Assembly (NCBI GenBank): GCA_030386875.1
Contig: CM059575.1
Location: 16,144,293-16,208,292, forward strand
DNA: 64,000 nt
From: Morinoia aosen
Taxonomy: Eukaryota > Arthropoda > Malacostraca > Amphipoda > Talitridae
Direction of reading: 5' to 3'
Below, piece after piece: positions 1 through 64,000 of the stretch; the stretch's first letter is position 1, and each line of letters begins with the position of its first letter. A model generated the notes under the pieces. It did no database searches, was not told the DNA's origin, and saw only the letters and a list, made by a program, of their open reading frames with translations. The translations under genes were made by a program, and so were the position numbers.

Positions 1-131
1 GTGAAAATTATAAATAAAGCTTCTAACCGACCCATTAGGGTGACGACCGCAATCTTAGAGCCGGCCAATGTAAATAAGATTGCGGTTGTCACCCTAATGG
101 GTCGGTTAGAAGCTTTATTTATAACTTTCAC
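1..131. repeat. Short palindrome with two foldback termini head to head
   Basis: Positions 1-57 and 75-131 are inverted copies of each other with about two mismatches and a 17-bp spacer. The arm contains CCGACCCATTAGGGTGAC. The same word recurs, more diverged, near 1680, 2490 and 3610, always beside sequence reading 'cctcacgacccaacctcttt' or its complement. It looks like the joined ends of a foldback or MITE-like element. The window starts inside it, so its true left edge is unknown. Confidence 0.7.
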
Positions 132-440
132 TAAAAGAACTGTGCCTCCCCCTCACGACCCAACCTCTTTACGTTTTTAGTAGGGTGTCAGCTCCCGTTA
201 TTAATTAAATTCTGCTTGGTGCGCCCGCTTCTTTTGGCGCACTAATTTACCGCTTTAACTCGAAAACTAAGCATCAGCGGAAAAAATGTCATTCCTGTAA
301 AACGTTTTTAAATGTGCTTCTTAAGTGATTATGTGAAACGGAATACTTAATTTCCCCACATCACCTAAACTCAATATTGACCAAAAAATCAACAAGTAGT
401 TGTTCGTTTGAGCTCTTTCATCAGAGACGTAACTAAACCT
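132..440. repeat. Foldback-family terminal sequence, outer arm
   Basis: This block (CTCACGACCCAACC, then AATTAAATTCTGCTTG, then GCAGAATGTCATTC-like sequence) recurs inverted at about 2240-2500 and directly at about 3640-3935, at roughly 80% identity. It has no open frame of note. It is read as an arm of the foldback family that fills 1-3935. Confidence 0.6.
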
Positions 441-712
441 ACCGCTATAATTTTTTAAATACTCATTTATGACGGAAAGTGCATAGAAGAAAACTTGTTT
501 ATTTTGCTCTAATTAACTATGTATAGGATTAGAAAAGTGGAAAATTGATTCCCAGTTAATCCTCAACATTTACCCATGTAAATGTGTAGCGTTGGTCAGT
601 AATCAATTTTCCACTTTTTGTTGCCTAAACATAGTTAATTAGATTGAAATAAACAAGTTTTCTTCTATGCACTTTCTGTCATAAATGAATATTTTATGAG
701 TTATAGCGGGAT
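441..712. repeat. Inverted repeat, arms about 110 bp
   Basis: Positions 441-550 (CCGCTATAA ... GGAAAATTGATT) are matched in inverted order at 600-712, with a spacer near 50 bp. The arms share GCATAGAAGAAAACTTG and TAACTATG-type words. The same arm recurs at 780-872, 1012-1100, 1226-1320, 1365-1448 and 2030-2120, so it is a module of the foldback family. Confidence 0.65.
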
Positions 713-779
713 GTTAATATTCGTATTTGATGACTAATGCAATCGAATAAACAACTACTAATTAATTTTCGAATTTTGG

Positions 780-1100
780 TTGCTTGATTCATAGTAATAG
801 CATCAAAATCAACTACTTTTCTTCTATACACTTTTTGCGACAAATAAGTATTTTACGAGTTAGAGCAGTATGCTAACTTTCATCATAGATGGCAGGAACA
901 CGCTCGACCATTCGAGAGCGTCCGAAGGGAGCATCCATTGCAGTGTTGCCATATGATGCACTAGATGAATACCTTCCCGCTTCAAACACTTGAGTTGCGT
1001 TAAGTATTTACCGCTATAACTTGTAAAATACTCATTTCTGACAGAAAGTGCGTAGTCTTGTTAATTTTGATCTTATAAACTATGTTTAGGCCTGGAAAAT
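780..1100. repeat. Inverted repeat, diverged module of the same foldback family
   Basis: The left arm at about 780-872 and the right arm at about 1012-1100 repeat the CTATAACTTGTAAAATACTC and AGAAAGTGC words in opposite orientations. The spacer (about 873-1011) is unique and somewhat GC-rich. It has no coding potential. Confidence 0.5.
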
Positions 1101-1225
1101 TCAAAAATCAATTACAAGCAAACACTTTAAAGTTATCATAACTTTGGGTGATAACCTTTATTGTGTTATTAACTAAAAGATTTTAGATATGGGTTTAGGC
1201 TCCGCATGGTTGGCAGAGACATAAA

Positions 1226-1460
1226 TTAACATACCGCTAAAAATTGTTAAACTCATTTACCACAGAAAGTGCATAAAAGAAAAAATTTTTATTTAGATCT
1301 AATTAACTAAGTTTGGTAAATGTTGAGGACTTGACCATAATTGATTTTCTAGTTTTGGAGTCCTAAATATTGTTAATGAGATCAAAATAAATAAGTTTTC
1401 TTCAATGCACTTTCCGTCGGAAATGGTATTTTACAAGTTATAGCGGTAAATGAGTTACCG
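1226..1460. repeat. Inverted repeat, foldback module with short spacer
   Basis: The arms at about 1226-1320 and 1365-1448 carry the same module as 441-712, separated by about 45 bp that include AAATGTTGAGGACTTGACC. The right arm is also the left arm of the larger foldback at 1340-2215, so the elements overlap or are nested. Confidence 0.55.
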
Positions 1461-2215
1461 GAACTCCAGTGTTTGAGGCGGGAAAAAATATACCGCGCGG
1501 TCCGACGTGATAGTAAACAGGCGTTGCCGCGCGCCAACCTAGCCGACTTTGCCATAACTTTACTGTTTGAGGCGGGAAAAAATAAATAAGAGAAGCAAAC
1601 CCCCTATTACAAACGTAAAGAGGTTGGGTCGTGAGGGGTAGCCACAGTTCTTTTAGTGAATATTATAAAGGAAGGTTGTAACCGACCCATTACGTCGAAT
1701 GATACGAAACAGATGTAGCTGCTCCGCTGCTACATCGCTGCTTTGACGTAACTGGCAGCCTTGAGATGACCGCAGGTCCGTCCGTGACTTCAACCCCGGT
1801 ATAGTGTGAGTTCGACGTATCTGGGAACATTCGAATTAAGTCTTTTGCAGCAACAATATAACTCGTCACCTCATTAACTATGTTTATGCATAGTAGAATT
1901 TCAATTGATTTATAATTTTCACTAAAAGAAGTGTGGCTACTCCTCACGACCCAACCTCTTTATTTTTGTAATAGGGTGATGCTTCCCTTATTTATTTATT
2001 CCCGCCTAAATCACTAGAGTTCCGGTAACTCATTTACCGCTATAACTTTTAAAATACTCATATCCGACGGAAAGTGCATTGAAGAAAACTTGTTTGTTTT
2101 GATCTCATTAACAATATATAGGCATCAAAAATTCGAAAATCAATTATGGTCAAGTCCTCAACATTTACCCTAAGTTTAGGCACCAAAAAGTGGAAATTCA
2201 ATTATGACCTTTTCT
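1340..2215. mobile_element. Foldback element with about 350-bp arms and unique centre
   Basis: About 1340-1700 and 1900-2215 are inverted copies. Shared words include GGTAAATGAGTTACCGGAACTC against GAGTTCCGGTAACTCATTTA, the GTTTGAGGCGGGAA block, and the CTCACGACCCAACCTCTTT block. The centre, about 1700-1900, is single-copy here and has higher GC. The minus-strand 85-codon frame across it continues into repeat sequence on both sides and shows no recognisable domain, so I do not call a gene. No transposase is present, so the element is non-autonomous. Confidence 0.6.
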
Positions 2216-2229
2216 TCAACATTTACGGG

Positions 2230-3935
2230 CAATATTGAGTTTGCGAGATCCAAGGAAATTAAGAATTTTATTCTAAAGAATCCCTCAAGGAACCCATTTA
2301 AGAACGGTTTACAGGAATGACATTCTGCTCACTGAAGCGTTATTTTTGAATTTTTTAACTGTGAAGTTGGCTTTTACGCTCCCAGCGGAATTCAACTAAT
2401 AACGGAAGCTAACCCCTATTTCAAACGTAAACAGATTGGGTCGTGAGGGGCATAGTTTTTCTAGTGAAAATTATAATTAAAGGTTTTAACCCACCCATTA
2501 GGACAACGTCCGTTTACGTAAGCTCTAAGATGGCAGCAACCATACCGGGTAGCCACCATCTTGGAGCTAACTTAAGGCCACCGAACGGTTTTTTCCTCTA
2601 AATTTTCAAAAAGTAAATAAAAATACTTCCGGAGTGAAATAGGCTTTGAGGTATTAACAGCATGTTTAAAACAGTCTAATAACATATATAGCCCATAAAA
2701 TTTTTTAAATTTACCCATATCCCCCTTCCCCCCCCTCAAGGGGAAATTTCTAAAAAATCCTATTTCTCAGCCAATATTATACATAGAGATGATTAGTTTT
2801 TTTGTTCGTTTCACAATAGACTGGTCTACAAAGTTGAGATCAAGTTTTTTGATATTGCTTCAAAAAAACTTTTAATAAATATTTGAATTTAAAAAAATAT
2901 ATATTTTCAACCTTGTTGTCTTCAAATGGCAATAAAAAATTTTTTAATCAACTTTTTGAAAAGTCACATCTCAACTTTATAGTACTCACCTTGACCTTTA
3001 CGATGCAGAAAAGATCTCCTTCATAAGTAAAAAACTGTAGGAGAAATAAAGCCGCACAGCCAAGAAAAATTTTTTTCAATGAAAATGTGCTCAACTTTTT
3101 CAAGTATATCTCAACCAGTTTTTTACTTATGGAAAAGATCTTTTTTGCATTGTAAAGACCAAGGTGATTACTATAAACCTGCACAGTTGTGGTTTGATAA
3201 GTTGAATAGAATTTTTTTTAATGACATTCAAAATAATAACTAATATATAATATATTTTTTGATAAAAAATTCAAAACTTCCTAATTTTTTTTTTTGAAGC
3301 GATATCAAAAAACTGGATCTCAAATTTGTAGACCAGTCCATTTTGAATCGAACAAAAAAAACTAATCATCTCTATATATAATATTGGCTGAGAAATAGGA
3401 CTTTTTAGAAATTTCCCCTTGAGGGGGGGGGGAAGGGGGGAATGGGTAAATTTAAAATTTTTATGGGCTATGTATGTTTATTAGACTGTTATAAACATGC
3501 TGTTAATACCTCAAAGCCTGTTTCACTCCAGAAGTATTTTTTTTATTTTTTGAAAATTTAGAGGAAAAAACCGTTCGATGGCCTTAATGTAAACACAATT
3601 GCGGATGTAACCCTAATAAGGTTAATAATTTTCACTGGAAGAACTGTGGCTCCCCCTCACAACCCAACCTGTTTACGTTTGTAATAGGGGGTTAGCTTCC
3701 ATTATTAATTAAATTCTGCTTGACATGCTTGCTGGGTTGATGGAACATCCTGTCCTTTGGCACAGAAAGACAGTTCATTAACAAAGCTCCTATAACTTTA
3801 TAGTTGAACTTAAAAATAACGCATCAGCAAGCAGAATGTCATTCATGTAAAATGTGTTTAAATGGGTTTCTTTAGTGATTCTTTGGAATAAAATTTTCAA
3901 TTTTCTTGGATTGCCTAAACTTATTTTCAACTACA
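2230..3935. mobile_element. Large palindromic foldback element, about 1.7 kb, no coding capacity
   Basis: The whole block reads as one imperfect palindrome centred near 3080. About 2575-2860 matches 3300-3590 in inverted order at high identity, including a C-rich tract at about 2722-2745 facing a G-rich tract at about 3420-3445. The inner halves (2860-3080 against 3090-3290) and the outer arms (2230-2510 against 3600-3935) match more loosely. The outer arms carry the same CACGACCCAACC terminus as the smaller elements to the left. The 78-codon minus frame at 2948-3184 crosses the centre and resembles nothing I know. Class (foldback or MITE) is inferred from structure alone. Confidence 0.7.
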
Positions 3936-4678
3936 TTTACCAAAATTTTAATCTTTTTCTGAATTTATATCCTGCAATTCCAAAATTACAACCCAAGTAA
4001 GTAAAAATGACCGACACTGTCAATACCAATTTATTGGTACATTACTAGAAATTATACAAGCTGTTGACAAAATAAATTCAATATTGACCAAATTTTCGGA
4101 ACTTGTTTTAATTTTTTAATCAAATGAACTCTTCTTCATGAACAGATTATAAGGCCTTTCAAAATTAAATAAGTTAGATATTTGCAACAATTGAACAATT
4201 TTAATGTGTGGTTGAAAATTTTTGTAACTTTAATTTGTCCTTCAATTTTGAAATTACAACCTGCTCACCCAGACTCAATGTTCATTCTTTGAGGATTAAT
4301 TTTCACAGTTCTTCACAGTATTTTCAACTCTCAAGAAATATTTGGCACGCTAGTTAGCTATCTATAATATTCAACATTTTTTGACCATTTCGATCAGACA
4401 CCACGTTGAAACACACAGCTCAAGATCACAGTTCATCACAGCATGTAGGACTTTTACATAGCATTTAAAGCACAGCAAGCTATGGAATTCTACCTTCCTG
4501 AACCACATTTATACTTGAATTCACAATGAAAACACGAAGTGAGTTCCACTAACCACACTACCGTAACTAACAAGTTCCATGGCTAACTCACGACTGATGT
4601 TTACTTGTTTACTTGTTGAGTTAGGCACCCAGCCTGCAGGGGCATCGGGGCCTTGTTCACAGAAGTTTTGATGTTCTG
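3936..4678 (-). other. AT-rich non-coding stretch, in part the LINE I 3' UTR
   Basis: There is no open frame of note and no strong repeat. It lies directly downstream of the minus-strand LINE ORF2 stop at 4679, so some of it must be that element's 3' UTR, but I cannot see a poly(A) tail or target duplication that would fix the end. Short echoes such as AACAAGTTCC and GAGTTCC at 4530-4600 are weak. Confidence 0.4.
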
Positions 4679-7600
4679 CTAGATCATGGCTAAGAAACCA
4701 GTGTCTTCAAGGAACTTGATTAGCAGTTTTGGAGGGAAGTCCTCTGATAACAGTGTGTTCAAAGACAGGGTCCTCCCAGTCCTGCTGCACTCCAAGATCA
4801 GCTGATGGCGCAGGGCAGTCAGAGATGGGCAATCCACAAAAATATGCTTGAATGAAATCTTGCACTTGCAGGACGGGCAGGAGGCTGGAGATGAACCTGA
4901 GAAGAGATGCTGGTGAGTGAGTCGACTGACTCCAAGTCTCACACGTGAGAGGATTACTTGCTCTCGACGTGGGAGTGAGAGGTAGGGGGCGACTCCCAGA
5001 GTAGGTTTGATTTGTGTCCAGGTAGAGTGTGATGCAGACCAATGAGCTTGCCACTGCTCTTTATAGTGATTCTTGATGAGTTGCTTTATTTCCTTTGAAG
5101 AGCAGCATACCAATGCAGTAGGTTGGCTTAGTGCTTTCCGGGCCAGTTGGTCAACTCTTTCATTGCCAGGAATTCCAACATGAGAGGGAACCCATTCTAG
5201 CGTGAATTTGTTTGGGAATTTGTAAAGTAGGGTAGTAATACTGAAAGTTAGGAAGTGTGACTTTGGGTGCAGGTTTTGAATTGCTCTAATTGAGCTGAGA
5301 GAGTCTGTTAATATGAGAAATGGTCCAGGTTGCCTTGAGAAGAAGGATATTGCAATGAGGATAGCATAGAGTTCTGTAGTTAGTACTGAGGAGTAGTCCG
5401 GTAGGTGAGCAAGAAGCGAGGTTCCACCTGCCCACGCTGCCGCCCCGCAACCGCCAGCGCCTCGAGAGCCATCACAGAATATGGGAGTGCAGGCTGGGTA
5501 TTGTGACAGAAGTTCAACAAAAATCTGTTGCCACGCTGAATTTGGCAAAGAGGCCTTCGTGAACTGATGCAGAGTGTGCTTGACGTGGGGAGGGGAGATG
5601 CAGTGGAAGACGTGTTTTTCGAGGGCCGGGATACTTGCCTGTTTGATGCCGGCATTTTGAAGCTCGTTGTGCGCTATTGCAGTTAGTGGTAGAGGTCTGG
5701 GTTGGATATTGTAAAAGTTGAAGGGGTAGAAGGTAGTTAGGAGTTTGTATACTGGGTGGTCTTTTATTGTAAGAATTCTGGTCACATATTGGGATAGTAG
5801 CATTTTACGCCGGACGGAAAGGGGCATTAAGTCAGTTTCTGGTTCCAGAGATGTTACTGGGGTACATTTTAACGCACCCAGTAGAAGCCTAGCCGCGGCG
5901 TATTGTATTCGATCCAGGATTATTAGTGTTGATGGTGCTGCGGCATGGAAAAGGAAAGCGCCATAGTCTAGCTTGCTGCGGATTAGCGATTTGTACAGGG
6001 TTTTGAGCGTGTCATAATCTGCTCCCCATTTTTGGGCTGAAACTATTCTTAGAAGTCTCATGTCTTTCATGGATTTGTCTCTTAGAGACTTTATGTGCTT
6101 GCAGTATGTGAGCCTACAGTCAAAGGTGATGCCTAAAAACTTGTAGTTGGGAACGAATTCCAGGGGGATTCCTTGCCTTGTAAGTGGTGGGGGCTGTGAT
6201 AACCTCCGGTGAGTAAAAATCATTGCTTTTGATTTGTTTGGAGCCAGAGAGAGACTCCACTTGTGAGCCCATTTTAAGACGTTATCTAGGGCGAGTTGCA
6301 GAGAATTGAGGGCAGCAGGGATGTCAGAGGAAGTTAACCACAGTGCACAGTCGTCAGCATAGAGTGAGTATTCTATGTTGGGTGGGAAAGCTTCAGAGAT
6401 ATCATTTATGAAGATATTAAAAAGGATTGGACTCAGAACAGACCCTTGTGGGACACCCTGTAGGGCTGGAAAGGGGTGTGAGAGTGTGTTCCCCACCTTT
6501 GATTGGATTTTCCTGTTTGAAAGAAAGTCTCTAATAAAACAGAACATGTTGCCACTTATTCCTATGTTCAGGAGCTTTTGCAAGAGCAGAGAGTGATTGA
6601 CAGAGTCAAAAGCCTGTGTTATATCAATAAAGAGGGCAATTACACTGTCATTTTGGATGAGAGCACTGCGGATGCTGGTTTCTAGGTGGAAAAGCGCGTC
6701 AAGAGTGGAGTGCCCGGTTCTAAAGCCGCTTAGGTGTGGACTCAATTTTTGGGTGATTTCAAGATACTTGTGGAGTCTTTTTGTAATAATACGTTCCATA
6801 ACTTTACATAGTACATTAGTTTGAGCAATTGGCCGGTAGGAATCTTCTCTGTTGGATGGTTTATTTGGCTTAGGAATAGGAATGATATGTGAATATTTCC
6901 ATTGGTGGGGGAAACCAGTGTGCCATATGTAGTTGTAGAAGGTTGTTAGATTCTCCTTTTGAGGATTAGGTAGATGAGTTATGAATGTTATTGGTATTTT
7001 ATCTGGTCCTGGGGTGTTGGAGCTGATATTTTTGAGGGCTATGTTCAATTCTTGAGTGGTAATGTCTTGGTTATACCATGGTTCAGAGCATCTTTCCATT
7101 TCTCCATATGATTTTTGCGACGTGTTTGGCTGTGATCCTCTACTAGTAAAACTTCTTGCCAGGGCATCTGCAACTCTCTTCTCATCTGACACAACCTCAC
7201 CATTGATAAGAAGGCCAATAGCGTGTGGTGCATATGGAGTTCTGAGTCTTCTGACTGTTTTCCAGATTGTGTGGGAATCTGTAGTTGAGCTTAGAGAGGA
7301 AATGAAATTTGCCAGCTTTGTTTCCTAGCTGCCTTGATAGTATTACGAAAGATTGCTTGGGCTTTTTTATATCCTATCCACAAAGTTAGGTTGCCTTGCT
7401 GACGCTTGTATTTTGAATAGGCTCTCCGTTTTGATTTCAGTGCTACAGTGCACTGTGGAGTCCACCAACATTGGGTAAGGCGCTTTCTGTTTTCAGCATT
7501 TGTTTGTGGAATAGACAGTGAGGCTGCAGATAATATTCTGGATTCTACTAACCCACAAGCTTCTGTAGGTGACAAAAAATGTGATGGGAGATTCACATTT

Positions 7601-8325
7601 GTGCTGAATTCTTCCCAGTTAGCTCTGCTTAGAATCCACCTGAGATGAGGAGTATTGGGAGTTATTTTTGGCATCCCTAGCCCTATTAAGATTGGGAAGT
7701 GATCACTGTGGTAGTGGTCTGGGAACACATCCCATGAGAGGGCAGGGGCTAGTTGACAAGAAGTGATTGTTAGGTCTATATTTGAGTATCCTCCTCTGCA
7801 GTTTTGATATGTTGGAGAGCCAGTGTTGAGTACTGTAAGGTTGTTGTCATCTAACCATTTTGCTATTATGTTACCTCTCTGATCTGAAAAGCATGAACCC
7901 CAGGATTGATGATGTGCATTAGCATCTGCACATATGATAAATGGAGAGGCTATTGTGGTCAGAATATTATCCAGTCTGTTGCAAAGCATTTTATTTTCCA
8001 TGTTGGGAGGGATATACAGCGAGCACATTGTTATGGTGGAGGAGTGAAAATGGAATTGTGCCACACTGACCTCTAAAGGTGTCTGAATGTTTACTGGAGA
8101 GCAAGGTACTCTACAAAAGGAATGTATGGCTGTGCCTCCTCCAGCTGTAGGGCGATCGGATCGGCTGACAGGGGTGGTTCGGCTGAGAGCCAAAGCATTG
8201 GTATTTGGGACGTTCGTTTCTTGTGCACACATAATGTCAGGGGAAATCTCATCTATTGCCAATTGTAACGATTCAATGTTAGGTTGAAAACTGCGGATAT
8301 TCCATTGAAGTACCTTGTAGTTCAT
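4679..8325 (-). pseudogene. LINE I ORF2: endonuclease, reverse transcriptase, RNase H (one frameshift)
   Basis: The endonuclease occupies the first 330 or so codons, with WNIRS, CAQET, CADANAHH and SDHFPI supplying the expected Asn, Glu, Asp/Asn and Asp-His residues. Reverse transcriptase follows, with FIDITQAFDSVNH, GVPQGSVLSPILF and the catalytic YADD (SLYADDCALW). Near the C-terminus is an RNase H with FCDGSRG, TTELYAI, ILTDSLSSI and NERVDQLA, holding the Asp-Glu-Asp-Asp set. A CCHC-like finger (CPSCKC ... HIFVDC) ends the protein. One frameshift lies near 7330-7337, where KQSW should run on into ANFISSL; the sequence looks one base short. The total of 3,647 nt is one short of a multiple of three, which agrees. 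Apart from that, the 1,215 codons are open. Confidence 0.88.
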
Positions 8326-10220
8326 TGTGAAAGAGAGGTGTAGCCCAGTTCAGAGAGTAAGGTAGAGAGAGCTGATTCAATGTTGAGGCATGTGGCTATT
8401 TCTATAAGGCTTTCTATTTTTGTGGACAGGGAAGGAGTTAAGAGAAGTTTGAGTATGGCTGGCAATATAGTTAACACCCAGTGGGGGACATCTACAAGTG
8501 TACTGTTAGCTGCAGTTGAAGTATTTTCTGGCTGCTGAGTGGTTGTTGGGCATGATTGTTCATCATTTCCACGGAAGGGTGAGGTTGGTGTAGGGCATGG
8601 GCTAAGACTTGGCAATGTGGGCAGAGAGGGCTCCAATATTCTATTCACAGAGGTGATCCTTGAGTCGACTTGCCTTGAGGATCTTACAGAGTTACTCGGA
8701 GTTTTTTGACCTTGCGTGATCCATTGAGAAAGGTCAATACTATTATGAGCAGTTGAGGGTGACTGATTAGTAGGGCCAGTCTGCTTATTTCTGATATACT
8801 TTACTCCTTCTGCATTTTTTTCCTGAGCTTGGTGAGCAGGTGTTGGTAATGGGGGGAAGTTATCAGTACAATGGATTGGAGGCAAGGGATGTTTAGGATA
8901 GGCATCTTGAGGATCAGCAGGTTTGGCTTTCAGATGTTGTCTGGCTGTATGGAATGATACATTGTTCTTTGCTGAGTACTGGCAGATCTCCTTTTCTTGC
9001 AGGTAGCTGGGGCAGTCTTTGGACAGCGCATCATGGTTGCCTTTGCAGTTGATACAAAATACTGCCTCGGTACAGGTGCGACCACTGTGGCCTTTTTTGC
9101 CGCATCGGCTGCAGTATTGTGCGCTGTGGCACGAAGAGGAGCTGTGGCCCCATCTGCAGCACTGGTAGCAGCGCACAGGGCTGGGTACAAAATCATCAAT
9201 GCGATACTTACTGTATCCTATTTTGACATGGCTGGGTCGGGTAGCACTGAAGAAGGTCAGGACATAAAGTGGGACGTGAGAACGCGAGGGGTCTTGAAAC
9301 AGTTTACGGACTGCTACTACACCGTTTGGTCTCAGCATTTCCAGTATTTCGGAGAGAGAATCATTTTCTAGTTCCGGGGCATAAATTTTGCCCTGTGTGG
9401 ATTGCGAATTTAATGCAATTGACACTTGAACTGGTATGGTGTTTATTGAGTCCAGTTGAAAGGAGTTGGTAGCAATGAGGGTTTGAACTTGTTCTATTGT
9501 GTTGCATTTGATATATAGGCCGCCAGATTTGATATGTTGAATGCTTTCTATTTTCCCACAGAGATTGTCTATGCATTTGGCTAATTTGAGTGGGTTGATC
9601 CGGGCAAAGGTTTTGGTTACTTCTAGGCAACGTATATACACCATTCTGGTGTTTGGCAAGTCTTTGAGAAGAGCTGGATCTGCCAGATTAGCCTGTGCAG
9701 ATTTTGGCTGTAGGGGAGGGCTGGGGATTACATTTTCAGCTTGAGCAAGCTTTGAAGTTGGAACCTGGGCATTGCAATTTTGGGTGAGGTCACTCTCAGT
9801 GGCAATGTCACAAGAGGTATCTTGGTCCGAGCCCCGTGTACTGATAATGCCTGAGAGGATAGAGCTTATTGATATGAGGCTTTCCCTGCTTCCACGGTTG
9901 CTATTTTCCCCCATAGATTGGGCTTCAGTTGCAATGGCGTGCTTCTTGATTGCTAGCTGAGAGGTGGGAGAGGGAATTCTTTTGCGCTTTGGAATGATGT
10001 CTCCTGGAGCTGAAGCTGGGAGGGGGTTGCGCAGATTTTTCCCTCTTGCTTTCCCGTTTCCAGGTTGGCTGGCTGCTCGAGAAGTTGCTTCTTTTTGCCG
10101 GGAGGCCACGTAGCCGCCCGGCTTGGTGGAATCTTTGCCCATTCCACCTAACTGATTATTGGAAGTTTTCCAAGAGTTTGGTAGAACAGAATATAGAGGA
10201 AATTCAAAAATTTGGTTCAC
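8322..10220 (-). CDS. LINE I ORF1, nucleic-acid-binding protein with three CCHC knuckles
   Basis: This ORF1 would coat the element's RNA and chaperone it. The frame is 632 codons long. The first 180 or so residues are polar, basic and low in structure. A folded region with an RRM-like look follows (VYIRCLEV near residue 195 onward), then the block GVVAVRKL ... PLYVLTF ... HVKIGY. Three zinc knuckles come next, at about residues 350-420: CYQCCRWGHSSSSC, CSRCGKKGHSGRTC and CINCKGNHDALSKDC. The tail is rich in Ser, Pro and Thr. The first Met is at 10220, but a second at residue 27 (MGKDSTKPGG, 10142) begins the basic region and may be the real start. The stop overlaps the ORF2 start as ATGA, suggesting reinitiation. 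The frame is intact. Confidence 0.85.
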   Translation of the reverse strand: MNQIFEFPLYSVLPNSWKTSNNQLGGMGKDSTKPGGYVASRQKEATSRAASQPGNGKARGKNLRNPLPASAPGDIIPKRKRIPSPTSQLAIKKHAIATEAQSMGENSNRGSRESLISISSILSGIISTRGSDQDTSCDIATESDLTQNCNAQVPTSKLAQAENVIPSPPLQPKSAQANLADPALLKDLPNTRMVYIRCLEVTKTFARINPLKLAKCIDNLCGKIESIQHIKSGGLYIKCNTIEQVQTLIATNSFQLDSINTIPVQVSIALNSQSTQGKIYAPELENDSLSEILEMLRPNGVVAVRKLFQDPSRSHVPLYVLTFFSATRPSHVKIGYSKYRIDDFVPSPVRCYQCCRWGHSSSSCHSAQYCSRCGKKGHSGRTCTEAVFCINCKGNHDALSKDCPSYLQEKEICQYSAKNNVSFHTARQHLKAKPADPQDAYPKHPLPPIHCTDNFPPLPTPAHQAQEKNAEGVKYIRNKQTGPTNQSPSTAHNSIDLSQWITQGQKTPSNSVRSSRQVDSRITSVNRILEPSLPTLPSLSPCPTPTSPFRGNDEQSCPTTTQQPENTSTAANSTLVDVPHWVLTILPAILKLLLTPSLSTKIESLIEIATCLNIESALSTLLSELGYTSLSQ

Positions 10221-10330
10221 TTTCTACGCAGCACTGGCACACACGTCTTTTCACCACAAAGCGACCGACGGAACTCACTCGTCGACTGATGTAATTTGTT
10301 GATGCAAATGAACAATTTTTCGTAAGTTTT

Positions 10331-10490
10331 CGTCACCAGGCTTTTTCTCCGGATGCACAAAAGTTACCCTAAAATAATGCAGACCAGCCCATAGACAAAT
10401 TTTAACATACTACTGTAATTTAGAAAGCTTGAATAACACCGAAAATTCAAAAATCTTTCATTGATATCAAAATGCCATGTTACTTTATAA
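10331..10490. other. Short flank between LINE I and element 1
   Basis: These are about 160 bp of AT-rich DNA with no recognisable feature. The last four bases, ATAA (10487-10490), are repeated directly after the 3' LTR of element 1 (57602-57605) and are its target-site duplication. Confidence 0.6.
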
Positions 10491-10988
10491 TGTAGCATTA
10501 GCTACATAGTGTAAAATTGAAAAAATTCTCATTCGCACTTAAAAAAAATAATTATTGACATTAAAAATCTTACTCTAAATTATTATTAATAATTTTCTAC
10601 TTATAATTAGTAATCCTTGAAGTTTTTGTGTAAATGCATAACACATAAGATAACGATCGACATTTTCGAGTTTAAAGCCTCTGAAAAAGGGCAACACCGC
10701 ACGGGACGCCTGGTCTTCCACGTCACTCTCTCGTTCGTCTTTAGCTTGTGCATACAGCGTTCTTGTAAGTGAAAGAAATTAAGTGTTCAAATAGAGCAAA
10801 ATCTGGTAAAGTATATTGTGTCATTTTTGAGTGTGCATTGTTTTAAGTATAAGGATCTGGTCAGGTCGTGATACATAGATAAACATGAAAATAGTCGTAA
10901 AGTTCGTAACATAGCATAGCTCATTCCAAGTGCTATCTCAACACGACGTAGCGTAAAGTTTGCGTGTCATGTGCATTTCTTGTGTCAA
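10491..10988 (+). repeat. Element 1, 5' LTR piece 1 of 4
   Basis: The sequence begins TGTAGCATTAGCTACA and matches 44680-44974 followed by 56070-56277 of the 3' LTR. It ends at TGTGTCAA, where LINE A was inserted; TCAA recurs at 20513-20516. Confidence 0.92.
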
Positions 10989-13911
10989 AAAAAAAAAAAG
11001 ACAAAACCGTTTATTTCCAAGTTGTCACATGAGATACATATGCCAACATATTGGCTTTTAAAAGTTCCTTAATATAAGACGTCCTAAAACAAAAGGTCCA
11101 TACGAGGAGTATTAATTGACAAACCATCCGAGGTGTAAAAATAGATAAGCCATACGAGGCATAATAATCGACAAACTATATGAGGTGTGCTAATAGATAA
11201 ACTATCAGAGGTGTACAAATAGATAGACCATACGAGGCATATTAATAGACATAATATACGAGGCGTACTATAATAGACAAACCACACGTGGTGTGCTAAT
11301 AGTCTAACAAAGTTCCATACGAGGAATACTAATTGACAAACCATACGAGGTGTACAAATAGATAAGCCGTACGAGGCATAATAATAGACAAACTATACGA
11401 GATGTAATATTAGACAATACCATCATAGGTGTACAGATAGATAGACCATACGAGGCATATTAATAGAAAAAATATACGAGGCGTACTAATAGACAAACCA
11501 TACGGGTCGTGCTAATAGTTTAACTCTGTCAAGGGTAGTTAAATGAGAAATGAGAAATATTATCTCTTGGATATTTTATATTCCAAGAGATTCCGGTACA
11601 GCGCTTCTTGCCTTTTTCCTACTTCGATAATTTCAACTAAGAACTTGGCAGTTTCGAAGAATTCTTTAGTATTTTTCGAATTATTTATAAGATCATCGAA
11701 GTAGGAAAAATACAAAAAAACGCTACACCGTACCAGATTGAAACAACACCGTAAATGACAATCAAGTATTGAGAAAAGATAGTCTCGAAATAATTTGTAA
11801 AGAACATCGCGCAACACAGCACGCACATCTAGGAATGCGTAAACATACTTACACTCAAAATTGAAATGCATGGCTTGTTCGGCATACAAATATAGAGATA
11901 ATTTTTGCACGAGTGCTTTATTTCCTTTGTCTGTTTATACTTTTTAATTTCTTCTGTTCACAGAAATGCCCTTCGGGGTCGTGATAGATCGATTTATAAA
12001 TCATAAAGCAAGCGCAATCAATTTGTTTATTTCTGAAATTTGGTGCAGTGTTAACTGATCGCAGAGCTTTAGGTAAAATGTAATGTGTCTTGAGGTTTTG
12101 CTTTTTTATGCAAAAAGTAGAAATAGAAACCGATATATGTACATGTGCGCATACTCGTATATGTGTGCGAAACGTGTGCATGTTTACACTGATACATAAA
12201 CATTTATGTTTGCGTGCGCACACGTACATACTCACGCACACACCAACACTCATATTCATATATATACGTATTGACAACGAATATAAGAAAAATTCTAATA
12301 GACATGAAAAATAATCTTACTCTTTCAATATTTAAAATGACAGCCCAAGCTCTGATGAATCGTAAGAAATAACCTGAGGAAAGATGAGGAATAGAAAAGG
12401 ACTTCGAAAAACGTATAAATGGAATGGTTTTTTAATTTCCTAAAGGAAATTTTAAGAAAACTCAAGTTACCGCTGAGGAACAAAAAAAAAAAAAAAAAAA
12501 AAAAAACATATATCTTCAATATATCATATCATATATCATATCTTCTCGATATTCTCTGCAACATCATGCGGACATGGGTACATGGGATAAAATGGAGATA
12601 CAGTGTAGGCCAGTTACCACTCATGATTGACAAATATCTACAAAATTTTGGCAGAAATGCGCAAACAAACATATACTCAACATCAAAATTTGCTTGTACA
12701 ACACACGGACAGAAAGATAATTTTACCACGATTCATACGCTCAAATTACGATTAATTTCATTAATTGTATTTGTCATTAATCCGATTCACAGAGACGTCC
12801 TCTGGAGTAAGTGGGAGATCTATTTTTGAATCATTTCGCTAGTGCAATAAAATTTATTAACCGGATGGTTTTTGTGTAAAGAAATGAAATAGAAACATGT
12901 ATATCTATTTATGTAGATATATATATACCTATATACGTACACACACATATTAATATATGTACTTATTGAGAATGAAATATAAGAAAAAAATACAAATATA
13001 AAATAAGAGGATAGAAACAACCTACCATCTATTACACCGATAATGACAGTTGAGCTCATTGTAATCCTAAGAAATTATTCGAAAAAAAATAACTAAAAGG
13101 AAAAGATGACTTCGGAAAACTTAAAATGAACTGGTTTTTAGTTTCTTCAGAGAAATTTTTAAGAAAACTCAGGTTACAGTCAAGAAACAACACAACTCTT
13201 CAGCATTATACAGACATGTGTACATGGGATAAAATGGAGTAACTTTGTGGCCGGATATCACATTTGAGTGGAGAATATTTACAAAATTTGGCACATATAG
13301 GTAGATTAAGCAATGGTCCAAAGTGATAATTTTGATAACACAAATTAACAGTTTTTTTCGATTTTAAAGTTTAGTGCTGGTGTGCACTGAACGCACGGAA
13401 AAATATTAAAAGACTAAATGAAAATGCTTAAATTAACCCCTCCCCCCAGCTCAGCCGAAATCGATTGAAAACATCTTCGAGAATGATTTTGAAATAGCGA
13501 GACAACGTTAGCCAAAATTTAATTCATTATAAACTTTGCACAATCCTCACATTTATAAACCTGTATATTGGTGTACACACAAAATGTATTTCAGCGTATG
13601 TTTTCCATACGGATGTTAAATATTAACACAGAGAAGAAAAAATAACAAAATAAAGACGAGGAAATACTCCTAATTATGGAAAAAACGTTCATTCTGCTGT
13701 ATTGAACTCACGGCTGGGGTGCTCATTATTGTCGACAGAAATAGTTAAGATGAATGCACGAATGGCTTAGCAAACGTAAAATGAAATAGTTTCTAATTTT
13801 CTAACAGAAATTTCAGGAAAATTAAAATTTCTGGTAAATGGGAAATTCACACCGAAATGCTGCAGGTCTATAAAGATGCAAAATGACGTGACACATTTAC
13901 TCTAAATTCTT
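10989..13911 (-). other. LINE A 3' UTR with diverged tandem units
   Basis: Downstream of ORF2 are about 2.9 kb of AT-rich, non-coding DNA. Besides the minisatellite, a block of about 650-700 bp recurs three times at about 12330-12560, 13080-13240 and 13720-13905. It is marked by the words AGAAATTT.TAAGAAAA, TCAGCAATG-like runs and CATGGGATAAAATGGAG (12586 and 13226). Poly(A) of about 25 at 12482 and ACAC/ATAT runs at 12900-12960 are simple repeats. The small frames here are not convincing genes. A similar unit sits in the opposite orientation at 60110-60890. Confidence 0.65.
11098..11530. repeat. Minisatellite with higher-order repeat, in LINE A 3' UTR
   Basis: Monomers of about 24-28 bp carry the core CATACGAGGYRTAYTAATAG followed by ACAAAC. 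About eight monomers form a superunit of about 217 bp, repeated twice: CCATACGAGG at 11098 and again at 11315 begin matching series of variant monomers. The copy-to-copy order of variants is kept, so the superunit was duplicated as a block. Confidence 0.85.
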
Positions 13912-16826
13912 TTACAGTTTAGAGTTTTTGATATGCTGGGGAAGCTTGTTCCACAAAAAAGCTCCAGAAACTGAGAGAGCTTTTTGTCCCACGTTAGATG
14001 AACGGTAACTGACTAAAACATCATTCCTCCGATTTGGTTTTTTGTTTGGGATATTAGATGGAAAAAATTTTACCACCTCTGCATTACTTTGGAGGAGGTA
14101 CAGAGAGGAGAACACTCGTCGAGCTTTTTGGATCATGAATCTGTTCGGTATTGGGATCCAGTCGAGTTTTCTTAAAAGAGGGGTGACATGATCGTATTTA
14201 TTGAAATTTCCTTTGCACACCACTTTGGCGGCGAAGTTTAGACATTTTTGCAACTCTTCCTGACGATATTGAGGTAAATTTCCCCATACAAGACTGCAGT
14301 AGTCCAGGCGCGATAAAACTAAAGACTGAATCACTAACAATCTAGATTTTTCGTCAAGTGTGTTCTTAATGCGATGAAAGAACATTAAGGTTCCGTTTAT
14401 TTTGTTGCACATTGTTTCGACGTGTGAATTGAAAGTCATATTTTTGTCAAACCAAACACCCAGATTTTTTACCGTCTCTACTGGTTCAATTGTATCGTCT
14501 CCAAATGTTAGCTTGAATGGTGGTAAATTTTTAGTCGCATTCTGTGATCCAAAAATAATGCATTGCGTTTTACTTGCGTTAAGTTTGAGGCCATTATGGT
14601 CATACCACAATTTAAGGTTTCTCAGAAGGTTTTCAGCGTTGGCTTGTGTTTCTTTTAAATCTGCTGTTGAGCTTGTCATGGCAATTTGTACGTCGTCAGC
14701 ATACATTGAGATTTTTGTGTTTGCCGGCATGGTGGGGAAATCATTGATGAAGATTGAAAATAAGAGCGGGCCGATGATTGAACCTTGAGGAACGCCAAAA
14801 TTGTTTGGTATGAATGATGACATTTTGTTATTCAAGCACACTGCATGAGAGCGGTTTAGTAGGTAGCTTTCAAACCACTGAGTGTCTATTCTGAGGTTTG
14901 AAATTTTTTGTAGAAGTTTCTTATGCTCAACACTGTCGAAAGCTTTAGAGAGATCAAGCAATAGTAAGAGAGTTAGTTTTTTTTGGTCAATATCATTGTA
15001 ATTTTTTTCTGTTATGTTTAACAGGGCGTCCTGAGTACTGGTATTCCTTCTGTAAGCATATTGATTGCGATGCAGTAGATGTGACTCGTCTATGTAAGAC
15101 AAGAGCTGGTTTGTTATTACTTTTTCTAATATTTTGGACATAACAGGCAGGAGACTGATTGGTCTGTAGTTTGACGCTATGTCGATATCACCAGATTTAT
15201 GTAATGGCTTAATAATGGATAATTTCCATTGGTCGGGAAACTTGTTTGTGGCTATAGATGTATTTATTATCAAACGAATGAGGGGTGCTGTGACAGGGAA
15301 GCTGTCTTTTATATGTTGGAGGCTTATGCCATCATGTCCAGTCGCTTTGGTATTCTTTAGTGAGTATAAGACTTTTCGTAACTCTATGACGCTAACCGGC
15401 TTTGGTCTCCATTTGTTTCTACTATTTGGGGATGATACATCGCTCGGATTTGCTCCTGTAGATGTGTCTGAAACTGTCCTGGATACTTCATTGAAAACAT
15501 CTTCGCCAACTTTTGAGAAGAAAGTATTAAAGTCATTAGCCATTTTTGAGGGGTTGTCGAAAGTGCTTTTGCACTCCGAGTTTTTATACTGAGCAACTTC
15601 TCTAATGATTTCCCAAGTTCTTTTTGGGTTTTGTTTTGCCGCCAAGAGTTCTTTGTGGAAGTAGTCCCGTTTTGCTTCCTTAACTTTTCTTCGTAGGATC
15701 TTCTCATGATCTTTATATAATTTTCGACACGTACTGTCTGATTTATTCAGTTTGTACTCACGCTGCAAATTTCTTTTAGCTCTGCTCAACTGTTTTATCT
15801 CATCTGTTATCCATTTAGAAATTCTTGGCTTAACTTTCTTCGTAGTGAAAGGTGCGCATTCGTTAAGAGCCGATACGAAATTTTCGTTGAAAAGCGAAAC
15901 TTGTAAATTGACATCATCGGTGTTTTCCATGCCTTGAAATTCACTCCATCTGTCTAATAGCTTTTCTTGAAATATTTCAGGGGAGTAGTGGTTTTTCATG
16001 CGATATGAAATGTAACTAGATTTCTGTTTCTCTTTTGCAATATTTATTTGGCATTCTACCGAATGGTGATCAGAAAAGGACGGTAAGATTTCTGTGCTGA
16101 GTACTGCTTGGGGATTGTTTGTAATTGCTAGGTCAAGAAGAGTTTTGGAAGCGTTGGTAATTCGCGTTGGTTCTTGGACCATTTGAGAAAGATTAAGTCT
16201 GTGCAGCATCTTGCTTAGCTTATTGTTTTTATTTGTCAGATCTACGTTAAAATCTCCGAAAACATAGAAAGATTTTTTGGCTGCAGAGATTAATTTAAAC
16301 GTATTTTCAATGAAATCTAATGTTGGACGTAGAGATGCTGACGGATGTCTGTAAAGACTGCCGATAATGAAAGACTTGTGTTTTTTACCTGAACATTGAG
16401 CCAAACCATTTCTATGTCTTCGCATTTTTCTTTTATCGGAAATAAGGATGTAGAGTAGACATCTTTGATGAAAATGCATGAACCGCTACCTCTATTACTC
16501 TTGACTCCGTCATAACGGTACAATGTGTACCCGGCAATGCTGAGATATGAGCTTTCGACTCGTGAATCGAACCATGTTTCAGATACGCATAAAATATCGA
16601 TATCGTTAGTGATCATCATTACTCGTACGTCATCCATTTTACCATTGAGACTGCGAGCATTTATGTGTAATATTTTGATGTTATTTATCTCAATAGGCAG
16701 ATCTTTAGTGGAGTTATTGCATTTTTTAGGTCTAGCAGGGCATTTAGTATTCGTCTCTAGGTCTTTATTGCCGCGTTCATTGTTTGTGATTTCAGCTTCA
16801 AATTCAATTTGATCACTGTTATTTAG
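13912..16826 (-). pseudogene. LINE A ORF2: endonuclease and reverse transcriptase (one frameshift)
   Basis: The protein would nick the target and copy the element's RNA. The frame opens directly after the TGA at 16829-16827, in the same frame as the OTU domain, and its first recognisable endonuclease motif is ILHINARSLNGK. Further motifs are DILCVSETWFD, FGDFNVDL and SFSDHHSVE. A frameshift near 16385-16400 interrupts the endonuclease between LNVQVKNT and SFIIGSLYRHPS. The reverse transcriptase is intact: LLLDLSKAFDSV, GVPQGSIIGPLLFSIFIND and SMYADDVQIA, with a C-terminal LWNKLPQHIK. No RNase H follows. The main open stretch, 13912-16479, is 855 codons and resembles LINE B closely over its RT. 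Confidence 0.87.
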
Positions 16827-16832
16827 TCACAA
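16822..16832 (-). promoter_or_regulatory. In-frame UGA CUA stop between OTU and endonuclease, possible read-through site
   Basis: Read on the minus strand the codons are TTG TGA CTA AAT. The OTU frame and the endonuclease frame are the same frame, separated only by this one stop. UGA followed by CUA is the best-known leaky stop context in metazoan and alphavirus genes. Alternatively this is a plain nonsense mutation, or an ORF1 stop with reinitiation. Confidence 0.5.
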
Positions 16833-18032
16833 GATGGGGGAGGGAGCAACACGATTTTCCTCACGCATTTTCAAGAGGGCGCTATAGTGGTCCTGTTTCC
16901 GGTGTATGTTTACCGGAGGACAGTTTATCAGAGCATTTGATGTAGGGGAGATTGTCGTCTTCCAAATCCCATTTTCTCTTTCATCAAATACGTGAATTGG
17001 TGTTCTCGTCACATTAGAAAGTATTTGGGGTATGAGGTCTCCAACTGCGTGATCGAAGACTTTTCTATTGATGTATTTATCGATGAGTTGTTCGAAACTG
17101 CCACTGTTCTTGTCAACGAATTTTGCATACTGGTCCTTGTTTCTGGAGCTCTCAGTTTTGATGGCTATTTTCAGAGATGTATAATCCCATTTCGATCTTT
17201 GTTGTGAAGCAAGCTGCGTCGTTACGGCGTGGAGGAGACAGTGTCCGTCCCCTACAGTGTAAGCAGGCTCCATTTTGAGCGATCGTTTCAAGTCGTCCAG
17301 TGTGTTTGCAACGCGTGTACAAATTTGATTCACTGTTGGTTTTGCGGTAGCAGTATCGGTTTGATCGTTCAACGGAGGCCTGGCAGAGGCAACAGATTTT
17401 TTTTGAATGATTTGATTTTTTTTGGAATAGTTTTGAATATCGTTATTAGCTTGACTTTCCTCGGTTCCTGCGTACTCACTGGAAAGTTGAAAATTGGTTG
17501 AAAAGAAGGGCATGTCGCAATCACTATTTGTGTCTGTTGCAAGTAACGCAAATTTATTTTTCGTACTGACATTATATTTGTCTGAGATCGAGTCAGGGAA
17601 AGGCTCAGGCTTATTCATGTTCCTCATGTTGTGGGTGGGTGAGTTACTCAGAGCTCTGCTTGATGACGCAATCAATTTTGAAGGATTTGGAGTACCATGT
17701 GCAGCGATGTGCATAGGCTTATATTCTTTTCCAAAGTTTAAAGTGAGACTATTTGTCTCTTTCCGTGAAGTTTTCGATTCATTGGAATGACCTACAATTC
17801 CAATTATTGCTTGACATTTGTTAAAATGAGGACAATATGGCACGGTGATTCGCAATGTTGATTTCATTGCAAGTTGTCCAAGAAAACAGAAGTTTTCTGC
17901 CTGGGTGCGAGGCCGTTGAATGTTATTGAGTGCGTCACCATTTTCATTATCTGGGTAAGTTTGAAATTGAATCAAGTTTAAACCCAGGTTTTTCAGAAAT
18001 TTATCGCTTTGTTGAATTCTTTCGCACTGCAA
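16827..18032 (-). CDS. LINE A OTU-like cysteine protease domain protein
   Basis: This is a frame of 401 codons. The first 240 residues are not recognised and are rich in Asn, Ser and Lys. Residues about 255-390 look like an OTU domain: TVGDGHCLLHAV gives the Cys box with the nucleophile at Cys265, and DHYSALLKM gives the C-terminal His box with His382. OTU proteases usually cleave ubiquitin or ubiquitin-like chains. Here it could process the element's own polyprotein or act on host ubiquitin; that is inference. The start overlaps the upstream frame (17993-18032) in another frame, so it is probably expressed as a continuation of ORF1. The TGA at the end is followed in frame by the endonuclease (see 16822-16832). 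Confidence 0.75.
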   Translation of the reverse strand: MQCERIQQSDKFLKNLGLNLIQFQTYPDNENGDALNNIQRPRTQAENFCFLGQLAMKSTLRITVPYCPHFNKCQAIIGIVGHSNESKTSRKETNSLTLNFGKEYKPMHIAAHGTPNPSKLIASSSRALSNSPTHNMRNMNKPEPFPDSISDKYNVSTKNKFALLATDTNSDCDMPFFSTNFQLSSEYAGTEESQANNDIQNYSKKNQIIQKKSVASARPPLNDQTDTATAKPTVNQICTRVANTLDDLKRSLKMEPAYTVGDGHCLLHAVTTQLASQQRSKWDYTSLKIAIKTESSRNKDQYAKFVDKNSGSFEQLIDKYINRKVFDHAVGDLIPQILSNVTRTPIHVFDERENGIWKTTISPTSNALINCPPVNIHRKQDHYSALLKMREENRVAPSPIL

Positions 18033-19219
18033 GCATTGGCGATATAAATAGTAGAAAGTGCGTACTTCCTTACAATTTGTTGTTTGATTCGAGCAAGGTC
18101 TGAGGGAGAGTAGCAGAGACCATCAAAACTTAGTATATAATTTTTAAATCTAGGCATGCAATTTATAGCATGGAGAAGGTCGTCGAAGCGCCCAGATGGA
18201 ACAGTTTTGATCCAGCAAGAGCGATCGATGTCCTTCCTTCTGATCGTGCTTAGGATATTGTCACCTAGCAGCAGAGTATCGTAAGGTTCTCGACAATTGG
18301 AGTCGACTTCACAAGAGATACTAGCAGGTACCGCAGTTGCAAGGTCATGAGAACTTATATGTGAATTTAAAGCAAAAAGTTGCTCGGTTAAGTTCTGAAT
18401 GTTTGATACTGTAGAGAAAATCGACGACGGGCTAGGAGGCTCACGTTGTCTTAGGGATATATTGAAAAACGCTGCTGTTAGAGACAAATTGTGAATAATT
18501 TCATGAATTTTTTGAGAGCTTGTGATTTGAAGCGGGTGCAAGTAGCCATTTAAAGAAGTAACAGTGTTTTTTCTATTGCTCTGTACTGGAAATTTCATTT
18601 TGTTCTCACAGCTTGCGCTCTGGGGTAATTTACTGCCAGTATCGGTTTGTGCGCGAATATTATCGAACATATAATCTGGAGAATGAGGAGAGTCTACCAC
18701 GCTTGAAATGTCCTTATTAATAACAACTATTCTGTCTTGTACCACTGATGAGGATGGCGTTTGTGTCCCCGTCGCTGGCGGACAGTTTGGAGCGTTGTTG
18801 TTGACGCAGAGCTGGGGAGCTGGCACGCTGTTATGCTTGTTCAGATGAGGAGCAGCAGTTGGTTGTGGTGCTGCGGCTGAGACTTCACTGCTTCGAACCT
18901 TCAAATGATTACTGGAGGTTTGGCAGATATGTTTTCCCTCGTCCTGCGATATTGGTTGCATAGTCTTCACTGACGTTGCTTCGGAAGGTGACACACATTC
19001 TCTGACGGAGTTACTGGCAGCGGTTAGCAAGTCTCCTGCGTTTTGAGCATTAGAATCTTGTGAGTGAGAGGATGTAGGTTTCCTACTTGCAGGCACTTTG
19101 CTTGGTAAGGTCGTATTTTTGCCCCTGAAAGAACCATTTTTCCGGGATGTTGTGTAGGGCAACATCTGTGCAGAGAACGGCACTTTCCAGCCTGCGTAGC
19201 GAGTCTCGTAGTGATGCAT
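17993..19219 (-). CDS. LINE A ORF1 N-terminal part, esterase-like region
   Basis: The frame is 408 codons, starting at MHHYETRYAGWK. The first 300 residues are low-complexity and rich in Ser, Thr, Pro and Asn. From about residue 310 the pattern YDTLLLGDNILSTI ... WIKTVPSGRFDDLLHAI ... NYILSFDG resembles the SGNH/GDSL esterase domain found in ORF1 of CR1 and related LINEs. The usual GDS serine is Asn here (GDN), and the GxND block reads SFDG, so catalysis is doubtful. The frame stops just after ACSAKEFNKAINF, where the next frame picks up with FLKNLGLNL. That implies either a frameshift mutation or a programmed shift in the overlap 17993-18032. Confidence 0.65.
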   Translation of the reverse strand: MHHYETRYAGWKVPFSAQMLPYTTSRKNGSFRGKNTTLPSKVPASRKPTSSHSQDSNAQNAGDLLTAASNSVRECVSPSEATSVKTMQPISQDEGKHICQTSSNHLKVRSSEVSAAAPQPTAAPHLNKHNSVPAPQLCVNNNAPNCPPATGTQTPSSSVVQDRIVVINKDISSVVDSPHSPDYMFDNIRAQTDTGSKLPQSASCENKMKFPVQSNRKNTVTSLNGYLHPLQITSSQKIHEIIHNLSLTAAFFNISLRQREPPSPSSIFSTVSNIQNLTEQLFALNSHISSHDLATAVPASISCEVDSNCREPYDTLLLGDNILSTIRRKDIDRSCWIKTVPSGRFDDLLHAINCMPRFKNYILSFDGLCYSPSDLARIKQQIVRKYALSTIYIANACSAKEFNKAINF

Positions 19220-20512
19220 TGTGCGTTATATTTGCATAGCTATGACTGAATTATGAGAACGATGTAGTTTTTGTATATGTATCGCTGATACTGATTTGCT
19301 AAATTTTACCTCGCTCAGCAAGTATTTTATGAAAAGTGAGGTAAATCCAAGCCGTTCATCGAGGTATTGAAGCTCACAGCTGAGAGAAGAGGGGTTGCCC
19401 TTTAATGCTGGAGGACAGAGGCGAGGAACTGGGAGGCTTGGGGTTGGCCGCAAACAATGACATGCAATTTTGCATTTTGCATTTTGTACGACTAGGTCAC
19501 AGTCTCTGACACGAGTCGGGATTTTTTTTTTCTTTTTTTGGCCGAGAGTTTCTTCCTATTTGAGGGACGTTTTAATTATTCAACAGAATGAGATCTGGTA
19601 CAAAATGTGATATGATGATATTGAGGGACAGCACAATTTTTAAATTTTAGTTTCATTGATTATAAAGAAAGCGTATCTTAGTATTCAGCCTCATCTTCAG
19701 TCTTTTCCTTCGTTCGGATGGGCTTCCTTTCGCTGCGGTAATTTTGCAGGAAATTTTGCAGGATCAAGAAACACATCGTCAGTAGGATGACTAACGCTTT
19801 TAGTGAGAACATATTTGAATTACAAATTCAAGGTTAGGTGCACTTTTTATAGTATTTTCCCTGGTGATTGTAAATGTTTTTCAACTTCTCGTTCACCCGT
19901 TGTTCTTACTGGTAGCTCACTTCAAACTTTCTGTGTATTCAAACTATTCGGTGTCAGTAGTGAAACGGAGGTACGAAACACAATAATTCTTTCGTGCACA
20001 TTTGCCGTCTCGGCCACGTAGGAAGTGAACAAAAACTTAACTGAGAGGTTTGACATTACCAAAAATTGATCAAAAACAAACGTAATTTCTTTGGTTGCTT
20101 GAAGCGGAAAAGTCCAGGTTTTACTATGCTCTGAACGGTCAGAGGACGCGAGGCAGGTGTACGGGAAAGGGGGGGGGGAGGGTGCGGGCGCGGTGAGGGG
20201 AGACTGAGGGAACAAGGATACTTCACACTTCACTCAGGCCTATCGTTCGAGACCAAGCTGAGCACACCATTTCACACCCCTTGCCAGCACTGCTTCGTTG
20301 GCTTTTCATTTAAAGTGCACTGATCTAAGCAGAAATAAGACAAAAGTTATTTTTTCCTTTTCGTTGTTCCACAGGTAGCAAACACATTCACTGATAGTAT
20401 AATTTTTATGCATGGCTAGGTTATTTCCCCCTTGCAATTTCAACAATTACCGCACCATTTCCCCGCACGTCCGACCGCGACCGAGTCCGACGAAAGATTC
20501 CAAGATCAAGAC
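19220..20512 (-). other. LINE A 5' UTR
   Basis: These are about 1.3 kb between the ORF1 start and the 5' end of LINE A at the LTR junction. The 75-codon minus frame at 19226-19453 ends seven bases before the ORF1 start and shows no domain; it may be an upstream ORF or chance. A G-rich tract lies at about 20165-20200 (plus strand). The presence of this UTR is why I call LINE A near full length. Confidence 0.55.
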
Positions 20513-21358
20513 TCAAGATTATAGTAAGATGCTCAACTATGTCATTTCCTTACTACAATAATTATATACTTGCAGCTGTCATTATGACATTGAAATTTGC
20601 TCATTGGATTACTTCGTGAGAGCGTACGGTGGATTTGCCGGCGTTTTGTGAAAAATGGCGGAGCACAAAACTGCTGTGTCATTTCATTTTTATGTTCACT
20701 GTATTATGTTTCAATATTTTTTCTTTTGCTGCAAGAGATACGTTTAGTGTTTCTTTTTCAGTATGATTGACATGGATGAATTTAGGACTTTCTTTTTATT
20801 TCTCGTACGGATATAAATATATTATAGAGTACAAAAATTATGCATTCACATTCTTGCAATTTTTAGCTATTTCGTATTTCAGTGAAATTCCTCGAATCAT
20901 GGTACTTAAATCTCATGTATTTTCCATAATTCCACAAAAATTTAATAACAGATTATTACTGCTTTAAAAATCACAAGTCTTGCTGTCATGCTTATACTGT
21001 AATTCAAGCATAAAAGAACAGCCATTGCCGGCTGGTAACCTTTCTATTTTCTTCCTGAGCTTGTAAAGAAATTAATAGCCTTGAGTTAAATCTATGGAAG
21101 AAGTTCAGGGTTTTCTCCGAGATGGGAAATTTACATTGCAGTGTAGGGATTGTCAATTGTGGAATTTTTCCTTGATGCCTCTTCGAGAACTTTCTCATTC
21201 AGCGTCTCCAATTATTGCAGACCCTCGACGGCACCAAACACCACAACACACATTCCTTGGACTTGAGCTTTACAAGTTAAATTCACGTGGCCTATTATTT
21301 TATATACAACTCAAACTTCGAGTTACACCATTTAACTCGACCTTATTGCCTTGCATTT
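20513..21358 (+). repeat. Element 1, 5' LTR piece 2 of 4
   Basis: The sequence matches about 56274-57115 of the 3' LTR with roughly 2% difference. It ends at GCATTT, where element 3 was inserted; CATTT is at 21354-21358 and again at 25677-25681. Small frames here recur in the other LTR and are LTR shadow frames. Confidence 0.93.
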
Positions 21359-23421
21359 CTAAAGTTCACCCAAAGTGGGGAACTTAATTTGATTATGTGA
21401 ATTTGAAGCTTGAAGAGCAAGCTATTTAAATGTTGAGAATTGATTGATATTTATTTTTTGATAAGGCAGGGTCACCAGCGCGAGGGGACGCGCATTGAAT
21501 TGAAAATGAATTAAGTATGGCCACTGACTCAGAAGGAGTTAAGGCGGTATTCGGACGCAATATTTCAAGCGTCTACAATCAACAACAAAACCACCATTAC
21601 AGCCAACATCAGAAGGGAATGAGGGAACAGACTAGCCTTTATGGGATTTATTGAGGAGAAGGTTGAACGACGAAGTGCGAGGCTTGACTCTTGTTCGCGA
21701 GACGTTCTTGGGGAGAGTCCGAGGAGGTTGCAGGACTTCAGACGATTCGTTCAGCTCAGGCTTGTGGCAGCGTGTGCTGGAGTGTGAAGTCGAGGATGGT
21801 GTAGGTGTGAGAGGTTCCGACACCAAGTGAGTGGGGAATTGAGTGATGAGTATGGGAATAGTTACCGGTTGGGAAAACTCGGTAAGAAATGGGGACTCTC
21901 GACCCAATGGTCTCAACTGGAGATTTTAGCGGCTTAGCTGCAGGGATGCAGGCCTTCCAGTATAGTGAAATTTGAAAAGGGGAGGAGAAACTTGGAAAAG
22001 AAACTCGGAGGAGACTTGAAGGCGAAAACTTGGAGGAGGTAAGCTCCTTAAATTACGAGATTAGGGTTTGGTTTCATACGTGTTTGTGAGTGCATGAATG
22101 TGTGGTCCAGTCGATCCTGTGAGGGAGCAGGTGACTTGGATTACTTTGCACGGTAACGAGTCTATTCATACACATGTGCAAGACTGCTGCATCTGCTACT
22201 TACAGAGGAACAATGGAAGAGTCTAGTGCTAAAGTCAGTACCGCAGCTCTAGCGCCCGAGTTGCAGCCTGAATCATCTTAACACCCAGAACCGGTGTTCA
22301 AGACCAACTGGTCAAAAACTCCACTGATATCACAAGCAGCAACACAACTGAGTATATAATCGTTATGTAATTTGCTAATGGAATTTAATTATACTGGTTT
22401 GGCTTCCAGGTATTCCAAAAATAGCCAGCCAACTGCTGTCAGTTGGCGGTTGTAACTTTAGTCAAAAGCAAACTACACTTACAACTCAGCATGAGACTGA
22501 AGATTTAAATTTCCCGTACAGGGAACTAATTTCTAAAGACAAAACATGACTGAGTATGAACTAACAACTAGAAGCAAAATAATGTACACAAAATGGCATG
22601 AGAAAAGGTGAAGACTCTTGTTCTCTATAATTTAGATGGGCCATTACTGCTTCTAGGCGCAAAAAAATTACATATAAAAGAGGAGTAGTATATGAAAAGG
22701 CACAACAGAATAAACAAACCAACTGAAGCTGGAAAGCAAAGTTACAGTGACTTAGCAAAAAGGCTAACAACGCTCAATTAAATTCAGGGAAGTAAAATTG
22801 GACTTCCTCACAAATGATCTTTGTGGACAGCAAAGTGTCTTAAAACGCTATGTTCAGCACTAAAAATTATCTAAGGAGCTAATGCCAACATCGTCTAACA
22901 CTGACAGCACAATACGGAATCATCGGAGAATAGTAAACACGAAAACAATGGCAAAGATGGGGCAGTGAGCTTGAGGCTGGTGCCTAACTAACACCGGCAC
23001 CAAGGAAACATAGTGAATGTTCACAAAAATGAGCTCTCAACACATAGACAAGTCAATAATTATAATAAAAACACTTAATATTAACACTTGATACTTACAA
23101 ATGCCCGCTCTGGGGCCCAAGCACTATTCAGGAGGATCTGTACGAGAATGACGACTCTGCCTGAAAAGTCGGCCTTATATGCTCTTTCGAGCGGAAGCTT
23201 GCGAAATGGTTCTGCGCGAATGTTTCCAACGGAAGTGACGGAAGGAAACATGATCGGCAAATATTTTCGAAACACATTTTTGGTAAAATTTTGGGTTTAA
23301 TCGAATTAATTTGGTCGTGTAAAATTATAAAAATAATTACATTTGTATAATTTAATTTAGGGTGTTAGTATTTTAATATTTTATGAAATTAGGCTGAAGT
23401 GCGGCTGAGGCGATCACTACA
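21359..23421 (-). repeat. Element 3 LTR, left copy (its 3' LTR)
   Basis: It shares with 24640-25676 the block at about 21470-22113 (GGTCACCAGCGCGAGGGG onward) and the block 23098-23421 (AAATGCCCGCTCTGGG onward to CACTACA). The part in between, about 1 kb, has no counterpart in the right copy and no recognised feature. Confidence 0.82.
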
Positions 23422-24639
23422 GCTACCCCCCAACGCATGTAGACCGAAAGGTCTGGTAACAGTGAAGCTGTTACTTGTAAGATGCTCGAGGGAGTTACTA
23501 AGGGAAGTTCCCAAAAGAAAGCTTGACAGAGGAAAATAGATGAAAATAGTGGAAGGTGAACTCTGGAACTATGAAAGTTTCAGCTCGGATCCCCAACTGG
23601 GACCATAAAAGAATCTGTGAGGTTAGCATCACTGAGCACAATCGTGCTAGAAGTGTCCGCCGAAATGGAGGCACCCGAATCACCAGACTCCGACTGCGTT
23701 CTTTGAACGGTATACCGGGGAATCTAGAATTGGTCGCCTTCCACGTCTTTAGGAACCTCAATCAACTAAGACAAGTACGAATTCGTTGGCTCGACAGGTG
23801 TTGACCTGAGGCGAAATCGCAGTCTGGGTTTGTGACATTATGCCCTCAAAAAAATATAAAAGATCAGTTCCTTACTTTCCCAAAACACATATGCCGGTTA
23901 AATACAGCAAATGTGCGACGTAAGTCGTTTGTACAGCCTCCCTAGGCAACGTGCGTGCTCCTCAGGCGTCCCCAAGGCTACAAGCACACCGACCAGACAG
24001 CGATACAAAAAAGGGAAGATCGGGTAAGAGCTTGGTATTTGGGATACGGAGGAACTTACAAAAGACCAACGGTGCACACCCGGCAGTCCCTTGCAACGAT
24101 CGCAGAGTTGAAATTTATGGTTGGGCATATTTTTGGGCGTCATCTTAAGTATTTCGCAAGTCTATACAATTGTGAAATTAGTGTTAATTTGTTTAAATTG
24201 GTGTTTCGTACATAGACATTTTCGCTTTAGTGCTTCAGTAGCAATGGTGCTGCAGTAGCAATGGAAATTGCGAAGGTTATTAGTAAGGAGCTTCAGTAGC
24301 AATGGAAGTTATCCTAGAAGGTCTCCTATGGTTTGCTTCAGTAGCAATGGAAATGCATGAAGTGTTTTGTAAAAGGTGGCTTCAGTGGCAATGGAAAAAC
24401 ATGAAGAATGTGTTAGAATAGGCTGCAGTAGCAATAACTTATTATTAGGGAAGAGTTTTAGAGAGGAAAACTATGTTTGATTACTGAGAATTAGAGGAAA
24501 AGGATGGAAAGGAACACTACCTCCTCCAAGGTTCAACATGCAACAGCTGCCAACAGCCTCGGCATGCGCTCAAAAACCTCCCGATGATGGCCGCGGTAAT
24601 TTAGTTGTTTGATTATTTATCAACTCTGGGGTCACCAGT
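23422..24639 (-). other. Element 3 interior, non-coding, with a short dispersed repeat
   Basis: No long frame is present. At 24232-24437 the word GCTTCAGTAGCAATGGA, in slightly varied forms, recurs about six times at irregular spacing of about 20-60 bp. A PBS-like site lies at the right edge and a PPT-like site at the left edge. The frames of 60-90 codons in this interval resemble no protein I know. Confidence 0.65.
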
Positions 24640-25676
24640 CTAAACTTTTGGCTGAGGGCGTAATTCAAGTTTTTACTTTGGACAGGTTTGAATTCTTTGA
24701 TAAGGCGGGGTCACCAGCGCGAGGGGACGCGCATTCAATTAAATATGAATTAAGTATGGCCACTGACTCAGAAGGAGTTAAGGCGGTATTCGGACGCAAT
24801 ATTTCAAGCGTCTACAATCAACAACAAAACCACCATTACAGCCAACATCAGAAGGAAATGAGGGAACAGACTAGCCTTTATGGGATTTATTGAGGAGAAG
24901 GTTGAACGACGAAGTGCGAGGCTTGACTCTTGTTCGCGAGACGTTCTTGGGGAGAGTCCGAGGAGGTTGCAGGACTTCAGACGATTCGTTCAGCTCAGGC
25001 TTGTGAAGCGCGTGCTGGAGTGTGAAGTCGATGATGGTGTAAGTGTGGGAGGTTCCGACACTAAGTGAGTAGTGAGTTGAGTGCTGAGTATGGGATTTGT
25101 TACCGGTTGGGAAAACTCGGTAAGAGTGGGACTCTCGACCCAATGGTAGTCACAACTGGGGATTTTAGCGGCTTAGCTGCAGGGATGCAGGCCTTCCAGT
25201 ATAGTGAAATTTGAAAAGGAGGAGCAACTTGGAGAAGAAACTTGGAGGAGTGAACCAGGAGGGTGAACCCGGAGGAGGTAAGCTCCTTAAATTACGAGAT
25301 TAAGGTTTGGTTCCATACGTGTTTTTGAGTGCATGAATGTGTGGTCCAGTAGATCAAATGCCCGCTCTGGGCCCAAACACTATTCAGGAGGATCTGTACG
25401 AGAATGACGACTCTGCCTGAAAAGTCGGCCTTATATGCTCTTTTGAGCGGAAGCTTGCGAAATGGTTCTGCGCGAATGTTTCTAACGGAAGTGACTGACG
25501 AAAACGTGATCGGCAAATATTTCGAAACACGTTTTTGGTAAAATTTTGAGTTTAATCGAATTAATTTGGTCTTGTAAAATTATAAAAATAATTAAATTTG
25601 TATAATTTAATTTTAGGATGTTAGTTTTTTAATATTTTATGAAATTAGAATGAAGTGCGGCTGAGGGTTCACTACA
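24640..25676 (-). repeat. Element 3 LTR, right copy (its 5' LTR)
   Basis: On the minus strand it begins TGTAGTGAACC at 25676 and ends GTTTAG at 24640, immediately before the ACTGGTGACCCC primer-binding site. It is near-identical to the shared parts of the left copy. Confidence 0.85.
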
Positions 25677-25860
25677 CATTTGCCTCGGTTCGCGAGCTGA
25701 TTTCAGCCTGGTATAATTATCTAATTTACTGGCTAAACATTCATCTGCTCCAACTACGGACATTTGTCTTCAGGGTGTAATATTCTTAACTCCAAGACCA
25801 AGTAAAATGGAGTAACCATCGTCAATCATGGCTCAAAATTAGGATTTGAAGCAACTCTTA
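25677..25860 (+). repeat. Element 1, 5' LTR piece 3 of 4
   Basis: CATTTGCCTCGG to GCAACTCTTA matches 57111-57291 of the 3' LTR. It ends where LINE B was inserted; TCTTA is at 25856-25860 and recurs at 39494-39498. Confidence 0.93.
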
Positions 25861-25862
25861 GG

Positions 25863-27650
25863 CACCAGGCACTGATAACGGCTAAAAATAACCCGAAGCG
25901 AACTTGGGAAATCATTAGTGAGGTAGCCCCATATAAAAATTTAGATCGCATAAGTAATTTTGAAAATCCCTTGGCAACAGCCACGGATTTCAACACATTC
26001 TTTTCAAAAGTAGGGGCTCAAGTTTTCAGTGAGGTGTGTACCAATCCAGATGAAACGACAATTGAAAATTTATGCCCCACTGCACCCTCGAGGACTGATG
26101 TCAAGTGGAGACCACGCCCTGTCGATTTACCGGAGTTACGAAACATCTTATACTCACTAAAAAACACAAAGGCAGTTGGACATGATGGTATCAGTCTTCA
26201 ATATATCAAAGACAGTTTCCCTGTTACAGCACCATGGATTCGTCTGATAATTAATACATCAATAGTAACCAACACATTTCCAAACCAATATAAACACTCC
26301 ATTATTAGACCGTTGCACAAAAGTGGTGACTTAAATACAGCATCAAACTACAGGCCCATCAGTCTTTTGCCTGTCATGTCCAAACTATTGGAGAAAGTGG
26401 TGACAAATCAACTGTCATTTCACCTGGACGAGTCAAATTTACTCCACCAAAATCAATATGCCTATAGAAGAAATACTAGCACTCAAGACGCTCTGCTCAA
26501 TATATCTGAAAAAATATACAGTGACATTGATCAAAAGAATGTAACACTCTTGCTGCTACTCGATCTCTCTAAGGCGTTCGATAGCGTCCAACATGAAAGA
26601 CTTCTACGTAAAATACTGAACTTGGGAATAGACATGCAATGGTTTGAAAGTTACTTGTCAAATCGATCTCATGCAGTCCGCATAGAAAACAAATTGTCCC
26701 CATTCATTCAAAACAATTTTGGTGTTCCCCAAGGATCCATTCTTGGTCCACTACTGTTCTCTATTTTCATTAATGATTTCCTTCCAATGCATTCTAACAC
26801 ACGGATCTCAATGTATGCAGATGATGTTCAAATTGCAATAACAAGTTCTGTATCGGAAATACCACAGACGCAAATTAAAGCCGAAACTTTACTGACTAGC
26901 CTGAAATCATGGTACGACCGAAATGGTCTGAAATTAAATGCTAATAAAACACAATGCATTATTTTTGGATCCAAAGATGCAATTAAAAAAACTTCAGATC
27001 TTACTCTTGCAGTTGGAAATGATAAAATTAATGCATCAGAAAAAGTTAAAAATCTGGGTATCTGGTTCGATAGAAATATGTCCTTCAAATCTCACGTTGA
27101 GACTACTTGCAACAAAATCTACGGAACTTTAATGTTTTTTCATCGTATAAAAAGTATGCTAGACGAAAAATCCAGATTATTAGCCATTCAATCCCTTGTG
27201 TTATCGCGCATTGACTACTGCAGCCTAGTATGGGGAGACTTACCTCAATACCTTAAAAGGGACTTACAAAAATGCATGAATTTTGCAGCCAAGGTGGTAT
27301 GCAACGGTAATTTCAAAAGAAGTGATCACGTAACCCCTCTCCTCAATAAACTCGGCTGGATCCCTATCCAAGAAAGGCTCCTCATGCAGAAGGCCCAATA
27401 CGTGTTCTCCTCGTTATATCTTCCTCAGAGCAATGCTGAGATAGTGCGTTTCCATCCACCCACTGTAACCAATCAAAAACCGAACAGAAACAATAATGTC
27501 TTAGTCAACTATCGTTCATCTCACTTAGGGCAGAAGGCTCTGTCCATATCAGGCGCCTTACTGTGGAACAAACTTCCCCTGAGTATTAAAGTCCCTCAAA
27601 GACCGAGAGAATTTAAAGCCAAAATAACTCGTCATCTTGTGTCTCAATAA
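25863..27650 (+). CDS. LINE B ORF2 fragment: reverse transcriptase
   Basis: This open frame of about 595 codons begins directly at the truncation point (HQALITAK, then NPKRTWEII) and aligns with LINE A from its HKELLAAKQ stretch onward. It has no start codon of its own: the first Met is at 25971, so it is a 5'-truncated remnant. RT motifs are complete: LLLDLSKAFDSV, GVPQGSILGPLLFSIFIND and the catalytic SMYADDVQIA. The C-terminus carries LLWNKLPLSIK, as in LINE A. The frame has no stop or shift, so the insertion is not very old. The protein lacks an endonuclease and would not be mobile alone. Confidence 0.87.
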   Translation, partial: HQALITAKNNPKRTWEIISEVAPYKNLDRISNFENPLATATDFNTFFSKVGAQVFSEVCTNPDETTIENLCPTAPSRTDVKWRPRPVDLPELRNILYSLKNTKAVGHDGISLQYIKDSFPVTAPWIRLIINTSIVTNTFPNQYKHSIIRPLHKSGDLNTASNYRPISLLPVMSKLLEKVVTNQLSFHLDESNLLHQNQYAYRRNTSTQDALLNISEKIYSDIDQKNVTLLLLLDLSKAFDSVQHERLLRKILNLGIDMQWFESYLSNRSHAVRIENKLSPFIQNNFGVPQGSILGPLLFSIFINDFLPMHSNTRISMYADDVQIAITSSVSEIPQTQIKAETLLTSLKSWYDRNGLKLNANKTQCIIFGSKDAIKKTSDLTLAVGNDKINASEKVKNLGIWFDRNMSFKSHVETTCNKIYGTLMFFHRIKSMLDEKSRLLAIQSLVLSRIDYCSLVWGDLPQYLKRDLQKCMNFAAKVVCNGNFKRSDHVTPLLNKLGWIPIQERLLMQKAQYVFSSLYLPQSNAEIVRFHPPTVTNQKPNRNNNVLVNYRSSHLGQKALSISGALLWNKLPLSIKVPQRPREFKAKITRHLVSQ

Positions 27651-28938
27651 TAATCCTTAATTACAGAACATACTGAATGAGTACTGACGAATCTCATTTA
27701 CCTGGTATCTCCATTGCTGAACAATCTCCCTCGCTCATTGTTTTATAATTCAAGACATCACACAACAGTTTTGAAGTATGCGTAGGTATTATGATTTGAC
27801 CGCCTATACGTTGTCATTTGCAAACATGCTTACTTGTATATGTGTGTACGTATATAGGTGTACGTGCGCATATGGGTGTGTATATGTGCACGTACAACTG
27901 TGTGCACTAGAGTAGATCAACCAGTCGAAGGTGCATTTTATGTCATTCCTCTCCGTTTCTGTGCAAGCATCAAACTAGACCGACATGGTACCTATGTGTG
28001 TGTGTGTTGATCAATTGCAGACATTCTGCACCATATTAAAAAAAATCATGTTTTTTTTCTAATATGAAATTGTAAAGCATCCATGTAAAAAAATAAATTC
28101 GTTGTGTGATCATCCATTTATACTGCAGTAATATACTTATTCGGCTTATAGTTATATGCTTATAATAATGTGATACCTATGTTTGTTTATCAACTGCCGA
28201 CAATTTGCGCCATATTTCAAAGATAATGTGATTTTTTTTCTAATATGAAACCTTTATAGGACATTAATGTTTTCTTTCTTATTCACGTCCCACAATCGTT
28301 TTCATGTTTCCGACTTAAGTGGACTGTTTTGTGCCACTATTTTTAGTACGAAATTTTATAAAATTCATGCTATAATAAAAGATATTTTCTCCGTTTCCGT
28401 CGATTGGAATTCTGCTTTATACGAACTAGTTTACGCTGATATTTGCGCACATGCTTACTTGTGTATATGTGTACGTGTCCACGCTATGCGTATGACACTC
28501 TGTAGAATGCGTATGTATTGCCTCGATGCATAGAAATGGGTATATGTGTGCATGTGTATGTGTATATATTTACATGTATACGTGCACATATGTGCATACT
28601 AGACTGACAACTAGCATTTTACCAGAGATAATGGTCTTTTTTCTGTGCACTCTCAACTTGTAACATTTCCTAACTGGTCATCTCTTTAGTATTGTGAAGC
28701 ATTCATGTAAAAACTATACTTTTGTTGTGCGATCATCCATTTATATTTAAATAAAATGCTTGTTAACTAATGACCGTTATGTTAAAATTGTTGAATCAGT
28801 AATACAAAACTTGTAATCTTCTTGGTCCTCATGCTTATATGTATATATGTATTTGTGTGTGTGTGTATGTGTGTGTGTGTGAGTGTGTGTATGGATATGC
28901 ACACACATGCATACGTATATGTACATATGTGTGCATAT
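27651..28938 (+). other. LINE B 3' UTR, first part, with diverged tandem units
   Basis: This AT-rich, non-coding stretch has several loosely repeated blocks. ATCATCCATTTATA recurs near 28107 and 28732, a run of T with CTAATATGAAA recurs near 28055 and 28240, and GCATNCATGTAAAAA recurs near 28078 and 28697. TG/CA-rich microsatellite stretches lie at 27830-27900, 28450-28600 and 28840-28935. The 88-codon frame at 28267-28533 is not supported as a gene. Confidence 0.6.
28925..28938 (+). repeat. 14-bp direct repeat at left edge of array
   Basis: ATATGTGTGCATAT here is repeated exactly at 39082-39095, directly outside the right edge of the array. It could be a target-site duplication for the whole array, but the surroundings are TG/CA microsatellite, so chance or microhomology is possible. 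Confidence 0.5.
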
Positions 28939-31900
28939 TTTTTACTCCCTATTTTTTATCGAGAGTTCACAGTCTAGTAAACTCCCAGAAACAGATAATG
29001 ATTCTGGTACGAGAAGCTGCTGCTTCCACAAGTTGAAACGAAATAAATGTACACAAGGAGTTCCGAGACTCGAACTCAGGACTTAGAAATTACCGCGCCG
29101 GCACGCTACCAACTGAGCTATCGATCACCCTAAAAAGGTGACCGAAACCCAACGATAGCAATGCTTGGCCCAGTGCAGGTACGTGCTGTCCCGACATATA
29201 TTTTACTCCCTATTTTTTATCGAGAGTTCACAGTCTAGTAAACTCCCAGAAACAGATAATGATTCTGGTACGAGAAGCTGCTGCTTCCACAAGTTGAAAC
29301 GAAATAAATGTACACAAGGAGTTCCGAGACTCGAACTCAGGACTTAGAAATTACCGCGCCGGCACGCTACCAACTGAGCTATCGATCACCCTAAAAAGGT
29401 GACCGAAACCCAACGATAGCAATGCTTGGCCCAGTGCAGGTACGTGCTGTCCCGACATATATTTTACTCCCTATTTTTTATCGAGAGTTCACAGTCTAGT
29501 AAACTCCCAGAAACAGATAATGATTCTGGTACGAGAAGCTGCTGCTTCCACAAGTTGAAACGAAATAAATGTACACAAGGAGTTCCGAGACTCGAACTCA
29601 GGACTTAGAAATTACCGCGCCGGCACGCTACCAACTGAGCTATCGATCACCCTGAAAAGGTGACCGAAACCCAACGATAGCAATGCTTGGCCCAGTGCAG
29701 GTACGTGCTGTCCCGACATATATTTTACTCCCTATTTTTTATCGAGAGTTCACAGTCTAGTAAACTCCCAGAAACAGATAATGATTCTGGTACGAGAAGC
29801 TGCTGCTTCCACAAGTTGAAACGAAATAAATGTACACAAGGAGTTCCGAGACTCGAACTCAGGACTTAGAAATTACCGCGCCGGCACGCTACCAACTGAG
29901 CTATCGATCACCCTAAAAAGGTGACCGAAACCCAACGATAGCAATGCTTGGCCCAGTGCAGGTACGTGCTGTCCCGACATATATTTTACTCCCTATTTTT
30001 TATCGAGAGTTCACAGTCTAGTAAACTCCCAGAAACAGATAATGATTCTGGTACGAGAAGCTGCTGCTTCCACAAGTTGAAACGAAATAAATGTACACAA
30101 GGAGTTCCGAGACTCGAACTCAGGACTTAGAAATTACCGCGCCGGCACGCTACCAACTGAGCTATCGATCACCCTAAAAAGGTGACCGAAACCCAACGAT
30201 AGCAATGCTTGGCCCAGTGCAGGTACGTGCTGTCCCGACATATATTTTACTCCCTATTTTTTATCGAGAGTTCACAGTCTAGTAAACTCCCAGAAACAGA
30301 TGATGATTCTGGTACGAGAAGCTGCTGCTTCCACAAGTTGAAACGAAATAAATGTACACAAGGAGTTCCGAGACTCGAACTCAGGACTTAGAAATTACCG
30401 CGCCGGCACGCTACCAACTGAGCTATCGATCACCCTAAAAAGGTGACCGAAACCCAACGATAGCAATGCTTGGCCCAGTGCAGGTACGTGCTGTCCCGAC
30501 GTATATTTTACTCCCTATTTTTTATCGAGAGTTCACAGTCTAGTAAACTCCCAGAAACAGATAATGATTCTGGTACGAGAAGCTGCTGCTTCCACAAGTT
30601 GAAACGAAATAAATGTACACAAGGAGTTCCGAGACTCGAACTCAGGACTTAGAAATTACCGCGCCGGCACGCTACCAACTGAGCTATCGATCACCCTAAA
30701 AAGGTGACCGAAACCCAACGATAGCAATGCTTGGCCCAGTGCAGGTACGTGCTGTCCCGACATATATTTTACTCCCTATTTTTTATCGAGAGTTCACAGT
30801 CTAGTAAACTCCCAGAAACAGATAATGATTCTGGTACGAGAAGCTGCTGCTTCCACAAGTTGAAACGAAATAAATGTACACAAGGAGTTCCGAGACTCGA
30901 ACTCAGGACTTAGAAATTACCGCGCCGGCACGCTACCAACTGAGCTATCGATCACCCTAAAAAGGTGACCGAAACCCAACGATAGCAATGCTTGGCCCAG
31001 TGCAGGTACGTGCTGTCCCGACATATATTTTACTCCCTATTTTTTTTTATCGAGAGTTCACAGTCTAGTAAACTCCCAGAAACAGATAATGATTCTGGTA
31101 CGAGAAGCTGCTGCTTCCACAAGTTGAAACGAAATAAATGTACACAAGGAGTTCCGAGACTCGAACTCAGGACTTAGAAATTACCGCGCCGGCACGCTAC
31201 CAACTGAGCTATCGATCACCCTAAAAAGGTGACCGAAACCCAACGATAGCAATGCTTGGCCCAGTGCAGGTACGTGCTGTCCCGACATATATTTTACTCC
31301 CTATTTTTTATCGAGAGTTCACAGTCTAGTAAACTCCCAGAAACAGATAATGATTCTGGTACGAGAAGCTGCTGCTTCCACAAGTTGAAACGAAATAAAT
31401 GTACACAAGGAGTTCCGAGACTCGAACTCAGGACTTAGAAATTACCGCGCCGGCACGCTACCAACTGAGCTATCGATCACCCTAAAAAGGTGACCGAAAC
31501 CCAACGATAGCAATGCTTGGCCCAGTGCAGGTACGTGCTGTCCCGACATATATTTTACTCCCTATTTTTATCGAGAGTTCACAGTCTAGTAAACTCCCAG
31601 AAACAGATAATGATTCTGGTACGAGAAGCTGCTGCTTCCACAAGTTGAAACGAAATAAATGTACACAAGGAGTTCCGAGACTCGAACTCAGGACTTAGAA
31701 ATTACCGCGCCGGCACGCTACCAACTGAGCTATCGATCACCCTAAAAAGGTGACCGAAACCCAACGATAGCAATGCTTGGCCCAGTGCAGGTACGTGCTG
31801 TCCCGACATATATTTTACTCCCTATTTTTTATCGAGAGTTCACAGTCTAGTAAACTCCCAGAAACAGATAATGATTCTGGTACGAGAAGCTGCTGCTTCC

Positions 31901-34317
31901 ACAAGTTGAAACGAAATAAATGTACACAAGGAGTTCCGAGACTCGAACTCAGGACTTAGAAATTACCGCGCCGGCACGCTACCAACTGAGCTATCGATCA
32001 CCCTAAAAAGGTGACCGAAACCCAACGATAGCAATGCTTGGCCCAGTGCAGGTACGTGCTGTCCCGACATATATTTTACTCCCTATTTTTTATCGAGAGT
32101 TCACAGTCTAGTAAACTCCCAGAAACAGATAATGATTCTGGTACGAGAAGCTGCTGCTTCCACAAGTTGAAACGAAATAAATGTACACAAGGAGTTCCGA
32201 GACTCGAACTCAGGACTTAGAAATTACCGCGCCGGCACGCTACCAACTGAGCTATCGATCACCCTAAAAAGGTGACCGAAACCCAACGATAGCAATGCTT
32301 GGCCCAGTCCAGGTACGTGCTGTCCCGACATATATTTTACTCCCTATTTTTTTTTATCGAGAGTTCACAGTCTAGTAAACTCCCAGAAACAGATAATGAT
32401 TCTGGTACGAGAAGCTGCTGCTTCCACAAGTTGAAACGAAATAAATGTACACAAGGAGTTCCGAGACTCGAACTCAGGACTTAGAAATTACCGCGCCGGC
32501 ACGCTACCAACTGAGCTATCGATCACCCTAAAAAGGTGACCGAAACCCAACGATAGCAATGCTTGGCCCAGTGCAGGTACGTGCTGTCCCGACATATATT
32601 TTACTCCCTATTTTTTATCGAGAGTTCACAGTCTAGTAAACTCCCAGAAACAGATAATGATTCTGGTACGAGAAGCTGCTGCTTCCACAAGTTGAAACGA
32701 AATAAATGTACACAAGGAGTTCCGAGACTCGAACTCAGGACTTAGAAATTACCGCGCCGGCACGCTACCAACTGAGCTATCGATCACCCTAAAAAGGTGA
32801 CCGAAACCCAACGATAGCAATGCTTGGCCCAGTGCAGGTACGTGCTGTCCCGACATATATTTTACTCCCTATTTTTTATCGAGAGTTCACAGTCTAGTAA
32901 ACTCCCAGAAACAGATAATGATTCTGGTACGAGAAGCTGCTGCTTCCACAAGTTGAAACGAAATAAATGTACACAAGGAGTTCCGAGACTCGAACTCAGG
33001 ACTTAGAAATTACCGCGCCGGCACGCTACCAACTGAGCTATCGATCACCCTAAAAAGGTGACCGAAACCCAACGATAGCAATGCTTGGCCCAGTGCAGGT
33101 ACGTGCTGTCCCGACATATATTTTACTCCCTATTTTTTATCGAGAGTTCACAGTCTAGTAAACTCCCAGAAACAGATAATGATTCTGGTACGAGAAGCTG
33201 CTGCTTCCACAAGTTGAAACGAAATAAATGTACACAAGGAGTTCCGAGACTCGAACTCAGGACTTAGAAATTACCGCGCCGGCACGCTACCAACTGAGCT
33301 ATCGATCACCCTAAAAAGGTGACCGAAACCCAACGATAGCAATGCTTGGCCCAGTGCAGGTACGTGCTGTCCCGACATATATTTTACTCCCTATTTTTTA
33401 TCGAGAGTTCACAGTCTAGTAAACTCCCAGAAACAGATAATGATTCTGGTACGAGAAGCTGCTGCTTCCACAAGTTGAAACGAAATAAATGTACACAAGG
33501 AGTTCCGAGACTCGAACTCAGGACTTAGAAATTACCGCGCCGGCACGCTACCAACTGAGCTATCGATCACCCTAAAAAGGTGACCGAAACCCAACGATAG
33601 CAATGCTTGGCCCAGTGCAGGTACGTGCTGTCCCGACATATATTTTACTCCCTATTTTTATCGAGAGTTCACAGTCTAGTAAACTCCCAGAAACAGAAAA
33701 TGATTCTGGTACGAGAAGCTGCTGCTTCCACAAGTTGAAACGAAATAAATGTACACAAGGAGTTCCGAGACTCGAACTCAGGACTTAGAAATTACCGCGC
33801 CGGCACGCTACCAACTGAGCTATCGATCACCCTAAAAAGGTGACCGAAACCCAACGATAGCAATGCTTGGCCCAGTGCAGGTACGTGCTGTCCCGACATA
33901 TATTTTACTCCCTATTTTTTATCGAGAGTTCACAGTCTAGTAAACTCCCAGAAACAGATAATGATTCTGGTACGAGAAGCTGCTGCTTCCACAAGTTGAA
34001 ACGAAATAAATGTACACAAGGAGTTCCGAGACTCGAACTCAGGACTTAGAAATTACCGCGCCGGCACGCTACCAACTGAGCTATCGATCACCCTAAAAAG
34101 GTGACCGAAACCCAACGATAGCAATGCTTGGCCCAGTGCAGGTACGTGCTGTCCCGACATATATTTTACTCCCTATTTTTTATCGAGAGTTCACAGTCTA
34201 GTAAACTCCCAGAAACAGATAATGATTCTGGTACGAGAAGCTGCTGCTTCCACAAGTTGAAACGAAATAAATGTACACAAGGAGTTCCGAGACTCGAACT
34301 CAGGACTTAGAAATTAC
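28939..34317 (-). repeat. tRNA-like tandem array, left arm (units read on minus strand)
   Basis: There are twenty-one head-to-tail units of 261 bp, the outermost cut at its left edge and the innermost cut at the junction. The tRNA-like part of each unit is on the minus strand, first at 29057-29130 and then every 261 bp (for example 29318, 29579, ... 34020), with a partial copy at 34281-34341. Units are nearly identical: only scattered single changes and length variants of one T-run (T6 normal, T9 near 31042 and 32347, T5 near 31566 and 33656). The recurring 60-codon frames are repeat sequence read from TTG, not genes. Confidence 0.93.
29057..29130 (-). ncRNA. tRNA-like Pol III unit head (representative, left arm)
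   Basis: On the minus strand the sequence has an A box TAGCTCAGTTGG and a B box GAGTTCGAGTC, about 31 nt apart. A T-arm can be drawn (CTGAG, loop, CTCGG), but the D-arm and anticodon arm are poor and the acceptor ends do not pair well, so it is not a working tRNA. The 5' half (CGATAGCTCAGTTGGTAG) is closest by memory to tRNA-Tyr, and the source is inferred from that. Twenty full copies lie in the left arm and eighteen in the right. Confidence 0.75.
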
Positions 34318-34349
34318 CGCGCCGGCACGCTACCAACTGAGGTAATTTC
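34310..34349. repeat. Turn-round junction of the array
   Basis: GAAATTAC (34310-34317) and GTAATTTC (34342-34349) are the innermost arm bases; the spacer 34318-34341 is 24 bp. The spacer is the middle of a minus-strand tRNA-like copy whose 5' end is missing. The right arm begins within the 3' half of another copy. So the inversion broke within the tRNA-like part. Confidence 0.9.
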
Positions 34350-34552
34350 TAAGTCCTGAGTTCGAGTCTCGGAACTCCTTGTGTACATTTATTTCGTTTC
34401 AACTTGTGGAAGCAGCAGCTTCTCGTACCAGAATCATTATCTGTTTCTGGGAGTTTACTAGACTGTGAACTCTCGATAAAAAATAGGGAGTAAAATATAT
34501 GTCGGGACAGCACGTACCTGCACTGGGCCAAGCATTGCTATCGTTGGGTTTC

Positions 34553-34573
34553 GGTCACCTTTTTAGGGTGATC
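34553..34573 (+). terminator. T5 Pol III terminator within a unit-boundary hairpin (representative)
   Basis: GGTCACC, then TTTTTA, then GGGTGATC can fold into a seven-pair stem with one G-T pair. T5 is a sufficient Pol III stop, and it lies directly before the next tRNA-like head. The same arrangement occurs at every unit boundary in both arms. Confidence 0.7.
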
Positions 34574-34639
34574 GATAGCTCAGTTGGTAGCGTGCCGGCG
34601 CGGTAATTTCTAAGTCCTGAGTTCGAGTCTCGGAACTCC
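34566..34639 (+). ncRNA. tRNA-like Pol III unit head (representative, right arm)
   Basis: The A box is TAGCTCAGTTGG at 34576-34587 and the B box GAGTTCGAGTCTC at 34619-34631. A Pol III transcript starting here would run through the unit body and stop at the next T5, giving an RNA of about 255 nt. No such transcript is shown by the sequence; it is predicted from the boxes. Confidence 0.75.
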
Positions 34640-37600
34640 TTGTGTACATTTATTTCGTTTCAACTTGTGGAAGCAGCAGCTTCTCGTACCAGAATCATTA
34701 TCTGTTTCTGGGAGTTTACTAGACTGTGAACTCTCGATAAAAAATAGGGAGTAAAATATATGTCGGGACAGCACGTACCTGCACTGGGCCAAGCATTGCT
34801 ATCGTTGGGTTTCGGTCACCTTTTTAGGGTGATCGATAGCTCAGTTGGTAGCGTGCCGGCGCGGTAATTTCTAAGTCCTGAGTTCGAGTCTCGGAACTCC
34901 TTGTGTACATTTATTTCGTTTCAACTTGTGGAAGCAGCAGCTTCTCGTACCAGAATCATTATCTGTTTCTGGGAGTTTACTAGACTGTGAACTCTCGATA
35001 AAAAATAGGGAGTAAAATATATGTCGGGACAGCACGTACCTGCACTGGGCCAAGCATTGCTATCGTTGGGTTTCGGTCACCTTTTTAGGGTGATCGATAG
35101 CTCAGTTGGTAGCGTGCCGGCGCGGTAATTTCTAAGTCCTGAGTTCGAGTCTCGGAACTCCTTGTGTACATTTATTTCGTTTCAACTTGTGGAAGCAGCA
35201 GCTTCTCGTACCAGAATCATTATCTGTTTCTGGGAGTTTACTAGACTGTGAACTCTCGATAAAAAATAGGGAGTAAAATATATGTCGGGACAGCACGTAC
35301 CTGCACTGGGCCAAGCATTGCTATCGTTGGGTTTCGGTCACCTTTTTAGGGTGATCGATAGCTCAGTTGGTAGCGTGCCGGCGCGGTAATTTCTAAGTCC
35401 TGAGTTCGAGTCTCGGAACTCCTTGTGTACATTTATTTCGTTTCAACTTGTGGAAGCAGCAGCTTCTCGTACCAGAATCATTATCTGTTTCTGGGAGTTT
35501 ACTAGACTGTGAACTCTCGATAAAAAATAGGGAGTAAAATATATGTCGGGACAGCACGTACCTGCACTGGGCCAAGCATTGCTATCGTTGGGTTTCGGTC
35601 ACCTTTTTAGGGTGATCGATAGCTCAGTTGGTAGCGTGCCGGCGCGGTAATTTCTAAGTCCTGAGTTCGAGTCTCGGAACTCCTTGTGTACATTTATTTC
35701 GTTTCAACTTGTGGAAGCAGCAGCTTCTCGTACCAGAATCATTATCTGTTTCTGGGAGTTTACTAGACTGTGAACTCTCGATAAAAAATAGGGAGTAAAA
35801 TATATGTCGGGACAGCACGTACCTGCACTGGGCCAAGCATTGCTATCGTTGGGTTTCGGTCACCTTTTTAGGGTGATCGATAGCTCAGTTGGTAGCGTGC
35901 CGGCGCGGTAATTTCTAAGTCCTGAGTTCGAGTCTCGGAACTCCTTGTGTACATTTATTTCGTTTCAACTTGTGGAAGCAGCAGCTTCTCGTACCAGAAT
36001 CATTATCTGTTTCTGGGAGTTTACTAGACTGTGAACTCTCGATAAAAAATAGGGAGTAAAATATATGTCGGGACAGCACGTACCTGCACTGGGCCAAGCA
36101 TTGCTATCGTTGGGTTTCGGTCACCTTTTTAGGGTGATCGATAGCTCAGTTGGTAGCGTGCCGGCGCGGTAATTTCTAAGTCCTGAGTTCGAGTCTCGGA
36201 ACTCCTTGTGTACATTTATTTCGTTTCAACTTGTGGAAGCAGCAGCTTCTCGTACCAGAATCATTATCTGTTTCTGGGAGTTTACTAGACTGTGAACTCT
36301 CGATAAAAAATAGGGAGTAAAATATATGTCGGGACAGCACGTACCTGCACTGGGCCAAGCATTGCTATCGTTGGGTTTCGGTCACCTTTTTAGGGTGATC
36401 GATAGCTCAGTTGGTAGCGTGCCGGCGCGGTAATTTCTAAGTCCTGAGTTCGAGTCTCGGAACTCCTTGTGTACATTTATTTCGTTTCAACTTGTGGAAG
36501 CAGCAGCTTCTCGTACCAGAATCATTATCTGTTTCTGGGAGTTTACTAGACTGTGAACTCTCGATAAAAAATAGGGAGTAAAATATATGTCGGGACAGCA
36601 CGTACCTGCACTGGGCCAAGCATTGCTATCGTTGGGTTTCGGTCACCTTTTTAGGGTGATCGATAGCTCAGTTGGTAGCGTGCCGGCGCGGTTATTTCTA
36701 AGTCCTGAGTTCGAGTCTCGGAACTCCTTGTGTACATTTATTTCGTTTCAACTTGTGGAAGCAGCAGCTTCTCGTACCAGAATCATTATCTGTTTCTGGG
36801 AGTTTACTAGACTGTGAACTCTCGATAAAAAATAGGGAGTAAAATATATGTCGGGACAGCACGTACCTGCACTGGGCCAAGCATTGCTATCGTTGGGTTT
36901 CGGTCACCTTTTTAGGGTGATCGATAGCTCAGTTGGTAGCGTGCCGGCGCGGTAATTTCTAAGTCCTGAGTTCGAGTCTCGGAACTCCTTGTGTACATTT
37001 ATTTCGTTTCAACTTGTGGAAGCAGCAGCTTCTCGTACCAGAATCATTATCTGTTTCTGGGAGTTTACTAGACTGTGAACTCTCGATAAAAAATAGGGAG
37101 TAAAATATATGTCGGGACAGCACGTACCTGCACTGGGCCAAGCATTGCTATCGTTGGGTTTCGGTCACCTTTTTAGGGTGATCGATAGCTCAGTTGGTAG
37201 CGTGCCGGCGCGGTAATTTCTAAGTCCTGAGTTCGAGTCTCGGAACTCCTTGTGTACATTTATTTCGTTTCAACTTGTGGAAGCAGCAGCTTCTCGTACC
37301 AGAATCATTATCTGTTTCTGGGAGTTTACTAGACTGTGAACTCTCGATAAAAAATAGGGAGTAAAATATATGTCGGGACAGCACGTACCTGCACTGGGCC
37401 AAGCATTGCTATCGTTGGGTTTCGGTCACCTTTTTAGGGTGATCGATAGCTCAGTTGGTAGCGTGCCGGCGCGGTAATTTCTAAGTCCTGAGTTCGAGTC
37501 TCGGAACTCCTTGTGTACATTTATTTCGTTTCAACTTGTGGAAGCAGCAGCTTCTCGTACCAGAATCATTATCTGTTTCTGGGAGTTTACTAGACTGTGA

Positions 37601-39081
37601 ACTCTCGATAAAAAATAGGGAGTAAAATATATGTCGGGACAGCACGTACCTGCACTGGGCCAAGCATTGCTATCGTTGGGTTTCGGTCACCTTTTTAGGG
37701 TGATCGATAGCTCAGTTGGTAGCGTGCCGGCGCGGTAATTTCTACGTCCTGAGTTCGAGTCTCGGAACTCCTTGTGTACATTTATTTCGTTTCAACTTGT
37801 GGAAGCAGCAGCTTCTCGTACCAGAATCATTATCTGTTTCTGGGAGTTTACTAGACTGTGAACTCTCGATAAAAAATAGGGAGTAAAATATATGTCGGGA
37901 CAGCACGTACCTGCACTGGGCCAAGCATTGCTATCGTTGGGTTTCGGTCACCTTTTTAGGGTGATCGATAGCTCAGTTGGTAGCGTGCCGGCGCGGTAAT
38001 TTCTAAGTCCTGAGTTCGAGTCTCGGAACTCCTTGTGTACATTTATTTCGTTTCAACTTGTGGAAGCAGCAGCTTCTCGTACCAGAATCATTATCTGTTT
38101 CTGGGAGTTTACTAGACTGTGAACTCTCGATAAAAAATAGGGAGTAAAATATATGTCGGGACAGCACGTACCTGCACTGGGCCAAGCATTGCTATCGTTG
38201 GGTTTCGGTCACCTTTTTAGGGTGATCGATAGCTCAGTTGGTAGCGTGCCGGCGCGGTAATTTCTAAGTCCTGAGTTCGAGTCTCGGAACTCCTTGTGTA
38301 CATTTATTTCGTTTCAACTTGTGGAAGCAGCAGCTTCTCGTACCAGAATCATTATCTGTTTCTGGGAGTTTACTAGACTGTGAACTCTCGATAAAAAATA
38401 GGGAGTAAAATATATGTCGGGACAGCACGTACCTGCACTGGGCCAAGCATTGCTATCGTTGGGTTTCGGTCACCTTTTTAGGGTGATCGATAGCTCAGTT
38501 GGTAGCGTGCCGGCGCGGTAATTTCTAAGTCCTGAGTTCGAGTCTCGGAACTCCTTGTGTACATTTATTTCGTTTCAACTTGTGGAAGCAGCAGCTTCTC
38601 GTACCAGAATCATTATCTGTTTCTGGGAGTTTACTAGACTGTGAACTCTCGATAAAAAATAGGGAGTAAAATATATGTAGGGACAGCACGTACCTGCACT
38701 GGGCCAAGCATTGCTATCGTTGGGTTTCGGTCACCTTTTTAGGGTGATCGATAGCTCAGTTGGTAGCGTGCCGGCGCGGTAATTTCTAAGTCCTGAGTTC
38801 GAGTCTCGGAACTCCTTGTGTAAATTATTTCGTTTCAACTTGTGGAAGCAGCAGCTTCTCGTACCAGAATCATTATCTGTTTCTGGGAGTTTACTAGACT
38901 GTGAACTCTCGATAAAAAATAGGGAGTAAAATATATGTCGGGACAGCACGTACCTGCACTGGGCCAAGCATTGCTATCGTTGGGTTTCGGTCACCTTTTT
39001 AGGGTGATCGATAGCTCAGTTGGTAGCGTGCCGGCGCGGTAATTTCTAAGTCCTGAGTTCGAGTCTCGGAACTCCTTGTGT

Positions 39082-39095
39082 ATATGTGTGCATAT
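39082..39095 (+). repeat. 14-bp direct repeat at right edge of array
   Basis: This is an exact copy of 28925-28938 (ATATGTGTGCATAT). See that entry for the two readings. Confidence 0.5.
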
Positions 39096-39493
39096 GGATA
39101 TATATTTATATATATTTTTTTTTTTCATGCTTCCTTAAAACGACACTTGTGAACATTGACCGAAACAAGCGATTTCATATATTATTTCCTGGCGTCAAGA
39201 ATTGTGAAGTTTTATGTCATGTACATGTAAACTGTCAAAAGTGTTTTCACCCCACAATGAAAATGCATCGTCCATGAAATTGTGTTATCTCTTATAATTA
39301 TCATTACATGTATTATCAAATGTAGATTAAGCTAGATTAGGAGTTCATTGCCCTCAATCATTTCTTTTCGACTAGTGACACGAGTTTTTCAATACTCGTG
39401 TGTGTGTATCATCTAAGTATATTAATTTTAAGATATTCAAAAACCAATGATTGTAATATTGTACAATCTCTATTGGAAATAAACTGTTTCTTT
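39082..39493 (+). other. LINE B 3' UTR, second part, and 3' end
   Basis: The sequence is non-coding, resumes the LINE B 3' UTR after the array and ends GGAAATAAACTGTTTCTTT before the TCTTA duplication. AATAAA at 39478-39483 is a plausible poly(A) signal. A similar terminus ends LINE A. Confidence 0.7.
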
Positions 39494-39498
39494 TCTTA

Positions 39499-39806
39499 GA
39501 GTCCTAATTCTCTGGCTTGTTAAATTGCCCGCAATCTGAAAGTAACCTCCACAAAGAAAACACTCACTTACACCTGGCCAACGTCCTCGCTCACCGGACC
39601 TCGCCTGCACGGAGGTTCCCATCTATGAGAAGATCGTCCGAAATCAAGCACGCCATCGGTCATCACGGCTTCCTTCAATAAACAAGATACAGCTGAGTTA
39701 TCCCATGACTTGTCTTATTATCCCTCTCTTACGATTTCGAAAAACACTGCTTGAGAAAAACGTTTAAGATTGGAAGTTAATAGCAACCATATCCCCAACC
39801 TTAACA
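39499..39806 (+). repeat. Element 1, 5' LTR piece 4 of 4
   Basis: AGTCCTAATTCTCTGG to CCTTAACA matches 57294-57601 almost base for base. CA at 39805-39806 is the LTR end. AATAAA at 39678-39683 could be the LTR poly(A) signal. Confidence 0.93.
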
Positions 39807-39866
39807 CTGGTGACCCCAGAGTGACCAGTGTTAAGGTTGGGGATATGGTTGCTATTAACTTCCAAT
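39769..39866. repeat. Perfect hairpin at the 5' LTR / primer-binding site junction of element 1
   Basis: The arms 39769-39811 and 39824-39866 are perfect inverted copies of 43 bp with a 12-bp spacer. The left arm is the last 38 bp of the LTR plus five bases. After the right arm, TAACACTGGTGAC appears again (39867 onward), leading into the sequence read as the primer-binding site (CTGGTGACAACCCAGAG). Confidence 0.9.
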
Positions 39867-40339
39867 TAACACTGGTGACAACCCAGAGTGACCCAATTTT
39901 CAAGCTTAAAACAAAACTATTCAACTCGATAAGTGTTTGAGAAAAACGTGAGAGGATAATGTTGGCATCTAATTGTAATGATAAGTTTCCCATTCGTAGT
40001 ATTCCTTGAGAATTTTCCATGGATGTACTGTGCTAACGTTCTCTGAGCAGCTCTAAAAATTTTTTTTCTTTCATGCTGTTTCCTGTCTTTTGTTTCATGT
40101 GCCACAGTAGGTAGGAAAATTTTTTTCCCCTTATTTCCGTGCTTTACGCTTATTTCTGACTACCGTAAAAATTTTCGTTTCAATTTTTTCTTTCTTTCCG
40201 TTTCAATTTGTTTGAATGATTGAATAGGTAATTAGAATCGCAAACCTTTGACACTTTAATACCAAAGTTATTAGGCGTTGATTACGTAAATTCCGTGCCG
40301 TTATAGCTTAATTTTGCATTCAAAAGAAAAATCGCCAGT

Positions 40340-41299
40340 ATGTCCGACACAGAGAATGGTCCAGAGCCAGCGCGCAATAAGCCTATAACTCTTCCTCCTT
40401 TCATACCAGCAGAAAGCCAAACTTGGTTCAACCAAGTGGAGGCCATATTCCGATATAATAAAATCACGAACTCATCAGACATGTTCCATGCATTAATAGC
40501 TGCTGTGCCCACGCAAATGCTAAGTGATTCAAATGAATTAATTGTGAATCCGCCAGCTATAAACCCTTACGGGATCTTAAGAAGTAAAATCCTCGAAAAA
40601 TTGCAGTTGTCCGACGCGGACAAGTTTAGGTCTCTTGTGGATGCCTCGGCAATTCCACCTGTCTCTGTCATTTTCTCTCCTACTTCGTTAGTTAAGGAAC
40701 TTAGAAAACTAGCAGCCGGTGTTGGCGTAGCTGAGGGATTTCTCAGAGAAGTGTACCTGAGCAAAGTACCACCTAATGTGAGACCTTTCTTATCAATGAT
40801 AGGTCCGAACGAAAGTCTAGAGACCTTAGCCCAGGCCACGGAGACAGTGATGCGCAATTTAAACATGTCAGAAGCACTGCAGGTAGCTTCCTTGAACGCA
40901 TCAGCAGCGAATTTTAGCCCGTCAAATACTGCTAATAATCAATCCTCAGCGGCAATGGATACAATGCAACGAGAAATCGCCGAACTTAAACAAGCTGTCC
41001 AGAATTGCCAGTTAGGTCAGAGTGTAGCTCATATCCAGCCAGGCCCAAGGAATGTCTTACGTTACCATGCCTACGACTATCCCTATGACTATTCTCCTCC
41101 TCCTCCTCAACGTTTCGATAGAGGTAAATCTCATGATAGGTCAAATCAAAACCGCCACTCTAGATCGCGCTCTCGCGATGCTAATAGTAATTTATGTTGG
41201 TACCATCACAAGTTTGGTGACCAAGCACGAAAGTGCGGGTCCCGATTCTGTCCTCGCTATACCGAAATGACTTCGGGAAACGCCAACAGCGACGCATAG
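40340..41299 (+). other. Element 1 gag region
   Basis: This region encodes the capsid-type structural protein of a Ty3/Gypsy element. It spans about 319 codons from MSDTENGPEPARNKP. The middle part (FRSLVDASAIPP ... VPPNVRPFLSMIG) is typical of arthropod Gypsy gag. Near the end is the Cys-His block CWYHHKFGDQARKC. It overlaps the start of pol, which lies in the -1 frame, as many elements of this family arrange it. Confidence 0.85.
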
Positions 41300-44200
41300 T
41301 AGCGAGTACTGCGTTGCCTCATTCCCAGACTACTCGCCTCTTAACTATATTAGATCCCACTACCAAATATCGATTTTTGATCGACACAGGTTCAAGTGTG
41401 TCAGTTATCCCAGCCACGGCTAAAGATAAAAACAATAATAATTTAGTGGCGACACTACGCGCCGCAAATGGCACGCCAATAGCTTGTTATGGGGAGAGAG
41501 TACTCGAGTGCAGTCTGGGGTTAAGGCGAAACTTTATTTTCAATTTCTTAGACGCAGAAGTCCAAGAGCCCATAATTGGCGCGGATTTCTTAGCGAAGTA
41601 TGGGATCATTGTAGATGTTAAAAACTGTAGAATTAGGGACGAGGAGACGCAGATCTCAATTCCCGCTTGTGGCATAACTAGAGCTAATGTCTTGCATTCC
41701 TTCTCTATTGCTTTCAAGAAAGAGTGCATGTTCGAGCAGGTTCTCGCAGAATACCCTGCATTAACAAACTCTAACTTAGCTTCTAAAAATATGCAGACGA
41801 GCACAAAACACTTCATTGAAACAACTGGACCGCCAGTTCACTCCAGAGCTAGACGCTTACCGCCTGATCGATTGGCTTTAGCAAAGAAAGAATTTGCTAG
41901 GATGTTAGACAATGGCATCATCCGCAGTTCCAAAAGCCTTTGGGCTAGCCCTCTCTTGCTAGTACCCAAGGCTAACGGTGAATTCAGACCGTGCGGGGAT
42001 TTCCGCAGGTTGAATGCTGTTACTCTACCTGACCGCTACCCTAGCCCTTACCTACATGATTTTAGTGCAAATTTAGAGGGAGCACAAATTTTCTCATAGA
42101 TAGACCTTCAAAGCGCCTTCCATCAAATACCACTTGAGGAAAGCGCTATACCTAAGACCGCGGTAATCACCCCGTTTGGTCTCTTTGAATTCCTGAAGAT
42201 GCCTTACGGTTTAAGAAATGCTCCTCAGACATTCCAACGACACATGTCTGAAATCTTCTCGGATCTCACTTTTGCCTATGTGTATCTTGACGACATTTTG
42301 GTGGCATCCGCAACCCCGGAGCTACATAAAGACCATCTTAGGGTCGTGTTTCAAAGACTGTCCGACAACGGACTCCTGGTAAATCCTGCAAAATGTGAGC
42401 TCGGAAAGCCATCACTGATATACTTAGGTCATGAAATCTCTACCCTAGGTCTAAAACCTTTGCCTTCCAAAGTAGAAGTGATCAAAAACTTTCCTCTTCC
42501 ACAGACCCAGAAGGAACTGAGAAGGTTCCTAGGCTCTGTTAATTTCTATCATAGATTCATCAGAAATTGCGCGCAAACTTTAGCTCCCTTGTCAGATTTG
42601 CTGGAACCAAAGAGAAAAGGTAAATCTACTGAGGTAAAATGGACGAATGCAGCACGTAAAGCTTTTGATGAGATTAAGCACAAGCTAGCTACCGCGACTG
42701 AATTATGCTACCCTATTGCCAATGCTGACTTCAGTTTGGTGGTTGATGCCTCCAGTACTGCTGTAGGTGCCGTTTTGCAACAAAAAGTTGGGACTAATAT
42801 CTCTCCTCTTGCCTTCTTTTCCAAAAAGCTATCGCCCACTGAGCGTGCTTACAGCGCGTTCGGTAGGGAACTCCTTGCTAGCTATCTGTCTGTGAGACAC
42901 TTTCGCTATGCTCTAGAGGCAAGAGAGTTCGTGATCTACACAGACCACAAACCCTTGACCTCGGCGATCAAAATGCCTTCTGAGCGACACTCGCCAAGAG
43001 AAGCTCGACACCTGTCTTTCATTAGTCAGTTTACCACTGACATCCGCTTCATTAAAGGGTTGGAGAATACAGTGGCAGACTGTCTGTCAAGGATTAACTC
43101 TATCAACCCCGGTGGTGAAATCACTTTCGGTAATATTAGTAATGCTCAGAAGGAGGATCCTGAACTCCAGGATCTTCTCAAACCTTCTAACACTACTTCT
43201 TTGAAATTAACCTTGGTTGATGGCGTGTACCGTGATGCTGAGCGACCTTCTCGTTTGTATCTTCCTGAGACTCTCCGCAGAGTAGCTATTCTTCACTATC
43301 ATTCTCTTTCACATCCTGGTATTAACCGTACATTGCTTTTGATTTCCGATCGTTTCGTCTGGCCAGCGATGCGTAAGGAGGTCAAGCAAATTGTGAAAAA
43401 TTGCCTTGCATGTCAGAGTAGCAAAGTTGTGAAACATAATCGTGCAGCGCTACAGAGTTGTGCTTTTGCTGGACACAAATTCGACTCCGTACACCTAGAT
43501 TTGGTGGGTCCGTTGCCTTTGTCGCGCGGTCATTCCTATTTGTTAACCATAATTGATAGATTCTCTAGATGGGTTGAGGCCGTGTCTCTCCCTGATACCC
43601 AAACTGAGACTAGCTCGTGCTTTCATGAGTAATTGGATTTCCAGATTTGGGGTTCCCTTAAGTGTCACGCATGACCGGGGATCACAATTTACCTCCAAAT
43701 TTTGGAGTGAGCTTAGCACCGCTTTAGGGTGTGAAAACATTAACACCACCGCGTATCATCCGCAGTCGAATGAACTTATTGAGAGAGTCCACAGAGATTT
43801 AAAGAGTGCGTTGCGTTGCCTTAATTGCAGTCACGATTGGACTGACAGACTTCCAGTAGTATTATTGAGTATTAGGAATTTGCATAGGCAAGATCAGCAG
43901 TGCACAGCAGCAGAAATGTTGTATGGAAAGACGCTTCGCCTCCCTGGCGACATTTTTTATCCAAAACCTTTGCCTGAATTTTCATCTGCTGATCGTTCCG
44001 CATATGTAACCTGTCTCAAGGATTGCATGCGTCAGATCAAGTATGTAGCTCCACGAATGCCTCACTCAAAGGACAAATTAGATCCTGCATTGCAACATTG
44101 CACACATGTGTATGTTCGCATAGACGCTATAAAGCCAACCCTCTCACGTCCTTATGATGGCCCATTCAAAGTACTAAAACGGACGCCAAAGTATTTCGTC

Positions 44201-44638
44201 TTTGATAGATCTGGTTCACCCGACCCTGTGAGCATAGATCGATTAAAGGTCGCGTATACCTCCGATAATAGTGTGATTTCTAACTCTTCATTCTCTCCAC
44301 AGAACTTCCTTTCCACTGAGACTCGATCATATCGTCCACCTCAGTTTCCTCAGTTGGCTGCATTATTGCCTAGTCAACTTGAGTGTAATCCTTTCTTTGT
44401 GCCTGTACCTTCAAACCCTATCCCAAATCCTATCGTAGACTCTAATTCTAGCTCTCTTAGTGAAACAGCGACAAGTCTGGAGAGACCAGACGAGACCGCT
44501 GCAGTAACTCCTATACCAAGAACTCTTGCTGATCTAAATTTGCAGACCCGTTTGGTGAAGCTTCCACGCTCAGTAACATTTTCCGACCGCCAAACCCGGC
44601 ATGGTTGCGTAGTTGGAACTCCTTCCCGCTACAAATGA
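41233..44638 (+). pseudogene. Element 1 pol region (protease, RT, RNase H, integrase)
   Basis: Domains appear in Ty3/Gypsy order: aspartic protease (FLIDTGSSVSVIP), reverse transcriptase (YLDDILVAS), RNase H (VVDASSTAVGAVLQQ and TDHKPLTSAI), then an integrase with an HHCC-type finger and the core (HLDLVGPLPLS, HDRGSQFTSKFW, AYHPQSNELIERVHRDLK). The region is broken in about two places and is treated as a fossil. A tail rich in Ser and Pro follows the integrase. Confidence 0.88.
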
Positions 44639-44666
44639 TTGCAGCGGGTGGACCTTTCGGTCTGCG

Positions 44667-44679
44667 CCTTGGGGGGTAA
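44667..44679 (+). other. Element 1 polypurine tract
   Basis: CCTTGGGGGGTAA lies directly before the 3' LTR. It is preceded by GACCTTTCGGTCTGCGC, a small hairpin that element 3 also has in front of its own tract. Confidence 0.75.
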
Positions 44680-44974
44680 TGTAGCATTAGCTACATAGTG
44701 TAAAATTATAAAAATTCTCATTCGCACTTAAATAAAATAATTATTGACATTAAAAATCTTACTCTAAATTATTATTAATAATTTTCTACTTATAATTAGT
44801 AATCCTTGAAGTTTTTGTGTAAATTCATAACACATAAAATAACGATCGACATTTTCGAGTTTAAAGCCTCTGAAAAAGGGCAACACCGCGCGGGACGCTT
44901 GGTCTTCCGCGTCACGTTTTCGTTCGTCTTTAGCTTGTGCATACAGCGTTTTTGTAAGTGAAAGAAATTAAGTG
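44680..44974 (+). repeat. Element 1, 3' LTR piece 1 of 2
   Basis: TGTAGCATTAGC onward matches 10491-10784. It is cut by element 2, whose insertion duplicated AGTG (44971-44974 and 56066-56069). Confidence 0.93.
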
Positions 44975-46700
44975 TGTCGAGAATATGTTCAGAATGATCA
45001 AATTTTGCGAATTAAAAATGAAAATTCTTGTAATTATGTGTAATGTAACAAATTTGTGCTTACGTAAAAAGTTGTCTTGAGATGTCTCAGAAAATCCCAG
45101 CAGCCAGAGAGGTCGCTTCAACATGAATGTTTTATGTCGCTTCAACATGTATGTTTTTACGCCTGTATGTTTTCTTTCAACTCAGCAATGTTAGGAGGCT
45201 GCGATAAGGTGCGAGAGCCAAACGATGTATGTTTACAGTGTGTCTTGTTTCTGGAGGGGCCTATGTTGTGGTTATAGCAAATTTTTCATGCGAGCGAGCC
45301 TTGGGAAACTCGAGACGGTCGAAAAATGCCTACCCAAGCGCAAACAAAGTCGCCTTGTAGTCAAAGATAAATCGAGACACTCAGACCGAGAGAGTCGGCA
45401 AACCAACGGTCGGTTCGAAGGAACTGAGCGTGAGAAGAAAAATGATGCTAAGAAAGAAATAAAGGCGAGCGGCGGCACTACCAATTAGAAAAGAGGTAGG
45501 CGGGCACTCCGAGGCTCCTAAGATTCTCATAGGAGCAACCCTCGTGCACAACCCTCGAAGAAAATGCGCCAGGGCTCAAGGCGTCTGAGGAACAATGGAC
45601 AGTTCGACCGGCGAAACCGTAACGTGAGGTGCAACCAAGGAACGCGGGTGTGTTCACAATAACAAGCGTGCTTAATGCAATAATAAGAAAAGTGGCTACA
45701 TTGAAAATTATACTAAGTTTCACGCTATAATGTAATCCAGAAAGTAACACATTCTCGTTTCACTTGCAGAAAATTTACGTGTTCCCGTCACCACGTTCAC
45801 AAAGGGGAAATTTATCAAAACATAACCCACCGTGGGAGTTATTGATGGAACATGGAGATGCTGCACTAGAAGGGAGGGTAAGAGATGCATTTCTTAAAAA
45901 GAAAGAGTAAAGATATTGTTGAGATAAATATTGCGATAATTCATTGTCATTCAGTCATTGATGCGCTTAAAAAGTAACAAGTTAAATTTTTATCTTTGAC
46001 AGGCGGGACGGTTATTCAGTTATACATCTGAGGATTGATCAGCTCGAATGAAGGGAATCGACGTGTGAACATGCTGAAACGTAATGAGCAAGATGACGTC
46101 ATCACTAGACATTTTCTGAACAGTGCATAAGATAGGCCTTGAACTGAAGCGAGTTGCGGATGAATTCGGTGGTTGAAGTGACCTTCGCCTACTGGCTGTT
46201 GGGAGTACTTAGAGATTGTAGGCATTATCTGTGTTATGGTTGGATGCATAAGCAATCTGCGGTTAAAGGCTGGCCAGCCAAATTTCTGTGTAATTATGTG
46301 CAGTAGGTCATTTGACGTATGCTATTTGCTTTCATTAATAATTAGCATTGTTCCTAACACCAATCATTGTGTGTGCGCTCATTGATGTTTGTATCACGTA
46401 TAGCTGGGAATTATAAATGTTAAGCATAGTTCACCCTGTGTATCATGCCCCACAATATTAGAAGCAATCCATCGTAATGCAACGGAGGGCGCCCAGAAAA
46501 TGCGCTGCGTAAGTGGGTCAGCGATCCCCGGTGAGTACCTTTCCTTTTTTTAGTATATGTGCTGTAATTGCCGATATTTATTCATTAATTTGTGCTGCAT
46601 ATGTATACTTTGGAGGTGGGCCATTCCTCAATTCCGAGAGCCGAATCTTCCTGTTAACGAAATGTTAACAAGGAGGTGAAGGGGACCATTTCTCGTGACA
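44975..46700 (+). repeat. Element 2 5' LTR
   Basis: The LTR starts TGTCGAGAAT and ends CGTGACA. Small frames within it (for example 45225-45488) recur in the other LTR at 54591-54854 and are not separate genes. A possible primer-binding site, TGGTGAGATCAACACG, starts at about 46710. Confidence 0.93.
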
Positions 46701-47068
46701 GCCTAATTTGGTGAGATCAACACGATCGCTTTGTAATATTTTGCGAGTGTAGTATAGCAGTTGCATTGTATTTTTTTTGCGTTTGTTATTTCATGTGCAA
46801 AACGTACAGAAATTCAGTAGAGGTACATGTCTCGTAGTGATGATTTTCTGTGTTCCGGTGTGAGAAGCCAGCAAGCACACGGCCATATAGATCAAGAAAG
46901 TGAAAGTGGTTATAGAAGTGATAAGTTTGAGTGAGAAAATTCTGGTGTGTTCACTCGATTAATTTCAAAGTTTCAGTAAAAGTTTTACAGTGAGTAGGTG
47001 TGGAAAACATTTGAGTGATCGCAAATTTTTGAGTTTTTGGAGAAAGTGAATAGGAGAAGATCGACACT
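46701..47068 (+). other. Element 2 leader between LTR and gag
   Basis: This untranslated leader of about 370 bp contains the probable primer-binding site near its left end. No frame or other structure of note is visible. Confidence 0.7.
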
Positions 47069-48088
47069 ATGCCTGCCCGTGGGAGAAGGAATCACGACCG
47101 CAGAAATGCGCCAGCAACGCCACCACGACCCGAAGAGGAAGCAGTAAACATGCCCGTGGTAACGAGTTGCGTGGGGGCCATTGGTGCTAAATTCAGGAGG
47201 GGCGATAATGTGGGGGAACATATGGCGAGGTTGAAGTTTTTGACGGGTAATCTGAATAACAGTGAGCAGGTGAAAGCCTTCTTCCTTTGCCTAGGTCCAC
47301 AAGAGGCAAAGGAATGCAATCAAATAATTGATACACTAACGAACCTACGAGAAGCAGAAAACTGGCTGCGCTCTTACGCCGACCAGGTCGAACATCCAAC
47401 TCAAGCGCTGTTTGAAATAGTAACCAAGAAGCAAACAAGCCGGGAAGGAGTGTCAGAGTACCTGACGCGCCTGGAAAGGCTGTACAACGAGAATTATCTG
47501 GAACATCCGGAACGAATCCTTGTAGATTTGATGTGGCTCGGATTAAGGGAGAACATCACAAGACCATTTCGAAGTGATGCGCGACCTACGACAGTACAAG
47601 AACTGAGAGACATGGCAATCGAGGTGGAAAATCGACGGATAGTACCAATGTCAAGGGAAACGACAGAGAAGAGGGAACCGGAGAGAGAAAGAGCGCAGCG
47701 AAGCGAGAGGAGGCCACAGAATGAGACTGCACGTGTCGGCCATACGATGCGGCATTCACCACAACGGCCTAGAGGGTACCGCCATGAAGTGCCACCCTGG
47801 AGAGAAAGGAACAGACAGATACGACACTCTCCTTATCATCGAAGAGGAAATTATGAAGCACCCCAATGGAGCGAAAAGGGCAGACTTAGGAGTCAGCAGC
47901 ACCAAATATACTACGCAAGAAAGCCACAGCCGCATTCGGAAGCACCACCTGCACCTGCAGTGGACTTAGCCCAGTATAGAACAGTGCCACCGCCGTGCGT
48001 AAACTGTGGAAAATTTGGGCACCTAAGGGCTGATTGCAGGGTGCAACAGTTTGCAGGACAGCCAAAAAACGGAATAGGAGACCGTTAG
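47069..48088 (+). CDS. Element 2 gag
   Basis: This is a structural protein of 339 codons from MPARGRRNHDRR. The capsid-type middle part (VKAFFLCLGPQEAKE ... YLTRLERLYNENY) is followed by a basic stretch rich in Arg and His, and by one CCHC knuckle, CVNCGKFGHLRADC, near the C-terminus, which would bind the element's RNA. The frame overlaps pol by 55 bases, with pol in the -1 frame, as in related Ty3/Gypsy elements. Confidence 0.9.
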   Translation: MPARGRRNHDRRNAPATPPRPEEEAVNMPVVTSCVGAIGAKFRRGDNVGEHMARLKFLTGNLNNSEQVKAFFLCLGPQEAKECNQIIDTLTNLREAENWLRSYADQVEHPTQALFEIVTKKQTSREGVSEYLTRLERLYNENYLEHPERILVDLMWLGLRENITRPFRSDARPTTVQELRDMAIEVENRRIVPMSRETTEKREPERERAQRSERRPQNETARVGHTMRHSPQRPRGYRHEVPPWRERNRQIRHSPYHRRGNYEAPQWSEKGRLRSQQHQIYYARKPQPHSEAPPAPAVDLAQYRTVPPPCVNCGKFGHLRADCRVQQFAGQPKNGIGDR

Positions 48089-51000
48089 CTCCTATAATAA
48101 ATCCCAGCGTAATACTCCAAGTGAATGGTACACCTGTTACCGCACTTCTTGACACCGGAGCAAATATATGCTTGGTAAAAGAGCGTGTGGTTGCGGGGAT
48201 TAAAAATGCTAGTGTAAAAGGAACATCCACTGCATTAAAGACAATTGGAGAGGAACCCGTACCAGTGCTGGGAAAGATTAATGTGCCAATCAAAGTTAAC
48301 GGTCAGAAAATTGTACAGAGATGCTTTGTTGTGAAAAATGCATTCCCAGGAGACCTGCTAATAGGGGTGGAAGTAATGAACAAAGTCAACGCAAAGATAG
48401 ACTTCGGAAAATGTAGGGCATCCTTCTTTGGAACTCACGTGAACATGTTTTCAGCACCAGGACACGCTTCTCCGAAAATTCTGTGTGTAACGCGGGAAGA
48501 AAAATCGGTAACTCTGGCTGAGGACATTACAGTGAAGCCTCGCACGCAAGCCATGGTAAAGTGCCGAGCAGATGGCAAGTTTGATGGAAAGGAAGTAATT
48601 TTAGAGCCTAGAATTAAGTGGGCGCCTTACGTCGGAGCCACCGCTGCAAGGGTACAAAACGGGTATGTTTTGATGCCTGTACTTAACCCTTTTGCCGAAG
48701 AAATCGCTCTGACCGAAGGAGCAATAATTGCAACATGCCACGAAATCGCGAATGAAGATGCAACTGCAGAAGAAAACAATGCGGAAAATAGCGAAGCAGA
48801 AGATCACCGCAGAGAGAAGCGCTTCCAGCAAATTGATGAGCTTGACCTCAGTCACTTGGTTGCTGAAAAACAAAAACAAGTTAGGAACCTGCTGAAGGAA
48901 TACCACAAGACGATTAGTGCAGACGAGATGGATATTGGCAACATTAAAGGAGTGAAATACAAAATTTTGCTGAGTGATTACAGGCCAATTCAAACGAAAG
49001 GGTGGCGTATTCCGTACACCAGCCAAGAAATTATTGATAAAAAGGTCTCGGAGATGATTGAAAGTGGAGTTGTACAAGAGAGCACAAGTGCTTGGAAGAA
49101 CCCCCTCGTGCTCGTGAAGAAGCCTGGAGGAGGTCACAGAGTTTGCCTTGATTTGCGAGCTGTAAACATGCGGGTAATAAACGAACATTATCCGATTCCA
49201 CACATTGTAGGGACACTGGAGGAGGTGGCTGGCAAAGAATACTATTCCATTGTCGATGCAAAATCAGCCTTCCATCAAATTGAGCTCGATGAAGAAAGTA
49301 AGCAGTACACGGCATTTCAGACTCGGCAAGGCAACTTCGAATTCTCTAGGCTACCTATGGGACTCAAGTGCTCAACATCAGTGTACCAGAGAGTGATTTG
49401 TCATGTTCTGAAAAGGCAACTTGGAAAATTCGCCGCTATTTACTTGGATGATGTGTGCGTTAGCTCTATGACTTTTGAGAGCCACCTAGAAAATTTAAGG
49501 GAAGTGTTGCACGAGTTTCAATGTGCCGGAGTAAAAATAGGCTTAAACAAGTGCAAATTTGCGCAAAAACAAGTGAAGTACCTAGGATGTTACATCAGTC
49601 GTGAGGGACTTATTCCAGATCCCAAGAACGTGGACGCAATGCAGAATTACCCTAGACCGACGACCGCGCGTAAAGTCCGATCCTTCATCGCAGCACTCAA
49701 CTTCTACCGGCGGTTCATTCCGCATTTCGCTACAACAGCTGCACCCCTTAATGCTCTGACAAAAAAGGGGGCAAGGTTCAAGTGGGAGGAAGAACACGAG
49801 CAAGCCTTCTGTAAACTTAAGCAGCTCATGATAGAAGCTCCAGTTCTGAAGAAACCTTCCCTAAATGAGACGTATTACTTGAGCTGTGATGCCTCAAATG
49901 AGGGCTCGGGCGCGGTGCTTGCTCAGAAATGTAATGGTAAGGAACAACCGATTGGATACTTCAGCAAAAGATTCAATGATGCTGAAAAACGTTATTCAAT
50001 CACTGAACGTGAAGGATTAGCAGTAGTAGCGGCTGTGAATCACTTTTCACCTTACCTGTACGGCAATAAATTTGTAGTGATTACTGATCACACGGCTCTC
50101 AAATATTTGTTCAAAGGTAAAAACACCAAGAACAAAAGAATTATGAGATGGGCCCTTACACTCTCTCAATATGATTTTGAGGTGATTTATCGGCCAGGAA
50201 CTCAGAACGTGGTGCCCGACGCGTTGTCGAGAAATATTGCGAACGATAACGAAGAAGAAAATCGAGACGACGAAGCCCCTAAAACAGTGTTCGTCACGAC
50301 GATGTTAGATGAAACTCCCAATGTACAAGAGGCGGAAAGTAGTTTGCAGAAAGAAAATGTGAGAGCAGAACAGTTGAAAGATCCCGTGTGGGGGCCAGTA
50401 CTGAGGTATCTTGAAGGTGAAAAATCAGGGGACGCTCCAAGTCTCGCTCTGAAAGCCGAGGTCTTCACCGACGGAGGCATATTGTATTTCAGAAAGACAC
50501 AACGAAAGCCTAATAGAACAAGGCACTTGATCGTTGTGCCAGACGCCCTGAGAGAAGCAGCAATAACGTTAGCGCATGATAGCACAATTGGTGCACACCA
50601 AGGTCGTGCTAAAACGTGGAAAAAGCTCATGGAATTCGGATACTGGATTAACATGGCGCGTGACGTTAACAAATACGTAGACTCGTGCATGCAATGTCAA
50701 AAACGTAAGATCAATAATAGAATTTGTGTTAGCATGGGTTCATTCCCTGAAATTGACAAGCCTCTGGACAGAATAGGCGTTGATTTAATCGAAATGCCGG
50801 TGTCGAATGAGGGCTACAAATACATCCTCACCGTGGTCGATCACTTCAGTAGATATGTTGCAGCGTTTCCGCTCAGAAGCAAGACAACTGAGGAAGTAAC
50901 GAAAGCGTTAACTAAATTCGTTACTACGTACGGCACAGCCAAGACTCTCATCTCAGACAGGGGCACCGAGTTCACGTCAGCTTTGTTCAGAGATGTGTGT

Positions 51001-51762
51001 GAAAAATTGAAAATAAAATACTACAACACTTCAGCATATCATCCCCAATCCAACGGAATGACCGAACGGCAAAATCAGAATATCAAGACTGTTTTATCAC
51101 ACCTTGCCGCCAACGATCAATCTTCGTGGCCTGATGCACTTCCTTGGACGTGCCTAGCGCTGAACACAAGTTATCAAAGTGTAATTGAAGAAATTCCGTA
51201 TTATTTGTTTTTTGGTAGGGACGCAGAAATTCCTGTTGTTGACTGGCTGAAAACACCTCGCATGGATTATTCTCTTGGGGACAACTACAGTGCAGAGGTG
51301 AGCGCCCGACTTCACAATGCGTTCAAGGTGGTGAAGGCCAAATCCAAGGCGTCACACGACAAGTCGGTGCAAATGAAGGAAAGAGGTGTGAAAAACAACC
51401 AGGTGGAGAGCGGAAATATTGTGTTATTACACAATCCGACAGGAAAGGCCGAAGCTGCAAACGCGTGGCCTACCGACTGGGTAGGCCCTTTTCGTGTCCT
51501 TGAAAGGAATGCCACAAATGCGACCATTAAAGCACTATATAGTAACCGACAAGAAAGGGTTCATTTGGATAGATTGAAAGTTGCTTACCTACGGGGCGAG
51601 GCTTTTCCCGGCACGTCGGACGTCGCAGCTGAACCAGGAAGTGGAACCGGATATGAAACAGTCGATAGTGAAAATGAAGAGCTGAGAACAGAAAACCACG
51701 TGAACGAGAGAGCGGCGGCCAGGACACAGCGGAGCTATAATTTACGTTCTCGGTGTAGGTGA
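48034..51762 (+). CDS. Element 2 pol (protease, RT, RNase H, integrase)
   Basis: This open frame spans about 1,242 codons. In order: aspartic protease (ALLDTGANICLV, residues about 37-48); reverse transcriptase (residues about 300-500, with AIYLDDVCVSS); RNase H (YLSCDASNEGSGAVLAQ, TDHTALKYLF); integrase with an HHCC finger (HDSTIGAHQGRAKTW ... CMQCQKR) and a DDE core (DRIGVDLIEMPVS, LISDRGTEFTSALF, YHPQSNGMTERQNQNIK). The C-terminal part has the VGPFRVLER region seen at the end of Gypsy integrases. It would be made as a gag-pol fusion by a -1 shift in the overlap. Confidence 0.93.
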   Translation: MQGATVCRTAKKRNRRPLAPIINPSVILQVNGTPVTALLDTGANICLVKERVVAGIKNASVKGTSTALKTIGEEPVPVLGKINVPIKVNGQKIVQRCFVVKNAFPGDLLIGVEVMNKVNAKIDFGKCRASFFGTHVNMFSAPGHASPKILCVTREEKSVTLAEDITVKPRTQAMVKCRADGKFDGKEVILEPRIKWAPYVGATAARVQNGYVLMPVLNPFAEEIALTEGAIIATCHEIANEDATAEENNAENSEAEDHRREKRFQQIDELDLSHLVAEKQKQVRNLLKEYHKTISADEMDIGNIKGVKYKILLSDYRPIQTKGWRIPYTSQEIIDKKVSEMIESGVVQESTSAWKNPLVLVKKPGGGHRVCLDLRAVNMRVINEHYPIPHIVGTLEEVAGKEYYSIVDAKSAFHQIELDEESKQYTAFQTRQGNFEFSRLPMGLKCSTSVYQRVICHVLKRQLGKFAAIYLDDVCVSSMTFESHLENLREVLHEFQCAGVKIGLNKCKFAQKQVKYLGCYISREGLIPDPKNVDAMQNYPRPTTARKVRSFIAALNFYRRFIPHFATTAAPLNALTKKGARFKWEEEHEQAFCKLKQLMIEAPVLKKPSLNETYYLSCDASNEGSGAVLAQKCNGKEQPIGYFSKRFNDAEKRYSITEREGLAVVAAVNHFSPYLYGNKFVVITDHTALKYLFKGKNTKNKRIMRWALTLSQYDFEVIYRPGTQNVVPDALSRNIANDNEEENRDDEAPKTVFVTTMLDETPNVQEAESSLQKENVRAEQLKDPVWGPVLRYLEGEKSGDAPSLALKAEVFTDGGILYFRKTQRKPNRTRHLIVVPDALREAAITLAHDSTIGAHQGRAKTWKKLMEFGYWINMARDVNKYVDSCMQCQKRKINNRICVSMGSFPEIDKPLDRIGVDLIEMPVSNEGYKYILTVVDHFSRYVAAFPLRSKTTEEVTKALTKFVTTYGTAKTLISDRGTEFTSALFRDVCEKLKIKYYNTSAYHPQSNGMTERQNQNIKTVLSHLAANDQSSWPDALPWTCLALNTSYQSVIEEIPYYLFFGRDAEIPVVDWLKTPRMDYSLGDNYSAEVSARLHNAFKVVKAKSKASHDKSVQMKERGVKNNQVESGNIVLLHNPTGKAEAANAWPTDWVGPFRVLERNATNATIKALYSNRQERVHLDRLKVAYLRGEAFPGTSDVAAEPGSGTGYETVDSENEELRTENHVNERAAARTQRSYNLRSRCR

Positions 51763-54340
51763 ACCGCCAACTAGAAACGAACTGCGGAGGACTGAAATCA
51801 TGCATTAACTTGCCTTTGCGGGATGTGTTCTTGTGTGTTTAATTTTAAGAAAACTCTTGCGTAGAAGTGAGTTTTTTTTTAGCGTTGTATTGCTTTAATC
51901 TAAATGTGTTCTTTAGTAGAATTGTGTTATTCTAGCTGTGAATTGAAACTAATCTCACTCACTAGAGTGTGATGCTTTGTTCAATAGGAATATGCTCTAG
52001 GTTATGTAACTCCAACTTGCTTTGCTCACAAGAAATTTCGTTTGGACGAAATCTTGTTGAGTGATCTAATCTTACACTATGCGTAGTTCTCATTTTCTCT
52101 CTTGCTAAGAAAAGGGAAGTTGAGCGTTTATTAGGTTAACGTCGTGTGTTTCTCAAGAGGAGTACTTTGTTTCCTTTGTAGGATGCTTATATTCTCGCCA
52201 GCTTCTCGTGAAGCGTGCGCGCTTCATACGAGACAGCTCTAGCGAATGAATTAAGTTTCATCAGAAGTTCTTAGGCTGAGGCTATCTCAGGCTAGCTGAT
52301 TTTATCTATACCTTTAGACCGTTCATTTTCACAACGGGGAAAATAAGTTTAGCGTCATATTAAAATTTCGTATTCTTTTGTACTGTAGCGTTGAATTCTG
52401 ACTCTGTGTCTTTCTCTTGCCCTGAAAGAATATCTTAAACACGGTATTCCGGAAGGAATCATTCTCCTCTTACTCTGTAGAAGTATAGTAACATTTCTTT
52501 TCAGACTTAAGGAATTAATTTCTTGGTAGATTAGCGTAGTATGTACTTCAGCAGAAACCAGGCCAGAACATTGCATAACACGAATGCGGCTCATATAAGC
52601 AGCAAAACCAAGGAAATTCAAGTGGAACACTAGCAATTATATACAAGAACGAAGAAGATAGAACAACAACACAACATAGGGGACACATTGCACCTGTATT
52701 GGAGATGTTTAAAAGGATTGCCCAAATTCAAGCGTTGCAGTGAGAGGCGACAAAGACGAATGTATAGCTGGAAACTTGGAGCATGCTCAGAAGAATGCGG
52801 AGGGCACAAGTAATTGCCTCAGAGCCACTCGCGGTCGAGCTGTGGCTGTAGACATGGGTCGCTAACAAGCAGAGCCAGGAAAGGGCATCTCAAGTAATTA
52901 GTGCCCAGGCTTCGGAGTGGATAACAGCACCGGGTGACTAAACATCACGATGAGGAAGGAAGGAAGAGAATACGAAAATAAAGCAGATAATGTTCTAGGG
53001 CGCCGTAATGTAATAGTGTTCAAAAATGCTTTTATAAATGGGTACCCAAATGAACCAATGATAATGCTTTTATATTATTGAGTATGGAATCTAACTTGAT
53101 TTATTTGGAATTTGCATTGTGACATGAACGCTTAGAAAGGCATTCCTGAAACTCGCATGCAAGTGTCCTGTGAATTTTTACTAGGCAAATTATCACATTG
53201 GAATATTGAAGCCACATTGTAGGCATCTCTATTTATACGTGAAATAAAAATTTAAAAGAGATTACGTCGGATAGCCTTTGAATGGTACGTACGGTCTTCA
53301 AAGGATATTAACCCATGAAACTCTCGCATAAATAAGAATGTTCACTCGGAAAAAAATAAAATATTATTTGTGTCTATCAGATTCCACGTCGACGTCAAGG
53401 AATACTGTGAGGAATTCTACAGGATACCAGCGTGCACTGCGCAGGATTGTGCCTCGGAAAACTTCAGCATTACTTCGTGGAATTCGGAACCCTATCGCGA
53501 AGGGAGACTATATTAAATGAAATTTATCGACGCTTCTACTCTTATTCTTCGACAGGTCAACATAAGTTCCTGATCTGCCAATTCGTCTGATCAACGAAGA
53601 GGCATTCATGAGTAATCTGCCGATTAAAAATTTGAGTTTGAATAAACGTCATAAAATGTATGTGAAACATTGTATTTGACATGATTTAGTGGTAATTTGA
53701 ATCGTGATAATGATCCATCTTACAGAACGCAATCGTGTAGTAATGTGGTGTATAGAAATGTTATACGAGTCTGGAGATTGGGCTCGCAATACTTCCTCAT
53801 GAAATTAAGTACCCATCTTCAACGCGTGTGTGAAGCTATTGAAATGCCAGAAGAGAAGCATGGAAAGAGAGCAAATTCGTCAACGATACCAAAGGAATCG
53901 ACATCGAATAGTCAACAGCAGCGTCAAGGATTTGGAGAACAGAAAACGCAAGCGTAAATGGAAACTACGAGACATAAAATCATCGATACTTTAGGATGTC
54001 TGAGGAGTGGGAAAGATGCCCGTGAAATTTTGTGAATGTTATTAGGGTCAAGTACTCAAGTATTTAGTACGCACTTTACTTCGGCGGGAAAAAACAGATA
54101 CATCGGTTAGAAGAACACGACACAATATATCACGCTGGGGCTGATAGTAATGATTGTAGTGTTAATTGTAAGGTACCCTGTTTCTGCGGAACAAAGTTTA
54201 GATGATAATGTGCTTAAGTAGAATTTACCATGAGTGTCTTATATTGGCTGCATACTGTAGTACTTATTATTCAATAAATAGCTGAAGGCTAATTCAAAAA
54301 AATTGTCAGGCCAATTTTTTTTAACTCTAGGAGGGCCGTC
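51763..54340 (+). other. Element 2 non-coding 3' region
   Basis: These are about 2.6 kb between pol and the 3' LTR. The longest frames are 60-93 codons and resemble nothing I know. The stretch is longer than usual for an element without env. A purine-rich tract (CTAGGAGGGCCGTC) lies directly before the 3' LTR and is the likely plus-strand primer. Confidence 0.75.
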
Positions 54341-56065
54341 TGTCGAGAATATGTTCAGAATGATCAAATTTTGCGAATTAAAAATGAAAATTCTTATAAT
54401 TGTGTGTAATGTAACAAATTTGTGCTTACGTAAAAAGTTGTCTTGAGATGTCTCAGAAAATCCCAGCAGCCAGAGGGGTCGCTTCAACATGAATGTTTTA
54501 TGTCGCTTCAACATGTATGTTTTTACGCCTGTATGTTTTCTTTCAACTCAGCAATGTTAGGAGGCTGCGATAAGGTGCGAGAGCCAAACGATGTATGTTT
54601 ACAGTGTGTCTTGTTTCTGGAGGGGCCTATGTTGTGGTTATAGCAAATTTTTCATGCGAGCGAGCCTTGGGAAACTCGAGACGGTCGAAAAATGCCTACC
54701 CAAGCGCGAACAAAGTCGCCTTGTAGTCAAAGATAAATCGAGACACTCAGACCGAGAGAGTCGGCAAACCAACGGTCGGTTCGAAGGAGCTGAGCGTGAG
54801 AAGAAAAATGATGCTAAGAAAGAAATAAAGGCGAGCGGCGGCACTACCAATTAGAAAAGAGGTAGGCGGGCACTCCGAGGCTCCTAAGATTCTCATAGGA
54901 GCAACCCTCGTGCACAACCCTCGAAGAAAATGCGCCAGGGCTCAAGGCGTCTGAGGAACAATGGACAGTTCGACCGGCGAAACCGTAACGTGAGGTGCAA
55001 CCAAGGAACGCGGGTGTGTTCACAATAACAAGCGTGCTTAATGCAATAATAAGAAAAGTGGCTATATTGAAAATTATACTAAGTTTCACGCTATAATGTA
55101 ATCCAGAAAGTAACACATTCTCGTTTCACTTGCAGAAAATTTACGTGTTCCCGTCACCACGTTCACAAAGGGGAAATTTATCAAAACATAACCCACCGTG
55201 GGAGTTATTGATGGAACATGGAGATGCTGCACTAGAAGGGAGGGTAAGAGATGCATTTCTTAAAAAGAAAGAGTAAAGATATTGTTGAGATAAATATTGC
55301 GATAATTCATTGTCATTCAGTCATTGATGCGCTTAAAAAGTAACAAGTTAAATTTTTATCTTTGACAGGCGGGACGGTTATTCAGTTATACATCTGAGGA
55401 TTGATCAGCTCGAATGAAGGGAATCGACGTGTGAACATGCTGAAACGTAATGAGCAAGATGACGTCATCACTAGACATTTTCTGAACAGTGCATAAGATA
55501 GGCCTTGAACTGAAGCGAGTTGCGGATGAATTCGGTGGTTGAAGTGACCTTCGCCTACTGGCTGTTGGGAGTACTTAGAGATTGTAGGCATTATCTGTGT
55601 TATGGTTGGATGCATAAGCAATCTGCGGTTAAAGGCTGGCCAGCCAAATTTCTGTGTAATTATGTGCAGTAGGTCATTTGACGTATGCTATTTGCTTTCA
55701 TTAATAATTAGCATTGTTCCTAACACCAATCATTGTGTGTGCGCTCATTGATGTTTGTATCACGTATAACTGGGAATTATAAATGTTAAGCATAGTTCAC
55801 CCTGTGTATCATGCCCCACAATATTAGAAGCAATCCATCGTAATGCAACGGAGGGCGCCCAGAAAATGCGCTGCGTAAGTGGGTCAGCGATCCCCGGTGA
55901 GTACCTTTCCTTTTTTTAGTATATGTGCTGTAATTGCCGATATTTATTCATTAATTTGTGCTGCATATGTATACTTTGGAGGTGGGCCATTCCTCAATTC
56001 CGAGAGCCGAATCTTCCTGTTAACGAAATGTTAACAAGGAGGTGAAGGGGCTATTTCTCGTGACA
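54341..56065 (+). repeat. Element 2 3' LTR
   Basis: It is near-identical to 44975-46700 along its whole length, with about ten differences by eye. Confidence 0.95.
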
Positions 56066-56069
56066 AGTG

Positions 56070-57601
56070 TTCAAATAGAGCAAAATCTGGTAAAGTATAT
56101 TGTGTCATTTTTGAGTGTGCATTGTTTTAAGTATAAGGATCTGGTCAGGTCGTGATACATAGATAAACATGAAAATAGTCGTAAAGTTCGTAACACAGCA
56201 TAGCTCATTCCAAGTGCTATCTCAACACGACGTAGCGTAAAGTTTGCGTGTCATGCGCATTTCTTGTGTCAAGATTATAGTAAGATGCTCAACTATGTCA
56301 TTTCCTTACTACAATAATTATATACTTGCAGCTGTCATTATGATATTGAAATTTGCTCATTGGATTACTTCGTGAGAGCGTACGGTGGATTTGCCGGCGT
56401 TTTGTGAAAAATGGCGGAGCACAAAACTGCTGTGTCAAATCATTTTTATGTTCACTGTATTATGTTTTAATATTTTTTCTTTTGCTGCAAGAGATACGTT
56501 TAGTGTTTCTTTTTCAGTATGATTGACATGGATGAATTTAGGACTTTCTTTTTATTTCTCGTACGGATATAGATATATTATAGAGTTCGAAAATTATGCA
56601 TTCACATTCTTGCAATTTTTAGCTATTTCGTATTTCAGTGAAATTCCTCGAATCATGGTACTTAAATCTCATGTATTTTCCATAATTCCACAAAAATATA
56701 ATAACAGATTATTACTGCTTTAAAAATCACAAGTCTTGCTGTCATGCTTATACTGTAATTCAAGCATAAAAGAACAGCCATTGCCGGCTGGTAACCTTTC
56801 TATTTTCTTCCTGAGCCTGTAAAGAAATTAATAGCCTTGAGTCAAATCTATGGAAGAAGTTCAGGGTTTTCTCTGAGATAGGAAATTTACATTGCAGTGT
56901 AGGGATTGTCAGTTGTGGAATTTTTCCTTGATGCCTCTTCGAGAACTTTCTCATTCAGCGTCTCCGATTATTGCAGACCCTCGACGGCACCAAACACCAC
57001 AACACACATTCCTTGGACTTGAGCTTTACAAGTTAAATTCACGTGGCCTATTATTTTATATACAACTCAAACTTCGAGTTACACCATTTAACTCGACCTT
57101 ATTGCCTTGCATTTGCCTCGGTTTGCGAGCTGATTTCAGCCTGGTATAATTATCTAATTTACTGGCTAAACATTCATCTGCTCCAACTACGGACATTTGT
57201 CTTCAGGGTGTAATATTCTTAACTCCAAGACCAAGTAAATTGGAGTAACCATCGTCAGTCACGGCTCAAAATTAAGATTTGAAGCAACTCTTAAAGTCCT
57301 AATTCTCTGGCTTGTTAAATTGCCCGCAATCTGAAAGTAACCTCCACAAAGAAAACACTCACTTACACCTGGCCAACGTCCTCGCTCACCGGACCTCGCC
57401 TGCACGGAGGTTCCCATCTAAGAGAAGATCGTCCGAAATCAAGCACGCCATCGGTCATCACGGCTTCCTTCAATAAACAAGATACAGCTGAGTTATCCCA
57501 TGACTTGTCTTATTGTCCCTCTCTTACGATTTCGAAAAACACTGCTTGAGAAAAACGTTTAAGATTGGAAGTTAATAGCAACCATATCCCCAACCTTAAC
57601 A
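56070..57601 (+). repeat. Element 1, 3' LTR piece 2 of 2
   Basis: This piece continues the LTR after element 2 and carries, uninterrupted, the sequence that the 5' LTR holds in pieces. The junctions TGTGTCAAGATTATAG (near 56272), CTTGCATTTGCC (near 57107) and GCAACTCTTAAAGTCC (near 57283) show the empty sites of LINE A, element 3 and LINE B. It ends CCTTAACA, then ATAA. Confidence 0.95.
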
Positions 57602-58960
57602 ATAACTTGCACCGCTGGGTGCTGTCCAAATACTTATCACTATTATTTTGATTTTGAAACAGATATGGAACGTAAATATTTACACGGTAAGATTAAAGTG
57701 TGTCTTTGTCTACATATGTAAGCATATCATATTTGTTTCTTGCTTGGATCCTATATCGAGTAACCGTTAAAGAAAACAAAAATAATCTCAATAAAAAAGC
57801 TCATTCACTGGTAGGCTGCTCTAGTCACGTGAATTTTCCGGTTCACTTCTGTTACGACTGGACGCTGGTAGAACAATCCGTCTTGTAAATCTCTCGCAAG
57901 TCATACCAGCAGAACACTTTTCACCGAGCAGCTGCCTCGGGCCTCATCTCGTTACCTCTATTTCATCGTAACTTCGCGGCGTTTCCGACCGCTCTTCCTT
58001 GGCTACGATGGGCGTAAGCTTTGTTCGTTGGAATGCGACCTAACTTCGTTGGGGAAGCCATGAGGGGCTAAACCACTCCTCACCGCACTGCACTGCCCCG
58101 CCTTCCTCTTCTCGGCATCCATGACTGAGGGAATTCGTGCCTGGACGAGTCTTAACGTCTCCTCTGCGACGTCAACGGAGCTTCCTACTTGATGGCAGTT
58201 GAAGTTAGTTCACGTAGACTTGGCGCACGTCTACCAGTGATTTAGCTGCCATTGAGCTTTCATAAGATCCTGCACAGAAATCTTACAGGCTATCCTGTAA
58301 TCGTTTAGAGTTGATTAAATTTAAGTTTGTTTACTCATGAACTTAAAATTAAGGACTAAAATCAAATTACCATTCAACTTATAAGTAAAACTTAATCTCT
58401 GAATATCAAATCTGAAATTAATGAAGCAAAACCCATTACTTTAATATATAAAAATTTCTATAACCCAGCTCTAGGCTCGTCTTTGCATGGTTTTTGAACT
58501 TTAGTTTACCATCCTGAATACAGCCAATTGAATACACCATTTGAGCCAAGCTGCACTGACCTCTTAAATTTTCTGGATGCCGATTTAGATCGCCTCCAGC
58601 CATTGACCACACAACTTCAACTTTATAATTGAGCCTACACAGCCTTCGTCGTGTCCACCTGCCTCCGCTTCCCCAGCGGAACCTCCCGTGCTGCCTACGC
58701 AGGGAAGCCAGTGGGTTTTCCTTCGCTACGCTGCGCTTCTCCTCCATCGAGGACTGAACGGCCAGAGGATGAGAGGCTGAGGCGCCTTACGTGCTGCTGA
58801 CCGCTCCGCTCACCATCCACTCGCCTGACTCCGCTTCCCGGCACATCCTGATGCTCACGAGCTTATTGGAGGTTTGTGAACTATTAGTTCAGTTACCAAA
58901 TACCTGCCATGCCGTGAGCTGGGTACTTAGGACGACGTTTCCCCATGCATTCTTAATAAC
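57602..58960. other. Non-coding stretch right of element 1
   Basis: The composition is mixed, moderately GC-rich at about 57950-58250 and 58600-58900. Frames reach at most 103 codons (58436-58747, minus) and show no domain I recognise. I see no repeat, RNA gene or transposon feature in it. Confidence 0.5.
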
Positions 58961-59312
58961 TAAAACTTATAACTTATAAACTTACCTTAAAAACTTATAA
59001 CTTATAAACTTACCTTAAAAACTTATAACTTATAAACTTACCTTAAAAACTTATAACTTATAAACTTACCTTAAAAACTCATAACTTATAAACTTACCTT
59101 AAAAACTTAACTTATAAACTTACCTTAAAAACTTATAACTTATAAACTTACCTTAAAAACTTATAACATATAAACTTACCTTAAAAACTTATAACTTATA
59201 AACTTACCTTAAAAACTTATAACCTTACCTTAAAAACTTATAACTTATAAACTTACCTTAAAAACTTATAACTCATAAACTTAGCTTAAAAACTTATAAC
59301 TTTTAACTCGTA
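58961..59312. repeat. Minisatellite, about 12 copies of a 25-28-bp unit
   Basis: The unit is ACTTATAAACTTACCTTAAA with an added ACTTATA step. Copies start CTTACCTT at 58981, 59009, 59037, 59065, 59092 and so on to about 59280. Unit length varies by loss of an ACTTAT step. Confidence 0.92.
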
Positions 59313-59654
59313 AACTCACCTGACAACGATAAACTGTATTAAACCTAAGACTAAACGCTAAATCTTAACTAACTGCAACTAACTCCACAGAGCACGGGTG
59401 CTTGCTTCTTACGACTGCAGTCACAGTTCGCAAGTGGACCGCCCGCCTGTCTCCCAGAAGACCTGCTCCGAAAAGCTTATAGTTTCTTGGTTCATTTAAG
59501 TTTAGCAGTTTGTCCTCTTCTTCCAAATGTCGTTCCGACATTTGACCTAATAAATTACGGCAAATTTTCCCATTACGGAACTCCGCGTATTTCAATCTCC
59601 TATAAATAATATAAATCAATCCTTTTTTTCTATGGATCCGCTCCCGTAAACTTA
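59313..59654. other. Non-coding stretch between two minisatellites
   Basis: These are about 340 bp. The 84-codon minus frame at 59365-59619 has no recognised motif. CGACATTTG near 59540 is a local short inverted word. Nothing more is supported. Confidence 0.4.
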
Positions 59655-59790
59655 CCTGGTAAAATTACTTACCTTGAACTATAACTATAACTTACCTTGA
59701 ACTAGAACTATAAGTTACCTATAACTATAACTTACCTATAAATATCACTCACCTATACCTATAACTTACTTATACCTATAATCAGAACTA
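59655..59790. repeat. Second minisatellite, TAACTTACCTATAACTA-type
   Basis: There are about nine irregular units of 12-22 bp with TAACTTACCT or TCACCTATACC cores. The core is close to that of the minisatellite at 58961-59312, so the two may have a common origin. Confidence 0.75.
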
Positions 59791-60109
59791 TTACGTAACT
59801 TTATAATCGTCTGCCTACATGCAGTGATCGCAAAAACTGAATAATTCCGTTGATATCAAATTCATGTGTTTTTCTTTCTATTTTCACCAGGGCACGACTA
59901 ACTGAAGTGGCCCGAGAAGATCGCTCCCATTCATCTTCTCTACTTGGTGGCCGTATGCAGCGTCGTCCAAATTTAACGAGCTGCTGGCAATTTCTAAGTT
60001 GTCCACTTAATTATTCGCCTCTGAACTGTTGATTGTCGCGAATAAATTCTCCCGGCCATCAATGTTTATTTTCCCACTTCGCCTAGTTTTTCGTAACCGT
60101 ATTAAGTTC
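59791..60109. other. Non-coding stretch
   Basis: These are about 320 bp with a 60-codon plus frame (59850-60032) that shows no domain. No repeat or RNA signal is visible. Confidence 0.4.
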
Positions 60110-60890
60110 ATTCCTCACCATGTCTGTATTTAATCTCCCTCCGTATCTGTATTTTATCCCATGTACCCACATGTTGTTTCAGAGAAAACCATTACGATGA
60201 GAAACTTTAAATGTATTTTGTTGTTGTTTTCAAACTGTCGTTTGATTTTACTGAAATTTCTGTCAGAAAATTAGGAATCATCTCTTTTTACGTTCAGCAA
60301 GTCCTTCTAATATTCATCTTAGTTATTTCTGTCGACTACAGTGAGCAACACAGCCGTCAGCTCAATGTAACAGGGCAAAGGTCGTTTTTATTATAACGAT
60401 TATTTTTTATTTTCTGTATTTATATTTACCATCCGTACGATAAATAACCTCTGAAATTCATATTTGTGGCTACTTGAATTTTGTGTTTCTAGATGTTAGT
60501 GTTATGCTGTATTTTTGTAAATTATTTTTGGCTAACTAATTTGAAATCATTTACGACTGTGTTGCAGTTGATTTCGGTAAAGCGTATTCGTGTCTTTTCT
60601 TCTTACGTTTTTTCACTTACTTATCGTGAAGGATTTCCAAGGCATTCCCTTGTCGTATTTACAACTTTCCAATCATCTTGCTATGCATAAAATATTCCAG
60701 AGAATGTATTTTGTTTGTTTCTCTGACTGAAACTATTGACCCACTGACAAGGCTATTGTTTTCCTCGTTTGATTTGTGCTCCTTATTCCTTATTCCTTCG
60801 TTCTCTGCGCAAATTACCACTGAACTTTAAATCAGAAATAACTCTATATTTCAGAAAATAAAATTAGCATCCTGGCCCGCTGTTTCATCC
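60110..60890 (+). repeat. Fragment of LINE A-type 3' UTR
   Basis: Words match the complement of the LINE A 3' UTR: CTGAAATTTCTGTCAGAAAA, TATTTCTGTCGAC, GAGCAACACAGCCGTCAG-like and TTTTATCCCATGTACCCA. Identity is roughly 75-80% over the recognisable blocks at 60140-60480; the rest is looser. No reverse transcriptase remains next to it. It is read as an old, truncated insertion of the LINE A/B family. Confidence 0.55.
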
Positions 60891-60929
60891 ACGTCTACGT
60901 GCCAAAAATTTGTAGATATGTGCTACTCA

Positions 60930-61640
60930 GAAGTGATATCCGGCCACAACAGTATTGTGGTGGTCTCAACAAGCTGTGCGCAAACACCACCGCACAAGCT
61001 CAAAAGCGCCACCTCGCTCAGCCCGAACGGCCGCCAAACGGCAGTTGTTGCCGACCAATCAGAACGCAAATTTGGCGTGATGGTGCCGGACCAAGCCTCT
61101 AGAAGCTGCCTACTTCGAGCAGCCAGCCTACACCCCAGGACACATACATAAGTTTAACGCAGCCTCAACAGTCCCAAAAGCGCCCCCACGCATTGGCCAA
61201 TGGGAACGCTTGTTTAGAGCGGCGGTGCCTCACCAGGCAAAATGTAAGAAGGTCCAGTGCGAGCTGATTTAGTCTGCTCATACAAGTCTCCTTACAGTAG
61301 CGGCTTGTGGTGGTATGAACACACACCACCACACAAGCTTAAAAGCGCCACCTCACAGCCTCAAAGCGCCAATGCTAAACGACCAATAAACAGAGCTCAA
61401 GTTTGGAGCTGGGGTGCCGGACCGAGCTTTATAAGCAGCCTGCCTCGAACAGTCAGGCAACGTCGTAAGTATACGACGTAAGTATAGTATAGCACCTTCG
61501 TAAGTATAGCACAAGCCTAGACGGCGAAAAGTGGGCACCCCCGTCTTGACCAATCGGTGACCTGGACGGGCAGAGTCAGGCTCCAGCGAGGCCTATATAA
61601 ACAGCCGCGCAGCCAGCACTGCCTCAGGAGTTCACAAGTG
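60930..61640 (+). promoter_or_regulatory. LINE C 5' promoter-like monomers
   Basis: At least three, perhaps four, diverged tandem units precede the LINE ORF1. Each has a CCAAT-type box (GACCAATCAGAACGC near 61044, GGCCAATGGGAACGC near 61193, GACCAATAAACAG near 61380, GACCAATCGGTGAC near 61549). Some are followed at about 40-50 bp by a TATA-like box and GCAGCC (TTTATAAGCAGCC near 61428, CTATATAAACAGCC near 61601). AAGCTCAAAAGCGCCACCTC recurs near 60998 and 61339. Repeated 5' promoter monomers are known in several LINEs. Confidence 0.65.
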
Positions 61641-62056
61641 AAAACCGTCTAAGAAGCATCTAATCTTCAACAACGACCTTCTCACTACCAAGATATCACA
61701 ACAGCAGCCGACTTCCTACCTCGCTTGCCGAGCCATAGCCTCCCAAGCGGGTGTGAGTAGCCTTCTCTTATTTAGCTCTTACGTTTACCGACCGTTGAGC
61801 GTCGCCGGAAGGTAGTAGAGTCAGGTGTACCGAAAGGCCCCAGACCAACTGGGCAAACCCCATTATAGTAGGGGGGATCGGGTACAAGTAGGGCACCAGC
61901 CGCCTTCCGGACAAATCCGACGCCTGAGACTATACACCAACACTTAGGACTAACACGATGCATCGCCACCAAGGAAGTCGTGGTTCATGGAGAGCTAGCT
62001 AAAGCCAGTTTTCCCGCCCCTTACTACAAACACCCACCCATATAAGACCCAACACT
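61641..62056 (+). other. LINE C 5' UTR
   Basis: This is an untranslated leader of about 415 bp between the last TATA-like box and the ORF1 start. GTGAGTAGCC at 61751 looks like a splice donor, but no matching structure supports an intron. No frame of note is present on the plus strand. Confidence 0.5.
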
Positions 62057-63671
62057 ATGCAACATAACACCAACACACGCACCAACGCCATCCCTGGCAA
62101 CAACACTCAACCACGAACGACCAAGCAAACTACCACAACCATCCCAGCACAGCCTGCCAACAAATCCAACACTACCTACAAAGTCCAACTCCGCAAGATC
62201 GACCCCAGCAAAGATACAAACCGAGAACAAGTCTTTGAAACTGCTTTCAAACACTTGGAATCCCCACTCATACGACTCACCAGCAACTCAAGCGGATTCT
62301 ACGCCATAACCGATGACATCACTGCCATCGATAAACTGACCTCGGACAAAGCAACCACTCACTTCCAGAAAATAAATCTGAAGCCTATCATCCCCCCAGA
62401 TCTCAGAGCCAAAAGAACCATATTCATCAGACAACTGGACAGCAGCATTGGCCAACGCCAACCGCAAGAAATACAGGAAGAAATAACACGAGTGCAACAA
62501 TGGGCAAAAATCCTGGAAATTACCAAAATCAAAAACTATACACACGTTATCAAAGTAACCTTCACCGACACTGCCATGACACAGCGCGCTCTCCAGAATG
62601 GGCTCCTCATGTTCAACACAAAGATCACACCATCGCAAATGGAACTTGAAAAGTACACTCACCTACGGATCTGCTTCAAATGCTACAAAATTGAGGACCA
62701 CTCCACACATCAATGCACTGTCAACACATCGAACTGCTCTGAATGCGCCGCACACGGCCACACCTACCAACAGTGCAATTCACTGTACAAGAAGTGCCTT
62801 AACTGCCAAGGAAACCACCGCACCCTCGCAGCTTCCTGCCCATACAGGAAAGAAGCTATCCGCAAGAAGAACGACGAACTCCAAAAAAAAGAAACCGACC
62901 AAACCATGAGCACATACATTGAAATTGCAAAAACGGCCATCCAACAAACTGCACAAAACAGAACATACACTCACACTCACCAGCGAAATACATATAAAAC
63001 TGGCCGCTATCATCATCGAGGCCCACATCGCAAACCTCGCACAGGGAGGGGATTTCGGATCAATCTTGTCGAAGTCCCTCAAAGAAAATTATGACGTGGA
63101 CACCCAGTTTCCCAACCGCGACTCACAAAAAATATTCAACATGTTCATCGAACAAAACAAACAACCCCAAGCAGGCACAACGGAGACTCCTGCAAATCAA
63201 GCAAGCATCGACCCCAACGAAGACGCAATGGACACTAGCTACCACTCAACAGAAGAAAACTCAACCCAGGATGAAACCAGCGATGACAACCTGAAAGAAA
63301 ACTGGAGAACGCAGTCCAGCCCGAAGAAGAAAAACAAAAAACGGAAGAAAAAGAGACAACCCTCCTCGGGAGAATCTTCTGGACACGATGACAAAATAGA
63401 GGTTTCACTATTCCGCAGTGACACGAACTCACAGCATATTCCAAGCAAACCCACCAACCAACAGATATTAGAAGAACTAACAAAAATACCTCCTGGCCTC
63501 AAAATCGCTGTCGCACACCCAAGCTCGGACACCTGGGAAGAAATCATCGACGGCCAATTCGACCTCCAAAAGGCACCCATAACCAAAACCCCACACGAAC
63601 ACTTCCTCTCGATGGACACATGCTCAAAAATTAACCCCCTTCACAAGAAACCCAAACACTCGACTTCATAA
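62057..63671 (+). pseudogene. LINE C ORF1, nucleic-acid-binding protein (one frameshift)
   Basis: This is an RNA-binding ORF1 protein. From MQHNTNTRTNAI the frame has a polar N-terminus, a folded middle part (VQLRKIDPSK ... RTIFIRQLDSSI ... HVIKVTFTD) and three CCHC knuckles at about residues 206-262: CFKCYKIEDHSTHQC, CSECAAHGHTYQQC and CLNCQGNHRTLAASC. Near 62960-62985 the reading frame shifts: after QNRTYTHTH it continues in another frame with TSEIHIKLAAIIIEAHI, through an acidic stretch and a Lys-rich run (KKKNKKRKKKR), to the stop at 63669-63671. The length of 1,615 nt is not a multiple of three, which agrees with one shift. The stop overlaps the ORF2 start as TAATG. Confidence 0.8.
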
Positions 63672-64000
63672 TGGATACACACAATATGAACAAAACACTA
63701 ACTGTCATCCAACACAACGTCCAACACTGGCAAAACAACAAAATCGCACTATGCAACATCTACCGTCAATACAACCCACACATAATTCTACTCAACGCGC
63801 ACTGAATGCGTAACGACACTCCCATCAAAATTTGAAATTACAACACATACACCACAAACAAAGCAAATGAAAATCACGCTGGAGTAGCAATAGCAATTCG
63901 AAAAGACCTTCCATTCAAGCTTCACGATACCTTTCATACAGATATGTTAGCCATCACAATAGAAACACCACAAGGCCCAATCACACTTGCCACAACCTAC
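63671..64000 (+). pseudogene. LINE C ORF2 start, endonuclease (partial at window end, two in-frame TGA)
   Basis: It begins with the ATG of TAATG at 63671. The endonuclease start is recognisable: LTVIQHNVQHW, then NPHIILLNAH, NYNTYTT, GVAIAIRKDLPF and DMLAITIETPQGPITL. Two TGA codons interrupt it at 63803-63805 and 63833-63835, at places where a Cys- or Trp-like codon might be expected, without any shift of frame. The rest lies outside the window. Confidence 0.72.

Follow-up and report, generated by a model that had tools for sequence, protein, structure and literature searches.

The stretch of Morinoia aosen DNA analysed here (64,000 nucleotides of contig CM059575.1; hereafter the window) holds two adjoining arrays of a 261-bp unit, placed by TRF at 28934-34341 (20.7 copies) and 34341-39082 (18.2 copies), with 99% matches in each. 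They are bracketed by two identical copies of the 14-mer ATATGTGTGCATAT in direct orientation, one at 28925-28938 and one at 39082-39095; this target-site duplication bounds the insert proper at 28939 and 39081 and so gives it a length of 10,143 bp. Its left arm (28939-34344, minus strand, 99.7% identity when aligned to the unit) is made of head-to-tail units with the tRNA sense leftward and an outer start at about unit position 197 (site B), and its right arm (34341-39081, plus strand, 99.9% identity) of units with the tRNA sense rightward and an outer start at about position 84 (site A); the arms overlap by 4 bp at their central join, at about 34341-34344. A representative full unit lies on the plus strand at 34566-34826 and is numbered from GGGTGATCGATAGC. 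It carries, on the same strand, the A-box-like motif TAGCTCAGTTGG (34576-34587, from unit position 11) and the B-box-like motif GTTCGAGTC (34621-34629, from position 56), which we take to be Pol III promoter boxes by matching to general patterns, and its only run of four or more Ts stands at the very end (34821-34825, positions 256-260), presumably as Pol III terminator and ring junction. The original prediction had seen 21 units pointing left and 18 right, in inverted arms of at least 4.7 kb between 28,939 and 39,081, and had called the unit tRNA-like and its amplification recent. Those coordinates are exact, the counts and arms agree with TRF and with the alignment to the unit, and the two motifs bear out the tRNA-like character; the single-unit substitutions in the window array (1.18 per kb) bear out a recent amplification, and so low a divergence suggests that the element family has been active recently.

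Mobile DNA of other kinds surrounds the array. Nested long direct repeats occupy 39494-57588, where the pair 39494-39793/57289-57588 (99%) encloses the pair 44972-45271/54338-54637 (99%), and frames at 42100-43629 and 48034-51759 carry Ty3-type RT, RNase H and integrase domains; this is probably one LTR retroelement within another. A LINE with RT, RNase H and endonuclease domains lies at 4679-10223, and since at least seven other copies in the genome match nearly the full query at 99-100% protein identity, it too has probably been active recently. A second LINE-like element, with a neighbouring frame that holds an OTU cysteine-protease domain, is found at 13912-19225, and AT-rich minisatellites with periods of 26 and 28 at 11098-11518 and 58962-59306.

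ARAGORN found no intact tRNA, and there is no long frame in the array, the unit encoding neither RT nor GIY-YIG endonuclease. In the fold predicted for it, positions 1-10 are base-paired to 247-256, and conservation of the rod-like fold was not significant (P = 0.16). No Rfam family was found in the window at the gathering threshold, a relaxed Rfam search with 967 bases of the array gave CRISPR-repeat matches only (E 2.3-7.2), and the hammerhead core CTGANGA..GAAA is absent from 28939-39081. Unit ends made by a ribozyme were considered and rejected, given the lack of any ribozyme in the Rfam and motif searches and the variability of the junctions between arrays. In the single, old copies used for subfamilies 2 and 3, the A-box pattern is not matched at position 11 in the former, and the latter is without a run of four Ts.

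A search of the species' own genome (1.99 Gb, 29 contigs) with the unit gave 343 matches, the best of which (about 150 of the 343) were listed and supplied 27 loci that, together with the window array, form the subfamily-1 set. At 27 of these 28 loci the array is two-armed and divergent, with the tRNA sense pointing away from the centre; the sole one-armed locus, L021 (2685-4684), has no target duplication and a junction found nowhere else in the set (TTTTTTT). Two of the arrays have an older relative next to them (about 77% and 85% identity with the unit), and among the matches listed for these relatives 18 of 38 and 30 of 38 loci, respectively, are divergent, none is convergent and the others have listed matches on one strand only (the grouping of the first leaves out 12 of its 150 listed rows, all from one locus on contig C22). 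These were the only two relatives in 184,636 bases of flanks and both are two-armed, so that dispersed monomers were not seen at any locus examined. The mirrored array is the usual insertion form of this family. The search for further copies that the original prediction proposed thus changes the reading of the window array: the family is unusual, and the array is an ordinary example of it. The recurrence, like the target duplication and the two preferred start positions, lay outside what that prediction could see. That misassembly should be the general cause is unlikely, the same two-armed form with target duplications being found in inserts of 283 to 600 bp. At one further locus (L015, 274-7388) a subfamily-1 array is flanked left and right by long frames, of which one has an endonuclease VII-like match, and the array has perhaps split a large mobile element there.

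Duplications of 12-15 bp were found at 42 of 43 elements from the three subfamilies, the exception being the one-armed L021. In the first set, where a script detected direct repeats at 32 of 33 elements, they measure 12 bp (15 elements), 13 bp (11), 14 bp (one) and 15 bp (five), and only one of 992 mismatched left/right pairs from other loci reached 12 bp, so the 14-bp repeat at the window is not due to chance. Ten further elements of the third subfamily all have duplications of 12-15 bp, with 13 bp prevailing; they were chosen because both strands were listed, and only their ends and duplications count as independent evidence. One of these ten, L042, repeats the insertion of L014 (same duplication, same flanks); L042 and L014 (6533-6835), both on contig C17, are one insertion copied later along with its surroundings. 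The excess above 12 bp roughly matches what chance would add to a constant 12-bp stagger, with excesses of 3 bp above and of 2 bp below expectation in the first set of 33. The target consensus has a weak A/T preference only. One array, L035, was excluded from the counts of duplications and ends, as its right end lies beyond the sequence analysed for that locus, and another, L022, was misplaced in the arm-side lists and mislabelled in the target profile, which affects the mean arm lengths and that profile only.

The outer ends follow a rule. In all 26 two-armed subfamily-1 arrays with both ends available, one outer end falls at unit position 83-97 (site A) and the other at 184-206 (23 arrays) or 130-139 (three arrays), which together make up site B; the site A end may be on the left or on the right. 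Site B sits elsewhere in subfamilies 2 and 3, and a pseudo-symmetric helix of the predicted fold (70-78/179-187), flanked by both start sites, was dropped as an explanation given the different place of site B in subfamily 2. At the centre, the arms meet with scattered phase differences (27 arrays; Rayleigh p = 0.35), the inner ends by themselves are somewhat clustered (p = 0.012), and the joins of 32 elements consist of overlaps of up to 4 bp or gaps of up to 62 bp. Mean arm length is 4.2 units for both arm types, and the lengths of the two arms of an element are correlated (rho 0.51, p = 0.0035, 31 elements).

What the template was can be read, to a degree, from the variants. The 28 arrays give 172 array-by-variant cases, of which 48 count as fixed (i.e., present in at least 80% of an array's units), 118 are confined to a single unit and six are intermediate. 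The fixed variants are common to both arms in 46 of the 48 cases, the other two belonging to the one-armed L021, and their types cluster where the end of one unit meets the start of the next (five of 15 types in 10 of 261 columns, p = 7e-5). The string at this junction is TTTTA in 18 arrays, TTTTTA in seven, and TTTTTAG, TTTTG and TTTTTTT in one each; it differs between arrays and keeps a constant length within each, except for one unit of L021, and junction substitutions affect three further units in the arrays tabulated. The inner A6 run is six long in all arrays but L032, and slips in single units of several. Junctions frozen in this way, together with the fixed variants, are what one would expect if transcripts with variable Pol III ends were closed into rings by ligation and then copied for several laps, and the pattern speaks against a linear RNA of several units, template jumping from one RNA to the next and a later expansion of the array. 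The arms also share one sense relative to the end from which each starts, which argues for a single-stranded template. We infer from these sequences that the template would have been a one-unit circular RNA, copied over several laps from both cut strands. The six intermediate variants are not accounted for by the ring; one of them, T78G in the left arm of L035 (2509-5868), is present in five of that arm's 14 units, which are not contiguous, and absent from the other arm (the five being out of 27 units overall), and is perhaps the result of repeated misreading of one template position.

Two-sided target-primed insertion might also have had as its template, in place of a ring, a linear RNA of several units transcribed through an older array. 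Older arrays are homogeneous and could give homogeneous copies, and a multi-copy mRNA is what PMC11167929 proposes for its Penelope-like element. Such a template, however, would need a bottleneck of one unit at every insertion to yield the fixed differences between arrays, when only six of the 172 cases are intermediate, and the T4 and T5 junctions recur on identical backgrounds, as if made anew; we consider this reading unlikely.

As to the enzyme, the trail starts with a decayed frame in the flank of one array (L012), which looked like the C-terminus of a Penelope-like element. Six relatives were found for it in the protein database, one of them (P0002) with a weak GIY-YIG match (E 0.012), and a genome search with the frame gave 150 matches of 21,703 candidates, at 66 single and 38 multi-match loci. 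The multi-match loci are divergent in 35 cases, same-strand in two and convergent in one, where the copies lie 5 kb apart. Successive copies on the same strand are spaced by 2,658-2,661 bp or double that; a 2.66-kb ring is conceivable as the Penelope-like template. Two longer frames hold an RT domain (RVT_1, E 1.4e-12 and 6e-12), one of them with a weak GIY-YIG match (E 0.13). Rfam searches of L012, L054, L058 and L062 gave matches below the gathering thresholds only, and no hammerhead was matched at E up to 1 in the last three, a search which a minimal form may escape.

Nine Penelope-like elements were taken from the divergent loci, where both strands were listed, so that here again only ends and duplications are independent evidence. 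In all nine, the ends differ in their query position, 954-961 for the one and 918-930 for the other, so that one end has the tail and one lacks it, a difference familiar from Penelope-like elements; the duplications measure 12 bp in five, 13 bp in two, 14 bp in one and 16 bp with one mismatch in one (the right end of L054 was placed by eye). The arms of one element are 97.3-100% identical; this proves nothing, since copies from different elements also reach 100% (mean 98.3%). Local alignment of the unit with the Penelope-like start region gave no significant similarity, shuffled sequences doing as well in 54 (U), 19 (U2) and 31 (U3) of 300 trials. Arm orientation, end rule and stagger are shared by the Penelope-like elements and the 261-bp family, and PMC11167929 reports a lizard Penelope-like protein that cleaves both strands, extends each of them and begins at sites within its RNA, a behaviour that fits the two-sided internal starts proposed here. 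A Penelope-type enzyme of the same genome thus probably moves the 261-bp unit.

LINE machinery could in principle have copied the ring instead. LINEs are common here, a search with the LINE at 4679-10223 of the window listing 58 matches among 38,662 candidates, and L1 is known to use twin priming. Among those matches, which represent one LINE family, no divergent pair was found, as judged by eye, and it is the Penelope-like copies that match the unit in orientation, end rule and stagger; a LINE as the helper seems to us improbable.

The remaining alternatives fare worse against the arrays themselves. Some LINE-type reverse transcriptases jump between templates, and one could imagine them passing end to end across linear one-unit RNAs, with variable or untemplated junctions expected inside each array; given junctions whose length is constant save for one unit of L021, there is little chance of this. 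Tandem arrays can also grow by unequal exchange or by a DNA rolling circle, and a few intermediate variants do exist, so that a short inserted dimer might have expanded later at the DNA level; 46 of the 48 fixed variants, however, are common to two inverted arms, the T78G units of L035 are not contiguous, 42 of 43 elements have kept their duplications intact, and arms of constant sense call for a template that was single-stranded, all of which makes such growth very improbable. Hardly credible, lastly, are the fold-back of one cDNA and the repair of a break from the sister copy, which the original prediction had offered: either yields an inverted repeat, yet no variant was found in exactly one unit of each arm, the central phase difference is scattered, and sister-copy repair would predict neither the target duplications nor the preferred outer starts. 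The rolling-circle insertion that it had coupled to the fold-back keeps its first half, in that copying of this kind is probably involved.

The reading we prefer, and hold to be likely, is that the window array is an insertion of a non-autonomous tRNA-derived retroelement through a ring RNA, copied from two sides over many laps by the enzyme of resident Penelope-like elements. The unit would act as a small Pol III gene whose one-unit transcript ends in the terminal T run. This transcript would be closed, as the frozen junctions suggest, into a ring of about 260 nt, presumably by a ligase and with slight variation in the end nucleotides retained. At the target, the anatomy of the inserts gives good support to a cut of the strands about 12 bp apart, whose ends would prime reverse transcription within the same ring, at site A (about 84) and site B (mostly about 190). 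Each cDNA would run for several laps before the two are joined midway, leaving divergent tandem arms within one target duplication. The shared insertion signature supports the supply of the enzyme by the resident Penelope-like elements.

In spite of its likeness to several known systems, the element differs from each. tRNA-derived SINEs carry tRNA-like Pol III signals, are non-autonomous and lie dispersed with target duplications, normally as single 3′-anchored copies. The 261-bp unit resembles them in its putative tRNA-like internal Pol III promoter (by motif patterns), whereas even the smallest inserts of its family have two divergent arms, with internal starts. In L1 twin priming two cDNAs are made from the two sides of one target, giving an inverted insert; it affects part of the inserts and uses a linear RNA. 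Two-sided priming and an inverted insert are found here as well, but in nearly every insert examined and with several laps.

The passages of PMC7229834 and PMC7761336 on metazoan non-LTR retrozymes describe small non-autonomous tandem repeats of about 170-400 nt, with target duplications of more than 4 bp, that are thought to move through a circular RNA copied beyond one unit. Short tandem units and target duplications are features of the 261-bp family too. The retrozymes of those passages, however, have type I hammerhead ribozymes, none of which was found in the 261-bp unit, and mirrored arms like those of the present family are not described there. As to their helper, the relevant part of PMC7761336 states that it cannot be deduced and that nothing in animal retrozymes reveals it. 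The parts of PMC11167929 and PMC3846280 that deal with Penelope-like elements report tandem and inverted copies flanked by target duplications, the cleavage and extension of both strands, starts at sites inside the RNA and an optional tail at one end, all of which recall the present arrays; the 261-nt unit differs in being tRNA-derived and in encoding no protein, and those parts propose a linear multi-copy RNA or self-priming rather than two-sided copying of a ring. The later steps of Penelope-like insertion are left for validation in PMC11167929. In its workings the 261-bp element resembles both retrozymes and SINEs, and it lacks a defining feature of each, no ribozyme being found in the one respect and no dispersed monomers among the examined loci in the other. 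Among the open-licence PMC papers listed, which leave absence unproven, no account was found of a tRNA-derived element without a ribozyme that forms mirrored arrays or is mobilised by Penelope-like elements.

In conclusion, the element is probably a ribozyme-free circular-template retroelement moved by Penelope-like machinery, and as such a variant of known retroelement types. On balance we lean, with some reserve, towards a new mode of SINE movement, in which a ribozyme-free, tRNA-derived Pol III ring is copied for many laps by a Penelope-type RT that sets out from the two cut strands whenever an insertion is made; this would also account for the tandem and inverted arrangement of the Penelope-like elements themselves. 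The event is recorded in natural insertions whose ends can be read (i.e., two starts, a tight stagger, the laps and a central join), and the junction string serves as a barcode of the template common to both arms. If our reading is true, the mirrored arrays are fossils of two-sided rolling-circle target-primed reverse transcription, a process that could then be tested with a single protein and a single RNA of 261 nt, and the family may represent a ribozyme-free route to a circular-RNA parasite.
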